Below, piece by piece: positions 1 to 48,552 of a DNA stretch of 48,552 nt. The DNA comes from a virus. The stretch is taken from positions 1 through 48,552 of IMG/VR virus record IMGVR_UViG_3300024507_000359; one strand, given 5' to 3'. Position 1 is the stretch's first letter, and every line of letters begins with the position of its first letter. The notes beneath the pieces were generated by a model. The model searched no databases. It saw only the letters and a list, made by a program, of their open reading frames with translations, and had not been told where the DNA came from. A program made the position numbers and the translations under genes.

Positions 1-32
1 GCGAAAACAGGATGGGCTGCGCTCACGGGGTT

Positions 33-67
33 TGATAGTTTCCTGACACAAAAAAACTATCATTTTT
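33..67 (+). terminator. Rho-independent terminator candidate
   Basis: TGATAGTTT (33-41) pairs with AAACTATCA (54-62) and is followed by five T. It probably ends a transcript entering from the left edge of the window. The first 80 bases hold no other feature I can support. Confidence 0.65.
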
Positions 68-113
68 AAAGGAAAATAAAATGCAATAGATTGAATATGC
101 TTGTAAGGATGTA

Positions 114-638
114 GTGTTCCATTTTAATAAAAAACACTTAGAAGATGAGACCGTTCCGATGTGGGTCCTTAAAACACACGGTGAAACATTTTATGTCAAT
201 CACGTTGACGCACAAATGGCTTGGAGTACCAAAGAAACTCCTGACAACAGCCATACTAAAGGTAGCCTTAAGTTCAAAGAATGTTTGTTAACAATCAATG
301 AACAGAACGAAGCTACATTATCAACTCTTTCACTTATAGATAAGATTCGTTTACGCAACCAAAAGTTGGGTATCACTCGCATCATTTTTAACTGGGGTGG
401 TGCTATGCACAAGGCTCTGAGTAATAACGAGTTTAAACACAGTCCATTTAAGAATGTAGAAGGAGCCTGCGGCTCATCGTTTATTATCTGCGATCTACTA
501 AAGAAAGAAGAAGCTACCTTAGCAGGACTCAAGTATCAGGGTTGGCGCATACTCAAACCAAACGAAGCTTATTATCAAGCCTATGATAAAAAAGGTACAA
601 TTTGGGAAGATGAAGATATTGACATTTATGAAGAATGA
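114..638 (+). CDS. Hypothetical phage protein, start uncertain
   Basis: 174 residues from a GTG at 114 preceded by AAGGA at 105-109. I recognise no domain; a Trp-Ser-Thr-Lys-Glu-Thr stretch near residue 37 and an acidic C-terminus (Glu-Asp-Glu-Asp) are the visible marks. An ATG at 81 with a better-placed AAGGA is in the same frame but is followed by an in-frame TAG at 87-89, so either GTG is the real start or the gene carries an amber codon at position 3. The gene ends just before the tmRNA gene. Confidence 0.75.
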   Translation: MFHFNKKHLEDETVPMWVLKTHGETFYVNHVDAQMAWSTKETPDNSHTKGSLKFKECLLTINEQNEATLSTLSLIDKIRLRNQKLGITRIIFNWGGAMHKALSNNEFKHSPFKNVEGACGSSFIICDLLKKEEATLAGLKYQGWRILKPNEAYYQAYDKKGTIWEDEDIDIYEE

Positions 639-645
639 GTGTTAA

Positions 646-966
646 ATATAAGTTATTGCTGTATGAAGCAGAGAGAAAGGTATTCTGGACGCGGGTTCGA
701 CTCCCGCCTGGTCCACCAGAGAGAGCATTAGAGAACCGTTACTAAGGGCTTCGGCCGCGGCGTAGCAGACGTCATACTAGTGTTCTCCCTAATGGGCCAG
801 TCATGGTTTCGACAGGGTGATGAGTAACGAAGTGGACAGCTCGGGAATGTGAAACCCGTAGGGTTGGGGGAACTCGGCCGAAGAAGCAAAAAAAGTAAAC
901 GCAAACGATACACGTTTCGCATTAGCCGCTTAAGGCTTTGGGTAGCTATACCTCGAAACAGAAAAT
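646..966 (+). ncRNA. ssrA: tmRNA, circularly permuted (two-piece)
   Basis: The tmRNA rescues stalled ribosomes and tags the unfinished protein. The CCA-bearing half comes first: a T-arm (GCGGGTTCGACTCCCGC, 691-707), acceptor strand CTGGTCC (708-714) and ACCA (715-718). A spacer of about 75 nt follows, then the normal 5' half starting GGGCCAG (794-800), which pairs with CTGGTCC over 7 bp with one G-U. The tag reading frame (901-933) encodes ANDTRFALAA and a stop. The spacer ends are also complementary (ATTAGAGAAC near 728 and GTTCTCCCTAAT near 782), which would continue the acceptor helix in the precursor. Two-piece tmRNAs are known in alphaproteobacteria, some cyanobacteria and some betaproteobacteria; the tag is betaproteobacteria-like. 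Outer ends are approximate. Confidence 0.93.
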
Positions 967-970
967 AGTA

Positions 971-994
971 AAGGCTACTTCGGTAGCCTTTTTT
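971..994 (+). terminator. Terminator of the tmRNA gene
   Basis: An 8-bp stem AAGGCTAC/GTAGCCTT closes a TTCG tetraloop (979-982) and runs into a T stretch. The promoter of the next gene begins two bases later. Confidence 0.9.
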
Positions 995-995
995 C

Positions 996-1024
996 TTGAC
1001 AACTGATCTAAAAGCATATATAGT
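996..1024 (+). promoter_or_regulatory. Sigma-70 promoter for the outer-membrane barrel gene
   Basis: TTGACA (996-1001), 17-bp spacer, TATAGT (1019-1024). It sits directly behind the tmRNA terminator and about 95 bp before the next start codon. Confidence 0.8.
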
Positions 1025-1118
1025 TAACAATCAGTGTTAACACTGATTAAACTTCATCGTAGTGTTATTCACATTATCTACATAAAGTTAGACACACGAT
1101 TACACATAAGGAGATTTT

Positions 1119-1670
1119 ATGAAGAAGTTAGTTATTGCCGCAGTTTTGGCAACAGTAGCAGGTATGGTATCAGCAGCCGAAGTTCGTTTAGAAAGTCAGG
1201 ATGCAAATGGTACTAACGGCACAGCAAGTCAACGTGTCTACGAGTTAGGCATTAAAGAATCTATTAACAACAACTTTGCAGGTGATATTGTTGTTAAAAA
1301 CTATCGAACAGATGGTACAGATGCTTTAGCAACACGTTATGAAGCTGGTCTAACAGCATCCACTAGTGTTGGCCTTGTATCACCATATGCTCGTGTAGCA
1401 GTCGGCGAAAAGCAAGTTAGCGGCGCAAGTGGATTCAGCTACTATTCTGTTGAACCAGGTGTTGCTGTTAAACAAGGTGCTGTTGGTGTTAGCCTAGGCT
1501 ATCGCTTCCAGGATGCGTTTAGCAACAGTCAAAACGATACAACCCGTACTTGGCGTGCCAAACTTGGTTACGATGTAACTAAGAATGACACCATTTATAT
1601 TGGCTATGATCGTCAGCGTGGTGACAGTGATCAGAACATCACCAAAGTTGGTTTGATCCATCGTTTCTAA
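1119..1670 (+). CDS. Small outer-membrane beta-barrel protein
   Basis: 183 residues. Residues 1-20 form a typical Sec signal peptide (Lys-Lys, hydrophobic core, Val-Ser-Ala-Ala cleavage region). The mature part shows alternating polar/hydrophobic strands with many Gly, Tyr and Thr and ends in Arg-Phe; a terminal Phe is the usual signal for the outer-membrane assembly machinery. An AAGGAG lies 7 bp before the ATG, and a sigma-70 promoter and a terminator make this a single-gene unit. It resembles OmpW/OprD-size or opacity-type small barrels of proteobacteria, but I cannot name the family. It could alter the infected cell surface, for example blocking further phage adsorption (inference). Confidence 0.75.
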   Translation: MKKLVIAAVLATVAGMVSAAEVRLESQDANGTNGTASQRVYELGIKESINNNFAGDIVVKNYRTDGTDALATRYEAGLTASTSVGLVSPYARVAVGEKQVSGASGFSYYSVEPGVAVKQGAVGVSLGYRFQDAFSNSQNDTTRTWRAKLGYDVTKNDTIYIGYDRQRGDSDQNITKVGLIHRF

Positions 1671-1689
1671 TTTCAATTAGAGCCTTATT

Positions 1690-1718
1690 GAAAGGACCTT
1701 AGGGTCCTTTCTATTTTT
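1690..1718 (+). terminator. Rho-independent terminator
   Basis: GAAAGGACC (1690-1698) pairs with GGTCCTTTC (1703-1711), followed by TATTTTT. It ends the barrel gene. The 150 bp between here and ahpC are AT-rich, with a TATAAT at 1808-1813 that lacks a good -35 box. Confidence 0.88.
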
Positions 1719-1868
1719 CAAAACGTTATTGATTTTTCCTATTAACGTTATTAAAAAATATTGTAAAAAAACCTATTAAAATGCTAGATTAATAGGATAA
1801 TTAAATGTATAATAGTTGTACAGGACAAAGGGTCCTATATAGTTTTCAACACACACAAGGAGAATGAA

Positions 1869-2402
1869 ATGAAAACAGTTGGTGATAAAATTGAAAAGTT
1901 TGCCGTAACAGGTGTTAATCCAGGTAAGGATGATTTCTTTACTATTACAGACGAAAGCTTCGCTGGCAAGTGGAAAGTAATCGTTTACTATCCAAAGGAC
2001 TTTACATTCGTATGTCCAACTGAAATCGTTGCCTATGATAAGTTGGCAGGTGATTTCAAGGATCGTGATGCTGTTCTACTAACAGGTTCAACAGACAACG
2101 AGTTCTGTAAACTTGCTTGGCAAAAAGCTCACCCCGATCTTGCTAAGATCACACACACTCAGTTTGCAGACACACAGCGTGGCGAGTTGAGCTTGATTGA
2201 ACAACTAGGTGTATTCTATGCTCCAGCAGGTGCCGCACTTCGTGCAACATTCATCGTTGATCCAGACAACGTTATCCAACACGTTACTGTCAACAACTTG
2301 AACGTCGGCCGTAGCCCAGAAGAAACACTTCGTGTATTGGATGCATTGCAAACAGGTGAATTGTGCGCTTGCAACCGTACAGTTGGCGGCGAGACATTGT
2401 AA
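1869..2402 (+). CDS. ahpC: Peroxiredoxin, AhpC type
   Basis: 177 residues. AhpC reduces hydrogen peroxide, organic peroxides and peroxynitrite in the cytoplasm. The peroxidatic cysteine is Cys49 in FTFVCPTE, and the C-terminus has a Cys-Ala-Cys pair (166 and 168). A three-cysteine arrangement of this kind is known from AhpC proteins that are reduced by AhpD rather than AhpF, and an ahpD gene follows. Length matches the family. AAGGAG precedes the ATG. The stop codon overlaps the start of the next gene (TAATG), so the three genes ahpC, SGNH hydrolase and ahpD form one translationally coupled operon. Confidence 0.95.
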   Translation: MKTVGDKIEKFAVTGVNPGKDDFFTITDESFAGKWKVIVYYPKDFTFVCPTEIVAYDKLAGDFKDRDAVLLTGSTDNEFCKLAWQKAHPDLAKITHTQFADTQRGELSLIEQLGVFYAPAGAALRATFIVDPDNVIQHVTVNNLNVGRSPEETLRVLDALQTGELCACNRTVGGETL

Positions 2403-2812
2403 TGTTAGACTGCCTAATACTAGGAGATAGTATTGCGGTGGGTACCGCCAATGTTCGTAAAGAATGTATTAGTTACAGCATTGGCGGATATAACACTTGG
2501 CAATGGAATCGTAAATTTGCGGATAAGAATCTAGCAGCAAAATCTGTTATTATCAGTCTTGGTACTAATGATCATAAAGGTGTGCATACCTTTAAAGAAT
2601 TAGAATCAATGAGAGAACGAGTACAAGCAGATCGTGTATATTGGATACTTCCTCCCTGTAATAATAAATTCTGTAAACCTGATGTAAACGAGATTGTAGA
2701 AATTATTGCTCGTAATTGGGGAGATACAATTATTAAAACAGAACGATTGCAAGCTGATGCAATACATCCTAGTTGGGCAGGTTATAAAGAACTAGCGGAG
2801 AAAACAAAATGA
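2402..2812 (+). CDS. SGNH/GDSL-type hydrolase
   Basis: 136 residues from the ATG overlapping the ahpC stop. Block I is Gly-Asp-Ser (residues 8-10, in LILGDSIAVG), the Gly of block II is near residue 28, block III is Gly-Thr-Asn-Asp (54-57), and block V is Asp-Ala-Ile-His near residue 119, so the Ser-Asp-His catalytic set is visible. The protein is short for the family, a size I associate with phage versions. The substrate (acyl or acetyl ester, perhaps on glycans) cannot be read from sequence. Its position between ahpC and ahpD is odd and has no obvious functional link. Its stop overlaps the ahpD start (ATGA). Confidence 0.85.
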   Translation: MLDCLILGDSIAVGTANVRKECISYSIGGYNTWQWNRKFADKNLAAKSVIISLGTNDHKGVHTFKELESMRERVQADRVYWILPPCNNKFCKPDVNEIVEIIARNWGDTIIKTERLQADAIHPSWAGYKELAEKTK

Positions 2813-3315
2813 ACTTCAACGAAACAATTAAAGGCGCACTTCCAGAGTACGCTAAAGATACAAAACTAAACCTAGATGCTGTTCTACTTCGCAGTACATT
2901 AGATCCGGACATTGCAATAGGTTGTGCTGTAGCTGCATTAGCCGCAACAGGCAACGGCAAGGTTCTAAGTATTCTATTAGCAGATGCTCCAGTACACGGC
3001 GAAGCAGCAATGACAGCCGCAAGCATTATGGCACAGAACAATGTATGGTATCCATATGTTGAAATGGCAGATGATGAACAGCTAAAGGGATTGCCAGCTC
3101 AGTTACGTATGAATGCGATTGCTAGCCACGGTGGAACTACCAAGGCAAACTTTGAAGCATTTAGTTTGGCTGCTAGTATTGTGGGCAAATGCGAGTTTTG
3201 CGTAAAAGCCCATTACGATGGTTTGAAAACTATGGGTTATACTGTTGAGCAGTTGAGAGACATCGGCAGAATAGCGGCAGTAATGAATAGTGTAGCAAAG
3301 GTGCTGAATAGTTGA
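2809..3315 (+). CDS. ahpD: Alkyl hydroperoxidase AhpD
   Basis: 168 residues of the carboxymuconolactone decarboxylase/AhpD fold. The active-site motif Glu-Phe-Cys-Val-Lys-Ala-His contains the second cysteine of CxxC (CEFC, about residues 127-130). AhpD feeds electrons to AhpC, the first gene of this operon. The last 38 codons, from the second active-site cysteine on, exist a second time at 4260-4376 with different codons but nearly the same protein. The present 3' end therefore seems to have been replaced when an HNH gene arrived (see the pseudogene entry). Confidence 0.93.
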   Translation: MNFNETIKGALPEYAKDTKLNLDAVLLRSTLDPDIAIGCAVAALAATGNGKVLSILLADAPVHGEAAMTAASIMAQNNVWYPYVEMADDEQLKGLPAQLRMNAIASHGGTTKANFEAFSLAASIVGKCEFCVKAHYDGLKTMGYTVEQLRDIGRIAAVMNSVAKVLNS

Positions 3316-3321
3316 TAAATA
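3316..3321 (+). promoter_or_regulatory. Late promoter motif TAAATA (HNH gene)
   Basis: TAAATA within GATAAATATT, 5 nt before the ATG at 3327. It matches the core of T4-type late promoters (TATAAATA). The HNH gene has no Shine-Dalgarno sequence, so late transcripts may start at or near the AUG. Confidence 0.5.
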
Positions 3322-3326
3322 TTTCT

Positions 3327-4013
3327 ATGAGAGACCGATCTTATAGAAAAATATACAAACAGCACTACGGTGAAATCCCCGTTGATGCTGATGGACGATC
3401 TTTTGAAATCCATCACATCGATGGGGATCACTCTAATAATAATCCTCTAAATCTTAAAGCAGTCACTATCCAGGAACACTACGACATACACTACAGTCAA
3501 GGAGACTGGTATGCTTGTTTGTTGATTTCCGGAGCACTAGATATTACACCAGAAGAGAAGTCTAATCTATCAAGATTAGGAGCACTCAAAGCAGTTGAGA
3601 ATGGAACCCATAACTTTCTTGGTGGCAAGATACAAAAGCAAGCACAAGACAGATTAGTCGAAGCAGGCAATCATCACTGGCAAGATAGTGAAAAGGCAAG
3701 TAAAAGAAACTTAAAGCGAATAGCCGAAGGCAACCATACATTTTTGGATAAAGATTGGGCCCGTAAAAAAGAGTTAGAAAAAGTCAAGAACGGAACACAT
3801 CCGTTTTTGGGCGGAGCAGTTTCTCGCCAAACTAATGAGAAACGAGTAGCGGAAGGAACCCATAACTTTTTGGGCGGCAAATCTGTAAAGAATCAACTGG
3901 CTAACGGAACACATCCAAGCCAAATCAAAAAAGTCTGCCCGCATTGTAGCAAAACGGTTAGTTCCGGAATGTTTAATCGTTGGCACGGCGATAACTGTAA
4001 GAACAAGGAATAA
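3327..4013 (+). CDS. HNH homing endonuclease
   Basis: 228 residues from ATG 3327 (a TTG at 3312 in frame would add five). The HNH core is near residues 24-56 (HHIDGDHSNN, then Asn-Leu, then EHYDIHY). The middle holds repeated segments of the form Asn-Gly-Thr-His-(Asn/Pro)-Phe-Leu-Gly-Gly, probably DNA-contacting modules, and the C-terminus has a zinc-finger-like CPHC...HxxxC arrangement typical of phage HNH homing enzymes. The gene begins where ahpD ends and lies between the rebuilt ahpD tail and the discarded tail, as expected for a freestanding homing gene that converted its target site. Confidence 0.9.
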   Translation: MRDRSYRKIYKQHYGEIPVDADGRSFEIHHIDGDHSNNNPLNLKAVTIQEHYDIHYSQGDWYACLLISGALDITPEEKSNLSRLGALKAVENGTHNFLGGKIQKQAQDRLVEAGNHHWQDSEKASKRNLKRIAEGNHTFLDKDWARKKELEKVKNGTHPFLGGAVSRQTNEKRVAEGTHNFLGGKSVKNQLANGTHPSQIKKVCPHCSKTVSSGMFNRWHGDNCKNKE

Positions 4014-4016
4014 ATA
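4011..4016 (+). promoter_or_regulatory. Late promoter motif TAAATA
   Basis: TAAATA overlaps the stop codon of the HNH gene and lies exactly 7 nt before the ATG at 4024, which has no Shine-Dalgarno sequence. The same 7-nt distance occurs at 11308 and 19077. Confidence 0.5.
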
Positions 4017-4023
4017 CTACATT

Positions 4024-4257
4024 ATGAAAACACTTAGAGATTACATTAACTTAATAGAAACCGCCCAGCAAGGTGTGGCGGAAGGCTCTTTAGAAGAATA
4101 CGGCGATACTAACAAAGGTCAAAAACAGTTGGCAAAGGTTCATAAACGAGCAGTAGATAGAGTGACTTCTAAGCAAGCAGACACTGATCCTAAGTATGCT
4201 AAGAAAAATCAAGATACTGCTAATGCCTCGTGGGAAAGATTGAAAGATAAAGATTAA
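4024..4257 (+). CDS. Small phage protein with possible capsid-targeting N-terminus
   Basis: 77 residues, highly charged, rich in Lys, Asp and Gln. The N-terminus (MKTLRDYINLIE, then a Gly-Val-Ala-Glu-Gly stretch) resembles the short amphipathic leaders that send T4 internal proteins into the prohead, where a protease cuts after Glu. That is a resemblance only. It sits inside the cassette between the two ahpD tails and has a TAAATA late motif immediately upstream, so it may be a virion-packaged protein expressed late. Confidence 0.6.
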   Translation: MKTLRDYINLIETAQQGVAEGSLEEYGDTNKGQKQLAKVHKRAVDRVTSKQADTDPKYAKKNQDTANASWERLKDKD

Positions 4258-4259
4258 CC

Positions 4260-4376
4260 TGCGTAAAAGCACACTACGACACACTCAAGAAGGAAGGCTA
4301 CACTGTAGAACAGCTTCGTGACATTGGACGTATTGCCGCAGTAATGAACTCGGTTGCCAAAGTTTTAAACAGTTAA
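4260..4376 (+). pseudogene. Displaced 3' end of ahpD
   Basis: Reading from TGC at 4260 gives 38 codons and a TAA that match the last 38 residues of the intact AhpD at 35 of 38 positions, beginning at the second cysteine of the CxxC active site and ending Val-Leu-Asn-Ser. The nucleotide sequences differ at many synonymous positions after a shared start TGCGTAAAAGC. It has no start codon or ribosome site. It is best read as the original gene end, cut off when the HNH cassette brought its own recoded end. Confidence 0.9.
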
Positions 4377-4390
4377 AATTTTACTGTAAT

Positions 4391-4416
4391 AAAAAAGCCC
4401 CTTCCGGGGCTTTTTT
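4391..4416 (+). terminator. Bidirectional terminator between ahpD remnant and terC
   Basis: AAAAAAGCCCC (4391-4401) and GGGGCTTTTTT (4406-4416) form an 11-bp stem with A/T tails on both sides, so it can work in both directions. The terC stop codon lies at its right edge. It serves the convergent ahpD-side and terC transcripts. Confidence 0.9.
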
Positions 4417-5104
4417 ATGATTTGAACAAATACTTTTTGTGCAAATGTAATCTAGCCTTGTTATACTGAACAGCAGTGATAACAAATGCAGCCAACCAAG
4501 GTAAAGGTTTAGCCACAATAGGTTCTAACCCTGCCCACCAGCTAGCCATCAATGGTTCTTTCATTAGCATTAGCATTGCCACAGCAAACAATACAAACGA
4601 ACCTGCAAATACTGTGTCGGGCCAACGTTGTAGTATCTTGCTGACCATAGTAGCACCAAACAGGATAATTGGCACACTGATCAACAATCCAGCGGCGACT
4701 AAAACAAAACTACCATTAGCGGCTGCGGCAATGCCTAAGGCATTATCTATGCCCATAACAGCATCAGCGACTACGATAGTACCAATTGCACCCCAGAAGG
4801 TGTCCTTGGCTTCGATGTTGTGTTCGTCGTGATTGAACACCAACTTCCAACCAATCCATATCAGTGCGGCAGCACCAATAGCACGTAAGCCTGGGATCAT
4901 CAGCAAGTAGGTTAATGCCGCCACTGATACAAAACGTATAGCAATAGCACCAAAAGTACCCCAGAAGATTGCCTTCTTGCGTAAGTGGTCTGGTAATTTG
5001 TTAGCCGCCATCCCAATAACAAGAGCGTTATCACCGGCTAATACAATGTCTATCAAAATGATAGCGAGAAATGCCCATAGGGCTTGTAATGTAAATAATT
5101 CCAT
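4415..5104 (-). CDS. terC: TerC-family membrane protein, probable manganese exporter
   Basis: 229 residues with about seven hydrophobic segments. Conserved charged residues lie within membrane segments: IDIVLAGDNALVIG near residues 18-31 and DAVMGIDNALGIAAAANG in the middle, the paired Asp-Asn motifs of the TerC/YkoY/Alx group. Members of this group export Mn2+ or help metallate exported proteins. AAGGAG lies just before the start. The leader contains a yybP-ykoY riboswitch, which supports a role in manganese homeostasis. It shares its terminator with the opposite strand. A phage copy could protect the infected cell from manganese or oxidative stress, in line with ahpC/ahpD next door (inference). 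Confidence 0.9.
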   Translation of the reverse strand: MELFTLQALWAFLAIILIDIVLAGDNALVIGMAANKLPDHLRKKAIFWGTFGAIAIRFVSVAALTYLLMIPGLRAIGAAALIWIGWKLVFNHDEHNIEAKDTFWGAIGTIVVADAVMGIDNALGIAAAANGSFVLVAAGLLISVPIILFGATMVSKILQRWPDTVFAGSFVLFAVAMLMLMKEPLMASWWAGLEPIVAKPLPWLAAFVITAVQYNKARLHLHKKYLFKS

Positions 5105-5182
5105 TTTACAACTCCTTAAAAGAGTATGTTATGGAAATACAATAAGAGAAGATGTTTAGATCCATAATATACTCGATATTAT

Positions 5183-5273
5183 GGTCTTGTCCGAGACCCA
5201 TTCTCTCTATGCACCGGGTTGTAAAACCGAAATGACGATGTATAGAACTCTTAAAAAGAGCGGACTACTCCCC
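5183..5273 (-). promoter_or_regulatory. yybP-ykoY manganese riboswitch
   Basis: On the minus strand the leader of terC begins with GGGGAGTAG (5273 to 5265), continues through CATCGTCA and ACCCGGTGC, and ends with CTCGGACAAGACC near 5183. These are the conserved blocks of the yybP-ykoY aptamer, which binds Mn2+ and classically controls TerC/Alx and MntP genes. Downstream, CCATAATAT and ATATTATGG (5184-5162) form a perfect 9-bp hairpin that shares bases with the aptamer end and could serve as expression platform. The terC ribosome site is about 45 bases further on. Confidence 0.9.
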
Positions 5274-5350
5274 ACACACGTATTTATGCAATATCATTTT
5301 AATGATTTTACGTATGGTTTTTGTGGTGTTTTTGTCTTATACTAACGATA

Positions 5351-5372
5351 CATACTAATGCAGTATGTTTTT
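5351..5372 (+). promoter_or_regulatory. Hairpin with T-run in the pqqA leader
   Basis: CATACT (5351-5356) and AGTATG (5362-5367) form a 6-bp stem followed by five T, between a TATACT box (5338-5343) and the pqqA ribosome site. It looks like a weak terminator or attenuator. Confidence 0.4.
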
Positions 5373-5388
5373 ATAAAGGAGAAACATT

Positions 5389-5460
5389 ATGTGGACTAAA
5401 CCAGAAGCAGTTGAAATGCGCTACGGTTTTGAAGTTACAATGTATGTAATGAACCGTTAA
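5389..5460 (+). CDS. pqqA: PQQ precursor peptide PqqA
   Basis: A 23-residue peptide starting Met-Trp-Thr-Lys-Pro and containing Gly-Phe-Glu-Val-Thr-Met-Tyr, ending Asn-Arg. Length, the Trp-Lys-Pro start and the Glu15-x-x-x-Tyr19 pair match PqqA, whose Glu and Tyr side chains are cross-linked and become pyrroloquinoline quinone. AAAGGAG lies 9 bp before the ATG, and a clear terminator follows, so it is its own transcription unit. None of pqqB-E is in the window, so host enzymes would have to process it. PQQ serves methanol and other alcohol or sugar dehydrogenases; the phage could raise cofactor supply in a methylotroph-like host (inference). Confidence 0.93.
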   Translation: MWTKPEAVEMRYGFEVTMYVMNR

Positions 5461-5470
5461 TTTAATACAA

Positions 5471-5493
5471 GCCCACTCTTTAGTGGGCTTTTT
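5471..5493 (+). terminator. Terminator of pqqA
   Basis: GCCCACT (5471-5477) and AGTGGGC (5482-5488) form a 7-bp stem with a 4-nt loop and five T. Confidence 0.92.
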
Positions 5494-5508
5494 AATGTTT
5501 TCCTGGAA

Positions 5509-5514
5509 TAAATA
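5509..5514 (+). promoter_or_regulatory. Late promoter motif TAAATA (tail protein)
   Basis: GGAATAAATAC lies 22 nt before the ATG of the tail-like gene, just after the pqqA terminator, with a ribosome site (GGGAG) in between. Confidence 0.55.
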
Positions 5515-5535
5515 CAAAGATAAAGGGAGTTTATA

Positions 5536-6867
5536 ATGCCAGGAAGTGTTCTAGGATCGTCGGATTTAACGACTAATGTTCCACAAGCCATATATTACTG
5601 CGACAACAACGTTGCTACTATTGTTTCTGTAAACATCTGTAACAGAGGCGATGTTGATGTAACTGTTAAAATTGCTGTATGCGCAGATCAATACAGCCCA
5701 ACAGACGCAGAATGGGTACTTTACAATTTCACAATTAGCCCAACTAGCTCTGTCGAAAAACGATATCAAGTGTCTCCTGGAAAATTCCTTGTTGTAGTAT
5801 CAGATAATAACTCAGTTTCTGCGGTTGCCTGGGGAGTTACTCAAGGCGATCAAATAACTACCAGCCCTATTGCATTAAACCTATGGCCAACTGATACCTA
5901 TACTTTTTCAACAGGAAGAACCTACAATTATACATTACCAATTGGCGGAACTGGAACTAAAAACGTTTCTATCATCTCAGGATCTATGCCAACTGGTCTT
6001 AGTTTAAGTTCTACTGGTGTGGTAACCGGAACAATGGCTGGTACAGGATACACTCCTGGTATTGCCGATGCTAATAACACATTAACAATTAATGCAACAG
6101 ACAGCAATTTTGGGTCTTCAACTAGAACAATTTATATTAAGAAACGCTGGGCCGACGGTTCGACAGCAGCTCGTGCGGCAGTTAGTGCAGAACATATTAG
6201 AACATTAACAGGAACATCAACAAATGGAAACTATTGGATTGATATCGGAAACGGCCCATTCCAAACATACTGTTTGATGAGCCTTGGTGGTTATATGCTA
6301 GCAGGCAAGATTAGTTCAAACGTTGACGGAACATCTTGGGATTATTTTGGACCATATTGGTCAGGAACAAAAGAAGTTGGCAGTACTACAGACCTTTCAG
6401 ATACTGATGCAGTAAATCAATTATACTGGAGCCACTTAACAACTCAAGGTTTCTTATTTGGAATGGGAACTCCAACTAATTATGTTTCTGTTGCACTAAC
6501 AGCTAGAACAGCAAAAACATTATTCACAGGCACTGAAGTTAATTTAGATTCAGTTCTTTCAAGAACAACTATGCTTAATTGGATAATTAATACCGGAGGT
6601 GTGCCTTCAACCACTTGGGACAATCAGCCAAACTCAAATAGAATAAGAATTAATTCTAGAGATACTTTCAGCGGTGTTGGTATGCGTTTTGGTATTACAA
6701 TGAATAATGAAGCAGACGATGCCTCAAACGATTCCGCAATTGGTTTTGGTGTGTATACAAATAACTACGCAAACCCAACTACCCAAGATAGAAACATCAA
6801 GTCTGGTGGTTTTGGATGGAACCCAACTGGTAGATATCCTAGACAGGGTTTTATCTTTGTTAGATAA
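5536..6867 (+). CDS. Tail-fibre-like protein with Ig-like and fibrinogen-like domains
   Basis: 443 residues, rich in Thr, Ser, Asn and Gly, without a signal peptide. Residues 1-110 form a beta-rich N-terminal part. Residues 120-200 contain Met-Pro-Thr-Gly-Leu-Ser-Leu then Gly-Val-Val-Thr-Gly-Thr, the pattern of putative Ig domains (He_PIG). From about residue 225, Gly-Asn-Tyr-Trp-Ile-Asp, then Pro-Phe-Gln-Thr-Tyr-Cys-Leu-Met, then Gly-Gly-Tyr matches the start of fibrinogen C-terminal domains, which bind sugars. It is most likely a virion protein that recognises surface glycans. A late motif upstream and a terminator downstream make it a late single-gene unit. Confidence 0.75.
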   Translation: MPGSVLGSSDLTTNVPQAIYYCDNNVATIVSVNICNRGDVDVTVKIAVCADQYSPTDAEWVLYNFTISPTSSVEKRYQVSPGKFLVVVSDNNSVSAVAWGVTQGDQITTSPIALNLWPTDTYTFSTGRTYNYTLPIGGTGTKNVSIISGSMPTGLSLSSTGVVTGTMAGTGYTPGIADANNTLTINATDSNFGSSTRTIYIKKRWADGSTAARAAVSAEHIRTLTGTSTNGNYWIDIGNGPFQTYCLMSLGGYMLAGKISSNVDGTSWDYFGPYWSGTKEVGSTTDLSDTDAVNQLYWSHLTTQGFLFGMGTPTNYVSVALTARTAKTLFTGTEVNLDSVLSRTTMLNWIINTGGVPSTTWDNQPNSNRIRINSRDTFSGVGMRFGITMNNEADDASNDSAIGFGVYTNNYANPTTQDRNIKSGGFGWNPTGRYPRQGFIFVR

Positions 6868-6874
6868 TTAAACA

Positions 6875-6895
6875 GCCCACTTCGGTGGGCTTTTT
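6875..6895 (+). terminator. Terminator with TTCG loop
   Basis: GCCCAC (6875-6880), TTCG loop, GTGGGC (6885-6890), five T. The next promoter starts one base later. Confidence 0.93.
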
Positions 6896-6896
6896 C

Positions 6897-6924
6897 TTGA
6901 CTTAATTATCTAGTCCTGTATAAT
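6897..6924 (+). promoter_or_regulatory. Sigma-70 promoter for the epimerase gene
   Basis: TTGACT (6897-6902), 16-bp spacer, TATAAT (6919-6924), directly behind the terminator and 8 bp before the start codon. Transcripts would have almost no leader. Confidence 0.75.
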
Positions 6925-6931
6925 TACTGTT

Positions 6932-7891
6932 ATGAATATATTAGTAACAGGCGGCCTCGGCCTCATCGGGCATAACGTAGTAAAACGATTGCAATCACAA
7001 GGGCATATTGTTTCTATTGTAGATAATAAAACAACCTATGGCATCATTCCGCAAGAACAATTAGATCATCTAATTGACAAACGATCTAACGATTTAGATC
7101 TAAGCGGACTATACATTAAAGATATTTCCAATCTAAACGAAATGGATTATGTTTTTAATATTGAGCAACCAGAGATTGTTATTCACCTTGCTAGTTTTCC
7201 TAGACAAAAGGTAGTAAACGCTAATCCTTCTCAAGGTAGTCGTGTAATGAGCGAAGGATTAATTAATTTGCTTGAAATGGCAAATAGATATGAAACAAGA
7301 AAGTTTGTATATACTAGTTCGTCTATGGTATACGGCGACTTCAAAGATGATGTAAAGGAAGATTATGACTGTAAACCACAAGGACAATATGGAATCCTCA
7401 AACTTGCCGGCGAGTGGCTTATCAAAGATTATGCTCGTCGTACTAATATTGCTTATACTATTATACGCCCCTCTGCTGTATATGGTCCACTCGACGTGGA
7501 AGACCGCGTCATCAGCAAATTTATCCTCAACGCTATGCGTGGCCATCCTCTTAAAGTTAACGGAGCCGGAGAAACCCTGGACTTCACCTTCGTTGACGAT
7601 GCCGCCGACGGAATTGTTGCCGCTGCCCTCTCAGACAATACCGACAACAAAACCTACAATATAACAAAGTCACACAGTCATAGTTTACTCGACGCCGCAA
7701 ATCTAGCTGTAAAAGTAGCAGGCAAAGGAGAAATCATTGTAGGCGAAAAAGATGCAGATTTCCCTAGTCGTGGAGCACTAAACATTGACGCTGCTCGTAG
7801 AGATTTTGGATTTGATCCGAAAGTATCTGTAGAAGAAGGATTTCAAATCTACTACGATTGGTTAAAAAACGATCCTTATTTTGGATCTTGA
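6932..7891 (+). CDS. NAD-dependent sugar-nucleotide epimerase/dehydratase
   Basis: 319 residues of the extended short-chain dehydrogenase family. The Rossmann motif is Gly-Gly-Leu-Gly-Leu-Ile-Gly (residues 7-13), followed by Asp31 for the NAD ribose. Ser-Ser-Ser-Met-Val-Tyr-Gly near residue 129 and Tyr-Gly-Ile-Leu-Lys near 150 give the Ser and Tyr-x-x-x-Lys catalytic residues. Arg-Pro-Ser-Ala-Val-Tyr-Gly-Pro is the typical substrate-loop motif. It most resembles UDP-glucose 4-epimerase or dTDP-glucose dehydratase relatives; the exact sugar is unclear. The product could modify the cell envelope or phage DNA/glycans. Confidence 0.9.
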   Translation: MNILVTGGLGLIGHNVVKRLQSQGHIVSIVDNKTTYGIIPQEQLDHLIDKRSNDLDLSGLYIKDISNLNEMDYVFNIEQPEIVIHLASFPRQKVVNANPSQGSRVMSEGLINLLEMANRYETRKFVYTSSSMVYGDFKDDVKEDYDCKPQGQYGILKLAGEWLIKDYARRTNIAYTIIRPSAVYGPLDVEDRVISKFILNAMRGHPLKVNGAGETLDFTFVDDAADGIVAAALSDNTDNKTYNITKSHSHSLLDAANLAVKVAGKGEIIVGEKDADFPSRGALNIDAARRDFGFDPKVSVEEGFQIYYDWLKNDPYFGS

Positions 7892-7916
7892 CAATCACTA
7901 ACAATGAAGTTATACT
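7888..7916 (+). promoter_or_regulatory. Sigma-70 promoter
   Basis: TTGACA (7888-7893), 17-bp spacer, TATACT (7911-7916). It overlaps the end of the epimerase gene and drives the next gene and the HNH gene. Confidence 0.8.
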
Positions 7917-7947
7917 ATTCTTATAGTAAATTTGTAGGAGAACGATT

Positions 7948-8343
7948 TTGAGTATGCACTTGGAAGGTCCGTGGCTGTCAACCACAGGCAAGAAAAAAGG
8001 TAAAAAGAAATTTGCTTCGGCTGAACACGCAAGAAAGGCTAGAGAGTTGGACGAATCCTGGAAAGCCCTGCAGAAAAAATGGGCTATTGATGCTGATAAT
8101 AAAAAACGTGATCGAGGTCTATCCGCTCCTGTAATGAATCCAGTAGTGAATAAACCATTCATTCGAGATACAGGTCCAAAAATTCCTAGTTTAGATCCTA
8201 CTAATATGGCGCCTTGTCTGAAAGCGCCAGATAAGGTTTATACAGGTACTGCTATCAAAGGTATTGGTACTATGCATAAATCTAATGCTGTCCCCATTTT
8301 TTCAGACGAAGAAGCAGTTGATATATCAAGGATGCGCCGATGA
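7948..8343 (+). CDS. Conserved phage protein of unknown function
   Basis: 131 residues from TTG at 7948, seven nt after GGAG (7937-7940); an ATG at 7954 is the alternative. A Lys-rich patch (GKKKGKKK, residues 14-21) is followed by an Arg-Lys helix, and the C-terminus contains Met-His-Lys-Ser-Asn-Ala-Val-Pro-Ile-Phe and ends in Arg-Met-Arg-Arg. I associate this C-terminal pattern with widespread hypothetical phage proteins. The stop overlaps the HNH start. Confidence 0.8.
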   Translation: MSMHLEGPWLSTTGKKKGKKKFASAEHARKARELDESWKALQKKWAIDADNKKRDRGLSAPVMNPVVNKPFIRDTGPKIPSLDPTNMAPCLKAPDKVYTGTAIKGIGTMHKSNAVPIFSDEEAVDISRMRR

Positions 8344-8849
8344 CCGTACAAAGAATTTACGAATCAAAAATTTACAGAGAAGTTTTTGACTCACTATCTA
8401 CATCTGAAAGACAGGATGCAGATTGGGGTTGGGATCGAAAAAATACAAAACGCTGGCCGCTTGAAGCTCAGGCTAGAATGGACAATTGGCTGACTGTAAG
8501 TGGTAGATTAAAATTCCTAAGGCAAAATTTGTCTAGGGCTTCAAATAGAGGAGAACATTCTCAAGAGATTAAGATTACTTTAGATGAAGTATATAAAGTG
8601 GGTGAATCTCAAAATTGGAAATGTGCCTTCACTGGAGTTGATCTAGAATTTGTTAGAGGCGGGACAAATTGGGGAGGCAAATGGTGTAATCCAAATAGCT
8701 GTACCATAGATAGGATTGATAGTTCAAAAGGTTATATTAAAGGTAATATACAACTCGTTACGTGGAAGGTTAATTGCATTAAGAGAGATCTTTCAGACGA
8801 GGAATTTGTTGGAATTTGCAAACAAGTTGCTAAAAATTGTCAAAAATAA
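8340..8849 (+). CDS. HNH endonuclease (phage type)
   Basis: 169 residues. The C-terminal half has Cys-Ala-Phe-Thr-Gly-Val-Asp-Leu, Cys-Thr-Ile-Asp-Arg-Ile-Asp and Lys-Gly-Asn-Ile-Gln-Leu-Val, then Val-Asn-Cys-Ile-Lys-Arg, the usual layout of HNH enzymes in which the first His is replaced by Thr-Ile-Asp-Arg. The N-terminal half probably binds DNA. It overlaps the gene before it by 4 bp and is unrelated to the HNH gene at 3327. It is likely a freestanding homing endonuclease. Confidence 0.8.
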   Translation: MTVQRIYESKIYREVFDSLSTSERQDADWGWDRKNTKRWPLEAQARMDNWLTVSGRLKFLRQNLSRASNRGEHSQEIKITLDEVYKVGESQNWKCAFTGVDLEFVRGGTNWGGKWCNPNSCTIDRIDSSKGYIKGNIQLVTWKVNCIKRDLSDEEFVGICKQVAKNCQK

Positions 8850-8917
8850 CCTGTTTTGTTACCGATATCCAAAAAATGAACTATATATTATACGTTTCGC
8901 AAAGAAACTAAGATAGT

Positions 8918-9065
8918 AGAACCGAAGTATGTCACAAGCTGAAAAGGTTCCGCGAGTCTTGGCCAAATGAGAAACCCGTGAGATTCGGGCGGTCAAGGCT
9001 CCAAAGGCACATAGGTTATGAGACTATGCGTCCAATGGAGACAACTACACGTATGTCAGGGTTCT
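8918..9065 (+). ncRNA. Candidate structured RNA
   Basis: This 275-bp gap has no open frame I trust. AGAACC (8918-8923) pairs with GGTTCT (9060-9065) around inner helices: TTGGCC with GGTCAA, CCCG with CGGG, and CTCCA with TGGAG enclosing a further hairpin. The octamer GTATGTCA occurs at both ends (about 8927 and 9051). A 7-bp hairpin TGTTGTA/TACAACA (9103-9120) stands before the next ribosome site. No known RNA family is recognised. Confidence 0.45.
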
Positions 9066-9139
9066 TTTATTGAGCCTCGTGAAGTTAACTCCCTTAATGT
9101 AATGTTGTAGTAATACAACACCAAGTGAAAGGAGGACTT

Positions 9140-9703
9140 ATGGAAAAGTCATTTAGATTAGTATCCCTATTTCTAGGGTTTTTAGTAGTATTTCTTTTGG
9201 TTCAAAATATTACACAAAAGAAATTCACTATGCTTAGAGAAGCTCAGGCTTACTCGTCACAAGACGTAATGTCTATCAAAGTTCGTGAACAACAATTACA
9301 ATGTTTAGCCCAAAACATTTATCGTGAAGCAGGTTATGAGCCCTTCGAAGGTAAAGTTGCGGTTGCGCAGGTTACAATGAATAGAGTAGCCAAGGGAACA
9401 TTCGGTAACGATGTCTGCGGAGTTGTTTATCAAAAAAATGTAATTATGGAAAAAGTTGTATGCCAATTCTCATGGGCCTGCGACTCAGCCGCAAAAACAA
9501 AACCGATGAACAAAGAAGCCTATGCAGAAAGTTATGCTGTAGCTAAAAAGGTTCTTTTAGAAAATTTTAGATTAGATGTAATGAAAGATGCTCTTTATTA
9601 TCACGCTGCCTACGTTAATCCAAAATGGCCGCTTGAAAAGATCGGGCAAATTGGACAACACATTTTTTATCGTGGAAAGAAAGAGAAAGGTGAAAGTATA
9701 TGA
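9140..9703 (+). CDS. SleB-type cell-wall hydrolase with membrane anchor (endolysin candidate)
   Basis: 187 residues from the ATG behind AAAGGAGG (a GTG at 9125 is less well placed). Residues 7-25 are a hydrophobic segment, a signal anchor. From residue 54 the Hydrolase_2 (SleB) domain is clear: CLAQNIYREAGYEPFEGK with its catalytic Glu, Val-Ala-Gln-Val-Thr-Met-Asn-Arg-Val, Cys-Gln-Phe-Ser-Trp, Asp-Ala-Leu-Tyr-Tyr-His and Ile-Gly-Gln-His-Ile-Phe-Tyr-Arg at the end. Such enzymes cleave peptidoglycan glycan strands. The anchor suggests export before release. It overlaps a holin-like gene by 4 bp, consistent with a lysis pair. Confidence 0.88.
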   Translation: MEKSFRLVSLFLGFLVVFLLVQNITQKKFTMLREAQAYSSQDVMSIKVREQQLQCLAQNIYREAGYEPFEGKVAVAQVTMNRVAKGTFGNDVCGVVYQKNVIMEKVVCQFSWACDSAAKTKPMNKEAYAESYAVAKKVLLENFRLDVMKDALYYHAAYVNPKWPLEKIGQIGQHIFYRGKKEKGESI

Positions 9704-10014
9704 TCACGCTACCGGAGTTTAACCTTGAAAAATTTAAAACCTCTATTAATGAAAAAATCTCAAACGTATCAGCAGAGACTTTTGGTTGGTTGGCTATTGT
9801 CCTTCTACACTCTGCTACAATACCTAGCCTGTTAGCAGTTATGGCTGGCCTTACTGATCGTATGCCAGCTGTAGATTTAATATTGCTAGTATGGAGCGGA
9901 CTTAGCCTTTTGTTTATTAAGGCCGCTGTCCAAAAAGATATGCTCAATCTAGTAACTATTGGAGTAGGATTCATTGCCCAGGCTGTTATGATGGCATTGA
10001 TTTTCTTTAAGTAA
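9700..10014 (+). CDS. Three-helix membrane protein, holin candidate
   Basis: 104 residues with three hydrophobic segments (about 29-49, 58-75 and 82-103), the last ending in Phe-Phe-Lys at the C-terminus. Its start overlaps the stop of the cell-wall hydrolase. Size, topology and position fit a class I holin, which would pierce the inner membrane. No family is recognised with certainty. Confidence 0.65.
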   Translation: MITLPEFNLEKFKTSINEKISNVSAETFGWLAIVLLHSATIPSLLAVMAGLTDRMPAVDLILLVWSGLSLLFIKAAVQKDMLNLVTIGVGFIAQAVMMALIFFK

Positions 10015-10030
10015 ATTGGTAAACAACCTA

Positions 10031-10059
10031 TTGACACCGCCCAAGGGCGGTGTTATACT
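10031..10059 (+). promoter_or_regulatory. Sigma-70 promoter with palindromic spacer
   Basis: TTGACA (10031-10036), 17-bp spacer, TATACT (10054-10059). Almost the whole spacer belongs to a perfect inverted repeat, ACACCGCCC then AA then GGGCGGTGT (10034-10053). It is GC-rich in an AT-rich region. It could be an operator, or the stem of a terminator for the holin transcript, or both. Confidence 0.8.
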
Positions 10060-10094
10060 TTGTATTGTCGTAAATCACTCACAGAGAGGCACAT

Positions 10095-10586
10095 ATGAAA
10101 AAGGCAGTTTTAGCAGGCATTTTGGCAGCGTCCGTTCTTGCAACAGGTTGCTCGTCGATGAAAGAAGTTGAGGAACGTAAGACTTACGCTCAACCTAGTT
10201 GGTATATTGATTGCGCTCAAGCTGGCACAGAAGGCTGGTTTTGGTTCGCTAAGGATTATGCGTATGCTTGTGGTGCAGGCGAATCGCTTCACGCTCAAGC
10301 CGCAGAAGAACAAATGTATGCAATCGCTATGAATAACTTTGCCAAACGTATTAACAGCGAAGTTAACAGCGAAACTAAGATTGAATTTGTTAATGACAAA
10401 AAATCTACTTACACAAAGATTTCCTATGTTGTTAAAGATACAACTATTCGCGAGCATCTAAATCGCGAAGTTGGACATTTCACTATGCAAGGTCGTCACT
10501 ATACTTTTGTTAAATTGAAAATGCCTAAGGCTGTATTTGATCAGCTGATTGCCGAAGCCAAAGAACAAAAGACAGCGAGTCGATAA
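10095..10586 (+). CDS. Lipoprotein, possibly LPP20-like
   Basis: 163 residues. The signal peptide ends in a lipobox (Leu-Ala-Thr-Gly-Cys, Cys at about residue 19). Pro-Ser-Trp-Tyr, a Gly-rich turn and a long helix with repeated Ala follow, a pattern resembling LPP20-family lipoproteins. It begins a three-gene run of exported proteins behind the palindromic promoter. It should sit in the outer membrane facing the periplasm or surface. The function is unknown; superinfection exclusion by phage lipoproteins is a known precedent, but this is only a suggestion. Confidence 0.75.
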   Translation: MKKAVLAGILAASVLATGCSSMKEVEERKTYAQPSWYIDCAQAGTEGWFWFAKDYAYACGAGESLHAQAAEEQMYAIAMNNFAKRINSEVNSETKIEFVNDKKSTYTKISYVVKDTTIREHLNREVGHFTMQGRHYTFVKLKMPKAVFDQLIAEAKEQKTASR

Positions 10587-10942
10587 TGCATCCCTACACA
10601 GTAAAAAATTACTTGTGGGCTATTATTATTGCTTTGTTCGTGTTGATAACATTGTTATCAGGTTGTTCGTCGGCACCTAGAGTTCAGGCACAGAAACCAC
10701 AGTATTGCTATACTAGTCAGACCATTCAGACTAAGAATGGAGAGAAGGTTGATAGTCGTACTACCGTAGAGTGTACCGACGATCAAATAAAAAGAGTTAC
10801 TATCGCTCGAGCAGGAATTGGTAGTAACTGTGGTTATTTTTATGGATGGATGAAAAAAGGAGGACAGGATGTTCAATACCGTGCGCTCAGTTGTCAGTTG
10901 CCTGATGGTAGTTGGGAAGTTGTTGATACTCACGGCCAGTAA
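10586..10942 (+). CDS. Lipoprotein with surface-antigen-like C-terminus
   Basis: 118 residues. A hydrophobic segment (10-26) ends in a lipobox Leu-Leu-Ser-Gly-Cys. The C-terminus, Ser-Cys-Gln-Leu-Pro-Asp-Gly-Ser-Trp-Glu, resembles the end of 17-kDa surface-antigen-type proteins. It starts at the stop of the previous gene and contains the start of the next one. Confidence 0.7.
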   Translation: MHPYTVKNYLWAIIIALFVLITLLSGCSSAPRVQAQKPQYCYTSQTIQTKNGEKVDSRTTVECTDDQIKRVTIARAGIGSNCGYFYGWMKKGGQDVQYRALSCQLPDGSWEVVDTHGQ

Positions 10943-11297
10943 TCCTGTCTACGCCAACGAAATTGAAAATCCTAGATTTTTTAATTATAGGTCTGGCGAA
11001 TGGACCAACAGGTTAGTGGATCTATCATTTGGTTGGTTTAAAACTCTTGACGATGAACAAAAACTAGCATATAATCAAGCTATCACACACGCAGTTTTAT
11101 TTTCAAATGATGGAGAAATTGTTCGCTGGTATAAGAAAAATGCCAGCGGTATGGCCGTATCTTCAGCAACTTGGCCTAGTGGTGCAGGTTATTGTAGAAG
11201 AGTTTATATTCAAGCCATTGCATACAACGTCGAAAAGACTATGAAAGCTACTGCCTGTTTAAACGAAGCAGATAATAGATGGACTTGGCACAACTAA
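10869..11297 (+). CDS. Exported protein with surface-antigen-like C-terminus
   Basis: 142 residues. The ATG has a strong AAAGGAGG 6 bp upstream although it lies 74 bp inside the previous gene. Residues 1-29 look like a signal peptide ending Val-Tyr-Ala-Asn. The C-terminus has Tyr-Cys-Arg-Arg then Thr-Ala-Cys-Leu-Asn-Glu then Trp-Thr-Trp, echoing the Cys-Arg...Ala-Cys-Arg...Gly-x-Trp pattern of the previous gene, so the two may be diverged relatives. Confidence 0.7.
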   Translation: MFNTVRSVVSCLMVVGKLLILTASNPVYANEIENPRFFNYRSGEWTNRLVDLSFGWFKTLDDEQKLAYNQAITHAVLFSNDGEIVRWYKKNASGMAVSSATWPSGAGYCRRVYIQAIAYNVEKTMKATACLNEADNRWTWHN

Positions 11298-11300
11298 ATA
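11295..11300 (+). promoter_or_regulatory. Late promoter motif TAAATA
   Basis: TAAATA overlaps the previous stop codon and lies 7 nt before the ATG at 11308. No Shine-Dalgarno sequence is present. Confidence 0.5.
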
Positions 11301-11307
11301 TTTTTCT

Positions 11308-12750
11308 ATGAGAATACACACCAGCGATAAAGTTATGGCCTTTTTGGCCCTTTTCAGCGGATTATCATTATCCGCTGTTGCCATTTATTATTCTGTTGCA
11401 GGCCTAGTAGCTATCTTCGCTGCCGCAGTTATCCCCATTATTGTTATGGGTGTTGCTCTTGAAATCAGCAAACTTGTTGCTACAGTTTGGTTAAAATTAA
11501 ATTGGAAACGAGCACCATTTTTTATTAAAACATACTTGATGATTGCCATTACAATTTTAATGGTAATTACCTCGATGGGTATCTTTGGATTCCTATCAAA
11601 AGCACACAGTGACCAAAGTCTAGTAAGTGGGGATGTTCTAAGTAAGATTTCTATCTACGATGAAAAAATTAAAGTAGCAAAGGACAATATAGATGCAAAT
11701 CGCAAAGCACTCAAACAAATGGATGAGGCTGTGGACCAAGTTATGGGTCGAAGTCAAGATGAAAAAGGTGCGGACAAGGCAGTTGCGCTACGTAGAGGAC
11801 AGGCCAAGGAACGCACTCGATTACTTTCTGAGATTGCAGCCGAACAGAAAACAATTGCTAAACTTAGTGAAGAACGGGCACCCATCGCCGCTGAAGTACG
11901 TAAGGTGGAAGCAGAGGTTGGTCCGATAAAATACATTGCCGCATTAATCTACGGTGATAATCCCGATAATAATTTACTAGAACGTGCTGTTCGTTGGGTT
12001 ATCATTATTATTGTCGGTGTATTTGATCCTCTAGCAGTTATTCTTTTATTATCAAGTCAATATAGTTTCCAATGGTTTCGTGACGAAAAAGATAAAGAAT
12101 TAGAAACCACGGAGAGTGACATCCCCGAAAAGGAATCTAATGTAGTTAGCACAGATACTATTGCAGAACAAGAGCCAGTTCGAAAAGATCCTCACCCTGT
12201 AGGATGGGCGTTTCCAAAACACGCAAACATACAAGATTATAGAGTTGAAGATGAAGAACCTAAATTCAACGAAATTAAACCACTAGATCAGTGGAATGAA
12301 ATGATTGCTGAAGCTGAAGCCGCTGCCGAAAAAGAAGATGAACTAGAAGAAGAAGAAATTTTAAATAGTGTTCAAGCTATAGAAAAAGCAGCTATGACAG
12401 CTTGGAAGAAAGATAATCCAGATAGTAGTCTAAAAATTCAACGTAGATTGTTTGAACGAGGTCTTATCAGCAAACTTCCTTGGGAAGACTATATTGCAGA
12501 TGCTCAAGAAGCACAAAAATGGGCTGAAGAAAATCCAGAAACTGTTGAAGCTATTGCTGCTGAAGAATGGGCAAAAGAAAAGATCCTTACCGCAGGAATA
12601 GATGAGCGTCCAGGCGATTATATAAATCCTGTAACATATATGGAAAATGTCGACGGACATCAAGTAACTAAAACAATCGAAGGCTATCAACAAAATGCCG
12701 AACAAGGCGCAGGAACAATTTGGCAACGTATTCAAGATGCTAAAAAATGA
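11308..12750 (+). CDS. Large membrane protein with coiled coil
   Basis: 480 residues. Three to four membrane segments lie between residues 8 and 95, a long coiled coil rich in Lys, Glu and Ala covers about 105-205, another membrane segment is at about 226-248 (Val-Ile-Ile-Ile-Ile-Val-Gly-Val-Phe-Asp-Pro-Leu), and an acidic cytoplasmic tail of over 200 residues follows. I have seen similar architectures only as hypothetical proteins in T4-like aquatic phages. A late motif upstream without a ribosome site suggests late expression from a leaderless mRNA. The stop overlaps the next gene. Confidence 0.8.
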   Translation: MRIHTSDKVMAFLALFSGLSLSAVAIYYSVAGLVAIFAAAVIPIIVMGVALEISKLVATVWLKLNWKRAPFFIKTYLMIAITILMVITSMGIFGFLSKAHSDQSLVSGDVLSKISIYDEKIKVAKDNIDANRKALKQMDEAVDQVMGRSQDEKGADKAVALRRGQAKERTRLLSEIAAEQKTIAKLSEERAPIAAEVRKVEAEVGPIKYIAALIYGDNPDNNLLERAVRWVIIIIVGVFDPLAVILLLSSQYSFQWFRDEKDKELETTESDIPEKESNVVSTDTIAEQEPVRKDPHPVGWAFPKHANIQDYRVEDEEPKFNEIKPLDQWNEMIAEAEAAAEKEDELEEEEILNSVQAIEKAAMTAWKKDNPDSSLKIQRRLFERGLISKLPWEDYIADAQEAQKWAEENPETVEAIAAEEWAKEKILTAGIDERPGDYINPVTYMENVDGHQVTKTIEGYQQNAEQGAGTIWQRIQDAKK

Positions 12751-13139
12751 GTGATAGAATTTTAATTGTTACACCTCCAGACGATATACTATTACAAGGT
12801 ATCCGTATCTTACACGTAGAACTATCAGATGAACAAAGTTCAATAGTTTCTACAGCATTATTAGAATCTAAACTTCCACACACGCTTATTAACTATGTTT
12901 GGAAAATGGGTAATCGTGTAGATTGGTTATTAGACAAAATACCAAAATGCGACATTATATTGTTTAATGCAGAAGTTCCTCCTAACGGTACAGATATTAT
13001 TATAGGATGGACTGCGGCCCAACCTCAATCTTATTATTTTGGTAATCTAAAAGATTTACATTTAGCTAACGATCGTGCTATATATAGTGTTGAAGATATT
13101 TCAACTTTACTGGAGAGAATCTCAAAAAATTATGAATAA
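12747..13139 (+). CDS. Hypothetical phage protein
   Basis: 130 residues, no signal or membrane segment. Val-Thr-Pro-Pro-Asp near the N-terminus and Asp-Ile-Ile-Leu-Phe-Asn-Ala-Glu in the middle suggest an alternating alpha/beta fold. It overlaps both neighbours (4 bp and 8 bp) and so belongs to an operon ending with bS21. Confidence 0.75.
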
Positions 13140-13371
13140 ATTTAATAGAATTGCATCGGGTACCGGAGTAGTATTAAAAGAAAATGAAAACATTAATTCT
13201 GCTCTTAGACGTTTTAAAAAGAAAGTAGAAGAAGCAGGAACACTTGATGTTCTTCGCAAAAAAGAATTCTACGAAAAACCAACAACAGAACGCAAACGTA
13301 AAAAAGGTGCTGCCAAAGCCCGCTGGGCCAAGAAACTTCGCGAACAACAACTCCCACCTAAATTATTCTAA
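13132..13371 (+). CDS. rpsU: Ribosomal protein bS21
   Basis: 79 residues from the ATG overlapping the previous stop. The core Ala-Leu-Arg-Arg-Phe-Lys-Lys, [12 protein letters not shown] and a basic Ala-Lys C-terminus are those of bS21, the 30S protein placed near the anti-Shine-Dalgarno end of 16S rRNA. Phage-coded bS21 is known from metagenomic and some cultured phages and is thought to bias ribosomes towards phage mRNAs. Length is close to host bS21 (about 70). The upstream frame extending to 13075 is not the real start. Confidence 0.95.
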
Positions 13372-13383
13372 GAAAGGCCTTAT

Positions 13384-14403
13384 ATGCGTATCGAAGATGA
13401 AGTTAAGCTCGACTTCAAAGATGTATTGATTCGCCCAAAAAGATCTACATTATCAAGTCGAAAATCTGTCGACTTATCTCGTAGTTACAAATTCAAACAT
13501 AGTAAATTTGAATGGACTGGTGTTCCAATTATGGCCAGTAATATGGACGGTGTTGGGACATTACAAATGGCCCACGCTCTATGTCAACATAGGATGTTTA
13601 CTTGTCTTGTAAAAAATATTGATACTTTATATTTTCAAACAACACTAGAAGACATTGGCGGAAATTATTTCGCTGTTAGCACAGGAACCAGCGACCAAGA
13701 TTTTCAACGCCTTAGTAATATTATCCGAGAGTACCCAGAAATACATTTTATCTGTATTGATGTGGCTAATGGATATCAAGAAAGATTTGGAGATTATGTT
13801 TCTAGAGTTCGTGAAACATTCCCTCAATCAACTATTATTGCTGGTAACGTTGTTACCGCAGATATGACACAGGAGTTAATTTTACGTGGTGCGGATATTG
13901 TTAAAGTGGGCATTGGCCCTGGTAGCGTTTGTACTACTCGTATTCAAACTGGTGTGGGCTACCCACAACTTAGTGCTATCATTGAATGCGCCGATGCCGC
14001 TCACGGTCTTGGCGGACATATTATTGCTGACGGCGGATGTGTTTGCCCTGGCGATGTTGCTAAGGCTTTCGGGGCTGGTGCGGACTTTGTAATGCTAGGA
14101 GGTATGCTGGCAGGTCACAACGAGGGTGGCGGTGAAGTCAAAGATGGCAAAGTCACATTCTATGGTATGAGTTCAGATACCGCTATGGAAAAGCACCACG
14201 GAGGTGTAGCGGAATATCGTAGCAGTGAAGGACGTACTGTTACAATTCCATACAAAGGTGCTGTGGAAAATACAGTTTTAGATCTATTAGGTGGTATTCG
14301 TAGTACCTGTACATACGTAGGCGCACCTAGTCTAAAACAATTATCCAAATGTACAACATTTATTAGGGTTAATAGACAAATTAATGATGTATTTGTAAAA
14401 TAA
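13384..14403 (+). CDS. guaC: GMP reductase
   Basis: 339 residues, near the 347 of E. coli GuaC. GMP reductase turns GMP into IMP with NADPH. The N-terminal [10 protein letters not shown], Met-Ala-Ser-Asn-Met-Asp, the catalytic loop Gly-Pro-Gly-Ser-Val-Cys-Thr-Thr-Arg and Ala-Asp-Gly-Gly-Cys then Gly-Gly-Met-Leu-Ala-Gly-His fit GuaC rather than IMP dehydrogenase (no CBS domains, GuaC-type loop). It would help rebalance host purines for an AT-rich phage genome. AGAAAGG precedes the ATG. Confidence 0.92.
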
Positions 14404-14406
14404 TAC

Positions 14407-14435
14407 TTGACTTATATAATGAAAGAAAGTATAAT
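14407..14435 (+). promoter_or_regulatory. Sigma-70 promoter
   Basis: TTGACT (14407-14412), 17-bp spacer, TATAAT (14430-14435), 6 bp before the exonuclease ATG. Transcripts would be nearly leaderless. Confidence 0.8.
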
Positions 14436-14441
14436 AGTATT

Positions 14442-15023
14442 ATGAATACAGATATTATGATTGATTTGGAGACGCTTGACGTCCTCCCTAGTGCAACTAT
14501 CTTAACTATTGGTGCTGTTAAGTTTGATCCGTTCGGAGACGAACTTAGCGAGCCTACAATGGAAAAATTCTACGTTCGCGTAGATGTTGATAGTTGCGAT
14601 CGTATAGGTTGCACAGTTAGTCAGGCCACTCTAGATTGGTGGGCAAGCCAATCTAAGGCCGCACAAGACGAAGCATTTGATCCCGAAAATAGAATTAATA
14701 TTCACGATGCAATGAATCAATTGTATAAATTTTGTTGGGGTGCTAAACGCATTTGGAGTCACGGTGCTGGCTTTGATGTTATTATTATGGAACATATTTT
14801 CCGTAAAATTGGCAAGGCTATTCCTTGGCAATTCTGGGAAGTCCGTGATACTCGCACCCTATTCGATATTGGTATTAACCCTAACCGTCCCCCTGTATTA
14901 AAGCATCACGCTTTAGAAGATGCTTGGAATCAAGCAGTAGGCGTACAAAACGTATACAAAGCTCTACGCACAGCATCTAGTTTAGACGGAAAACTTTTTA
15001 GCCCTTTGGCTAATCAAAGATAA
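14442..15023 (+). CDS. DEDD-family 3'-5' exonuclease
   Basis: 193 residues. Met-Ile-Asp-Leu-Glu-Thr at residues 6-11 gives the first Asp-x-Glu metal pair, Trp-Ser-His-Gly-Ala-Gly-Phe-Asp near 107-114 gives the second Asp, and His-His-Ala-Leu-Glu-Asp-Ala near 156 gives the His and last Asp (DEDDh). The layout matches the RNase-T/Rv2179c-like exonucleases often seen in phages. The substrate could be DNA or RNA. Confidence 0.87.
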   Translation: MNTDIMIDLETLDVLPSATILTIGAVKFDPFGDELSEPTMEKFYVRVDVDSCDRIGCTVSQATLDWWASQSKAAQDEAFDPENRINIHDAMNQLYKFCWGAKRIWSHGAGFDVIIMEHIFRKIGKAIPWQFWEVRDTRTLFDIGINPNRPPVLKHHALEDAWNQAVGVQNVYKALRTASSLDGKLFSPLANQR

Positions 15024-15058
15024 ATAAATTTGTAGCAAGTACCACAGGGCTTGTTACA

Positions 15059-15096
15059 GAGCATAGTGCTCAATTAGATCTTACTTTATAAGGAGA
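15059..15096 (+). promoter_or_regulatory. dnaK leader with hairpins, possible RNA thermometer
   Basis: GAGCA/TGCTC (15059-15071) form a small hairpin. A 17-nt segment CTTACTTTATAAGGAGA (15080-15096) holding the ribosome site follows and occurs unchanged before hsp20 (17031-17047). Within it CTTA can pair with TAAG and hide part of the AAGGAG, as in simple RNA thermometers. Confidence 0.4.
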
Positions 15097-15101
15097 TATG
15101 T

Positions 15102-16994
15102 ATGTCTAAGATCATCGGTATTGACCTCGGCACCACCAATTCTTGCGTGGCTGTTATCGAGAACGGAACTTCCAAAGTTATTGAAAATTCAGAAGGTGCT
15201 CGCACTACTCCTAGTATTGTTGCCTATACACCCGACGAAATTATTGTTGGCGCTTCAGCAAAGCGTCAAGCAGTTACAAACCCAAAAAATACAGTTTATG
15301 CAGCCAAGCGTTTAATTGGACGTAAGTTCAAAGAACAGGCTGTACAAAAAGATCTTGACCTAATGCCATACGAAATCTACGAAGCCAAAAACGGTGATGC
15401 GTGGGTTAAGGCACAAGGCAAAGAATTAGCACCTCCACAAATTTCAGCAGAAGTACTTCGTAAGATGAAGAAAACTGCCGAAGATTATTTAGGCGAGCCT
15501 GTTACACAAGCAGTTATCACAGTTCCTGCTTATTTCAATGACAGTCAGCGTCAGGCAACAAAAGATGCTGGTGCTATTGCAGGTTTAGAAGTACTGCGTA
15601 TCATTAACGAACCAACAGCGGCTGCACTAGCATATGGTGTAGACAAACAAGACAAGAAAGATCGCAAGATCGCAGTCTACGACCTAGGTGGTGGTACATT
15701 TGACGTAAGTATTATCGAAATTGCAGATGTTGACGGTGACAAACAAATTGAAGTGTTGTCCACCAACGGCGACACCTTCTTGGGTGGTGAAGACTTTGAC
15801 CAACGTATTATGGATTACTTGGTTGATGAATTTAAGAAAGAACAAGGTGTTGATCTAAAGAAAGATATGCTTGCTCTACAACGTCTAAAAGAATCTGCTG
15901 AAAAAGCAAAGATTGAACTGTCTAGCTCTGCTAGCACAGATGTTAACTTGCCTTACATTACAGCAGATGCTAATGGTCCTAAGCATATGAACATTAAAAT
16001 TACTCGTGCTAAACTAGAAGCACTTGTAGAAGATTTGATTAATCGTTCATTAGCACCGTGCCGTACTGCTATGCAAGATGCAGGTGTAAGTGCCTCAGAT
16101 ATTGAGGAAGTTATCTTAGTCGGTGGTCAGACACGTATGCCTAAGGTTCAAGAAGAAGTAGAAAAGTTATTTGGCAAAGCACCACGTAAAGATGTTAACC
16201 CAGACGAAGCAGTTGCTGTCGGTGCTGCTATTCAAGGCGCTGTTCTTGGTGGCGATCGTAAAGACGTTCTATTGCTAGACGTTACTCCTCTGTCACTTGG
16301 TATTGAAACAATGGGCGGTGTGTTTACCAAGATTATTCAAAAGAACACCACAATTCCAACTAAGGGACAACAAGTATTTTCTACAGCTGAAGATAATCAG
16401 CCTGCAGTAGATATCAAAGTTTTCCAAGGTGAACGTGAACTAGTACAATATAATAAATTGCTAGGTGAATTCAAACTTGACGGCATTGCTCCTGCACGTA
16501 GAGGACAACCACAAATTGAAGTTACCTTTGACATCGATGCCAACGGCATTATGCACATCAGTGCCAAAGATAAGAACACTGGTAAAGAAAACAAAATTAC
16601 AATTAAATCTAATTCTGGTTTAAGTGAATCTGAGATTCAACAAATGATCAAAGATGCAGAGCTTAATGCAGAAGCAGATAAGAAAGCACGTGAACTCATC
16701 GATACTCGTAACTCAGCCGAAGCACAAGTACACGAAGTTAAGAAAGATCTTGAAGAGTTCCGCAGTGAATTGACAGACACAGAGATTTCAGATATTGAAA
16801 AAGCACTTGCTGATATTGAAACCGCTACAAAAGGCGACAGCGTAGAAGATATTAAATCTGCACTGGAAAAAATTGTACCGTCGATGTCAGTATTGCTACA
16901 GAAACGTCAGGCTAAGGACCAAGCTCAAGCTCAACCTCAGTCTGCAGAAGATGATGTAGTTGATGCTACCTTCACAGAGAAGAAAGCCGACTAA
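15102..16994 (+). CDS. dnaK: Chaperone DnaK (Hsp70)
   Basis: 630 residues, full length. The ATPase domain starts [15 protein letters not shown] and contains [11 protein letters not shown], Asp-Leu-Gly-Gly-Gly-Thr-Phe-Asp and Val-Gly-Gly-Gln-Thr-Arg-Met-Pro. The linker [10 protein letters not shown], the substrate domain and a helical lid follow; the tail keeps the acidic Asp-Asp-Val-Val-Asp-Ala. DnaJ and GrpE are not in the window, so host co-chaperones are presumably used. A full DnaK is unusual cargo for a phage. Codon use looks like the neighbouring phage genes. hsp20 follows with the same 17-nt leader. Confidence 0.97.
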
Positions 16995-17030
16995 TCATAA
17001 CCAGGGGTACTTTCGAGGCCCCTAATTGTT

Positions 17031-17047
17031 CTTACTTTATAAGGAGA
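17031..17047 (+). repeat. 17-nt leader shared by dnaK and hsp20
   Basis: Identical to 15080-15096 and at nearly the same distance from the ATG. Just before it, AGGGG and CCCCT (about 17003-17023) form a hairpin that could act as a weak terminator behind dnaK. Confidence 0.8.
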
Positions 17048-17052
17048 CTATT

Positions 17053-17487
17053 ATGAACAATCAATTAGCTAGATTAGATGCTCTAAACAGAGCACTTGTA
17101 GGTTTCGACACTATGTTCGATCAAATGGAACGCCGTTTTGCTAACAGCGTGTCTAATAACTATCCTCCACACAACATTTTGAAGTTGGAAGAAAATGAAT
17201 ATGCTATTCAATTAGCAGTTACTGGTTTTAGCAAGGCAGAAATTTCTGTTACTGTTGAAAACAATGTCCTAGTGGTCAAGGGCGAAAGTATGACTACAGA
17301 TTATGCTCCTGAGCAATATCTACATCGTGGACTAGCAACTCGTGATTTTGTTAAAGAGTTCCCTCTTGCAGAACATATTGAAGTTGTTGGTGCAGAAACA
17401 GAAAATGGTATGCTGACTATTAAGTTAGTTCGCAATGTTCCTGAATCTGCAAAGCCAAAAGTCATTGACATCGTTGATGTAAAGTAA
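17053..17487 (+). CDS. Small heat-shock protein Hsp20/IbpA type
   Basis: 144 residues from the ATG behind AAGGAG (upstream in-frame codons from 17026 cover the leader and are not used). The N-terminal Phe-Asp-Thr-Met-Phe-Asp-Gln-Met is IbpA-like; the alpha-crystallin domain runs from about residue 36 (Tyr-Pro-Pro-His-Asn-Ile-Leu) to 126 with Gly-Met-Leu-Thr-Ile-Lys-Leu near its end. It holds unfolding proteins for DnaK, whose gene is directly upstream. T4-like aquatic phages often carry Hsp20. Confidence 0.93.
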   Translation: MNNQLARLDALNRALVGFDTMFDQMERRFANSVSNNYPPHNILKLEENEYAIQLAVTGFSKAEISVTVENNVLVVKGESMTTDYAPEQYLHRGLATRDFVKEFPLAEHIEVVGAETENGMLTIKLVRNVPESAKPKVIDIVDVK

Positions 17488-17493
17488 TATAAT
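17465..17493 (+). promoter_or_regulatory. Consensus sigma-70 promoter for clpS-ho-bilin reductase
   Basis: TTGACA (17465-17470), 17-bp spacer, TATAAT (17488-17493), a perfect consensus hidden in the last codons of hsp20. Its start point would fall at the terminator hairpin just behind. Confidence 0.85.
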
Positions 17494-17494
17494 A

Positions 17495-17518
17495 AAAGGG
17501 CGGGGTAACTCGCCCTTT
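17495..17518 (+). terminator. Terminator of hsp20
   Basis: AAAGGGCG (17495-17502) and CGCCCTTT (17511-17518) form an 8-bp stem followed by GTTAAA. Transcripts from the overlapping promoter would start within the left arm and escape it. Confidence 0.75.
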
Positions 17519-17551
17519 GTTAAATAACGTATAAGAGAAGTAGGAGTTATA

Positions 17552-17851
17552 ATGTCAACAGAAACCGTAGTAGAAGAAAAAGTCGTTGTATCATTGCAAC
17601 CACCAAAATTGTGGAAGGTTGTGTTTTTAAATGATGATCAGACTCCTATGGAATTAGTGATAGATTTGTTAACTGGCATTTTTAAACACACTGAATCAAA
17701 AGCCAAAGATATCACTTTAGAAATCCACGAATCAGGGAGCGGAATTGCGGGGATTTATCCTTTTGAAATTGCCGAACAAAAGGGTATTGAAGCAACAGGC
17801 ATTGCCCGTCAAAACGGATCACCTTTACGCATAACAGTGGAACAAGAATGA
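17552..17851 (+). CDS. clpS: ClpS adaptor
   Basis: 99 residues. Pro-Pro-Lys-Leu-Trp-Lys-Val-Val-Phe-Leu-Asn-Asp-Asp-Gln-Thr-Pro-Met-Glu is the signature of ClpS, including the Asn-Asp that binds N-degron residues and the following Thr-Pro-Met. The C-terminal strand Pro-Leu-Arg-Ile-Thr-Val-Glu also fits. ClpS delivers N-end-rule substrates to ClpAP. A ClpP gene is at 44245. The stop overlaps the heme oxygenase start by 4 bp, so both are made together. Confidence 0.93.
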   Translation: MSTETVVEEKVVVSLQPPKLWKVVFLNDDQTPMELVIDLLTGIFKHTESKAKDITLEIHESGSGIAGIYPFEIAEQKGIEATGIARQNGSPLRITVEQE

Positions 17852-18393
17852 GTCTAAGAGAGATTACAAAAGATCTGCATCACGAAGCAGAAACAACAAC
17901 GTTTGCTAAGATGTTACTTAGCGGAAAAATTGAAAAAGAAGATTATAGAAACTATCTATATAATTTGTTAGCAGTCTATGATCCTATCGAATGGTATTGT
18001 AAGCGTCAAGGGTTTCTTGACACAATGCCAGATTTACCTCGTCTACGTGCTATTCACGCAGACTTTCAAGAATTAGATGACGGTACATATTGTTATCTAA
18101 CACCTGCTACTCTAGAGTATCAGGCATATCTACATAAACTAGGCAATGACCCAGAACGTAAACATTTGGTTAAAGCGCATCTATACTGCCGCCATATGGG
18201 CGACCTATTCGGCGGTCAAATCATTAAAAAACAAGTAGCACATATCAGCAGTGGCAAGTTTTACGACTTTGATAATGCTGATGATATGAAGGGTGCTATT
18301 CGTGCAACATTAACTGACGACCTTGGAGATGAAGCTCGTGTAGCATTTGAATTTGCTATTAAAATGATGCGAGATCTTTATCGTGGACAGTAA
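17848..18393 (+). CDS. ho1: Heme oxygenase
   Basis: 181 residues, shorter than plant and animal enzymes but usual for phage copies. It opens heme to biliverdin with release of iron and CO. The proximal heme ligand is His12 or His13 in Lys-Asp-Leu-His-His-Glu-Ala-Glu, and the distal helix is Arg-His-Met-Gly-Asp-Leu-Phe-Gly-Gly-Gln near residues 114-123. It lies between clpS and a bilin reductase, overlapping both. Confidence 0.94.
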   Translation: MSLREITKDLHHEAETTTFAKMLLSGKIEKEDYRNYLYNLLAVYDPIEWYCKRQGFLDTMPDLPRLRAIHADFQELDDGTYCYLTPATLEYQAYLHKLGNDPERKHLVKAHLYCRHMGDLFGGQIIKKQVAHISSGKFYDFDNADDMKGAIRATLTDDLGDEARVAFEFAIKMMRDLYRGQ

Positions 18394-19066
18394 AGTTTGG
18401 AATACTTTAATTGAAGTCCAAAATCTCCTTGAACAAAAGTTTGATGAGACCGGTACTGAAATATTTGAGGCCGGAATGGATCGTTTTAATCAGCCTGGGT
18501 GGGTTAATCGCGTTTGGAGGTCCGATTCTTATCGTCGTGCTCATATTGACGTCGTAGATGCTCGAGAAACCAAAGGACTATGGATGATGCATTGTTGCAT
18601 TTTCCCCCATATTCATAACTCTGCTCCTATATTTGGTTTTGATGTAATAGCAGGAAAAAACAAGATCACAGGCTGTTTCATAGACTATAGCCCAACTACA
18701 GACAAACAGCATCCTATGATAGATTATTTTGCTGAAGAAGTTACTAGATACGAGTGGATCCGCAAACGTGAATTACCCGACTGGGCACAGCGTATTTTTA
18801 GCTCTAGTATGGTAGCTGCGGGCAATGTCAAAGACGAATCAGAATTGTCACAGATTACTAGTCTAGCACATATACTGGTTAATCATTACTTAGAAACCGT
18901 AGGTGAAACTAATAATACTACCGCAGATGCAACTTTTGAACAGAATTACTATGCTCAAAATCAAAAACAAAACCCTCATACACCGCGTGTAATGGTTAGT
19001 TTAGGGCTTTCGGAAGAAGATGTTAGGGTGTTTATACAAGAATGCCTGTTCCCCGAAATCCGCTAA
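18383..19066 (+). CDS. Ferredoxin-dependent bilin reductase (PcyX/PebS-like)
   Basis: 227 residues from GTG at 18383, inside the end of the heme oxygenase gene. Ala-Pro-Ile-Phe-Gly-Phe-Asp-Val-Ile-Ala-Gly (81-91) and Phe-Ile-Asp-Tyr-Ser-Pro (99-104) are hallmarks of the HY2 family; His70 and Asp87 have the 17-residue spacing of the catalytic His88 and Asp105 of PcyA as I recall it. The C-terminus Leu-Phe-Pro-Glu-Ile also fits. With heme oxygenase it would make a phycobilin such as phycoerythrobilin from heme. Phage pairs ho1-pebS and ho1-pcyX are known from cyanophages and uncultured phages. Which subfamily this belongs to needs a tree. Confidence 0.88.
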   Translation: MDSKVWNTLIEVQNLLEQKFDETGTEIFEAGMDRFNQPGWVNRVWRSDSYRRAHIDVVDARETKGLWMMHCCIFPHIHNSAPIFGFDVIAGKNKITGCFIDYSPTTDKQHPMIDYFAEEVTRYEWIRKRELPDWAQRIFSSSMVAAGNVKDESELSQITSLAHILVNHYLETVGETNNTTADATFEQNYYAQNQKQNPHTPRVMVSLGLSEEDVRVFIQECLFPEIR

Positions 19067-19069
19067 ATA
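19064..19069 (+). promoter_or_regulatory. Late promoter motif TAAATA
   Basis: TAAATA overlaps the stop of the bilin reductase and lies 7 nt before the ATG at 19077, which has no Shine-Dalgarno sequence. Confidence 0.5.
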
Positions 19070-19076
19070 TTATACT

Positions 19077-20705
19077 ATGCGTTTTTTCGAAATAATTACT
19101 GAACAAGAACCTGTAAAAAAAGTGGCTACCGATGCTCCGGTCGCCGCCACCAAAGATCAAAACCCTGTAGACGCCCCTCCGCAGCAATTAAAGAAAGCTA
19201 GACCTGGAGCAAAAGGAACAGGACCTTTTGAATTTGACGGTGTAAAATATGCCAACAAAGCAGAACAACAACCAGTAGTTGAGAAAATAAAAAATATTCT
19301 TATAAAAGAATTTCCTGCTGTTAATGTTCGTAATGATGTCGAAGATCTAAACGCCGGAAAGAAAATTCCTAGTATCCGTATTTTAAACGCATTGCCTAGA
19401 GAACGTGTATTAGACATTTTATCTAAAAACGGATTAACTCTAACAAATACAAAAACTCCAATCCAGATAGTTTCTGGCACATATCAAAATTTCATTTATA
19501 CGTTTAAACAAGGTGAAATTGTCTTTACAGTTGTTATTGCAGGTAAAGGAGGACAGGAGGGCGCCGAAGGTAAATGTCAGGTAGGTATTCAAATGTTACG
19601 TCCTGAGAAATTTGGTCTTAAAGGAGTTGACTTAACTAAAACACAAATGGTAGCAATGGTTAAGAAAAATATACCTAATGTTGTTAAGTCAGATCCACAA
19701 CTACAACAAGCATTGTCTCAATTACTTGATGTAGCTATGAAACAGCGTACTAGTGTGGATCCTGAGTTAATGTCTCACATTGGACCTTGTTTAAATTTGA
19801 TTAGTCAAGATTTTGGTGAAGTTCTAACACCTATAGTTTTAGCAGATAGTGACAATGATATAATTTCTTTCTCAGCCACTTCTAACAAACCATTAATTGA
19901 CGTTGAAGTTAAAGGAACTCCAGTTGCTGTTAAAAGTTTAGGCGGCAGTGGAAATAGTTTTTCAGCAATTCGAGATATGATTGACGATTATGAAAAGTCG
20001 ATGCAAGCAGAAGATCCAGAATGGCAGGCTGGTAAGCATTTTGAAATTCTAAAAGATTTTATCAGCAAAGATGGAAAAACCAATGATAAATTAATTCGTG
20101 CTGCTCAAAAGTCTCAAGTTCCTGAAGCGGTCAAACTTAATGAAATACTCGGAACAACTCCAATGTCGTATGCTGATATGGAGGCTGCTGTCACAGCACT
20201 AGTGAAAAAATTAAGTGCTACTCCAGACGGACAGAAAAATTTATATTCGTTATATTTAAAAACCATTATGCCAGCGGCTGTTGCTGCCGGTAGAAAAAGA
20301 GGAAAGAAAGATACATTAGTTCCTGTTGGTCTTCCGGGCGATTATAAAAATTATGTAAAAGATACCGATGTTGGTGAAGAACCAAAACAGAGTACAAAGT
20401 CTGCAGGTAAAAAGAAATTTGATGCAAATTTTGTAAGAGCTGCTAGTCGCCAATTAACATATATGTTAGGTATGGGTTTTAGAAATGCTGTTGTTGAAGG
20501 CGAAGATTCTCAAGAAATGGAAAAAACTATTACCAACGTGATGACAAGAAAAAATGCCATTGCTGCAAAAATTTCAATTGCCAGCGACGGATCGATTAAT
20601 GTTATCAAGACTCCATTTAAAGATTTAAAATTTGGTTACCAATATCACGCAGGAACTGATACTGTTGATCAAAACGCTCCTGGATTTCACATTCAGTTCA
20701 CTTGA
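19077..20705 (+). CDS. Large phage protein of unknown function
   Basis: 542 residues. The start is the ATG 7 nt after a TAAATA motif; the open frame continues upstream to 19020 inside the previous gene, which is unlikely to be used. The N-terminus (MRFFEIITEQEP, then an Ala/Pro/Lys-rich stretch) resembles the short leaders of phage proteins packed into proheads. The middle has Ile-Asp-Val-Glu-Val-Lys and Gly-Gly-Ser-Gly-Asn-Ser, vaguely like a PD-(D/E)xK nuclease core, not enough to call. The C-terminal 100 residues end in Phe-His-Ile-Gln-Phe-Thr. A virion role is my guess from promoter type and N-terminus. Confidence 0.75.
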   Translation: MRFFEIITEQEPVKKVATDAPVAATKDQNPVDAPPQQLKKARPGAKGTGPFEFDGVKYANKAEQQPVVEKIKNILIKEFPAVNVRNDVEDLNAGKKIPSIRILNALPRERVLDILSKNGLTLTNTKTPIQIVSGTYQNFIYTFKQGEIVFTVVIAGKGGQEGAEGKCQVGIQMLRPEKFGLKGVDLTKTQMVAMVKKNIPNVVKSDPQLQQALSQLLDVAMKQRTSVDPELMSHIGPCLNLISQDFGEVLTPIVLADSDNDIISFSATSNKPLIDVEVKGTPVAVKSLGGSGNSFSAIRDMIDDYEKSMQAEDPEWQAGKHFEILKDFISKDGKTNDKLIRAAQKSQVPEAVKLNEILGTTPMSYADMEAAVTALVKKLSATPDGQKNLYSLYLKTIMPAAVAAGRKRGKKDTLVPVGLPGDYKNYVKDTDVGEEPKQSTKSAGKKKFDANFVRAASRQLTYMLGMGFRNAVVEGEDSQEMEKTITNVMTRKNAIAAKISIASDGSINVIKTPFKDLKFGYQYHAGTDTVDQNAPGFHIQFT

Positions 20706-20730
20706 CACCTTAATTTAATTCTGCTATAAT
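20702..20730 (+). promoter_or_regulatory. Sigma-70 promoter, extended -10
   Basis: TTGACA (20702-20707), 17-bp spacer ending TGC, TATAAT (20725-20730), 6 bp before the methyltransferase ATG. It overlaps the previous stop codon. Confidence 0.87.
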
Positions 20731-20736
20731 AGTAGT

Positions 20737-21672
20737 ATGACTACTACACTTATTCAAGGCGACTGTTTAGAAGTTGCAGATCAAATCAAAGATGACTCTG
20801 TTGATTTTCTTTTAACGGATCCACCTTACAATATCTCAGAAGGTGCTGCAAATCCTGTATGGAAAGATCCAGAAACAGGAGAAGATAAAAACACTATTCA
20901 TAATCAAAAGTTTGATGATGCATTTGATCAAAACTGGGATTCTGTCAGTCACGAAGAGTTTCTCAATCAACTAAGAAGTTGGTCTAAGATGTGGTTCAAA
21001 AAAATGCGTAAAGGTGCTGCCTTTGCAGTATTCATTTCTGATCAGTATGTTTCATATCTGTGGAAGATTATGGAAGAAGAAGGATTTGAACCTAAGCGTG
21101 TATGGAACTGGAAAAAGCCTGCCGCAGTTCCTTTCAATCGTAAAGTAAATCCTGTAAGTGGATGCGAATATATTCTTTGGGGCATCAAACCAGGTGGAAA
21201 AAGAACATTTAATTCTGACACTGATCTTTACAGTATTGTTGATAGATATGCCGTTGCTGATAAAGTAAGTAGTATTATATACAAACATACAAAAGACGGA
21301 TTTGGAACTCAATCAATTGATTCTATCTTCGCCGCCGCAAAAGCAGAAGCAGAAGAAATGATCAAAAATCGCAAAGTAGAAAACAATAAGTCTTGTGCTG
21401 TCATTCCAAACACTATCACATACAGTGGCGGACTTGGCAAAGATAAAATTCATCCTACACAAAAGCCTACAGAAATTTTAGAATATTTTATCGAACTTTG
21501 TACAAATCCAGGTGACACAGTTCTTGATACGTTTGCCGGTAGTGGTTCAACAGGTAAAGCTGCCGAGGCAACCGGTAGAAATTGTATTCTTATTGAACGT
21601 GATAAAAAGATGTTTGATAAAATGAGTGATCGTTTTAAAGAAAATATTATCTTTACTCAATTGTTTGAATAA
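20737..21672 (+). CDS. DNA methyltransferase (N6-adenine or N4-cytosine, beta class)
   Basis: 311 residues. The catalytic Asp-Pro-Pro-Tyr (residues 28-31) comes before the AdoMet-binding Phe-Ala-Gly-Ser-Gly-Ser-Thr-Gly near residue 268, the order of beta-class enzymes. His-Pro-Thr-Gln-Lys-Pro precedes the AdoMet motif as usual. No restriction enzyme is recognisable next to it, so it is probably an orphan methylase protecting phage DNA or regulating expression. It has its own promoter. Confidence 0.93.
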   Translation: MTTTLIQGDCLEVADQIKDDSVDFLLTDPPYNISEGAANPVWKDPETGEDKNTIHNQKFDDAFDQNWDSVSHEEFLNQLRSWSKMWFKKMRKGAAFAVFISDQYVSYLWKIMEEEGFEPKRVWNWKKPAAVPFNRKVNPVSGCEYILWGIKPGGKRTFNSDTDLYSIVDRYAVADKVSSIIYKHTKDGFGTQSIDSIFAAAKAEAEEMIKNRKVENNKSCAVIPNTITYSGGLGKDKIHPTQKPTEILEYFIELCTNPGDTVLDTFAGSGSTGKAAEATGRNCILIERDKKMFDKMSDRFKENIIFTQLFE

Positions 21673-21694
21673 TAACATAGTTTAATCTAGAACA

Positions 21695-21734
21695 AATTCG
21701 CTCTAAATACTATACGGTATTCCGGGAGCGAATT
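21695..21734 (+). promoter_or_regulatory. Late promoter inside a hairpin that masks the csgF ribosome site
   Basis: AATTCGCTC (21695-21703) is perfectly complementary to GAGCGAATT (21726-21734), which overlaps the csgF GGGAG. The late motif TAAATA (21704-21709) lies in the loop. Transcripts arriving from upstream could hide the ribosome site, while late transcripts starting in the loop lack the left arm. T4 uses this design for some late genes such as gene e. Confidence 0.65.
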
Positions 21735-21735
21735 G

Positions 21736-22221
21736 ATGAAAAAAATAATAATAGCAACAATTCTGGTGCCTTCTCTTGCCTATTCGGCAGAAATGACACA
21801 CCAGTTTAATAGTCCAGCATTTAATGGTTCTGGTTATAGTTCTCACGTTCTAACAATAAAACAGTTAGAAGATCAAGCCAAAGAAAAGAACAGAGCAGCG
21901 GCAGAAGCTCTTGAAGCTAAGGCTAAAGCAGAAGCTCAAAACACTCCAACTGCACGTTTTCTTGCTAACGTAGAAAGTCGTATCTTTTCACAGTTAGCTA
22001 AACAAATGACTGACAGTTTATTCGGCGAAGGCGCAAGCTGCTCCGGTGGTTCAGCATCTAGTCCTTGCGGTACTATTAGTAACGTAGGCGGCGAAAATGG
22101 CAGCACTATTAGCTGGTGGGTAACAACCAATAGCAGTGGTGTAAATCTTATTAACATTAGCGTAACTGGTCCTCAGGGTAGTACCAGTATGGTCATTCCA
22201 GCTAATACATTTTTCTTCTAA
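21736..22221 (+). CDS. csgF: Curli assembly factor CsgF
   Basis: 161 residues from ATG 21736 (a TTG at 21733 is less well spaced). A signal peptide ends Ala-Tyr-Ser-Ala-Glu. The mature N-terminus Met-Thr-His-Gln-Phe-Asn-Ser-Pro-Ala-Phe-Asn-Gly matches the CsgF segment that plugs into the CsgG pore (Thr-Phe-Gln-Phe-Arg-Asn-Pro-x-Phe-Gly-Gly in E. coli). An Ala/Lys/Glu helix and a C-terminal beta part follow. CsgF anchors and nucleates curli subunits at the surface. csgG follows after 11 bp. Confidence 0.88.
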   Translation: MKKIIIATILVPSLAYSAEMTHQFNSPAFNGSGYSSHVLTIKQLEDQAKEKNRAAAEALEAKAKAEAQNTPTARFLANVESRIFSQLAKQMTDSLFGEGASCSGGSASSPCGTISNVGGENGSTISWWVTTNSSGVNLINISVTGPQGSTSMVIPANTFFF

Positions 22222-22232
22222 GGAGCAAATAA

Positions 22233-23090
22233 ATGAAAAAAACAATTTTATCCTTAGCAGTAGCAAGTTTGGTATTAACTGGTTGTGCAACAAGTTCAGC
22301 AATCAAAGAAAAGATCACAGGCGAACAGTTTGAAGCACCTGTAGTTGAACAAAGTAAATTTTTCGACAAACAAGAAAATAAACTTTTACCACCTAGCAGT
22401 GGTCCTATTCCTGTAGCAGTCTACAGTTTTAGAGATCTAACAGGTCAGCGTAAGAGTGTTCCAAATATTGCTAGTTTAAGTTCGGCAGTAACCCAAGGTG
22501 GTGATGCATACTTAATCAAAGCATTACAAGACGTAGGCGATCAAAGATGGTTCACAGTCCTAGAGCGAGTAGGATTAGAGAATCTAATTAAAGAACGTCA
22601 AATGATTCGACAGATGAGAGAGCAGTATCAAGGTAAAGATGCCAAAGCATTACCGCCAATGATGTTTGCTGGCATTATCATCGAAGGTGCTATCGTTGGT
22701 TATGATTCAAACACATTAACTGGCGGTAGTGGTGTGCGTTTGCTTGGTATTGGTGCAACAACACAATATCAATCAGACACAGTAACAGTAACGTTGAGAA
22801 CAGTTAGCGTGGCAACAGGCGAAGTTTTAACAACGACTACAGTTACCAAGACGGTACTGAGCTATATGGACAAGTTCGGAGTATTGAAATTTGTTTCATC
22901 TGGTGAACAGGCGATTGAGGCTGAGACAGGCGGAAGCATTAACGAAAGCATCAACAAGGCTACAAACCTAGCAATCCAAGCCGCGGTAGTGGGAACCATC
23001 CGCGAAGGAGTGCGTAAAGGTCACTGGAGCTACAAAGAGGTAGTCCAACCAAAAATTGAACCACCGAAAGAAGTAGAAGCAACAAAGTAA
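22233..23090 (+). CDS. csgG: Curli secretion pore lipoprotein CsgG
   Basis: 285 residues, close to E. coli CsgG (277). A lipobox Leu-Thr-Gly-Cys-Ala ends the signal peptide. Pro-Val-Ala-Val-Tyr-Ser-Phe-Arg-Asp-Leu-Thr-Gly-Gln and Phe-Thr-Val-Leu-Glu-Arg-Val-Gly-Leu-Glu-Asn-Leu near the middle are typical CsgG motifs, as are the two beta-hairpin regions that build the 36-strand pore. AAGGAG precedes the ATG. CsgG forms the outer-membrane channel through which curlin subunits leave; candidate substrates are encoded next. Confidence 0.95.
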   Translation: MKKTILSLAVASLVLTGCATSSAIKEKITGEQFEAPVVEQSKFFDKQENKLLPPSSGPIPVAVYSFRDLTGQRKSVPNIASLSSAVTQGGDAYLIKALQDVGDQRWFTVLERVGLENLIKERQMIRQMREQYQGKDAKALPPMMFAGIIIEGAIVGYDSNTLTGGSGVRLLGIGATTQYQSDTVTVTLRTVSVATGEVLTTTTVTKTVLSYMDKFGVLKFVSSGEQAIEAETGGSINESINKATNLAIQAAVVGTIREGVRKGHWSYKEVVQPKIEPPKEVEATK

Positions 23091-23143
23091 TAATCATACA
23101 AAAACGGTGCATAAAAACATAACAGAGCACCAGGGAGCAGATA

Positions 23144-23968
23144 ATGATTAAAAGAAATACAGGCGCTGGTGGGTTGTCGAGAAAATTACTCACTATTCTA
23201 GTAACGGCTGCAATGCCATTATCGGGTGTCGCTGTAGCTCAGTCTTCGGCAACAGGTCCAAACAAAGTTTATATCGAGCAGGTAGGAAATAGCAATACTA
23301 TTACCATTCAGCAAGTAGGCGGAACTAATAGTGTTGGCGGTATTTTAACAGATACATTGAGCGTTGATAATACCGGTCTTACAACTCTAACTCCTACAGC
23401 AGCTAGCGATACAAACTATGGTTACATTAACGGTAGTACAAACACAGTTGCTATAACGCAAACAGGTAACGCTAACTCTAGTCAGTATAGTATTAGAGGA
23501 AATCTTAATTCGTATACTAGCACAGTATTAGGAAACAGCAATAAGACCAAGTTAAACATTGGTACTAGTTCTAGTGCTACTAATCTAAGAAATACAGTTA
23601 CAGAAACAATAACAGGTGATACTAACATTATTATTCAAGATATTATTGGTAATGATATTTCTAGCACAACAACTATTTCTGGTAATTCAAACGAAGTAAC
23701 CAAAGAGTTAAAAACTACTAACGGTGACAGCATTTTATCTATTACAGGGAATAATAACATAGTTAATTCTCAACAAATCGATGCAGGTGGCGCAAATGGC
23801 CACTATGTAAAAAATGTTATTGTTGGTAGTTACAATAGTATTACTACTCAACAACAAGGAACTAACGACACCACGATCGATTTAAAAACAACCGGTGATC
23901 ATAACACTATTACAGTACGAACAAGTAGTTCAGCTATTGTTTCACCAGTTACAGCAATCGCGAGGTAA
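23144..23968 (+). CDS. Curlin-repeat protein (CsgA/CsgB-like)
   Basis: 274 residues. A long signal peptide ends Val-Ala-Val-Ala-Gln (about residue 33). The mature part is a chain of repeats such as Val-Tyr-Ile-Glu-Gln-Val-Gly-Asn-Ser-Asn-Thr-Ile-Thr-Ile-Gln-Gln and Asn-Thr-Val-Ala-Ile-Thr-Gln-Thr-Gly-Asn-Ala-Asn, matching the Gln-x-Gly-x-x-Asn strand-loop-strand units of amyloid curlins. The repeats are less regular than in E. coli CsgA. It is probably a secreted amyloid or an adhesin subunit for the CsgG pore. Confidence 0.85.
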   Translation: MIKRNTGAGGLSRKLLTILVTAAMPLSGVAVAQSSATGPNKVYIEQVGNSNTITIQQVGGTNSVGGILTDTLSVDNTGLTTLTPTAASDTNYGYINGSTNTVAITQTGNANSSQYSIRGNLNSYTSTVLGNSNKTKLNIGTSSSATNLRNTVTETITGDTNIIIQDIIGNDISSTTTISGNSNEVTKELKTTNGDSILSITGNNNIVNSQQIDAGGANGHYVKNVIVGSYNSITTQQQGTNDTTIDLKTTGDHNTITVRTSSSAIVSPVTAIAR

Positions 23969-23971
23969 GTC

Positions 23972-25066
23972 GTGCGTAAGATACTAGGCCTTTTATGCTT
24001 GTTGGCAGCAACCAGCACAATGGCTGGTATCGGCGTGGTTGCCGATAACAAAGGTACCGCGTGTGAAATACAACGTAATAAGAACAAACTACCGGGACAG
24101 AAAGGTTCAGAAATTGAAAGTATGGATACTTATGTCACCGGTGCGTGTTCTAGCAATATTACATTCAAAGATGATACAAAATTAAAGGTCACAGAAAATA
24201 GTCGATTAGTCATTGACGACTTTGTCTATGATCCTAAAAAATCTGATGCTGGTAAACTTGCTGTTAAAGTAGGTATGGGCACAGTACGTTACGCTAGCGG
24301 TCAAATAGCAAAGAATAACCCACAACAGGTAGCTATAAACACACCTACAGCAACAGTAGCAGTACGTGGTACTGACTTTACTATGACAGTGGACGAAGCA
24401 GGACAATCATTAGTTGTTTTAGTTCCTAGTTGTAAAGATGAGAAAGATGTAAAAACCTATGAGCTTGAAGAGCAACGCTGTCGAGTAGGTAAAATCGAAG
24501 TTAGCACACAAGCAGGTACAGTAATATTAGATAAAGCATTTGAAGGCACGTATGTAACCAGCATAACAGCAGTACCTACACCACCTGTGGTAATGAACAT
24601 TATCGAAGGTAAAATTAATAACAATTTAATTTTGTCTCAGCCAAAAGAAGTCGCTGAAGCGATTAAAGAACATAAAAAAACAAAACAGGATAAAGAATTT
24701 GAAGAACTAGAAGCAGAAGCACAAAGACAAATGATGCAAAGAATTGAGCGTGCTAGAGAAGAGTTAAACAAAGCTGAAGTATTACCATTTACGTATGCAT
24801 CTGGTGAAAAAGGATGCAATCCAAGCACACAGGTTTGTGTGGCCTGGGAAAAGAATGATTCTACAGATATGCAGAGCAAAGGCAAAGGCATTGCCTACAG
24901 AACTAACGAAGATCACTATGCAGAAGTAAAAACACAAGGTTATAGTTCAAACACTACAGTAGCTATTATTCATAATGATGCATATGCTTCAACAATCATT
25001 GGAGATGGATCGCCTGGTGGAAACGTTGTTATTATTAAACAAAATACAGGTGTGTTAAGACGATGA
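23972..25066 (+). CDS. FecR-domain exported protein
   Basis: 364 residues from GTG at 23972. Signal peptide 1-19. Residues 45-150 are a FecR domain (Thr-Tyr-Val-Thr-Gly, Leu-Val-Ile-Asp-Asp-Phe-Val-Tyr-Asp-Pro, Ile-Asn-Thr-Pro-Thr-Ala-Thr-Val-Ala-Val-Arg-Gly-Thr). A coiled helix (about 235-270) and a C-terminal strand Val-Val-Ile-Ile-Lys-Gln-Asn-Thr-Gly that resembles a curlin unit follow. FecR-domain proteins beside CHASE2 cyclases are common in bacteria; here both lie in the curli cluster. It overlaps the next gene by 4 bp. Confidence 0.85.
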   Translation: MRKILGLLCLLAATSTMAGIGVVADNKGTACEIQRNKNKLPGQKGSEIESMDTYVTGACSSNITFKDDTKLKVTENSRLVIDDFVYDPKKSDAGKLAVKVGMGTVRYASGQIAKNNPQQVAINTPTATVAVRGTDFTMTVDEAGQSLVVLVPSCKDEKDVKTYELEEQRCRVGKIEVSTQAGTVILDKAFEGTYVTSITAVPTPPVVMNIIEGKINNNLILSQPKEVAEAIKEHKKTKQDKEFEELEAEAQRQMMQRIERAREELNKAEVLPFTYASGEKGCNPSTQVCVAWEKNDSTDMQSKGKGIAYRTNEDHYAEVKTQGYSSNTTVAIIHNDAYASTIIGDGSPGGNVVIIKQNTGVLRR

Positions 25067-26985
25067 AACGTATACTACAATTTTTACTTGGTTTAACAAT
25101 TTGTCTGAGTGCAAATGCACAAACGGGTTATAACGCAATTGCCACAGCCTATGTTACCACTACTATTAGTCAATATGTTGTATTCGATAGCACAATGCAA
25201 CAAGGTGGAACATATACCATGAGTGTATTGGCGCATAACGGAGGTGGACGTGCTGGACAAAGCGATACTGCTAACGTAAAAATAGAATTCTACACAGCAG
25301 GTGGAGCATTAGTAACCAGTGCCAACTCATCGTATAGTGCTAACTTACCAAACCCTAATGCAGTTTGTGGAAATCCTTGTATTGACACCAGTGTTCCTTG
25401 GTCAACATTAACTATCAGTGCAAACCTAAGTGCTGCGCAGGCTGCTACAGTTGCCTATGCTAGAGTTAGTATGTATGGTATTGACGGCAGTTATTGGGCA
25501 GGTGACTACGGTCCTTGGTATCGTGCTCCAACGTTCCAACACAATGGCGGCGGCAATAGATTGTATAACCCAGAATTTGGTCCTTACAATAACATAACAG
25601 CACAAGGTTGGACAAGTAATCCAGGTTTCGGTGCTTGTCAGGGAGCCTGGGGCGGATCAAATGCCTGTATTGTTAACAGTGACGGTATTCCTGGATCTAG
25701 CACAGTTGGACTAGTTGCTAACGCTAACGGCGGCGGTCCAAGCGCAACAGGTGGTACAACAAGTGGTACAGCAGGCGGATATAATAATACTATGACTGTG
25801 ACCAATGCTGGCACAGGAGCAACGGCCGGTAGCCCTCCTCCACCGCCATCCCCAGTTCCTACCGCAATTTACAATCAAGGTATATCAACAGGAACTTATA
25901 TTATCAATCATTATCCAACAAGTAATAACAGTCCTGCGGGGGAAGGTGCTGCAAATGCATTTGATAATAATCCTAATACCAAATATCTAAATTTTGATAA
26001 ACAAAATGCAGGTGTTACAGTTAAATTAAATGCAGGTCGGGTGGTAAATGCGTTTACCATTACAACTGCCAACGATTTTAGTGGTCGTGATCCAACTAGT
26101 TATAAACTATACGGAAGTAATGATGGTTCAACTTGGACATTAATTCAACAAGGTAATTTAGACTTAAGTGAAAATCGATTTGCAGTTAGTTCTGAAATTA
26201 CTGTAACTAACACTAACGCCTATGTGTATTATTATATTTTCTTTCCAACAACTAAAGCAGGAGAAGGATGTGGGTTAGATTGTGACTCAATGCAGATTGC
26301 AGAAATTACCTTTTACTATGATGCTAACAATACAACAACATCGACTTCTACAGGTACTGCGGTTAGTAACCCCGGAAGCCTATGTTGTGGAGGTACAGCA
26401 GCACCATTCAACGCTAATACTTCTTTCAATGCAAGGGTGCAGACTTTTCTAAATAGAACAACAGCAGACAGCCAGGTTTATATAGAACAGATTGGGAATT
26501 CAAATACAATAACTGTACAACAAACAGGTACCAAAAATAATTATGTAGATTATTTTGGAAACGGCAGTTTCAACAACGTAACTATAACTCAAAGTGGTAA
26601 TGCTTCAACTGTTGTTAATTATATCGAAGCTAATATTGGAACATCGTTATCTGCATCAAATTCAAATACAGTTAATTTAACACAGACTAGTACAGGCGGC
26701 GGTAAAGGAATGTTGATAAATGTTGCAGGATCAAATAATAGTCTAATAGTTCAACAAAAAGATTCGGGCAGTCACTATGCCGAGATTACACTAGAAGGCG
26801 GCAATAAAACTGTAAATATACTACAGCAGGGATCAGCAAATCATATGGCCAATGTAGGCCTATATGGAACCCCAACAAGTTTAACATTAACTCAAAGCGG
26901 TTCTACACAGCAATATTATACCATTACACATACCTGTGCTACAGCAGGTGGTTGCTCTGCTATTACTGTAAATCAAGGACAATAA
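25063..26985 (+). CDS. Secreted adhesin with discoidin-like domain and curlin repeats
   Basis: 640 residues. Signal peptide 1-19 (ends Ala-Asn-Ala-Gln). Residues 20-240 are a Gly/Asn/Ser-rich beta domain with paired Cys, 260-275 a Pro-rich linker, and about 285-425 an F5/8 type C (discoidin) domain: Ala-Phe-Asp-Asn-Asn-Pro-Asn-Thr-Lys-Tyr, Tyr-Lys-Leu-Tyr-Gly-Ser-Asn-Asp-Gly and Ile-Ala-Glu-Ile-Thr-Phe-Tyr. From about residue 465 curlin repeats begin with Val-Tyr-Ile-Glu-Gln-Ile-Gly-Asn-Ser-Asn-Thr-Ile-Thr-Val-Gln-Gln, nearly the same as the start of the 23144 protein. A sugar-binding head on a curlin stalk, exported by CsgG, is the simplest reading. Confidence 0.85.
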   Translation: MKRILQFLLGLTICLSANAQTGYNAIATAYVTTTISQYVVFDSTMQQGGTYTMSVLAHNGGGRAGQSDTANVKIEFYTAGGALVTSANSSYSANLPNPNAVCGNPCIDTSVPWSTLTISANLSAAQAATVAYARVSMYGIDGSYWAGDYGPWYRAPTFQHNGGGNRLYNPEFGPYNNITAQGWTSNPGFGACQGAWGGSNACIVNSDGIPGSSTVGLVANANGGGPSATGGTTSGTAGGYNNTMTVTNAGTGATAGSPPPPPSPVPTAIYNQGISTGTYIINHYPTSNNSPAGEGAANAFDNNPNTKYLNFDKQNAGVTVKLNAGRVVNAFTITTANDFSGRDPTSYKLYGSNDGSTWTLIQQGNLDLSENRFAVSSEITVTNTNAYVYYYIFFPTTKAGEGCGLDCDSMQIAEITFYYDANNTTTSTSTGTAVSNPGSLCCGGTAAPFNANTSFNARVQTFLNRTTADSQVYIEQIGNSNTITVQQTGTKNNYVDYFGNGSFNNVTITQSGNASTVVNYIEANIGTSLSASNSNTVNLTQTSTGGGKGMLINVAGSNNSLIVQQKDSGSHYAEITLEGGNKTVNILQQGSANHMANVGLYGTPTSLTLTQSGSTQQYYTITHTCATAGGCSAITVNQGQ

Positions 26986-27140
26986 TGACACAAGCAGACG
27001 AAGATTTTCTTCGTCTTCTCCATAAGCAAATGGCTGAACATCGTAAAGATCAAGGTCTTACGACTATACGTGCTTTGGAAAGACGTAAAAACGAACAACA
27101 ACAAAAACCTAACAAGAAACCTACACCCAAAAACAGATAA
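26985..27140 (+). CDS. Small basic hypothetical protein
   Basis: 51 residues from the ATG overlapping the previous stop (TAATG). The N-terminal half is helical (Glu-Asp-Phe-Leu-Arg-Leu-Leu-His-Lys-Gln) and the C-terminal half is rich in Lys, Asn, Gln and Pro. Nothing suggests export. Function unknown. Confidence 0.6.
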   Translation: MTQADEDFLRLLHKQMAEHRKDQGLTTIRALERRKNEQQQKPNKKPTPKNR

Positions 27141-27143
27141 ATA
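27138..27143 (+). promoter_or_regulatory. Late promoter motif TAAATA
   Basis: GATAAATATT overlaps the previous stop and lies 4 nt before the ATG of the small lipoprotein. Confidence 0.4.
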
Positions 27144-27147
27144 TTGA

Positions 27148-27291
27148 ATGCTTAAAAAACTATCAATATTATCGCTAGTTTTATTAATATCAGGTTGTGT
27201 GGGAATCCGTTTCTGTAACAAAGACGAATCACCTAGAACTGGCTGCAAGCCTTGGGATCCTGCAACAATATCAGGAGCAACAGCTAGATGA
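27148..27291 (+). CDS. Small lipoprotein in the curli/cyclase cluster
   Basis: 47 residues. The signal peptide (Lys-Lys, Leu/Ile/Ser core) ends in a lipobox Leu-Ile-Ser-Gly-Cys (Cys17), and the 30-residue mature part has two more Cys (23, 33). The stop overlaps the start of the cyclase gene (ATGA), so the two are coupled. It could be a partner of the periplasmic CHASE2 domain; a spanin-type lipoprotein is another option, but no partner is seen. Confidence 0.72.
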   Translation: MLKKLSILSLVLLISGCVGIRFCNKDESPRTGCKPWDPATISGATAR

Positions 27292-29333
27292 AAAAAATAT
27301 TAACCAGTCCTTGGACAGCCTTACTGACATTGGCACTTATTATAAGTATAAGAATTGCCGATCCTGTCTTTGTAGAAAGCATAAGACTACGCTACTTTGA
27401 CACACTAATTACAGCCAAAGAGCCTACAGTTAACAACATTGTAACAGTAAATATCGACGAAGAAGCACTAGGCAAATACGGGCAGTGGCCTTTACCAAGA
27501 GCCAAGTATGCAGAAATCATTCGAGATTTATACCAAAGAGGCGCAGGTGTTGTTGTACTCAACGTGCTTATGCCGGAACCGGATCGTACCGGCGGTGATG
27601 GTGCGCTAGGGCAAGCTCTAAAGCAATATCCTGTAATCTTAGGATCAGCACCTGCACAACAGACTAAGAACACTCCTAGGGTATCTGGAGCAGCAGTTCT
27701 TAATCCTGAATGGCTAGATCAAATTGTACAATATCCCGGCCTTATTGCCAATGTACCTATACTAGAACAAAATGCCGCAGGTGTAGGCATTACAAACACA
27801 CTACCGGAAGTTGACGGTGTTAATCGTCGTATGCCACTAATTGTTACAGTAGATGGCAAACTATATCCAAGTCTAAGTTTAGAAACTCTACGTGTTGCTG
27901 CCAACGACAATACCTTCCAGGTTAAGTTGTTTGAAGGTGGTGTTGAGAAAATGCGTATTCCACAGTTCGGTCCTATTAGCACAGATCCATTGGGTCGTGT
28001 ATGGATTGACTGGAGTCAAGAAGGTCGTAGCTTTAGTCTAACCAACCTTCCAAAAGATCTACACGGTGCTATTGTTATTGTAGGACCAACAGCCGCAGGT
28101 ATCGGCAATCCATTGCCCACAGCCAAAGGTGCAGTATGGCCACACGAAGTACAGGCAGCAGTTATTGGTACTATGGTCAACGGTGTTGTTATTCAACGTC
28201 CTGATTATGCAGACGGAGTTGAAATTATATCGTTAGCAGTTGCTGGTATTTTATTATTATTTTTAACAAGGTATGTTTATGTCGGTCTGGCTACAACGAT
28301 TGTGTTGGCTGTTGGCGGCGTTATTGCTAGTCGCTACGCTTTCTCTGACTTTCTATTCTTATTTGACGCTACTACGTTTACCGCTGGAACAATACTGGTC
28401 GCTTTGCACGCCTACGGTGTTAAGTTCGTCTCAGAATTCTTACAAAAGCAAGCCATAAAGAAACAGTTTGCTGGCTATTGCAGTAAAGAAGTTGTAGAGA
28501 TGCTACAAAAAGATCCGGACTTAATCAAACGTGGTGTACGTAAAGACGTATCAGTTATGTTCAGCGACCTACGTGGCTTTACTCCAATTGGTGAACACTA
28601 TGGTGATGACGTTGCCGGACTTGGCAAATATATGAACGGCTATATGGATGCTATCAGTCGTCCTATTATGGACAACAAAGGTATGGTTATTAAGTACGTA
28701 GGTGACGCAAGTATGCACATACACGGAGCACCTATTGAAGATCCTAATCACGCTCGTACTATTGTTGCTGTTGGTTTACAAATGTTAGATGCAGTTGACG
28801 AATATACCAAAATTATGGAAGCACAAGGCTTACCTCCTGCCGCAATGGGTTGGGGCTGTAATACTGGTATCGGATTTATCGGTGAAATGGGTTCAACTGA
28901 CAGACACAGTTACGACATTTTAGGTGATATGGTTTCAACAGCCGCACGACTAGAAGCACGTTGTAAAGCCTACGGTGTGTTGGCCATTATTGGCGCAGAA
29001 ACATACAACCGTACTAAAGACGACTTCTTCTACTTGTATTTGGATAACCTGCAACCAAAAGGTAAAACTGTAGCAGATGCTATCTACACAGCATTGCGTA
29101 TTAAAGGCAATGAAAACGAATACCAAAAGGCACGTGACACACACAATAAGATGCACGAATTATATAAACTCAAAAAGTTTGATGCGGCTGCTATCTTATG
29201 CGGAGAAATGAAAGGATCGTTTGACGGTCAAATGGACAAGTACTATAAGATGTGGATTGAACGTTGTGAGTTTATGAAACAACAAGACTTGGGCGATGAT
29301 TGGAACGGCGAGTTTATCGCACATGAAAAATAA
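27288..29333 (+). CDS. CHASE2-domain adenylate cyclase
   Basis: 681 residues. A membrane segment (about 5-24) leads into a periplasmic CHASE2 sensor (about 30-305), then three membrane segments (310-385) and a class III cyclase domain (about 410-600). Metal-binding Asp residues are in Phe-Ser-Asp-Leu-Arg-Gly-Phe and Tyr-Val-Gly-Asp-Ala-Ser; the Lys of Ile-Lys-Tyr-Val-Gly-Asp and the Asp of Tyr-Asp-Ile-Leu-Gly-Asp predict ATP as substrate. The usual catalytic Asn of Val-Asn-x-Ala-x-Arg is Ser550 here (Val-Ser-Thr-Ala-Ala-Arg), with Arg kept, so activity is uncertain. A phage receptor cyclase in a curli cluster is unusual; it may rewire cAMP signalling of the host. Confidence 0.93.
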   Translation: MKKILTSPWTALLTLALIISIRIADPVFVESIRLRYFDTLITAKEPTVNNIVTVNIDEEALGKYGQWPLPRAKYAEIIRDLYQRGAGVVVLNVLMPEPDRTGGDGALGQALKQYPVILGSAPAQQTKNTPRVSGAAVLNPEWLDQIVQYPGLIANVPILEQNAAGVGITNTLPEVDGVNRRMPLIVTVDGKLYPSLSLETLRVAANDNTFQVKLFEGGVEKMRIPQFGPISTDPLGRVWIDWSQEGRSFSLTNLPKDLHGAIVIVGPTAAGIGNPLPTAKGAVWPHEVQAAVIGTMVNGVVIQRPDYADGVEIISLAVAGILLLFLTRYVYVGLATTIVLAVGGVIASRYAFSDFLFLFDATTFTAGTILVALHAYGVKFVSEFLQKQAIKKQFAGYCSKEVVEMLQKDPDLIKRGVRKDVSVMFSDLRGFTPIGEHYGDDVAGLGKYMNGYMDAISRPIMDNKGMVIKYVGDASMHIHGAPIEDPNHARTIVAVGLQMLDAVDEYTKIMEAQGLPPAAMGWGCNTGIGFIGEMGSTDRHSYDILGDMVSTAARLEARCKAYGVLAIIGAETYNRTKDDFFYLYLDNLQPKGKTVADAIYTALRIKGNENEYQKARDTHNKMHELYKLKKFDAAAILCGEMKGSFDGQMDKYYKMWIERCEFMKQQDLGDDWNGEFIAHEK

Positions 29334-29369
29334 CTTTACAGAATTATTAGCAGAGTGTACAATAGATCT

Positions 29370-30113
29370 ATGGGTAAAATCATTTCTTTATTGGTATTAC
29401 TTGCCGTATTATATAGCGGGCAATCAAACGCCGCCGGTACCAAACCTGTGCTTATCACCGCTTCGTCGTGGTTAGTAGCAGACGGTAACGGTAATATCAT
29501 TGATAGTAAAAATTCTACAGAACAAAGAAGCATAGCAAGCATTACAAAATTAATGACTGCTATGGTTGTTCTTGATGCGTGGCAGGATCTTCAAGAAGTA
29601 ATAAACGGTTCAACCCGTTCCGAATTGTTACAATTAATGTTAATTAAATCAGACAATAGGGCTGCCGAAGTTCTTTGCGAAAATTATCCCGGGGGTCGTA
29701 GTTCTTGTATAACTGCTATGAATGCCAAAGCACGTACTATGGGATTATCAGAAACACATTATGCAGATGCCAGTGGATTAAACATAATGAATGTTAGCAC
29801 AGCTGAAGAGCTGGTTAAAATTGTTATAGAAGCTAGTAAGTATAATGAAATTACCAAAGCATCTAATATGGGGGAAGGTAAAGTAGAAAAGGTCAGCAAG
29901 AAAAAGAAACGTTTTTTTGTTTACCACAATACCAATCCGTTAGTTGCTACTAAAAATTTTATTGTAAGCAAAACAGGCTATATTCGTGCAAGCGGTGGCT
30001 GTATTGTTATGATGTTAGATACAGAAATAGGACGCCGTATTGTCGTCCTATTGAATAGTAAGAACACGCATACACGTATTCCCGAAGCGTACCAATTGGC
30101 TATAAGCCGTTAA
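29370..30113 (+). CDS. D-alanyl-D-alanine carboxypeptidase/endopeptidase (S11 family)
   Basis: 247 residues from ATG 29370 (a GTG at 29355 in frame is possible). Signal peptide ends Ser-Asn-Ala-Ala-Gly. Penicillin-binding motifs are all present: Ser-Ile-Thr-Lys (SxxK) near residue 58, Ser-Asp-Asn near 94 and Lys-Thr-Gly near 203. The absence of a C-terminal domain makes it PBP7-like. It would trim peptidoglycan peptides in the periplasm, as part of lysis or envelope remodelling. It ends tail-to-tail with the minus-strand cassette. Confidence 0.9.
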   Translation: MGKIISLLVLLAVLYSGQSNAAGTKPVLITASSWLVADGNGNIIDSKNSTEQRSIASITKLMTAMVVLDAWQDLQEVINGSTRSELLQLMLIKSDNRAAEVLCENYPGGRSSCITAMNAKARTMGLSETHYADASGLNIMNVSTAEELVKIVIEASKYNEITKASNMGEGKVEKVSKKKKRFFVYHNTNPLVATKNFIVSKTGYIRASGGCIVMMLDTEIGRRIVVLLNSKNTHTRIPEAYQLAISR

Positions 30114-30481
30114 CTTTTAGGTTTATCTTCTTGTTTTGGTGCAGGAGCCTTTCCGGTCGAATCAAATCCTTTGCTAAAACTTTTATATTTGTGTAGAAGT
30201 TCGTCTAGATCTTTCTTTTCTTGAGCGTTAGCCGCTGCCTCAATTTCTTGACGATATTCTAATACCATTGCAAGTTTAGTGTTTAGTCTAATCATATCGT
30301 TGTCCAACATACGAATACGATCAACAAGTTTAATTAATGTTGTGTTTGCTTCGCTAAGAACAGGTTTAATTTCTTGTGTGGCCCATTGCCAAATGTAGTA
30401 CACAAAATATCCTAATCCCAACGCTGCAATGATAGGAAAACCATACTGGTTAATTGCATCTACTAAATCATTTGTTCCCAT
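30110..30481 (-). CDS. Membrane/coiled-coil protein, holin-like B
   Basis: 123 residues. One membrane segment (about 13-33, Phe-Pro-Ile-Ile-Ala-Ala-Leu-Gly-Leu-Gly-Tyr-Phe-Val) is followed by a coiled coil with Leu-Asp-Asn-Asp-Met-Ile-Arg-Leu-Asn and a charged Pro/Lys tail. The layout and the Phe-Pro-Ile...Gly-Tyr-Phe-Val motif match the product of 30819-31097 in the same cassette, so they are paralogues. Single-pass coiled-coil proteins of this sort are often bacteriocin- or holin-associated; the role is unproven. Confidence 0.75.
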   Translation of the reverse strand: MGTNDLVDAINQYGFPIIAALGLGYFVYYIWQWATQEIKPVLSEANTTLIKLVDRIRMLDNDMIRLNTKLAMVLEYRQEIEAAANAQEKKDLDELLHKYKSFSKGFDSTGKAPAPKQEDKPKS

Positions 30482-30485
30482 ATTA

Positions 30486-30635
30486 TCATCCTATTAAAGG
30501 TCTAAAACAATTCACTACAGGTTTCCAGGCTGCTTCATAACCAAATAAAAAACCTATAGCAAAACCAATTGCTGCGCCAATCAAACTAAATTTTAATAGG
30601 TCGCTGTCGCGCCATATTGCTTCATTCTTTATCAT
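30486..30635 (-). CDS. Small single-pass membrane protein
   Basis: 49 residues, ATG at 30635. A Gly/Ala/Ile/Phe-rich membrane segment covers about residues 17-33 (Leu-Ile-Gly-Ala-Ala-Ile-Gly-Phe-Ala-Ile-Gly-Phe). It overlaps the end of the gene before it by 14 bp and ends 5 bp before the start of holin-like B. Function unknown; part of the minus-strand membrane cassette. Confidence 0.7.
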   Translation of the reverse strand: MIKNEAIWRDSDLLKFSLIGAAIGFAIGFLFGYEAAWKPVVNCFRPLIG

Positions 30636-30819
30636 TTTTTATTGCTCCGTCTACAATAAACTTTTCAATGTCTGTTACTTTTCTTAGGTATTGTCGGCCG
30701 TTGATGTTGATCAACTTAAAATAATCTCCGCCCTTCCAACCCAACTTGTCAGAATTAAATTCTTCATCTAATATAATTCCATTTGGGCTGCAATCCCAAT
30801 TGTAGTCTATGTATAACAT
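30622..30819 (-). CDS. Small hypothetical protein
   Basis: 65 residues, acidic, with Trp-Lys-Gly-Gly-Asp-Tyr-Phe-Lys-Leu in the middle and an Arg-Gln-Tyr-Leu-Arg-Lys turn, likely a small beta fold. It shares one base with the gene before it and overlaps the next. No known family. Confidence 0.7.
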   Translation of the reverse strand: MLYIDYNWDCSPNGIILDEEFNSDKLGWKGGDYFKLININGRQYLRKVTDIEKFIVDGAIKNDKE

Positions 30820-31097
30820 CAGTCTCTCCTTGCGTCTTCTTTTCCTTCATTAGCAGCAAGTCTATCTACGTTTGGTCGCACTCCGATTACATAGCTCAAA
30901 AGAGCATCAATTTTAACCAAATCATTATTCATAGTTTGGACGCGATTATCTAGGGCGCCAATGATATTCTTTAGTCCATTAACACTTCCGTTTACACCTT
31001 GCAGGATAAACTTAACGGTTAAGAATACAAAATAACCAGCCGCACAGGCTGCTGCAATTGGGAATCCAACTTGACCTACTAGTTTTAAAAATTCCAT
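30819..31097 (-). CDS. Membrane/coiled-coil protein, holin-like A
   Basis: 92 residues, ATG at 31097 behind GGGAGCGA (the longer frame to 31346 crosses the divergent promoter and is not used). One membrane segment (about 10-32, Phe-Pro-Ile-Ala-Ala-Ala-Cys-Ala-Ala-Gly-Tyr-Phe-Val) is followed by a coiled coil. Paralogue of holin-like B. It is first in a four-gene minus-strand cassette with a late motif in front. Confidence 0.78.
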   Translation of the reverse strand: MEFLKLVGQVGFPIAAACAAGYFVFLTVKFILQGVNGSVNGLKNIIGALDNRVQTMNNDLVKIDALLSYVIGVRPNVDRLAANEGKEDARRD

Positions 31098-31123
31098 TTT
31101 TCGCTCCCGGGATTTTATATACG

Positions 31124-31129
31124 TATTTA
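31124..31129 (-). promoter_or_regulatory. Late promoter motif TAAATA (minus strand)
   Basis: On the minus strand GTTAAATACG lies 26 nt before the ATG of holin-like A. Its leader shares CCGGGAGCGAA with the csgF leader, where a TAAATAC is at nearly the same distance. Confidence 0.55.
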
Positions 31130-31134
31130 ACTCA

Positions 31135-31163
31135 TTGACAAGATCTTTAACTGGTGCTATAAT
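31135..31163 (+). promoter_or_regulatory. Sigma-70 promoter, extended -10
   Basis: TTGACA (31135-31140), 17-bp spacer ending TGC, TATAAT (31158-31163). It points right, opposite to the late motif just to its left, so the early and late units diverge here. Confidence 0.88.
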
Positions 31164-31191
31164 ATACACATATTTCAGAAAGCGAGCTATT

Positions 31192-31998
31192 ATGCGTATC
31201 CAAATTGTATCCGATTTACATCTAGAATTTTCAGACATCAATATCCAAAATATTGAGAATGCCGACGTTCTAGTGCTTTCTGGTGACATTATGGTTGCTT
31301 CAAAGGTATTGAAGCCTGAAAGCGAATACGGTATTCGTTTCCGCAACTTCTTGAAGCGTGTGAGCTTTCAGTTCCCTCACGTTATCTACATTATGGGCAA
31401 TCACGAGTTTTACAGCGATGGTCGTTGGTTTGATTCTATTGACTGGATGCGTCAGGCCTGCGGGGTTCACGATAACGTGTACCTGTTAGAGCGTGACACA
31501 AAGATCATTGACGATGTTGTATTTGTCGGTGGTACGCTGTGGACCGATATGAACAAGTTTGATCCATTAACTCTTCACGCTGTTCGTGATATGATGATGG
31601 ATTATCGCGCTATCAATCACGACAAAGCAGGGTTCCGCAAACTTAAACCTGCGGATACCTGCGAACGTCATCGTTTGACACTTGACTACATCAAACTGAT
31701 CGCAGATGAACACAAGGATAAAAAGGTTGTTGTGTGTACGCACCATAGCCCATCATTCCAAAGTGTTCACGAGCAATACAAGAGCGAATACTTGATGAAT
31801 GGTGCATATCATTCTAGTCTAGAAGATGTGATGTTAGATCGTCCTCAGATTAAACTGTGGACACACGGTCATACTCATCATCCTTTTGACTATATGATTG
31901 GAGAAACTCGTGTTGTTTGTAACCCACGTGGCTACGAACAAGAGTTTGGTTACAGTGAGGACACAGGCTGGGACTGTGAGAAAGTAGTTGAAGTATGA
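31192..31998 (+). CDS. Calcineurin-like metallophosphoesterase
   Basis: 268 residues from ATG 31192. All metal-binding motifs are present: Ser-Asp-Leu-His-Leu-Glu (7-12), Ser-Gly-Asp-Ile (about 32), Gly-Asn-His-Glu-Phe (about 68), Thr-His-His-Ser-Pro (about 182) and Gly-His-Thr-His-His (about 223). The fold hydrolyses phosphomonoesters or diesters, including cyclic nucleotides and nucleic-acid ends; the substrate cannot be told. A link to the cyclase at 27288 as a cAMP phosphodiesterase is conceivable but unsupported. It heads an early operon. Confidence 0.92.
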   Translation: MRIQIVSDLHLEFSDINIQNIENADVLVLSGDIMVASKVLKPESEYGIRFRNFLKRVSFQFPHVIYIMGNHEFYSDGRWFDSIDWMRQACGVHDNVYLLERDTKIIDDVVFVGGTLWTDMNKFDPLTLHAVRDMMMDYRAINHDKAGFRKLKPADTCERHRLTLDYIKLIADEHKDKKVVVCTHHSPSFQSVHEQYKSEYLMNGAYHSSLEDVMLDRPQIKLWTHGHTHHPFDYMIGETRVVCNPRGYEQEFGYSEDTGWDCEKVVEV

Positions 31999-32396
31999 AA
32001 ATTACAGATTACAGCAAAAACAAGATCTTAGAATCTATGGCTCATTGGGAAGTTCCTAAAGACTTTGCTGATTCTATGTTTAATTACCTTGTCTATGGTT
32101 TTGGTCCTGGTGGCTGCTTTACCTCTGTGTTGGCAAATGACTTCTACGGTGCTATCCAACGAAGTCATCCTGCCAACACTATTCAATCATTCAAAGCACT
32201 GACTGGTTGGATTCATAGTTCAGTGCCTCGGGAAGCCTGGGGCAACTATGATGCTGTCAGCAACTGGACTCATATGACCAGCGAACAACGAAGGGCTATC
32301 CTAGAAAGAGACAGGCTCATTTATACTGAACAAGACGAAATAATGATGAGTTTGAAAGGTAGAAAAACACACGAACCCATTTTGTGGGAGCAGTAA
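31995..32396 (+). CDS. Hypothetical phage protein
   Basis: 133 residues. Phe-Gly-Pro-Gly-Gly-Cys-Phe-Thr near residue 36 and a Trp-Ile-His-Ser-Ser-Val-Pro stretch near 71 are distinctive but not assigned by me. Soluble. It overlaps the neighbour on each side (4 bp and 1 bp). Confidence 0.8.
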   Translation: MKITDYSKNKILESMAHWEVPKDFADSMFNYLVYGFGPGGCFTSVLANDFYGAIQRSHPANTIQSFKALTGWIHSSVPREAWGNYDAVSNWTHMTSEQRRAILERDRLIYTEQDEIMMSLKGRKTHEPILWEQ

Positions 32397-32860
32397 TGAA
32401 AAAAATCTTTTACGAAAAGAAAGGACGTAGATATGTTCCGGTTGCAGAATATGATTCAGACTATTTGGATAGCTTCCCAAAGGGTAATCATTTGGTTATG
32501 TGCTATCCCGGAGGTAGTAGTCGTCGCTTCAATATCGATCCTGCTCTTGCTCCGATGATAGCCGCTGGCCGTGTGGCCGAAGATTCTATAGCTGAGGTTA
32601 TTCGTAAAGCTGGTGAAATTAGACCTACAAAAAGTCCTCTTAACCTAGAGCAGAGAACAGCCTACGAAAAGTTAATGGATACGTTGCCTGACAACGAACG
32701 TTACTATATGACTTACGGATGTGCAAGAGATGCCGCAGAAGCAGGTGTTAAAGCAATGATGACTGAAGCGGACAAACTTATGAGTCACGAAAGTGTTCGT
32801 AAGGCCTACGATCATTTTATGTTGATGTGCAAACTAGTTAAGGAAAAAGAAAATGACTAG
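32396..32860 (+). CDS. Hypothetical phage protein
   Basis: 154 residues from ATG 32396, with GGGAG 4 nt before it. Phe-Tyr-Glu-Lys-Lys-Gly-Arg-Arg-Tyr-Val-Pro-Val at the start and Pro-Gly-Gly-Ser-Ser-Arg-Arg near residue 40 suggest a beta-rich N-terminus; the rest is helical. It ends with a TAG stop inside the next gene's start, showing that TAG is used as a stop here. Confidence 0.8.
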   Translation: MKKIFYEKKGRRYVPVAEYDSDYLDSFPKGNHLVMCYPGGSSRRFNIDPALAPMIAAGRVAEDSIAEVIRKAGEIRPTKSPLNLEQRTAYEKLMDTLPDNERYYMTYGCARDAAEAGVKAMMTEADKLMSHESVRKAYDHFMLMCKLVKEKEND

Positions 32861-33092
32861 CTATAATTATAGCCCGGTACATCCTGTTGATGGTACCATT
32901 AGTATCAGCGACGAGTATGCGCAAAGGCAAAATAGTCTTACTATGGTCGCTGGCGGAACTGAAATGCTGCGTGTGGCACAAGATGGTTTTTATGTTCGAG
33001 GAGAACGTGTGCCTGCAGATGCCAAAGAAGCGGAAACTGTATATAATGCGTTCAAACAGTTTTTGGTTTGGGCAGAATTGAATAGGAGATGA
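32853..33092 (+). CDS. Small hypothetical phage protein
   Basis: 79 residues, soluble. Glu-Met-Leu-Arg-Val-Ala-Gln-Asp-Gly-Phe-Tyr-Val-Arg-Gly suggests a beta hairpin, followed by a C-terminal helix. It overlaps the previous gene by 8 bp. Confidence 0.75.
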   Translation: MTSYNYSPVHPVDGTISISDEYAQRQNSLTMVAGGTEMLRVAQDGFYVRGERVPADAKEAETVYNAFKQFLVWAELNRR

Positions 33093-33093
33093 T

Positions 33094-33270
33094 ATGATTA
33101 GACTAGTTTTGGTATTTGCATTTTTGGCAGCAGTTATCCATTTTGTCATCACAACTTGGAGATCAATGACAGGAAAACAACGTTGGTCGTTGACAAAGAC
33201 GCTAGGTTATAGTATAATTGTTTCACTGCTAGCGATAGTGGTGATGATGTTCATCGTGGTTTTATTTTAA
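33094..33270 (+). CDS. Small two-pass membrane protein
   Basis: 58 residues behind AGGAGATG. Two hydrophobic segments (about 3-20 and 39-57) are separated by a basic loop (Lys-Gln-Arg-Trp). A perfect sigma-70 promoter lies within its coding sequence. Function unknown; the topology allows a small holin or regulator. Confidence 0.75.
   Translation: MIRLVLVFAFLAAVIHFVITTWRSMTGKQRWSLTKTLGYSIIVSLLAIVVMMFIVVLF
33190..33218 (+). promoter_or_regulatory. Consensus sigma-70 promoter inside a gene
   Basis: TTGACA (33190-33195), 17-bp spacer, TATAAT (33213-33218). It would drive the 28-residue peptide and the Band-7 lipoprotein downstream. Confidence 0.82.
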
Positions 33271-33279
33271 GGATTGGCA

Positions 33280-33366
33280 ATGGCATTAGAAGTTTTAGGT
33301 CGTCTTGCGTATATTGCGCTGGGCTTTGTTTTGGCAGTTTATCTTTTTTCAATTGGAGTAATGTAA
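33280..33366 (+). CDS. 28-residue membrane peptide
   Basis: Almost the whole peptide is one hydrophobic helix (Ala-Tyr-Ile-Ala-Leu-Gly-Phe-Val-Leu-Ala-Val-Tyr-Leu-Phe). Its stop overlaps the start of the Band-7 gene (TAATG), so the peptide is probably translated and coupled to it. Confidence 0.6.
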   Translation: MALEVLGRLAYIALGFVLAVYLFSIGVM

Positions 33367-34160
33367 TGAAACGTATCGCAACACTTGGTATTTTGGCCGC
33401 GGCAGTTCTTGCTACTGGCTGTACTCGTATTGAGACTGGCGAAGTAGGTCTTCGTGTAGGTTTTGATAAACAGGTTAAAACTGACGAATTGCTACCCGGT
33501 TCCTTTAACCAAACAATTATTGGTGATGTTCTTACATTCCCAGTTAAAGATGTCAACGTCAAACTTGACGATATGACTCCTATTGCCAAAGATAACAGCA
33601 CAATGAAAGATTTTGATGCTATCATTATCTATAACTTGAATCAAAGTCAAGTGGCTGAGTTGTATAACAGCAAGTCTAAGGCTTTCCACGTTAAACACGA
33701 TGGCGACACTTACCTAATGTTTAACTACATTTACAATGCTACTCGAAATGCTATCTACAAAGAAGCACGTAAGTATGAAGCGTTGGATATGGCAGACAAT
33801 CGCCAACAAATGGAAGTGGCCATTAAAGAGCAGGTCCAAAAAACTCTTGCAGATGAAAAGTTGGATGGTGCTATTACTGTTAGCCAGGTGCTGATTCGTA
33901 ACGTAGTTCCAGCGGACTCTGTTGTAGAATCAGCTAACGCTCTTGTTCGTGCTAAGAATGAATACAAGCAGAAAGAAGTTGAAGTGGCCACTGCTAAGAA
34001 AGAAGCAGAACGTATGAGTGCTCTTTCAAATCAAGGCGCACAATCGATTGCTTATATGAACGCACAGGCCGCACTTAATATCTCCGAAGGTATTAAGAAT
34101 GGTCGAGTCCAGACCATTGTTGTGCCAAGTAATATGACTGGTCTGATGATCAGCAAGTAA
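33366..34160 (+). CDS. SPFH/Band-7 (prohibitin-like) lipoprotein
   Basis: 264 residues. A lipobox Leu-Ala-Thr-Gly-Cys (Cys19) is followed by Thr-Gly-Glu-Val-Gly-Leu-Arg-Val, the start of a Band-7 domain, which runs to about residue 190 and continues in an Ala/Glu/Lys coiled coil (195-235). SPFH proteins form ring or raft-like scaffolds at membranes. Prohibitin-like genes occur in several aquatic T4-like phages. A lipid anchor instead of a membrane helix is somewhat unusual. The stop overlaps the next ATG. Confidence 0.88.
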   Translation: MKRIATLGILAAAVLATGCTRIETGEVGLRVGFDKQVKTDELLPGSFNQTIIGDVLTFPVKDVNVKLDDMTPIAKDNSTMKDFDAIIIYNLNQSQVAELYNSKSKAFHVKHDGDTYLMFNYIYNATRNAIYKEARKYEALDMADNRQQMEVAIKEQVQKTLADEKLDGAITVSQVLIRNVVPADSVVESANALVRAKNEYKQKEVEVATAKKEAERMSALSNQGAQSIAYMNAQAALNISEGIKNGRVQTIVVPSNMTGLMISK

Positions 34161-34669
34161 TGAAGTTGTTTGGTCGTTCTAGCGGATATTACCTGTTCTG
34201 GACTAGCTTTGTCTATTTCTGGACAGGTATATATCTTGCTTTTACAAATGTAGCGCATACAGAATATGCATCACTAGGATTTGTACTGGCTCTTAGTGTC
34301 CCGCTTTGGTGCCCGCCAGTAGCACGATATTTCAATATGGAGCCTCTTATGTTTAACCTATTTGGTAGAAAGAACAAAGAAGAAACTAATGTAGTAGACT
34401 TCCCTGCACCTAAGCTAGTGGAACCTCCAAAACCTGTGCCTAAAGAAGAAAAGCCTGCACACACTTTTTATCGTCTAGGCTTAACCGATAATAATCGTGT
34501 TAGTTTCCAAATGGGCTACAGTGAAATCACAATGAATGCATCTGGTTGTCAACAAATGATTGACCAACTTGAATTTTTCAAAAGTCAGTTGTATGACGAT
34601 GGTCCCGGCAGCGGCCCGGATGGCGACGGCGGAGAACCAGTTCCAGTTCCTGAACAAAAGGCAGCTTAA
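34160..34669 (+). CDS. Membrane-anchored phage protein with internal start
   Basis: 169 residues. Residues 11-29 and 37-53 are membrane segments; from Met64 on the protein is soluble: a Lys/Glu/Pro-rich linker, then Phe-Tyr-Arg-Leu-Gly-Leu-Thr-Asp-Asn-Asn-Arg-Val-Ser-Phe and a Gly/Pro/Asp-rich tail. Met64 (ATG 34349) has GGAG 6 nt upstream, so a 106-residue soluble form may also be made. I associate the soluble part with hypothetical aquatic phage proteins; the membrane part may be a later fusion. Confidence 0.78.
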   Translation: MKLFGRSSGYYLFWTSFVYFWTGIYLAFTNVAHTEYASLGFVLALSVPLWCPPVARYFNMEPLMFNLFGRKNKEETNVVDFPAPKLVEPPKPVPKEEKPAHTFYRLGLTDNNRVSFQMGYSEITMNASGCQQMIDQLEFFKSQLYDDGPGSGPDGDGGEPVPVPEQKAA

Positions 34670-34670
34670 T

Positions 34671-35351
34671 ATGAGCTCAGTTCTTACCACCTTAGAAGAA
34701 TTGTTTGATAACTGGAGAGAAGAAGAGTCTAAGAGTAAACTTCACGGACTACAACCTACTGTTATTGAATATCCAACAATTAATCGTAACGACTGGGAAG
34801 CTGTTAGTGTCATTGCCCCGGATGAAAAACAAGGACCTTGGATTGCGGGCGGTGCTCCTCTACGTTGGTATCAAGGACAGCCCGTGGGCGAAAGTGACAT
34901 TGATGTATTCTGTGCCAATGCCAAACAGGCTGCAGATGTCATTGATCGTGTTAAGGCATACGGTCGCCACTACGAAAAGTTTAAAAGCGAAAACGCTGTA
35001 ACCTTAGATTACAACAACAAAGACAATTATTCACAAAAGTGGACTATCCAGATTATCACTCGTAGATACTTTTCAACGATGCAGGAAGTCCTTGATAACT
35101 TTGACATTACTGTTTGCCAAATTGGTACAGACGGCAACAGTTGGCACTTAGGAAAACATACAGCTCGAGATATTCGTGAACGAAATCTGCGTATGAACAT
35201 TCCTCTTCAGCCAGATGCTCTAAAGCGTCTTGTCAAATATTGGACCTATGGTTATCGTCCAGTAGACGGTCTACTGGACATTATTCAAAATAACCCAAAT
35301 GCAAAATGGACATTTAATGCAGAAACAGAGGACTATCAAAATGCGTTCTGA
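34671..35351 (+). CDS. Nucleotidyltransferase-like protein
   Basis: 226 residues from ATG 34671, directly behind the previous stop (the frame is open further upstream). Ala-Gly-Gly-Ala-Pro-Leu-Arg-Trp-Tyr near residue 58 and Ser-Asp-Ile-Asp-Val-Phe near 76 form the Gly-Gly...Asp-x-Asp motif of the polymerase-beta-type nucleotidyltransferase fold. Relatives add CCA or other nucleotides to RNA or modify proteins and antibiotics. With the tRNA array, RNA end repair is a tempting but unproven role. Confidence 0.8.
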   Translation: MSSVLTTLEELFDNWREEESKSKLHGLQPTVIEYPTINRNDWEAVSVIAPDEKQGPWIAGGAPLRWYQGQPVGESDIDVFCANAKQAADVIDRVKAYGRHYEKFKSENAVTLDYNNKDNYSQKWTIQIITRRYFSTMQEVLDNFDITVCQIGTDGNSWHLGKHTARDIRERNLRMNIPLQPDALKRLVKYWTYGYRPVDGLLDIIQNNPNAKWTFNAETEDYQNAF

Positions 35352-35718
35352 ACAAGCGTGGAGTTTGCTAGACCCTCGTCCTGTGTTGTTATATCTTAGC
35401 AACCTTGACGAATATATTGTTTATTGGAATGGTGTAGTTATGCCGCATAAAATGGCTCTGTGTATGAGTATGGAGCATTTTGGTATTTGGGCAACTCCTG
35501 AAATGAAAACAGCAATGGAAAAAGATTACGAGCGCATCTACTATGCGGGCGGTTTCCAAACTCGTGCTTGGGATCGTAAGGTAGCAGGATCTCCGCTATA
35601 CCCGTATCTCAAGCGTATTATGCAGGATCACCTTAAAAAAGTCATCACTGAAAAAGGCACAGAAGCCAAGGACGTACTCGCTTGGTTCGATTATAAGAAA
35701 GCAAGAAAGGAACAATAA
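35341..35718 (+). CDS. Hypothetical phage protein
   Basis: 125 residues from ATG 35341, 11 bp inside the end of the previous gene. It is helical with several aromatic residues (Trp-Ser-Leu-Leu-Asp-Pro-Arg-Pro; Gly-Gly-Phe-Gln-Thr-Arg-Ala-Trp-Asp) and a basic C-terminus. No assignment. Confidence 0.78.
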   Translation: MRSEQAWSLLDPRPVLLYLSNLDEYIVYWNGVVMPHKMALCMSMEHFGIWATPEMKTAMEKDYERIYYAGGFQTRAWDRKVAGSPLYPYLKRIMQDHLKKVITEKGTEAKDVLAWFDYKKARKEQ

Positions 35719-35719
35719 A

Positions 35720-36007
35720 ATGGATATGGATAATGCAGCAACCTGGTTCGCTGGAATGATTTTGATCACTTTGGGAATTATTGTTATTGTAGCTGGTGCT
35801 ACTTTCATCAATAATATTTTACACAAATATTGGAAACCTGTTACAATATTCAGCCAAGATAGTTGGACTCTTTTTGGATCAGCAGCCACAGATAGATACA
35901 TCGAAAATCATCCCGAAGTTATTGCCGCTAGAAAACAAGAACAGGAAAAAATTCCTCCAACATTGGATGATGTAGTCGAAGGAACCCAAAATGGGAAATC
36001 TAAGTGA
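35720..36007 (+). CDS. Single-pass membrane protein
   Basis: 95 residues. One membrane segment (about 9-31, Leu-Ile-Thr-Leu-Gly-Ile-Ile-Val-Ile-Val-Ala-Gly) and a soluble, charged C-terminal part. It overlaps the next gene by 17 bp. Function unknown. Confidence 0.75.
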   Translation: MDMDNAATWFAGMILITLGIIVIVAGATFINNILHKYWKPVTIFSQDSWTLFGSAATDRYIENHPEVIAARKQEQEKIPPTLDDVVEGTQNGKSK

Positions 36008-36236
36008 CTATTTTGCCAAAGATGCCTACAAGCCAAAATACTTTCTAGGCGATCGTGTTTTTGGACGCTGGAATAAAATTCCATTTATTGGAACAGTAGG
36101 CAACGATCGTAACAAAGTGGGCAGTGAAGAACCAGAAGTTACCGTACTTTTGGACCTTCCTATTCTCTTGACAGGACAGACACATTCTGTTATAATAGTT
36201 AAACACAAAGACATAAAGCCCTTGAAGGAGTTTTGA
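35991..36236 (+). CDS. Small hypothetical phage protein
   Basis: 81 residues. Tyr-Phe-Leu-Gly-Asp-Arg-Val-Phe-Gly-Arg-Trp and Phe-Ile-Gly-Thr-Val suggest a small SH3-like beta barrel; similar short proteins are common in aquatic phages as far as I recall. A sigma-70 promoter lies in its 3' half. Confidence 0.75.
   Translation: MGNLSDYFAKDAYKPKYFLGDRVFGRWNKIPFIGTVGNDRNKVGSEEPEVTVLLDLPILLTGQTHSVIIVKHKDIKPLKEF
36168..36196 (+). promoter_or_regulatory. Consensus sigma-70 promoter inside a gene
   Basis: TTGACA (36168-36173), 17-bp spacer, TATAAT (36191-36196). It would drive the run of small genes from 36236 onward. Confidence 0.85.
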
Positions 36237-36331
36237 TGCATTGGATTATTGTTATAATTTTAGCATTTGTAAGCCTACCTTGGGCTTTGGCCTTGACTGC
36301 TGTGTTTTTATACCTAGAAAGTAAACGATGA
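36236..36331 (+). CDS. 31-residue membrane peptide
   Basis: AAGGAG lies 7 bp before the ATG. One hydrophobic helix (residues 3-26) with a charged end Leu-Glu-Ser-Lys-Arg. It overlaps both neighbours, the pattern of real coupled genes here. Confidence 0.65.
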   Translation: MHWIIVIILAFVSLPWALALTAVFLYLESKR

Positions 36332-36507
36332 AAGTTAATTCTGCTACAGATAGAGCTATTGAGCTTGCTGCCGAAGTTGCACGTATTCGTAAGCATCAAG
36401 AATATCTCGATTCTTTAGTAGAACAACGTAAACTTGAACAAAGACGTATAGAACGAATTCGATCAACCGACCCTACTAAAGGTCAAACTGTGGATGTATA
36501 TGTATGA
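36328..36507 (+). CDS. Small coiled-coil protein
   Basis: 59 residues, mostly a charged helix (Arg-Ala-Ile-Glu-Leu-Ala-Ala-Glu-Val-Ala-Arg-Ile-Arg-Lys). ATGA overlaps on both sides. No assignment. Confidence 0.7.
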   Translation: MKVNSATDRAIELAAEVARIRKHQEYLDSLVEQRKLEQRRIERIRSTDPTKGQTVDVYV

Positions 36508-37028
36508 TTACTCTTAAAGAATGGATGGAAATTGCCGATTATCGTATCACTGAAGGTAGCGATTACTGTTGGGATTGTTTTGGTCCTAATGCCTACTCTC
36601 TAGATTCTTGGAACGGTGATCAAAATGGTCATAGTTTTACTGTTATCTTTGATACCAAAACTCAGGTAGTCTACGAAGTACAGGCACACGACTATGTTCA
36701 TCAACGTGCTTATCGTCTGGTTAATCCAGAATATAAAGAAGCATTTAAAAATGAAGGTCAAGAGCGCGATGTTAGAATAGACGAAGCTTGGGACGATGTT
36801 AACTATGTTGATCTAGACGTAGATGACGACTTCATTCAAAAGTGTTTGGCTATTCGCGAAGGCGAAGACTACGACACTCGTGTTCAAATTGAAGTTAACT
36901 TTTCAGATGAAGAACTGTTAAAGTATATGAAGTTTGCACACGAACGCGATATGACTTTTAACCAGCTTGTAGAAGAAGCTATCAAAGCTGCTATCGATCA
37001 AGCAGAACTATTGAAAGATTGGAAATGA
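36504..37028 (+). CDS. Conserved phage protein of unknown function
   Basis: 174 residues. The N-terminal domain contains Tyr-Arg-Ile-Thr-Glu-Gly-Ser-Asp-Tyr-Cys-Trp and Leu-Asp-Ser-Trp-Asn-Gly-Asp, and the C-terminal part a ribbon-helix-helix-like end (Met-Thr-Phe-Asn-Gln-Leu-Val-Glu-Glu-Ala-Ile). The latter resembles small DNA-binding or antitoxin-type motifs with Met-Thr-x-Asn-Gln-Leu-Val-Glu. I recognise it only as a common hypothetical protein of aquatic phages. Confidence 0.78.
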   Translation: MITLKEWMEIADYRITEGSDYCWDCFGPNAYSLDSWNGDQNGHSFTVIFDTKTQVVYEVQAHDYVHQRAYRLVNPEYKEAFKNEGQERDVRIDEAWDDVNYVDLDVDDDFIQKCLAIREGEDYDTRVQIEVNFSDEELLKYMKFAHERDMTFNQLVEEAIKAAIDQAELLKDWK

Positions 37029-37351
37029 CAGACGCACAAAAGTTTTTAAATGATTTAAAGACTGGTATTCGTTATGTTGTAATCAATACCTGCTACGGTG
37101 GATTTGGTTTGAGTGATCGTGGAATCAAAGAATACATCAATTTAGCAGGTATAACTGAAACTGATTTCCACCATCGCGAAATTCCTCGCGATGATCCCTA
37201 TCTAGTCAAAGTGGTTAAAGAGCTAGGTATGGCAGCAAACGGTCCTCACGCTAATCTTAAGATCGTAGAAATTCCAGGTGATGTGGAGTGGCACGTTGCT
37301 GAATACGATGGTAACGAATGGGTAGCTGAGGATCACAGAACGTGGGATTGA
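37025..37351 (+). CDS. Hypothetical phage protein
   Basis: 108 residues from ATG 37025. Asn-Thr-Cys-Tyr-Gly-Gly-Phe-Gly-Leu-Ser and Ile-Pro-Gly-Asp-Val-Glu-Trp-His-Val-Ala-Glu-Tyr-Asp-Gly are distinctive; the latter motif is frequent in phage hypothetical proteins. It has no LRW ending and precedes the paralogue array. Confidence 0.78.
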   Translation: MTDAQKFLNDLKTGIRYVVINTCYGGFGLSDRGIKEYINLAGITETDFHHREIPRDDPYLVKVVKELGMAANGPHANLKIVEIPGDVEWHVAEYDGNEWVAEDHRTWD

Positions 37352-37377
37352 TAGCAGTAAAAGGCGGATGGGTTAAA

Positions 37378-37641
37378 ATGCGCAAGACTGTGGTTCACCA
37401 TTGGAGATTTGAGGACGGCAAAACTTGTCCTAATCCGGGCAGTAAGTGGGCAATGGATCCACCTCCACGTGGTTGGTATTGCTGGACATATCCTGCCGAC
37501 GATCGCGAGTTTGAAGACTGGATGTCTAAGAACTGTCCAACTACTGATATTACACATCGATTCAATTCTGGCGATCCTATGTATACGGTCTATATCAAAG
37601 AAGATAAAGAAGCAACTCTATTTCAGTTGAGGTGGATGTGA
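37378..37641 (+). CDS. LRW-array protein 1
   Basis: 87 residues from ATG 37378 (a GTG at 37342 is possible). It ends Glu-Ala-Thr-Leu-Phe-Gln-Leu-Arg-Trp-Met and has Trp-Met-Ser-Lys-Asn-Cys in the middle. First member of a family of small proteins that share a central Trp-Cys helix and a C-terminal strand Asp-Ala-x-Met-Phe-x-Leu-(Arg/Lys)-Trp. The LRW codons (TTG AGG TGG) supply the GAGG ribosome site for the next gene. Confidence 0.72.
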   Translation: MRKTVVHHWRFEDGKTCPNPGSKWAMDPPPRGWYCWTYPADDREFEDWMSKNCPTTDITHRFNSGDPMYTVYIKEDKEATLFQLRWM

Positions 37642-37883
37642 AGGTGGCTAGTGTGAACGAGATCTTGGCAACAAGAGCTCGTGCCTCCTTCAGTCACCGT
37701 ATTAATTTTGAAACCATAGGTTATCTAAATGTTGATGAAATGAAATGGTGGTGCGAAGAAAAGTGCGAAGGTCTTTGGAGATCTGAAACATATCACGCAC
37801 TATATTTTCAATTCGAACTAGAACGCGATGCTATGATGTTTATGCTACGTTGGGGTACAGCAGAAGGTAATAAGTTAAAATGA
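37638..37883 (+). CDS. LRW-array protein 2
   Basis: 81 residues from the GTG that overlaps the previous stop (GTGA), 5 nt after GAGG. Trp-Trp-Cys-Glu-Glu-Lys-Cys in the middle; Arg-Asp-Ala-Met-Met-Phe-Met-Leu-Arg-Trp followed by nine extra residues at the end. Here Arg is CGT and no start follows directly, in contrast to members whose LRW abuts the next gene. Confidence 0.72.
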   Translation: MKVASVNEILATRARASFSHRINFETIGYLNVDEMKWWCEEKCEGLWRSETYHALYFQFELERDAMMFMLRWGTAEGNKLK

Positions 37884-38095
37884 GTCGTAAAGAATTTGCA
37901 CACGATGCCAGCGGTTATGTTCTAATGGGCGACGATCGTGATATTGCTGTTCCTTATTCCAAACGCCAAGCAGTCTATGATTGGTGCGGTGCAAATAAGA
38001 TTACTGTTGAGTATCAGGGCACATTAGGTGGCACAGATGTTTGGCGTGTTAGAGATGAGCAACAACGTGCTTGGTTTACATTGAGGTGGTCGTGA
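37880..38095 (+). CDS. LRW-array protein 3
   Basis: 71 residues, ATGA overlap with the previous gene. Central Tyr-Asp-Trp-Cys-Gly-Ala-Asn, C-terminus Ala-Trp-Phe-Thr-Leu-Arg-Trp-Ser. The end is coded TTG AGG TGG TCG TGA, which provides the GAGG ribosome site and the GTG start of the next gene. Confidence 0.75.
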   Translation: MSRKEFAHDASGYVLMGDDRDIAVPYSKRQAVYDWCGANKITVEYQGTLGGTDVWRVRDEQQRAWFTLRWS

Positions 38096-38319
38096 TTGTG
38101 TCTAGTGTTAAACTTTATCATCCAAAAGAAAAAAACAAATGGATTGATGAAAGTCCTATAAATGGTTGGTTAGTAGGTAATGTTGGAAAGTATGCACGGT
38201 TTAGAGATTGCGTAGATGAAGATCGTCCCTGGTCTGTAGATCATGAACATGATTATCTTGTGTATCATTTTGCCCGTGAGAAAGATGCGTTAATGTTTGC
38301 ACTAAGGTGGAGTAAATGA
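38092..38319 (+). CDS. LRW-array protein 4
   Basis: 75 residues from GTG 38092, 5 nt after GAGG (GTG 38098 is the alternative). C-terminus Lys-Asp-Ala-Leu-Met-Phe-Ala-Leu-Arg-Trp-Ser-Lys. No central Trp-Cys is seen. CTA AGG TGG is again placed 8 nt before the next ATG. Confidence 0.72.
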   Translation: MIVSSVKLYHPKEKNKWIDESPINGWLVGNVGKYARFRDCVDEDRPWSVDHEHDYLVYHFAREKDALMFALRWSK

Positions 38320-38516
38320 GAGTTCTAAACAAATCTATTTGGCCGCATCAGACTCGTGTCAACGGCAACTCTGATGACATTTTTCGTTGGTGTCAACAAA
38401 AATTGTATCACGGCGGATACTATGAGCCAAACTGGTACTATAATATAGAAACCAGCACTTGGTGTTTCAAAGACGAAAAAGAATTTACAATGTTTTGTCT
38501 ACGGTGGGCATCATGA
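38316..38516 (+). CDS. LRW-array protein 5
   Basis: 66 residues. Central Phe-Arg-Trp-Cys-Gln-Gln-Lys, C-terminus Glu-Phe-Thr-Met-Phe-Cys-Leu-Arg-Trp-Ala-Ser. ATGA overlaps on both sides. One of the shortest members and close to the minimal family unit. Confidence 0.75.
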   Translation: MRVLNKSIWPHQTRVNGNSDDIFRWCQQKLYHGGYYEPNWYYNIETSTWCFKDEKEFTMFCLRWAS

Positions 38517-38914
38517 GATTTTGGGATATGGCCAAATACGAAATTAAAAAATTAATTAAAATTCGAGGTAAGCATTATAACCATTATATGCCCTGCGGTC
38601 TAAATATCCAAGAGAGACTATGGTGGTGGCTTGTGCCTGGACCTTGTATCAAAGTTCGTTGGCCTAAGGGTAAAATCGCAGTAGATCATAATGATCCTCG
38701 TTGGGTAGATTTAGGTGGTGCTGTTTGGGTGGAGTTTGAGAGTGCCGATCCCAACGACTTTTATCGTCCGTGGATGGAACAGAATGTGGGCCGTCAGAAG
38801 TGGGATTGGGATTGGGGCTTCGTAGGTAACGACGCTAGTGATAACTGTCTTACTATAAAGATTAGACAGAAGCATGAAAAGTATGCTACAATAATGTTGA
38901 TGATGTGGTCATAA
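38513..38914 (+). CDS. LRW-array protein 6 (divergent)
   Basis: 133 residues from the ATG overlapping the previous stop, behind CGGTGGG. N-terminal basic helix, then Trp-Trp-Trp-Leu-Val-Pro-Gly-Pro-Cys-Ile-Lys-Val-Arg-Trp; C-terminus Tyr-Ala-Thr-Ile-Met-Leu-Met-Met-Trp-Ser, a variant of the family ending. Confidence 0.72.
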   Translation: MRFWDMAKYEIKKLIKIRGKHYNHYMPCGLNIQERLWWWLVPGPCIKVRWPKGKIAVDHNDPRWVDLGGAVWVEFESADPNDFYRPWMEQNVGRQKWDWDWGFVGNDASDNCLTIKIRQKHEKYATIMLMMWS

Positions 38915-38915
38915 A

Positions 38916-39308
38916 ATGATGCAGCCTTGGCAAATGGAGTTACTAGAAAAAATGTACAAATACAAAGGACGAGGAATGACACAGATCACAGGTCGTAATA
39001 CTGGCAAGAGCAACTTTTCTGCTCAGGCTTTAAACAGACTGTGGGAAGACATTGCCTGGAGTCCTGTACAGGATATTGTTTTATCTGAAGGCACAGTATA
39101 CGGTGCTCGTTACTATACAGCACAACCAGTAGGCGGCAATTGGCGGGAAATGGAAGCGTGGTGTTATGAGACCTTTGGTAATTCTGGAGAAAATATTTGG
39201 GGTGAAAAAGAAGCACCGGAACCTGCACAGCGTTGGTATATGAACAATCGCAAGTTTTGGTTTCGTGATGACCGTGACAGAATGATATTTGTATTAAAAT
39301 GGCGCTAA
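38916..39308 (+). CDS. LKW-array protein 7
   Basis: 130 residues (a second ATG follows at once). Central Met-Glu-Ala-Trp-Cys-Tyr-Glu-Thr-Phe-Gly, C-terminus Arg-Asp-Arg-Met-Ile-Phe-Val-Leu-Lys-Trp-Arg. The Lys-Trp codons AAA TGG contain the ATG of the next gene in another frame. Confidence 0.74.
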   Translation: MMQPWQMELLEKMYKYKGRGMTQITGRNTGKSNFSAQALNRLWEDIAWSPVQDIVLSEGTVYGARYYTAQPVGGNWREMEAWCYETFGNSGENIWGEKEAPEPAQRWYMNNRKFWFRDDRDRMIFVLKWR

Positions 39309-39691
39309 GAACATTAAAAAGAAAAGTAATCATTCGAGAATACGATTACAAAAAAATATACGATCAAGCAACGGGTCTACATTATGACGGTGTTGCACTT
39401 TACGATCGTGTAAATTTCTTGCCATTAAATGCAGAAACTCTTGAAAAACTCAAGTTAGTAGAAATCCTTAAAGGAAGAGAATATACTCCTTTAATAGCAA
39501 CAGAATGGAACAACAATGTTCCTGCTATGATGTTATATTATCTTAAAGATTACCTTTATGACGAAAGATATTACAAGTGGGAAGTAAGCATCGACGAGGA
39601 TGGTTACCTTTGTGTACAGGCAAGAAAAAATACTCCTAAGACACGTATAGGTTGGGGCGAGTTTGAAAAGGATCTAGAGTGCCGGATTTAG
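39299..39691 (+). CDS. Hypothetical protein within the LRW/LKW array
   Basis: 130 residues; the start ATG lies within AAATGG of the previous gene. It lacks the LKW ending (ends Glu-Cys-Arg-Ile) and is lysine- and tyrosine-rich. It overlaps both neighbours. It may be unrelated or a diverged member. Confidence 0.7.
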   Translation: MALRTLKRKVIIREYDYKKIYDQATGLHYDGVALYDRVNFLPLNAETLEKLKLVEILKGREYTPLIATEWNNNVPAMMLYYLKDYLYDERYYKWEVSIDEDGYLCVQARKNTPKTRIGWGEFEKDLECRI

Positions 39692-39942
39692 ACATACAAG
39701 AACAAATTATTGCCGATGCTGGCAAGCAAATGGCTAAAGAAATAGACTTTCAGATTCTTTGCGGATTCTTAGAAGAACTAGGTTGGACTAAAGTAATCCT
39801 AAGCCCTATGACTAAAGAACACGGAGATGCTATTGATTACTGGACACAGACACAGCTGACAGGTAACTTTGAAAATATGGGCCTTGTTTGGATTTTTGAA
39901 GACAAGGGTGATGCTATTAACTTTACTTTAAAATGGAAATAA
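39679..39942 (+). CDS. LKW-array protein 8
   Basis: 87 residues from GTG 39679. C-terminus Trp-Ile-Phe-Glu-Asp-Lys-Gly-Asp-Ala-Ile-Asn-Phe-Thr-Leu-Lys-Trp-Lys, a clear family ending; AAATGG again contains the next start. Central Cys-Gly-Phe-Leu-Glu-Glu-Leu-Gly-Trp. Confidence 0.72.
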   Translation: MPDLDIQEQIIADAGKQMAKEIDFQILCGFLEELGWTKVILSPMTKEHGDAIDYWTQTQLTGNFENMGLVWIFEDKGDAINFTLKWK

Positions 39943-40148
39943 CACAAAGAATTCACGACGGGGCCGACTGCTATCCTTGGAGAGAAGTATTTGCTCTATG
40001 GCCTGTTCGAACTATTGGTGGTAAGTATGTCTGGCTTCGTAAGATTTACAAGCAGAAATTTTGGGTAGTATGGGGTACAGGTTTTCATATGGAACCACAC
40101 GTAGAGTATGCAGAAATTTTTGAGATACTAAAATATGGCCAAAATTAA
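39933..40148 (+). CDS. Small array protein with LKY ending
   Basis: 71 residues, start inside the previous LKW codons. Trp/Tyr-rich; ends Ile-Phe-Glu-Ile-Leu-Lys-Tyr-Gly-Gln-Asn, a possible degenerate family ending. The codons TAT GGC again contain the ATG of the next gene. Confidence 0.68.
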   Translation: MEITQRIHDGADCYPWREVFALWPVRTIGGKYVWLRKIYKQKFWVVWGTGFHMEPHVEYAEIFEILKYGQN

Positions 40149-40542
40149 AACACATCAATTTCCTAACGCACCGGATCGTAGTCCAATGATTAATCAACGA
40201 CTTGCTGATACATATTTTCAACATCACAATCCCTATACTCATAGACCTATTCGTAATAAGTACAATATCGTTAAGTACGGTGAGGAAGAAAGAGTGGAAG
40301 AGTGCAGAGAAATGGTATTACATACATTCACTATGGGAGATGTTGAAGATCCAGACCTGTATGCTGCCGAACCTTTATGGAAATGGGAACAAAGTGAATT
40401 TGGACAATGGTGTATGAAAAATGCCGCAGATACGCCCACGTGGCATAGAATAGCAGACCCGATGACGTTTGGATACAAATATCAAATACGTGCAAAGTTT
40501 ATGGGTCCAGCACTTACTGAAATGTTGTTAAGGAAAGGATAA
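40135..40542 (+). CDS. Hypothetical protein within the array
   Basis: 135 residues. No LRW ending (ends Met-Leu-Leu-Arg-Lys-Gly). It has Phe-Gly-Gln-Trp-Cys-Met-Lys in the middle, so a Trp-Cys helix is present. Start in the previous gene's last codons; stop overlaps the next ATG (TAATG). Confidence 0.7.
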   Translation: MAKIKTHQFPNAPDRSPMINQRLADTYFQHHNPYTHRPIRNKYNIVKYGEEERVEECREMVLHTFTMGDVEDPDLYAAEPLWKWEQSEFGQWCMKNAADTPTWHRIADPMTFGYKYQIRAKFMGPALTEMLLRKG

Positions 40543-40799
40543 TGGGATTATCAGTTCCAAAAATAATGCCAAAACCTAGAGTTATTGATAGCACACTAAC
40601 TCAAGATGAGCGTTTAATGGACTTACTTTCTACGTACTATCCTGTTACGCTACCTGACGAAGGCGATTATTCTGCAAGATTAACCTGGTGTTTAGAGCAT
40701 TGCCAAAATAAATTTAGAGACATTAGAATGGTAAAAGGGAGAGTCTGGTATTTTCAAAATGAACAAGATGCCAGTATGTTTGCGCTAAAATGGTCTTAA
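40542..40799 (+). CDS. LKW-array protein 9
   Basis: 85 residues behind AAGGA. Central Leu-Thr-Trp-Cys-Leu-Glu-His-Cys, C-terminus Val-Trp-Tyr-Phe-Gln-Asn-Glu-Gln-Asp-Ala-Ser-Met-Phe-Ala-Leu-Lys-Trp-Ser: the best match to the family consensus. AAATGG holds the next start. Confidence 0.76.
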   Translation: MGLSVPKIMPKPRVIDSTLTQDERLMDLLSTYYPVTLPDEGDYSARLTWCLEHCQNKFRDIRMVKGRVWYFQNEQDASMFALKWS

Positions 40800-41017
40800 A
40801 AGTAGTTTACCTCACCGACGAAAAAATTCCCTACGAAGAAGCTCACGCTCATTTTAAAGAAGCAGCAGATTGGGCAAAAAAACAATGCCAAAGTTTTGTA
40901 GACTATCACGTACAAGATGTTTCGGATGTTTCTTATATCTATGACCATGTTGCCCAATATGGTTTTAATAATCCAAAAGACGCACTACTATTTGAATTAA
41001 AATGGAAATCATCTTGA
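40790..41017 (+). CDS. LKW-array protein 10
   Basis: 75 residues, start inside the previous LKW codons. Central Asp-Trp-Ala-Lys-Lys-Gln-Cys, C-terminus Lys-Asp-Ala-Leu-Leu-Phe-Glu-Leu-Lys-Trp-Lys-Ser-Ser. Last member of the array; a new promoter overlaps its stop. Confidence 0.74.
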   Translation: MVLKVVYLTDEKIPYEEAHAHFKEAADWAKKQCQSFVDYHVQDVSDVSYIYDHVAQYGFNNPKDALLFELKWKSS

Positions 41018-41042
41018 CTTAAATTGTTTCTGGTGCTATAAT
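41014..41042 (+). promoter_or_regulatory. Sigma-70 promoter, extended -10
   Basis: TTGACT (41014-41019), 17-bp spacer ending TGC, TATAAT (41037-41042). It separates the paralogue array from the next small-gene run. Confidence 0.86.
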
Positions 41043-41075
41043 AGTATATCATCAGAAATTAATAGAAAGTTCAAG

Positions 41076-41486
41076 ATGTCTAAGAAGCCACTCACTAAAA
41101 AGTTTATTGAGCTAGATAAGAAGCGTATTCCGCTTCGGCAGCTTCTGCACGGCAAAGAGATCCGTGAGGCTGCTCGAGCTTTGGAAGACTTTCGTATGAA
41201 GCTAAACGAGCAAGAGTTTCTATACGGTGCTAAGATTACTATCAAATGGGAAAACTACGGCGAAGCCTATGCTGTTGCCCGCAGACTAGAAACTGACAAA
41301 GAATTTGAAGATCGTATCGAAAAGGCACGCCTGGCTGCTGAAGCTAAAGCGGAACGTGAACGTCTACGCAAACTCAAAGAAGCCAAACTTCGAGAACAAG
41401 AAGAGCTAAACAAAAAGGCTCGTGTTGCAGAATACATTCAAAAGCTGGCTCGGGAAGCTGGTATTGCCGTTAGCATTGTGGAGTAA
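41076..41486 (+). CDS. Coiled-coil hypothetical protein
   Basis: 136 residues. The C-terminal 70 residues are a highly charged helix (Ala-Glu-Ala-Lys-Ala-Glu-Arg-Glu-Arg-Leu). The N-terminal part has Ile-Thr-Ile-Lys-Trp-Glu-Asn-Tyr-Gly-Glu-Ala, which faintly recalls the LKW strand. Function unknown. Confidence 0.75.
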   Translation: MSKKPLTKKFIELDKKRIPLRQLLHGKEIREAARALEDFRMKLNEQEFLYGAKITIKWENYGEAYAVARRLETDKEFEDRIEKARLAAEAKAERERLRKLKEAKLREQEELNKKARVAEYIQKLAREAGIAVSIVE

Positions 41487-41489
41487 ATT

Positions 41490-41939
41490 ATGGCACGTAG
41501 TAGAGCAAAACTAACTGACAAGCAAGAACGCATTTTGGTTCAAGCCCAGTTAATGGGCCTGACTCCTCGTGATATGCAACAGATTTCAAATCGTCTAATT
41601 GCACTTCAACGTGAAGCAGACGAAATTAAAAAGATCGGTGAGACTGTTCAAGGTTATAGTTGGACCAAGACTGACAAAGGTACTTGGAATGTTACCACTC
41701 CTGAAGGTTATCTATGTGAGTTTTCTAAAGGTACCAGCGGTAAACGTAGTTATTGGGAACGTACTAAAGACTACAGTATTAAAATTACTAAACCTGGAAC
41801 TGCGTTCAAAGCTCGTCAGATGAAAAAAGGAATTGGAGTCCGAGACGAGTGGATTGCCAGATTGTGTCCAGACGGTAGTAAAGAACTCTATGCCCTTATT
41901 AGTTGGACACGAGGACTTAAATGGGAGTTGAAATCATAA
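41490..41939 (+). CDS. Hypothetical phage protein
   Basis: 149 residues, basic. An N-terminal helix is followed by a beta part (Tyr-Ser-Trp-Thr-Lys-Thr-Asp-Lys-Gly-Thr-Trp) and an end with Leu-Lys-Trp-Glu-Leu-Lys-Ser. It overlaps the next ATG by one base. Confidence 0.75.
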   Translation: MARSRAKLTDKQERILVQAQLMGLTPRDMQQISNRLIALQREADEIKKIGETVQGYSWTKTDKGTWNVTTPEGYLCEFSKGTSGKRSYWERTKDYSIKITKPGTAFKARQMKKGIGVRDEWIARLCPDGSKELYALISWTRGLKWELKS

Positions 41940-42196
41940 TGGAAATTCAACAAGGTACTATTGTAGAAATCCTTCCTACCGAAGTTTGGTATGAGAAGGA
42001 CTTTTTTGGCACGGTCCATATCAAGATGCAACATCAAGGTATGGAGCCGTTTACTTTTATCCAAATGCACTATGACTATATGTACACCAGCAACGGTCAT
42101 CAACATACAATGGTCAAAGAAATTGGTAAGTTGTTAGGCATAGAAGATATCCAACAACGTGAATGGGTTATGCCCAAGGAATGGAAAAATGCGTGA
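41939..42196 (+). CDS. Small hypothetical phage protein
   Basis: 85 residues from ATG 41939, with GGGAG 11 nt upstream (an ATG at 41921 is less likely). Ile-Val-Glu-Ile-Leu-Pro and Gly-Thr-Val-His-Ile-Lys suggest a small beta fold. Overlaps the next gene by 8 bp. Confidence 0.72.
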   Translation: MEIQQGTIVEILPTEVWYEKDFFGTVHIKMQHQGMEPFTFIQMHYDYMYTSNGHQHTMVKEIGKLLGIEDIQQREWVMPKEWKNA

Positions 42197-42674
42197 AGAA
42201 CTAGATAAAAAACTTGTAGAAAAGTTTCCGTTGATTTTTAAGAATCGATACGGGGATATGAAAGAAACCCTAATGTGCTGGGGTTTTGAATGCGGCGATG
42301 GCTGGTATCAAATTCTTTACAGTCTCTGTTCTCAAATCCAACATCATATTGATTGGAGCCATAAGAATAAAGAGTTTGATCTAAAATGGAACGCAGAACA
42401 CCCAGACGAAAAACGTAAGGTACGTAAACCAGTCCCCCAGGTTATTGCTGTCCAGGTTAAAGAAAAGTTCGGTGGACTTCGTTTTTACTACGACGGTGGT
42501 GATGAACAAATTTACGGTATGGTGCGTATGGCAGAATCCTGGGCAGCTAACACCTGTGAAACCTGCGGTGCTCCTGGCAAGATGCGTGGTCGTGGTTGGA
42601 TGTATACTGCCTGTGATGCTCACACTCGAGAAGAAGACCTTACCACTGTAGAGGACACAGATGAAATCTCGTGA
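42189..42674 (+). CDS. Phage protein with zinc ribbon
   Basis: 161 residues from ATG 42189. Val-Lys-Glu-Lys-Phe-Gly-Gly-Leu-Arg-Phe-Tyr-Tyr near residue 93, then Cys-Glu-Thr-Cys-Gly-Ala-Pro-Gly-Lys near 127 and a Cys-Asp-Ala-His further on, give a probable zinc site. I recognise this as a widespread hypothetical phage protein. Function unknown. Confidence 0.8.
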   Translation: MREELDKKLVEKFPLIFKNRYGDMKETLMCWGFECGDGWYQILYSLCSQIQHHIDWSHKNKEFDLKWNAEHPDEKRKVRKPVPQVIAVQVKEKFGGLRFYYDGGDEQIYGMVRMAESWAANTCETCGAPGKMRGRGWMYTACDAHTREEDLTTVEDTDEIS

Positions 42675-42945
42675 ACAAATTATTGAATCGATGTGCTATA
42701 CATACAGACACGACTTTGGTCTTGATAGAACTGAGACTGCCGGATTTATTAGCTCAGGTATGACAGAAGATGAACGTCGGTTTTTACGAGCAGTAATGGC
42801 TCAGATTTTTGATAACGATATTGCACCTGAGCTAGAAGATTATCGCCGACTACAAGAAGGCGAAGCAGTGGTAGTACCTAAGGATCGCGAACACGCAGAA
42901 GCATTGGTTCGCGTTGGAATGTTTTATTTGGAGAATAATAAGTGA
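42661..42945 (+). CDS. Small hypothetical phage protein
   Basis: 94 residues, acidic and helical, with Thr-Tyr-Arg-His-Asp-Phe-Gly-Leu near the start. It overlaps the genes before and after by 14 and 4 bp. Confidence 0.75.
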   Translation: MKSREQIIESMCYTYRHDFGLDRTETAGFISSGMTEDERRFLRAVMAQIFDNDIAPELEDYRRLQEGEAVVVPKDREHAEALVRVGMFYLENNK

Positions 42946-43343
42946 AAATTGGATTTAGTCTTGGACGTTGTATTCGTGATATTGTTATGGGTAAAATCAG
43001 TGAGGATGAGGTTGCCTTTATTATTACAGCAACCTGTATTCGTGAACCTTCAGGACTAGCACCAGTTATTGCTGATTATTCACTTCGAGAAGATTATCTA
43101 TATGGTCTTGACGAAGTAGAATGTCTTCGTGTTGCAAAGAGTCTCTGGGATAACAATAAACTAATACAACCACGTCGCGAAGGTATTCATAGACACAAAC
43201 AGCCTGAAAACTCAGTTTGGGTTGATATGTTCCCCACAGAGTTGTCGGAAAATGCCTCAGTCAAGAATGCCTGGGACGCCTATCGATTTATGCTACATAT
43301 GACTGAGAATGTCGATACTGAGGCATTAGAAACTTTTAGATGA
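42942..43343 (+). CDS. Hypothetical phage protein
   Basis: 133 residues from GTG 42942. Gly-Phe-Ser-Leu-Gly-Arg-Cys-Ile-Arg-Asp-Ile-Val and Val-Ala-Phe-Ile-Ile-Thr-Ala-Thr at the start, a type of N-terminus I associate with hypothetical phage proteins. No assigned domain. Confidence 0.76.
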   Translation: MKIGFSLGRCIRDIVMGKISEDEVAFIITATCIREPSGLAPVIADYSLREDYLYGLDEVECLRVAKSLWDNNKLIQPRREGIHRHKQPENSVWVDMFPTELSENASVKNAWDAYRFMLHMTENVDTEALETFR

Positions 43344-43353
43344 AAGGACGCCT

Positions 43354-43545
43354 ATGATAGAAGTCACTGAAGGATCTCGTTGGGCGGGATTGGATCGTGA
43401 TACTTTTCACGTGATACACGTTATAGAAATTGACGGACACACCTGGGTCCACTATATTAAAGAAAATTCCCCCGAACATTCGAACAGAGAATACAGTTGC
43501 TATATTGAAAGTTTTCTACAAAGATTTAGAAGAATCATCGAATGA
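43354..43545 (+). CDS. Small hypothetical phage protein
   Basis: 63 residues behind GAAAGGACG. Phe-His-Val-Ile-His-Val-Ile-Glu and Thr-Trp-Val-His-Tyr suggest a small SH3-like or DUF1653-like barrel. It overlaps the next gene by 4 bp. Confidence 0.72.
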   Translation: MIEVTEGSRWAGLDRDTFHVIHVIEIDGHTWVHYIKENSPEHSNREYSCYIESFLQRFRRIIE

Positions 43546-43805
43546 TTAATCTTAATTTAACAATTGAAAATCCTTGGAGTGACAAGTTTGATGCTGGCTA
43601 TTCTTGGTCAGGTATGATTACCAAACATAAGGCCTGGGAATTCCAAGCATATCGTAGCAATACTATATTAGAAGCAGGTTTAAGATTTAATACAAGAACA
43701 GACCACGCAGGTATTACATTAGAATTTGGAGCATTCAGTTTTAGTTTTGTAGCTCAAATTTACGATGTGCGACACTGGGACAGCCATTGGGGAGTATGGA
43801 GATGA
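43542..43805 (+). CDS. Small hypothetical phage protein
   Basis: 87 residues, beta-rich, ending Tyr-Asp-Val-Arg-His-Trp-Asp. Soluble. It overlaps both neighbours by 4 bp. Confidence 0.72.
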   Translation: MINLNLTIENPWSDKFDAGYSWSGMITKHKAWEFQAYRSNTILEAGLRFNTRTDHAGITLEFGAFSFSFVAQIYDVRHWDSHWGVWR

Positions 43806-44188
43806 TGGAATTTACAGAAATTCAAGCAATGCTGATTGTTTTCTTTATTCTGCAGGTTAAACACTTTATTGCAGATTTTGTACTACAAACAAATCGAATG
43901 GTTGTTGAAAAGGGCGTCTACGGTGCCCGCCACGGCATTTATCATAGCCTTATCCAAAGTGCAGGCACATTTCTAGCATTTGCCTGGATTCACCCTGCTC
44001 TAGGCGTTGCCACAGCTTTTATGGATTTTCTAGCTCATTATCACATTGATTGGGCAAAGATCAACATTAACAAGAAATACAACTATACACCCCAAGATTC
44101 TAAGTTTTGGTTTTGGCTAGGGCTAGATCAACTTGCCCACCAAATTACCTACATTATTTTGGTCGGTTGGGTATTCTTTGCTTTTTAA
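43802..44188 (+). CDS. DUF3307-like membrane protein
   Basis: 128 residues from ATG 43802, 8 nt after GGGGAG. Val-Lys-His-Phe-Ile-Ala-Asp-Phe-Val-Leu-Gln-Thr near residue 19, a central Tyr-His-Ser-Leu-Ile-Gln, and three to four membrane segments match the DUF3307 family. Function unknown; found in phages and bacteria. Confidence 0.8.
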   Translation: MMEFTEIQAMLIVFFILQVKHFIADFVLQTNRMVVEKGVYGARHGIYHSLIQSAGTFLAFAWIHPALGVATAFMDFLAHYHIDWAKININKKYNYTPQDSKFWFWLGLDQLAHQITYIILVGWVFFAF

Positions 44189-44201
44189 ATTTTAAATTTG
44201 C

Positions 44202-44207
44202 TATACT
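44202..44207 (+). promoter_or_regulatory. Extended -10 promoter candidate for clpP
   Basis: TGCTATACT with no good -35 box, 38 bp before the clpP start. The TGC extension is shared with the stronger promoters at 20702, 31135 and 41014. Confidence 0.45.
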
Positions 44208-44244
44208 ATTATAGTGATAAGTAAAATAAAGCAAAGGAGCAATT

Positions 44245-44808
44245 GTGAAGAAAAACGATGAATTTAATGCTTCAGACAGAATTGGCATTAAACTCTTAGA
44301 AAATTCAGTCCATTTTTTAGTTGGAGATATTGACGAAGAAAATGTAAACGAGTGCATCAAATGGCTCGTGTACGAGAATCTCGATTCTCGATCTAAAACA
44401 CTAACTCTTTATATTAACTCAACCGGGGGTGATCTATATGCGGCCTTTGCTCTTATAGACATCATTAACAACAGCACTCATCCGGTTAGAACTATTGCTA
44501 TCGGCTCGGCAATGAGCGCAGCATTTTTAATTTTTGTATCGGGTACAAGAGGAGAAAGGTACAGCGGAAAGAACACCAGCCTAATGTGCCATCAGTTTAG
44601 TTCTAGTACCGATGGAAAATATCACGATTTGAAAGCAGAAGTAAAAGAAAACGAATTGCTGAATCAAAAAATGATTGATATCTTGAAATCAGCCACAGGA
44701 CTTGCTCCTAGTGTTATTAAGAAAAAGTTGCTACCTGCATCTGATGTATATCTAACCGCAGACGAAGCAATTGAATTAAAAGTAGCAGATCATATTTTAG
44801 AAGGTTAA
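44245..44808 (+). CDS. clpP: ClpP-like serine protease
   Basis: 187 residues from GTG behind AAAGGAG. The oxyanion strip Asn-Ser-Thr-Gly-Gly-Asp-Leu, the nucleophile in Gly-Ser-Ala-Met-Ser-Ala-Ala and the catalytic His of Met-Cys-His-Gln-Phe are present; Asp is probably in Leu-Thr-Ala-Asp-Glu-Ala-Ile. The usual Met-Ile-His-Gln-Pro is changed to Met-Cys-His-Gln-Phe, so it is a divergent phage type. It may act as a peptidase with host ClpA/X or process phage proteins. Together with clpS, dnaK and hsp20 it gives the phage a protein-quality set. Confidence 0.92.
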   Translation: MKKNDEFNASDRIGIKLLENSVHFLVGDIDEENVNECIKWLVYENLDSRSKTLTLYINSTGGDLYAAFALIDIINNSTHPVRTIAIGSAMSAAFLIFVSGTRGERYSGKNTSLMCHQFSSSTDGKYHDLKAEVKENELLNQKMIDILKSATGLAPSVIKKKLLPASDVYLTADEAIELKVADHILEG

Positions 44809-44811
44809 AAA

Positions 44812-45084
44812 ATGAAAACAGACGGTAAAGTAGTTGTCCTTGGCGGACGTGAAGAAGCAGAAGCAAAACGTAAACAAGATATGATCGACGTTCTTGACAA
44901 AATGAGAATGATGGTCCAAGCTGGCGGCATCACAGAATTTGTTGCCTGCTCAATGGACGAAGACGGCATCGCTCAAATTCACGTATGTGCTCTAGACCTT
45001 CCTGGGTCAGTGGGATTATTTGAAATTGGTAAGCACTTACTAATTTCTGTAGATCAGGGCGGTGCAGAATTTGAAGAAGAATAA
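44812..45084 (+). CDS. Small hypothetical phage protein
   Basis: 90 residues, 3 bp after clpP and probably cotranscribed. Met-Ile-Asp-Val-Leu-Asp-Lys-Met and Gly-Gly-Ile-Thr-Glu-Phe-Val-Ala-Cys-Ser suggest an alpha-beta fold; acidic tail Glu-Phe-Glu-Glu-Glu. I associate it with hypothetical aquatic phage proteins. Confidence 0.75.
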   Translation: MKTDGKVVVLGGREEAEAKRKQDMIDVLDKMRMMVQAGGITEFVACSMDEDGIAQIHVCALDLPGSVGLFEIGKHLLISVDQGGAEFEEE

Positions 45085-45122
45085 ATGTTGCAAAAATGCC
45101 ACATTATAACCCACTTTTTTAG

Positions 45123-45151
45123 TTGACAGCTAAATAAAAACACAATATAAT
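45123..45151 (+). promoter_or_regulatory. Perfect-consensus sigma-70 promoter, first of three
   Basis: TTGACA (45123-45128), 17-bp spacer, TATAAT (45146-45151). This 300-bp gap has no gene and holds three such promoters in tandem. Confidence 0.87.
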
Positions 45152-45206
45152 AAAAGTATTGTTTGTGCAGGTCTCTACTAAAAATTTTCAGTTTTGCCAA
45201 AATAGG

Positions 45207-45235
45207 TTGACAAGAAGGTTAAGTAGTTGTACAAT
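45207..45235 (+). promoter_or_regulatory. Sigma-70 promoter, second of three
   Basis: TTGACA (45207-45212), 17-bp spacer, TACAAT (45230-45235). Confidence 0.8.
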
Positions 45236-45310
45236 TGATACTTGAGTTAGCAATTCCTACAGTGAATCTAGATGTTGTAAAAATACAACAAAAATATTTC
45301 ACAAAAGGTA

Positions 45311-45339
45311 TTGACAACTCGGAAGACAGGATATATAAT
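45311..45339 (+). promoter_or_regulatory. Perfect-consensus sigma-70 promoter, third of three
   Basis: TTGACA (45311-45316), 17-bp spacer, TATAAT (45334-45339). A small hairpin GTTGTA/TACAAC (about 45273-45288) lies between the second and third promoters. Confidence 0.87.
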
Positions 45340-45388
45340 TGAAGCATACGTTGTAAAAAACGTGTAAACAAGGAACAAGAGAAAACAA

Positions 45389-45535
45389 ATGAAAACGACA
45401 TCGTTACATAGACAAGCGAAACTGATAGCCCAGTTGGGAGGCTTTATGCCCTCTTATTGGTCTGTATGTTCAAATAGTCTATCTAATGATCGTACACCAG
45501 AGATTACCTTGGGGTCCACGGAGATGTTAGTGTAA
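45389..45535 (+). CDS. Possible 48-residue peptide or leader RNA
   Basis: The frame starts with ATG 11 nt after AAGGAACAAGAG, runs 48 codons and stops 29 nt before a strong terminator. The sequence (Met-Lys-Thr-Thr-Ser-Leu-His-Arg...) has no motif. The same region could be a short noncoding RNA made from the three promoters and ended by the terminator; I cannot choose. Confidence 0.35.
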   Translation: MKTTSLHRQAKLIAQLGGFMPSYWSVCSNSLSNDRTPEITLGSTEMLV

Positions 45536-45563
45536 ACATAAAATACACAAATACTCAAAAGGA

Positions 45564-45596
45564 CCCCAGGATTAAAAACCCTGGGGTTTTTGTTTT
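45564..45596 (+). terminator. Rho-independent terminator
   Basis: CCCCAGG (45564-45570) pairs with CCTGGGG (45580-45586), followed by a T-rich run to 45596. It would end the product of the three tandem promoters. Confidence 0.92.
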
Positions 45597-45610
45597 GTAG
45601 GATTTTAAAA

Positions 45611-45772
45611 ATGGAATTGAAAGATTTTAGAAAACAAAGAGATGCAGAGGTTTTAGTAGATCACGTACTTGACGACGATGCGTTCAAGCAACTCATCGAA
45701 GAAAAGTTTAAACGTGCTCGTGCTTATCACTTAGCATTTCACAAGCGAGAAGAAATCGTAACTGAGGACTGA
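45611..45772 (+). CDS. Small charged hypothetical protein
   Basis: 53 residues from ATG 45611 (the frame upstream runs through the terminator). Helical with Asp-Asp-Asp-Ala-Phe-Lys-Gln-Leu-Ile-Glu-Glu-Lys-Phe-Lys-Arg. There is only a weak ribosome site. Function unknown. Confidence 0.6.
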   Translation: MELKDFRKQRDAEVLVDHVLDDDAFKQLIEEKFKRARAYHLAFHKREEIVTED

Positions 45773-45779
45773 TCGCAAA

Positions 45780-45957
45780 CGTGGTATAGGGAACGCGACC
45801 CTGCACCCCACGCTAAACATGGTGCTACTAATGTGGGCGGCCTACCGGATGGTAAGTCTAGGGCGATAACCTAGATGCGTAAAAAGGTAGCGTATTAAAG
45901 TGTTCTTCATTCAGCCCCTGACGCTGTCTAAAAGCATAGCGGAGAACATTTTAATAC
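45780..45957 (+). ncRNA. Candidate structured RNA upstream of the tRNA array
   Basis: No gene fits this 250-bp gap. CGTGG/CCACG with an inner AGGG/CCCT form a first hairpin (45780-45812). TACC/GGTA and TCTAGG/CCTAGA form two small hairpins. GTATTAAAGTGTTCT (45892-45906) pairs with AGAACATTTTAATAC (45943-45957) over 15 bp with one G-U, enclosing CGCT/AGCG. ACACTCTCC (about 45959) is complementary to GGAGAGTGT (about 46000) near the tRNA promoter. No known family recognised. Confidence 0.5.
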
Positions 45958-45984
45958 ACACTCTCCTTACCGCCTGAACAGTGG

Positions 45985-46013
45985 TTGACAGACATAGTCG
46001 GAGAGTGTATAAT
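45985..46013 (+). promoter_or_regulatory. Perfect-consensus promoter of the tRNA array
   Basis: TTGACA (45985-45990), 17-bp spacer, TATAAT (46008-46013), 10 bp before tRNA-Tyr. Confidence 0.9.
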
Positions 46014-46022
46014 TAGTTTAAT

Positions 46023-46111
46023 GGAAGTGTGTGCTGAATTGGTTGAAGGCAACGGACTGTAAATCCGCCACATAAGAAACGCTGTAGGTTCGAATCCTAC
46101 CACTTCCACCA
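46023..46111 (+). tRNA. tRNA-Tyr (GTA)
   Basis: Acceptor GGAAGTG/CACTTCC, anticodon loop CTGTAAA, long variable arm, T-arm GTAGGTTCGAATCCTAC, encoded ACCA. First tRNA of the array. Confidence 0.95.
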
Positions 46112-46116
46112 GAATT

Positions 46117-46191
46117 GGTCTCAAAGTGTTCATGGACGCACACGAGCCTGTCACGCTCGAAGAAGGGGATCGTTACCCCTTGGGACCGCCA
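46117..46191 (+). tRNA. tRNA-Asp (GTC)
   Basis: Acceptor GGTCTCA/TGGGACC, anticodon stem GAGC/GCTC with loop CTGTCAC, encoded GCCA. The T-loop ATCGTTA is unusual. Confidence 0.87.
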
Positions 46192-46199
46192 AGTTTTAT

Positions 46200-46274
46200 T
46201 CCGAAGTAGCACAGCGGTAGTGCAGTTGACTGTTAATCAATTGGTCGCAGGTTCGATCCCTGCCTTCGGAGCCA
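46200..46274 (+). tRNA. tRNA-Asn (GTT)
   Basis: Acceptor TCCGAAG/CTTCGGA, anticodon loop CTGTTAA, T-arm GCAGGTTCGATCCCTGC, encoded GCCA. Confidence 0.95.
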
Positions 46275-46286
46275 GTTAAGGAAAGT

Positions 46287-46865
46287 ATGGATACATTTAG
46301 AACATTGCGTATATACGGTACTAGATCACCGAATACAGAATATACCGTTAACATTAACGGTGAACCTGTATCAGTCGGTACTGACGAGTTGTTTTCATTT
46401 GTAACCAATACAAAATTGCACGGTAGTAACAATATTGTTATCAATGTTATAAACGGTAGTATTACATTAACTCATTGTACTGCTACATATCCTGCATTGT
46501 TTAACGGTATTGAAGGTACAGCAACAATGGTTCAACCTATTTCCGAACCTGTAGCCGTAATAGAAAATGGAGAGATAAAATCTGTACCATTTCCTATTAT
46601 TGTAGACTCCAGTAATCCATTAGACTACGAACATCTAATGTTCAATGGTCCAACTAGATTTAGAATTTCTATAGAAGGTTTAGAAATTTTTTCCGGTATT
46701 AATGTGTTTATTGGAGATGCTATTAAAAATGAATTTACTCAAGGAATTACTGATATTCAAGTCGATTATGAATATGAAAAATTTCCAAATGAGATAAATT
46801 CAATAGAAGATTTAGAAAGTTTAAAACTTAAAGTATTAATGAGCTCGATTCGTCTATCGGTCTAG
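46287..46865 (+). CDS. Hypothetical protein within the tRNA array
   Basis: 192 residues, AAGGAAAGT before the ATG. Beta-rich with many Asn, Ile, Thr and Val and no signal peptide. The last seven codons and the TAG stop (46863-46865) lie inside the tRNA-Glu gene, an overlap of 23 bp, so the tRNA may have been inserted at the gene end or the reading frame reads into it. Confidence 0.7.
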   Translation: MDTFRTLRIYGTRSPNTEYTVNINGEPVSVGTDELFSFVTNTKLHGSNNIVINVINGSITLTHCTATYPALFNGIEGTATMVQPISEPVAVIENGEIKSVPFPIIVDSSNPLDYEHLMFNGPTRFRISIEGLEIFSGINVFIGDAIKNEFTQGITDIQVDYEYEKFPNEINSIEDLESLKLKVLMSSIRLSV

Positions 46866-46918
46866 GACACCACCCTTTCACGGTGGGAAGAGGGGTTCGA
46901 TTCCCCTATCGAGTACCA
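46843..46918 (+). tRNA. tRNA-Glu (TTC)
   Basis: Acceptor GCTCGAT/ATCGAGT (first pair G-T), anticodon loop CTTTCAC with TTC at 46877-46879, T-arm GGGGTTCGATTCCCC, encoded ACCA. It overlaps the end of the protein gene upstream. Confidence 0.93.
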
Positions 46919-46924
46919 GTTTAT

Positions 46925-46998
46925 GCGGGTATGATGTAATGGTAACCTGAAACCTTGCCAAGGTTTATTCGCGAGTTCGATTCTCGCTACCCGCTCCA
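46925..46998 (+). tRNA. tRNA-Gly (GCC)
   Basis: Acceptor GCGGGTA/TACCCGC, anticodon loop TTGCCAA, T-arm GCGAGTTCGATTCTCGC, encoded TCCA. Confidence 0.94.
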
Positions 46999-46999
46999 T

Positions 47000-47074
47000 A
47001 CATCCCTGGTGTTAACGGCAGCATAACGGTCTCCAAAACCGCTGGACGGGGTTCGAATCCCTGGGGGTGTGCCA
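47000..47074 (+). tRNA. tRNA-Trp (CCA)
   Basis: Acceptor ACATCCC/GGGGTGT, anticodon loop CTCCAAA, T-arm GGGGTTCGAATCCCT region, encoded GCCA. Confidence 0.93.
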
Positions 47075-47083
47075 AAATTTAAT

Positions 47084-47161
47084 GTGTCGGTGGCAGAGAG
47101 GCCCAATGCAAGAGTCTGCAAAACTCTAAAACCGTCGGTTCGAATCCGACCCGGCACTCCA
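47084..47161 (+). tRNA. tRNA-Cys (GCA)
   Basis: Acceptor GTGTCGG/CCGGCAC, anticodon loop CTGCAAA, T-arm GTCGGTTCGAATCCGAC, encoded TCCA. Confidence 0.94.
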
Positions 47162-47166
47162 TTTAT

Positions 47167-47258
47167 CGAAGCGTGGCAGAGTCCGGTTTATTGCACCTGT
47201 CTTGAAAACAGACGGCTCAGAAATGGGTCCGTGAGTTCGAATCTCACCGCTTCGGCCA
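47167..47258 (+). tRNA. tRNA-Ser (TGA)
   Basis: Acceptor CGAAGCG/CGCTTCG, anticodon loop CTTGAAA, long variable arm typical of Ser, T-arm GTGAGTTCGAATCTCAC, encoded GCCA. Confidence 0.94.
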
Positions 47259-47261
47259 ATT

Positions 47262-47339
47262 TTGCAGCAATGGAATGGGGTAGGCGCCCTGTGCGCCGCA
47301 TACTAGTTTCCCGCAAAGGTTCGAGTCCTTTGGCTGCAA
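47262..47339 (+). other. tRNA-like element without a normal anticodon or CCA
   Basis: TTGCAGC/GCTGCAA close the ends, and a perfect T-arm AAAGGTTCGAGTCCTTT and a D-arm-like GGGGTAGGC are present. The middle folds as GGCGC/GCGCC with a 5-nt loop, giving no credible anticodon, and no CCA follows. It may be a degenerate tRNA or a tRNA mimic. Confidence 0.55.
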
Positions 47340-47346
47340 TAAATTT

Positions 47347-47421
47347 GCCTCCGTAGCTCAGTGGTAGAGCAACGTCTTGATAAGGCGTAGGTCGGTGGAT
47401 CGTTCCCACCCGGCGGCACCA
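47347..47421 (+). tRNA. tRNA-Ile (GAT)
   Basis: Acceptor GCCTCCG/CGGCGGC with one mismatch, D-arm AGCTCAGTGGTAGAGC, anticodon loop TTGATAA, encoded ACCA. The T-loop ATCGTTC is unusual, as in tRNA-Asp. Confidence 0.9.
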
Positions 47422-47436
47422 AACAAGGAGAACATT

Positions 47437-47499
47437 ATGGCAATATTTGTCGTGTTGGTTATAATGTTTGTTTTGTATCAAGTGTTAAAAAAATATTAA
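47437..47499 (+). CDS. 20-residue membrane peptide between tRNAs
   Basis: AAGGAG lies 7 bp before the ATG. The peptide is one hydrophobic helix ending Lys-Lys-Tyr. Eleven bases after its stop a second ATG behind AAGGAG starts a 6-residue frame ending TAG (47510-47530). A strong hairpin GTGTCAACC...GGTTGGCAC (about 47531-47566) follows. Both look like translated minigenes, but this is not certain. Confidence 0.45.
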   Translation: MAIFVVLVIMFVLYQVLKKY

Positions 47500-47589
47500 G
47501 GAGAATGACATGAAACGTGCTAAACGTTAGTGTCAACCTCGACCCCGTATGGTCCTGGTTGGCACGTAAAACAATTTACATACGACCAA

Positions 47590-47665
47590 CCACTTGTAGC
47601 GTTAACGGTAGCGCACTTGACTCTTAATCAATGAGGTGTGAGTTCGAATCTCACCGAGTGGACCA
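47590..47665 (+). tRNA. tRNA-Lys (CTT)
   Basis: Acceptor CCACTTG/CGAGTGG, anticodon loop CTCTTAA, T-arm GTGAGTTCGAATCTCAC, encoded ACCA. Confidence 0.92.
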
Positions 47666-47668
47666 TAT

Positions 47669-47743
47669 GGGGGTATAACTTAACGGCTAAAGTAGTAGGC
47701 TTTTAACCTATTAATCAGAGTTCGATTCTCTGTGCCCCTACCA
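47669..47743 (+). tRNA. tRNA-Lys (TTT)
   Basis: Acceptor GGGGGTA/TGCCCCT, anticodon stem GTAGG/CCTAT with loop CTTTTAA, T-arm CAGAGTTCGATTCTCTG, encoded ACCA. Confidence 0.92.
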
Positions 47744-47821
47744 TATAAAAGCACATTACCTATTAATAGTGGCGTACCCGCGGAGTTAATAGTAGTCCTG
47801 CAGGCTAGTGTGTTTCTATAT
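47743..47821 (+). ncRNA. Candidate structured spacer RNA 1 between tRNAs
   Basis: ATATAAAAGCACA (47743-47755) pairs with TGTGTTTCTATAT (47809-47821) with one mismatch and one G-U, closing a loop that contains small palindromes. It starts at the CCA of tRNA-Lys and ends at tRNA-Met. Confidence 0.35.
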
Positions 47822-47896
47822 GGTAATGTAGCATAACGGTAGTGCAGCACCTTCATACGGTGTCCAGTGAAAGTTCGACTCTTTCCATTACCACCA
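47822..47896 (+). tRNA. tRNA-Met (CAT)
   Basis: Acceptor GGTAATG/CATTACC, anticodon loop TTCATAC, encoded ACCA. The CAT anticodon could also mark a lysidine-type tRNA-Ile; a fully paired first base pair argues against an initiator. Confidence 0.92.
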
Positions 47897-47901
47897 AATT
47901 T

Positions 47902-47976
47902 GGGGGCAGTAGTGGGCTACGGTCTTCCCTTGCAAGGAAGATGTCTAGAAGGATTCGATTTCCTCGGCCTCCACCA
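47902..47976 (+). tRNA. tRNA-Ala (TGC)
   Basis: Acceptor GGGGGCA/GGCCTCC with one mismatch, anticodon stem TCTTCC/GGAAGA with loop CTTGCAA, encoded ACCA. Confidence 0.88.
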
Positions 47977-47978
47977 AG

Positions 47979-48132
47979 TTTCGAGATAGACGACAGGTTT
48001 GAGTCCCTGCCAGTCTAGGTACAGTGGGGTTGACTGTACTGACACTATAGTATGACTGAAGCCGGTATGTTAAACTTGCCTGTTCGAGACAATCTAGCGA
48101 GTCCTCCCAGGAGGATAGTTAGGCTCTCGAAA
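47979..48132 (+). ncRNA. Candidate structured spacer RNA 2 between tRNAs
   Basis: TTTCGAGA (47979-47986) and TCTCGAAA (48125-48132) form a perfect 8-bp helix around four inner hairpins: TAGAC/GTCTA capped by a T-arm-like loop, GTACAGT/ACTGTAC with a 7-nt loop, and TCCTC/GAGGA. It starts 3 nt after the CCA of tRNA-Ala. No family recognised. Confidence 0.5.
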
Positions 48133-48142
48133 ATCTTTTTTC

Positions 48143-48216
48143 GCCCTACTAGTTAAATGGTATAACTCCTGTTTTGTAATCAGGCGTCGGCAGTTCGATT
48201 CTGTCGTGGGGCACCA
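48143..48216 (+). tRNA. tRNA-Thr (TGT)
   Basis: Acceptor GCCCTAC/GTGGGGC, anticodon loop TTTGTAA, T-arm with GCAGTTCGATTCTGTC, encoded ACCA. Confidence 0.92.
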
Positions 48217-48219
48217 AGT

Positions 48220-48438
48220 TTTGTAAGCGTCAGCAAGCGCGGTCACGCTAGCGTAGGTAAGTTCGAACTACCTTGCTAGTAAAAGGGGACGGGTTCAACT
48301 CCCGGGGGATCGGAAGATTCCTGCAGATTGGTTGCTAACTGGACAGGTGCCCAAGTGATATCCATCGTGCTCGAGGTCAGGCTAGGCGGCCGGTAGGTCC
48401 TGAATAAATCTACGATAAACGTGACGTAGGCTTACAAA
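48220..48438 (+). ncRNA. Candidate structured spacer RNA 3 between tRNAs
   Basis: TTTGTAAGC (48220-48228) and GCTTACAAA (48430-48438) form a perfect 9-bp helix. Inside are two T-arm-like hairpins (GGTAAGTTCGAACTACC; GACGGGTTCAACTCCCG) and further GC-rich stems. It starts 4 nt after the CCA of tRNA-Thr and resembles element 2 in design. Confidence 0.5.
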
Positions 48439-48448
48439 TTCATTTTGT

Positions 48449-48523
48449 TGGGGTGTGGTGTAATTGGTAACACAACAGACTTTGACTCTGTCGTCTCAGG
48501 TTCGATCCCTGACACCCCTGCCA
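48449..48523 (+). tRNA. tRNA-Gln (TTG)
   Basis: Acceptor TGGGGTG/CACCCCT (first pair open, as is usual for Gln), anticodon stem ACAGA/TCTGT with loop CTTTGAC, T-arm CAGGTTCGATCCCTG, encoded GCCA. Confidence 0.93.
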
Positions 48524-48529
48524 AGTTTT

Positions 48530-48552
48530 GCCTCTGTAGCTTAATGGTAAAG
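48530..48552 (+). tRNA. tRNA, 5' part only (cut by window end)
   Basis: GCCTCTG acceptor strand followed by TAGCTTAATGGTAAAG, a normal D-arm. The anticodon lies beyond the window. The spacer CCAAGTTTT before it is the same as after tRNA-Asp and tRNA-Thr. Confidence 0.85.

Follow-up and report, generated by a model that had tools for sequence, protein, structure and literature searches.

A phage-borne curli-type secretion operon with a probable late RNA switch and exchangeable predicted sugar-binding heads

Introduction

Curli-type (type VIII) secretion genes are already known from marine phages (PMC7029224; PMC9599517), and a 2022 study of pelagiphages described CsgF, CsgG, CsgA/B, FecR, a second CsgA/B and an adenylate cyclase (PMC9599517). 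Since 2020, phage curli genes have been proposed to form a lysis pore, to serve uptake, to capture siblings or to exclude other phages. Cultures infected with Melnitz, a Methylophilales phage with the same gene order, showed no clumping (PMC9004378). A different kind of phage module, the translational switch of T4 gene e (lysozyme), soc, 49 and I-TevI, relies on a long RNA that sequesters the Shine-Dalgarno (SD) sequence and a late RNA that does not (PMC3014915).

Here we describe a locus within positions 21,695 to 29,333 of IMGVR_UViG_3300024507_000359, a 48,552-nt viral stretch that we refer to as the window and that represents a fragment of a phage genome. A first-pass annotation had regarded the full gene set with the cyclase as unreported, and in this it was anticipated by the 2022 pelagiphage modules, which have the same order. 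What is new in the window is an RNA switch, swappable sugar-binding heads and a likely anchor role for the FecR protein, each of these by prediction.

Results

A tandem run of genes at 21736-29333 on this phage contig comprises csgF, csgG, a curlin-repeat gene, fecR, a second curlin-repeat gene and a CHASE2 cyclase (Table 1). ORF and profile checks agree with the first-pass annotation that the genes it named are all present, in order, on the + strand and closely spaced or overlapping, with 4-nt overlaps for fecR/cur2 and lipoprotein/cyclase and a 53-nt gap between csgG and cur1. The starting point it gave, 21695, is where the leader hairpin begins, whereas csgF itself begins at 21736; a TTG at 21733 offers csgF an alternative, longer start. 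The seven genes that it grouped recur elsewhere with the exception of the 47-aa lipoprotein, whose sole clear counterpart lies in a near-identical contig (L004), with a possible one in another (L032). We rejected this ORF as part of the module for want of conservation, and its role is doubtful. The methyltransferase gene upstream is probably a same-strand neighbour outside the module.

Table 1. Features of the window discussed in the text.
Feature	Position	Strand	Evidence or remark
Endolysin	9125-9703		phrog_938
Perfect sigma-70 promoter, TTGACA-17-TATAAT, extended -10	20702..20730	+	12/12 consensus matches; 5' of methyltransferase gene
DNA N6/N4-methyltransferase gene	20737..21672	+	PF01555 2.5e-37
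Leader hairpin over csgF Shine-Dalgarno (predicted)	21695..21734	+	predicted folding and covariation
TAAATA, core of T4-type late promoter, within leader hairpin	21704..21709	+	motif recurrence
csgF, 161 aa	21736..22221	+	PF10614 6.8e-9; FxxPxFxG motif
csgG, outer-membrane curli pore lipoprotein, 285 aa	22233..23090	+	PF03783 3.7e-47; lipobox LTGC
cur1, curlin-repeat fibre subunit with signal peptide, 274 aa	23144..23968	+	PF07012 0.0014, 19.0 bits (below cut-off)
fecR-domain protein, 364 aa, GTG start	23972..25066	+	PF04773 9.3e-10
cur2, modular adhesin with signal peptide, 640 aa	25063..26985	+	PF00754 3.5e-11
Lipoprotein-like ORF, 47 aa	27148..27291	+	counterpart clear in L004 only
CHASE2 and class III nucleotidyl cyclase, 681 aa	27288..29333	+	PF05226 5.1e-40; PF00211 2.2e-14
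DD-carboxypeptidase gene, after operon	29355-30113		profile search

The CsgG and CsgF assignments both hold up in profile searches. A lipobox pattern is found in all 86 CsgG ORFs compared, and the N-terminal CsgG-binding motif FxxPxFxG in 82 of 85 CsgF proteins, so the locus encodes by sequence the putative CsgG lipoprotein pore and motif-bearing CsgF that characterize type VIII secretion. The window CsgG is 41-43% identical to the phage CsgG of Melnitz and HTVC008M. The window's curlin repeats score 19.0 and 17.2 bits, just under the Pfam cut-off of 20.7, which their relatives exceed. The position of cur1 is constant in nearly all loci, and the predicted model of cur2, although weak overall (pLDDT 66), has regular 8-residue strands. 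We found no csgE, and no csg gene had a transporter match. Export of curlin-type adhesins, the amyloid-type secretion first suggested for these genes, remains the best reading of the locus.

The synteny of the csg set is far beyond chance. Of 80 viral contigs, nearly all show the order csgF-csgG-cur1-fecR; the operon order is also found in the cultured phages HTVC008M and Melnitz, and at least 569 stretches of IMG/VR encode related CsgG proteins. Of the 48 loci whose sequence extends far enough downstream, 41 have a cyclase next and seven have none nearby, and fecR and cyclase remain adjacent even where cur2 is missing (e.g., L046, L048). Outside phages, only two known Caulobacteraceae genomes stood out for a csg-type FecR among 199 of the family, and at class level the query genome alone stood out among 385.

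The SD sequence of csgF (GGGAG, ~21724-21728) is predicted to be hidden by the leader hairpin in RNA read through from upstream. Predicted folding gives the window hairpin an MFE of -18.1 kcal/mol (z -3.8), which drops to -3.3 for RNA starting 3' of the late promoter, and the probability that the SD is paired, computed on the identical leader of L004, is 0.99 in the long RNA vs. 0.015 in the late-start RNA. Across loci, the hairpin averages -12.3 kcal/mol, compared with -2.0 for late-start RNA, and over 28 loci the mean z is -2.6 and the SD pairing 0.78 vs. 0.25 for late-start RNA. The hairpin arms covary between loci, and none of 2000 permutations reached the pairing of arms with their own partners. 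Of 60 distinct viral loci, 51 have TAAATA 5' of csgF, vs. 103 of 718 other ORFs, and in a 353-kb relative no upstream hexamer is more enriched than TAAATA, which there precedes tail sheath, baseplate and tail-fibre genes. Four relatives of 280-357 kb matched a gp55 query, and the three that were profiled encode the gp55 late sigma family (phrog_12791, ~1e-78); gp55 was not found within the window, a genome fragment. We also rejected CTCTAAATACTATA as a motif repeated within the window, its 5 matches against 8 expected being no excess over chance; the signal across relatives lies in the TAAATA core. No riboswitch was detected near the operon among Rfam families.

This arrangement, with a putative late promoter contained in a hairpin masking the ribosome-binding site and a 5' arm missing from the late RNA, is that of the T4 gene e type of switch, and such an RNA switch probably keeps the csg gene set silent until late infection. 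The perfect sigma-70 promoter upstream is presumed to be an early promoter with transcripts able to reach csgF, and the terminator-like sites before csgF (21008-21032 and 21560-21578) are all weak. Given this promoter, a poorly translated long early RNA entering csgF is plausible, and it could supply the read-through RNA that the hairpin would silence. Near-perfect sigma-70 sites number 16 on the + strand of the whole window, with 0.55 expected.

The first-pass annotation recognized the second curlin-repeat protein and overlooked its F5/8 type C (CBM32-like) domain at aa 287-373, which scores 43.8 bits against a cut-off of 28.2. The predicted fold of this head matches CBM32 structures (E ~1e-6 to 1e-5), in agreement with the profile. 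The protein is laid out as a signal peptide, a variable N-terminal region, a curlin-repeat stem and a two-Cys C-terminal cap. Among 44 cur2 proteins, 16 have an F5/8C head and five a PA14 head. In 25 pairs of cur2 proteins, the identity of the heads is more than 15 points above that of every other operon gene; for one pair (L030/L059), the heads are 79% identical and the other operon genes at most 48%. Judged from these sequences, cur2 is a modular adhesin whose CBM32-like or PA14 heads, predicted to bind sugars, are exchanged between phages on a conserved curlin stem.

The FecR protein consists of a signal peptide, a FecR domain (~52-151), a helical linker and a C-terminal curlin-like hairpin with an invariant Gln357 (AF2 model). 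A C-terminal [IVL]x[IVL]xQ is present in 53 of 53 viral and both csg-linked bacterial FecR proteins, compared with 6 of 79 others. The periplasmic FecR domain itself is indicated by PF04773 and by a fold match to the PupR signalling domain. A FecI/FecR-type iron regulator was considered and rejected, since it calls for a membrane-spanning anti-sigma factor and no transmembrane segment follows the signal peptide; the neighbouring genes scanned include no sigma factor or TonB receptor. Sequence searches against solved structures gave no credible match. By fold, the domain also matches 5ix9, a domain anchoring an adhesin to the cell surface (62 columns, rmsd 1.1, E = 0.03), and the same FecR domain forms the N-terminal end of RTX proteins as long as 5,595 aa. 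Being secreted without a later membrane segment, carrying a curlin-like strand at its end and sharing the domain that heads giant RTX adhesins, the modelled protein looks like a periplasmic fibre anchor rather than an iron regulator. PupR is the better fold match of the two, so a signalling role for FecR is also possible.

The cyclase retains the metal-binding aspartates (D427, D473), the adenylate-type specificity pair (K469, D543) and the transition-state arginine (R554) expected of a class III adenylate cyclase, while the transition-state asparagine is replaced by Ser550. At this position, Ser occurs in 32 of 44 viral sequences and Asn in 18 of 20 bacterial ones. The putative window cyclase may be slow or altered, and the link to cAMP signalling that the first-pass annotation put forward is at most a candidate role.

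Discussion

We propose that the locus is a phage-borne type VIII secretion operon that, late in infection, would equip the surface of the host cell with an adhesive fibre able to bind sugars, a reading that we consider plausible though short of probable. Sequence evidence supports secretion and late timing well; the purpose is our inference. Sigma-70 transcripts from upstream would go untranslated, as with T4 gene e, and gp55-dependent transcripts would be translated. Cur1 and cur2 would then pass the outer membrane through CsgG-CsgF to form a curlin stem bearing CBM32- or PA14-type heads. The FecR protein would fold in the periplasm and be too bulky for the pore, and with its curlin-like tail joined to the fibre it would thus hold the fibre to the cell, like an RTX adhesin retention module. 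CHASE2 may act as a periplasmic sensor of FecR or fibre occupancy that sets a nucleotide signal. In the least certain step, the heads would stick the dying cell, or the debris it leaves, to nearby cells, making progeny more likely to meet a host. Points against the proposal are that Melnitz-infected cultures did not clump (PMC9004378), that Melnitz has no TAAATA-hairpin leader and HTVC008M no obvious hairpin, that seven of 48 loci have no cyclase nearby, that gp55 was not found in the window and that FecR matches PupR better than 5ix9. A bolder extension, to which we give rather little weight, is that many large aquatic phages build such an anchored amyloid fibre at the end of infection, with exchangeable heads tying the dying cell to new hosts and a curlin-tailed FecR acting both as a split retention plug of CsgG and as ligand of the CHASE2 cyclase.

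Alternatively, CsgG-CsgF without a CsgE gate may form an outer-membrane channel that aids depolarization or lysis, with the other genes as accessories, as proposed for Melnitz (PMC9004378). The lack of a detectable csgE fits this idea, as do the DD-carboxypeptidase gene after the operon and the late promoter with a switch of the T4 lysozyme kind, which suggests that early expression is harmful. We nevertheless regard a lysis pore as unlikely, as it leaves CsgF, two secreted curlin-repeat proteins and exchanged lectin heads unexplained, and the window has its own endolysin. The fibres or lectin heads might instead coat the cell and stop adsorption of other phages, as suggested in PMC9599517 and also at first for this locus. 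Swappable, surface-exposed heads predicted to bind sugars would suit such superinfection exclusion; however, a late promoter and a switch suppressing early translation disfavour a role soon after entry, and we consider this quite improbable. Still less probable is uptake, in which an open CsgG channel admits larger nutrient or cofactor solutes and FecR is an iron-linked regulator (PMC7029224; PMC9599517): a CsgG without csgE and a FecR domain are indeed present, but a secreted FecR protein with a curlin-like terminal strand and without a membrane segment fits it poorly, none of the csg genes has a transporter match, and the fibre genes go unexplained. Although contigs binned to Caulobacteraceae (L088, L089) carry a similar operon, misassembly of a host chromosomal fragment into a phage contig has a negligible probability and is already refuted by HTVC008M and Melnitz, the order recurring in dozens of independent viral contigs and the locus here having phage genes on both sides and a phage-type late promoter.

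For the adhesive fibre, the hairpin at the late promoter makes the time of action testable, the exchanged heads point toward surface recognition, and the anchor reading offers a physical role in place of the 'iron regulator' label. In combination, these three points make a puzzle of annotation accessible to a handful of bench experiments. The locus may also reveal how bacterial FecR-CHASE2 pairs sense adhesin export.

Compared with E. coli curli (csgBAC-csgDEFG), the window shares the CsgG pore, the CsgF chaperone and curlin-repeat subunits, lacks CsgD, CsgE and CsgC, and adds the FecR protein, a lectin-headed subunit and the cyclase. The pelagiphage modules (PMC9599517; also PMC7029224) have an identical gene order and likewise lack CsgC, CsgD and CsgE. 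Unlike them, the window has no histidine kinase gene immediately 5' of csgF, and it has the F5/8C head on its second curlin protein; we found no mention of the late-promoter hairpin switch in PMC9599517. In Melnitz (genes 99-104, MZ577098), the gene order is that of the window, the CsgG is 41% and the cyclase 48% identical, and Ser likewise replaces the catalytic Asn in its cyclase, whereas its cur2 lacks a lectin head and the TAAATA-hairpin leader is absent. The Melnitz paper gives csgA/csgB as missing, whereas the GenBank record annotates two curlin-repeat proteins. The Pelagibacter phage HTVC008M (gp014-gp019, NC_020484) shares both the order and an N-terminal sugar-binding-type domain in cur2, although this is PA14 (2.7e-6) rather than F5/8C; its cyclase keeps the Asn and has Ser at a specificity position, and TATAAATA is present in it with no obvious hairpin. 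LapA-type RTX retention modules (5ix9), periplasmic domains that plug their exporter and that LapG cleaves under c-di-GMP control, resemble the window's FecR domain in fold, the match reaching only E = 0.03, and giant RTX proteins start with related FecR domains, whereas the window's FecR is a separate, Sec-exported protein. The closest parallel for the leader is T4 gene e, where a late promoter likewise lies inside a hairpin hiding the ribosome-binding site, as sequence and predicted folding indicate for the window; the T4 switch governs lysis or endonuclease genes, whereas that of the window would govern a secretion operon.

Organization and distribution of the operon

All seven genes named in the first-pass annotation (csgF, csgG, cur1, fecR, cur2, a 47-aa lipoprotein-like ORF and a CHASE2 cyclase) are present, in order, in this 48,552-bp IMG/VR virus record; an F5/8 type C domain within cur2 was missing from its description. 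A scan of viral contigs found a CsgG relative in at least 569 stretches, and of the best 80 of these, which were examined, nearly all share the gene order csgF-csgG-cur1-fecR. The small lipoprotein, previously counted as part of the set, lacks conservation among the viral loci. Where more than 5.5 kb follows fecR (48 loci), the cyclase was found in 41, a count that takes in two loci (L046 and L048) whose cyclase overlaps the fecR end. In these two and in L053, L057, L058 and L063, fecR and the cyclase are still neighbors, with cur2 missing or with a small ORF that looks secreted in its place. Some phages carry further large ORFs of about 400-960 aa inserted in the operon: L006, and L018, L020, L038, L039 and L074, between cur2 and the cyclase or after cur2.

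The window also encodes an endolysin, a head protease, HNH endonucleases, 14 tRNAs and a tmRNA whose beta-type match hints at a betaproteobacterial host. Beside an Hsp20 gene lies one for a DnaK-like protein, whose identity to annotated DnaK sequences reaches about 70%, and a D-Ala-D-Ala carboxypeptidase-like gene (PF00768, 1.8e-35) immediately follows the operon.

Coordinates of features in the window and in related bacterial and viral contigs
Feature	Location	Remarks
tmRNA gene	window 605-1024	tag ANDTRFALAA; matches Rfam beta_tmRNA and permuted tmRNA models
DnaK-like protein and Hsp20 genes	window 15102-16994 and 17026-17487	
Perfect sigma-70 promoter	window 20702-20730	same strand as csgF; drives the methyltransferase gene directly upstream of csgF
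csgF leader hairpin	window 21695-21734	40 nt; TAAATA in 5' half, SD in 3' arm
CHASE2 cyclase	window 27288-29333	Ser550
D-Ala-D-Ala carboxypeptidase-like gene	window 29355-30113	
Extra large ORF	L006 14495-17374	
csgF-csgG-fecR-CHASE2 cyclase operon	L088 6083-12103	Caulobacteraceae MAG contig
csgF-csgG-fecR-CHASE2 cyclase operon	L089 6037-12094	Caulobacteraceae MAG contig

A probable late switch at csgF

A predicted late switch, in which a T4-type late promoter (TAAATA) lies inside a hairpin that would hide the csgF ribosome site, is strongly supported by sequence comparison. The window hairpin is predicted to fold at -18.1 kcal/mol (z -3.8), versus -3.3 for an RNA starting past the late promoter, and mean energies across csgF leaders are -12.3 for the long RNA and -2.0 for the late RNA. 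TAAATA occurs in 51 of 60 distinct csgF leaders, mostly 25-45 nt ahead of the start, versus 103 of 718 other ORFs, a rough comparison given that starts were refined for csgF alone. Predicted SD pairing drops from 0.78 to 0.25 between long and late RNA where the SD of a csgF leader could be scored (n=28), with a smaller drop (0.52 to 0.30, n=26) at other TAAATA genes. Pairing of the arms is kept while their sequence varies between loci: 2000 permutations of 3' arms among loci never equaled the observed pairing. Near-perfect sigma-70 promoters number 16 on the window's plus strand, against 0.55 expected from shuffled sequence.

In a 353-kb relative, TAAATA tops the enriched upstream hexamers (38 genes, 11.7-fold) and stands before genes for tail sheath, baseplate wedge and tail fiber, as well as for a ribonucleotide reductase and an HNH endonuclease; a strong hairpin accompanies only about 3 of 40 TAAATA genes, csgF among them. 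Profiles confirmed a late sigma of the gp55 family in three large relatives. The same device in T4 gene e reduces early lysozyme synthesis 100-fold (PMC3014915).

Exchange of adhesin heads and cyclases

The domains of cur2 make a lectin-headed fiber well supported as a prediction. Pfam places F5/8C in 16 and PA14 in 5 of 44 cur2-type proteins, the modeled F5/8C domain matches CBM32 modules binding galactose and related sugars, and the stem and two-Cys cap are conserved. Among 244 pairs with a common head of at least 100 aa, the head is the most identical part of the operon in 78, and in 25 of these its lead over all other genes is above 15 points; the heads of the window and L059 share 79% identity, with the remaining genes at 25-51%. 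Such heads are modules exchanged between phages, as is typical of recognition proteins.

Cyclases are exchanged as well, since L039 shares about 75% identity with the window in CsgG and only 37% in the cyclase. Two cyclase types, Ser/Asp and Asn/Thr, occupy this operon position. The putative cyclase of the window retains the metal, specificity and Arg residues; at the position of the catalytic Asn, 32 of 44 viral sequences have Ser, and 18 of 20 bacterial sequences have Asn.

A plausible anchor

The FecR protein has a signal peptide, no subsequent membrane segment, and a variable linker, after which the protein ends in a pair of curlin-like strands whose Gln is invariant (30/30). All viral FecR proteins compared (53/53) and both csg-linked bacterial ones (2/2) have the end motif, versus 6/79 other bacterial ones. 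The model (pLDDT 79) best matches the PupR signaling domain (E 3e-4) and also an adhesin cell-surface anchoring domain, 5ix9 (62 columns, rmsd 1.1, E 0.03), an RTX-adhesin retention module. Very large proteins of Alphaproteobacteria have domains related to FecR close to their N-terminus, and two that were examined carry RTX repeats at the C-terminal end. The FecR protein is thus a plausible anchor that would serve in retention. The constant adjacency of fecR and the cyclase, together with the report that S. meliloti CyaD1 without CHASE2 produces cAMP constitutively (PMC5498481), suggests that CHASE2 may sense the FecR protein or fiber occupancy.

Relation to known systems

By tblastn, CsgG matches the cultured Pelagibacter phage HTVC008M and four isolates of the Methylophilales phage Melnitz, and the six-gene order is identical in both. 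A 1.5-kb record named as a Salmonella phage (OR851715.1), with csgG 40% identical to that of the window, probably derives from a metagenome, and its host label is doubtful. In two MAG contigs of Caulobacteraceae (L088 and L089), csgF-csgG-two genes-fecR-cyclase lies among ordinary bacterial genes; the two middle genes had no match in a Pfam search, and one fits a loose curlin pattern. Though rare (2 of 199 genomes in a family sample), these operons run against the statement that FecR and the cyclase lie outside bacterial T8SS operons (PMC9599517). Spreading infection is the best of several guesses at the operon's purpose; a lysis role has also been proposed (PMC9004378). CsgF and CsgG have been reported in pelagimyophages (PMC7029224), and the full set has been described with FecR and adenylate cyclase included (PMC9599517). 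Given these reports and the shared order in HTVC008M and Melnitz, the module is of a known kind and its gene set already known.
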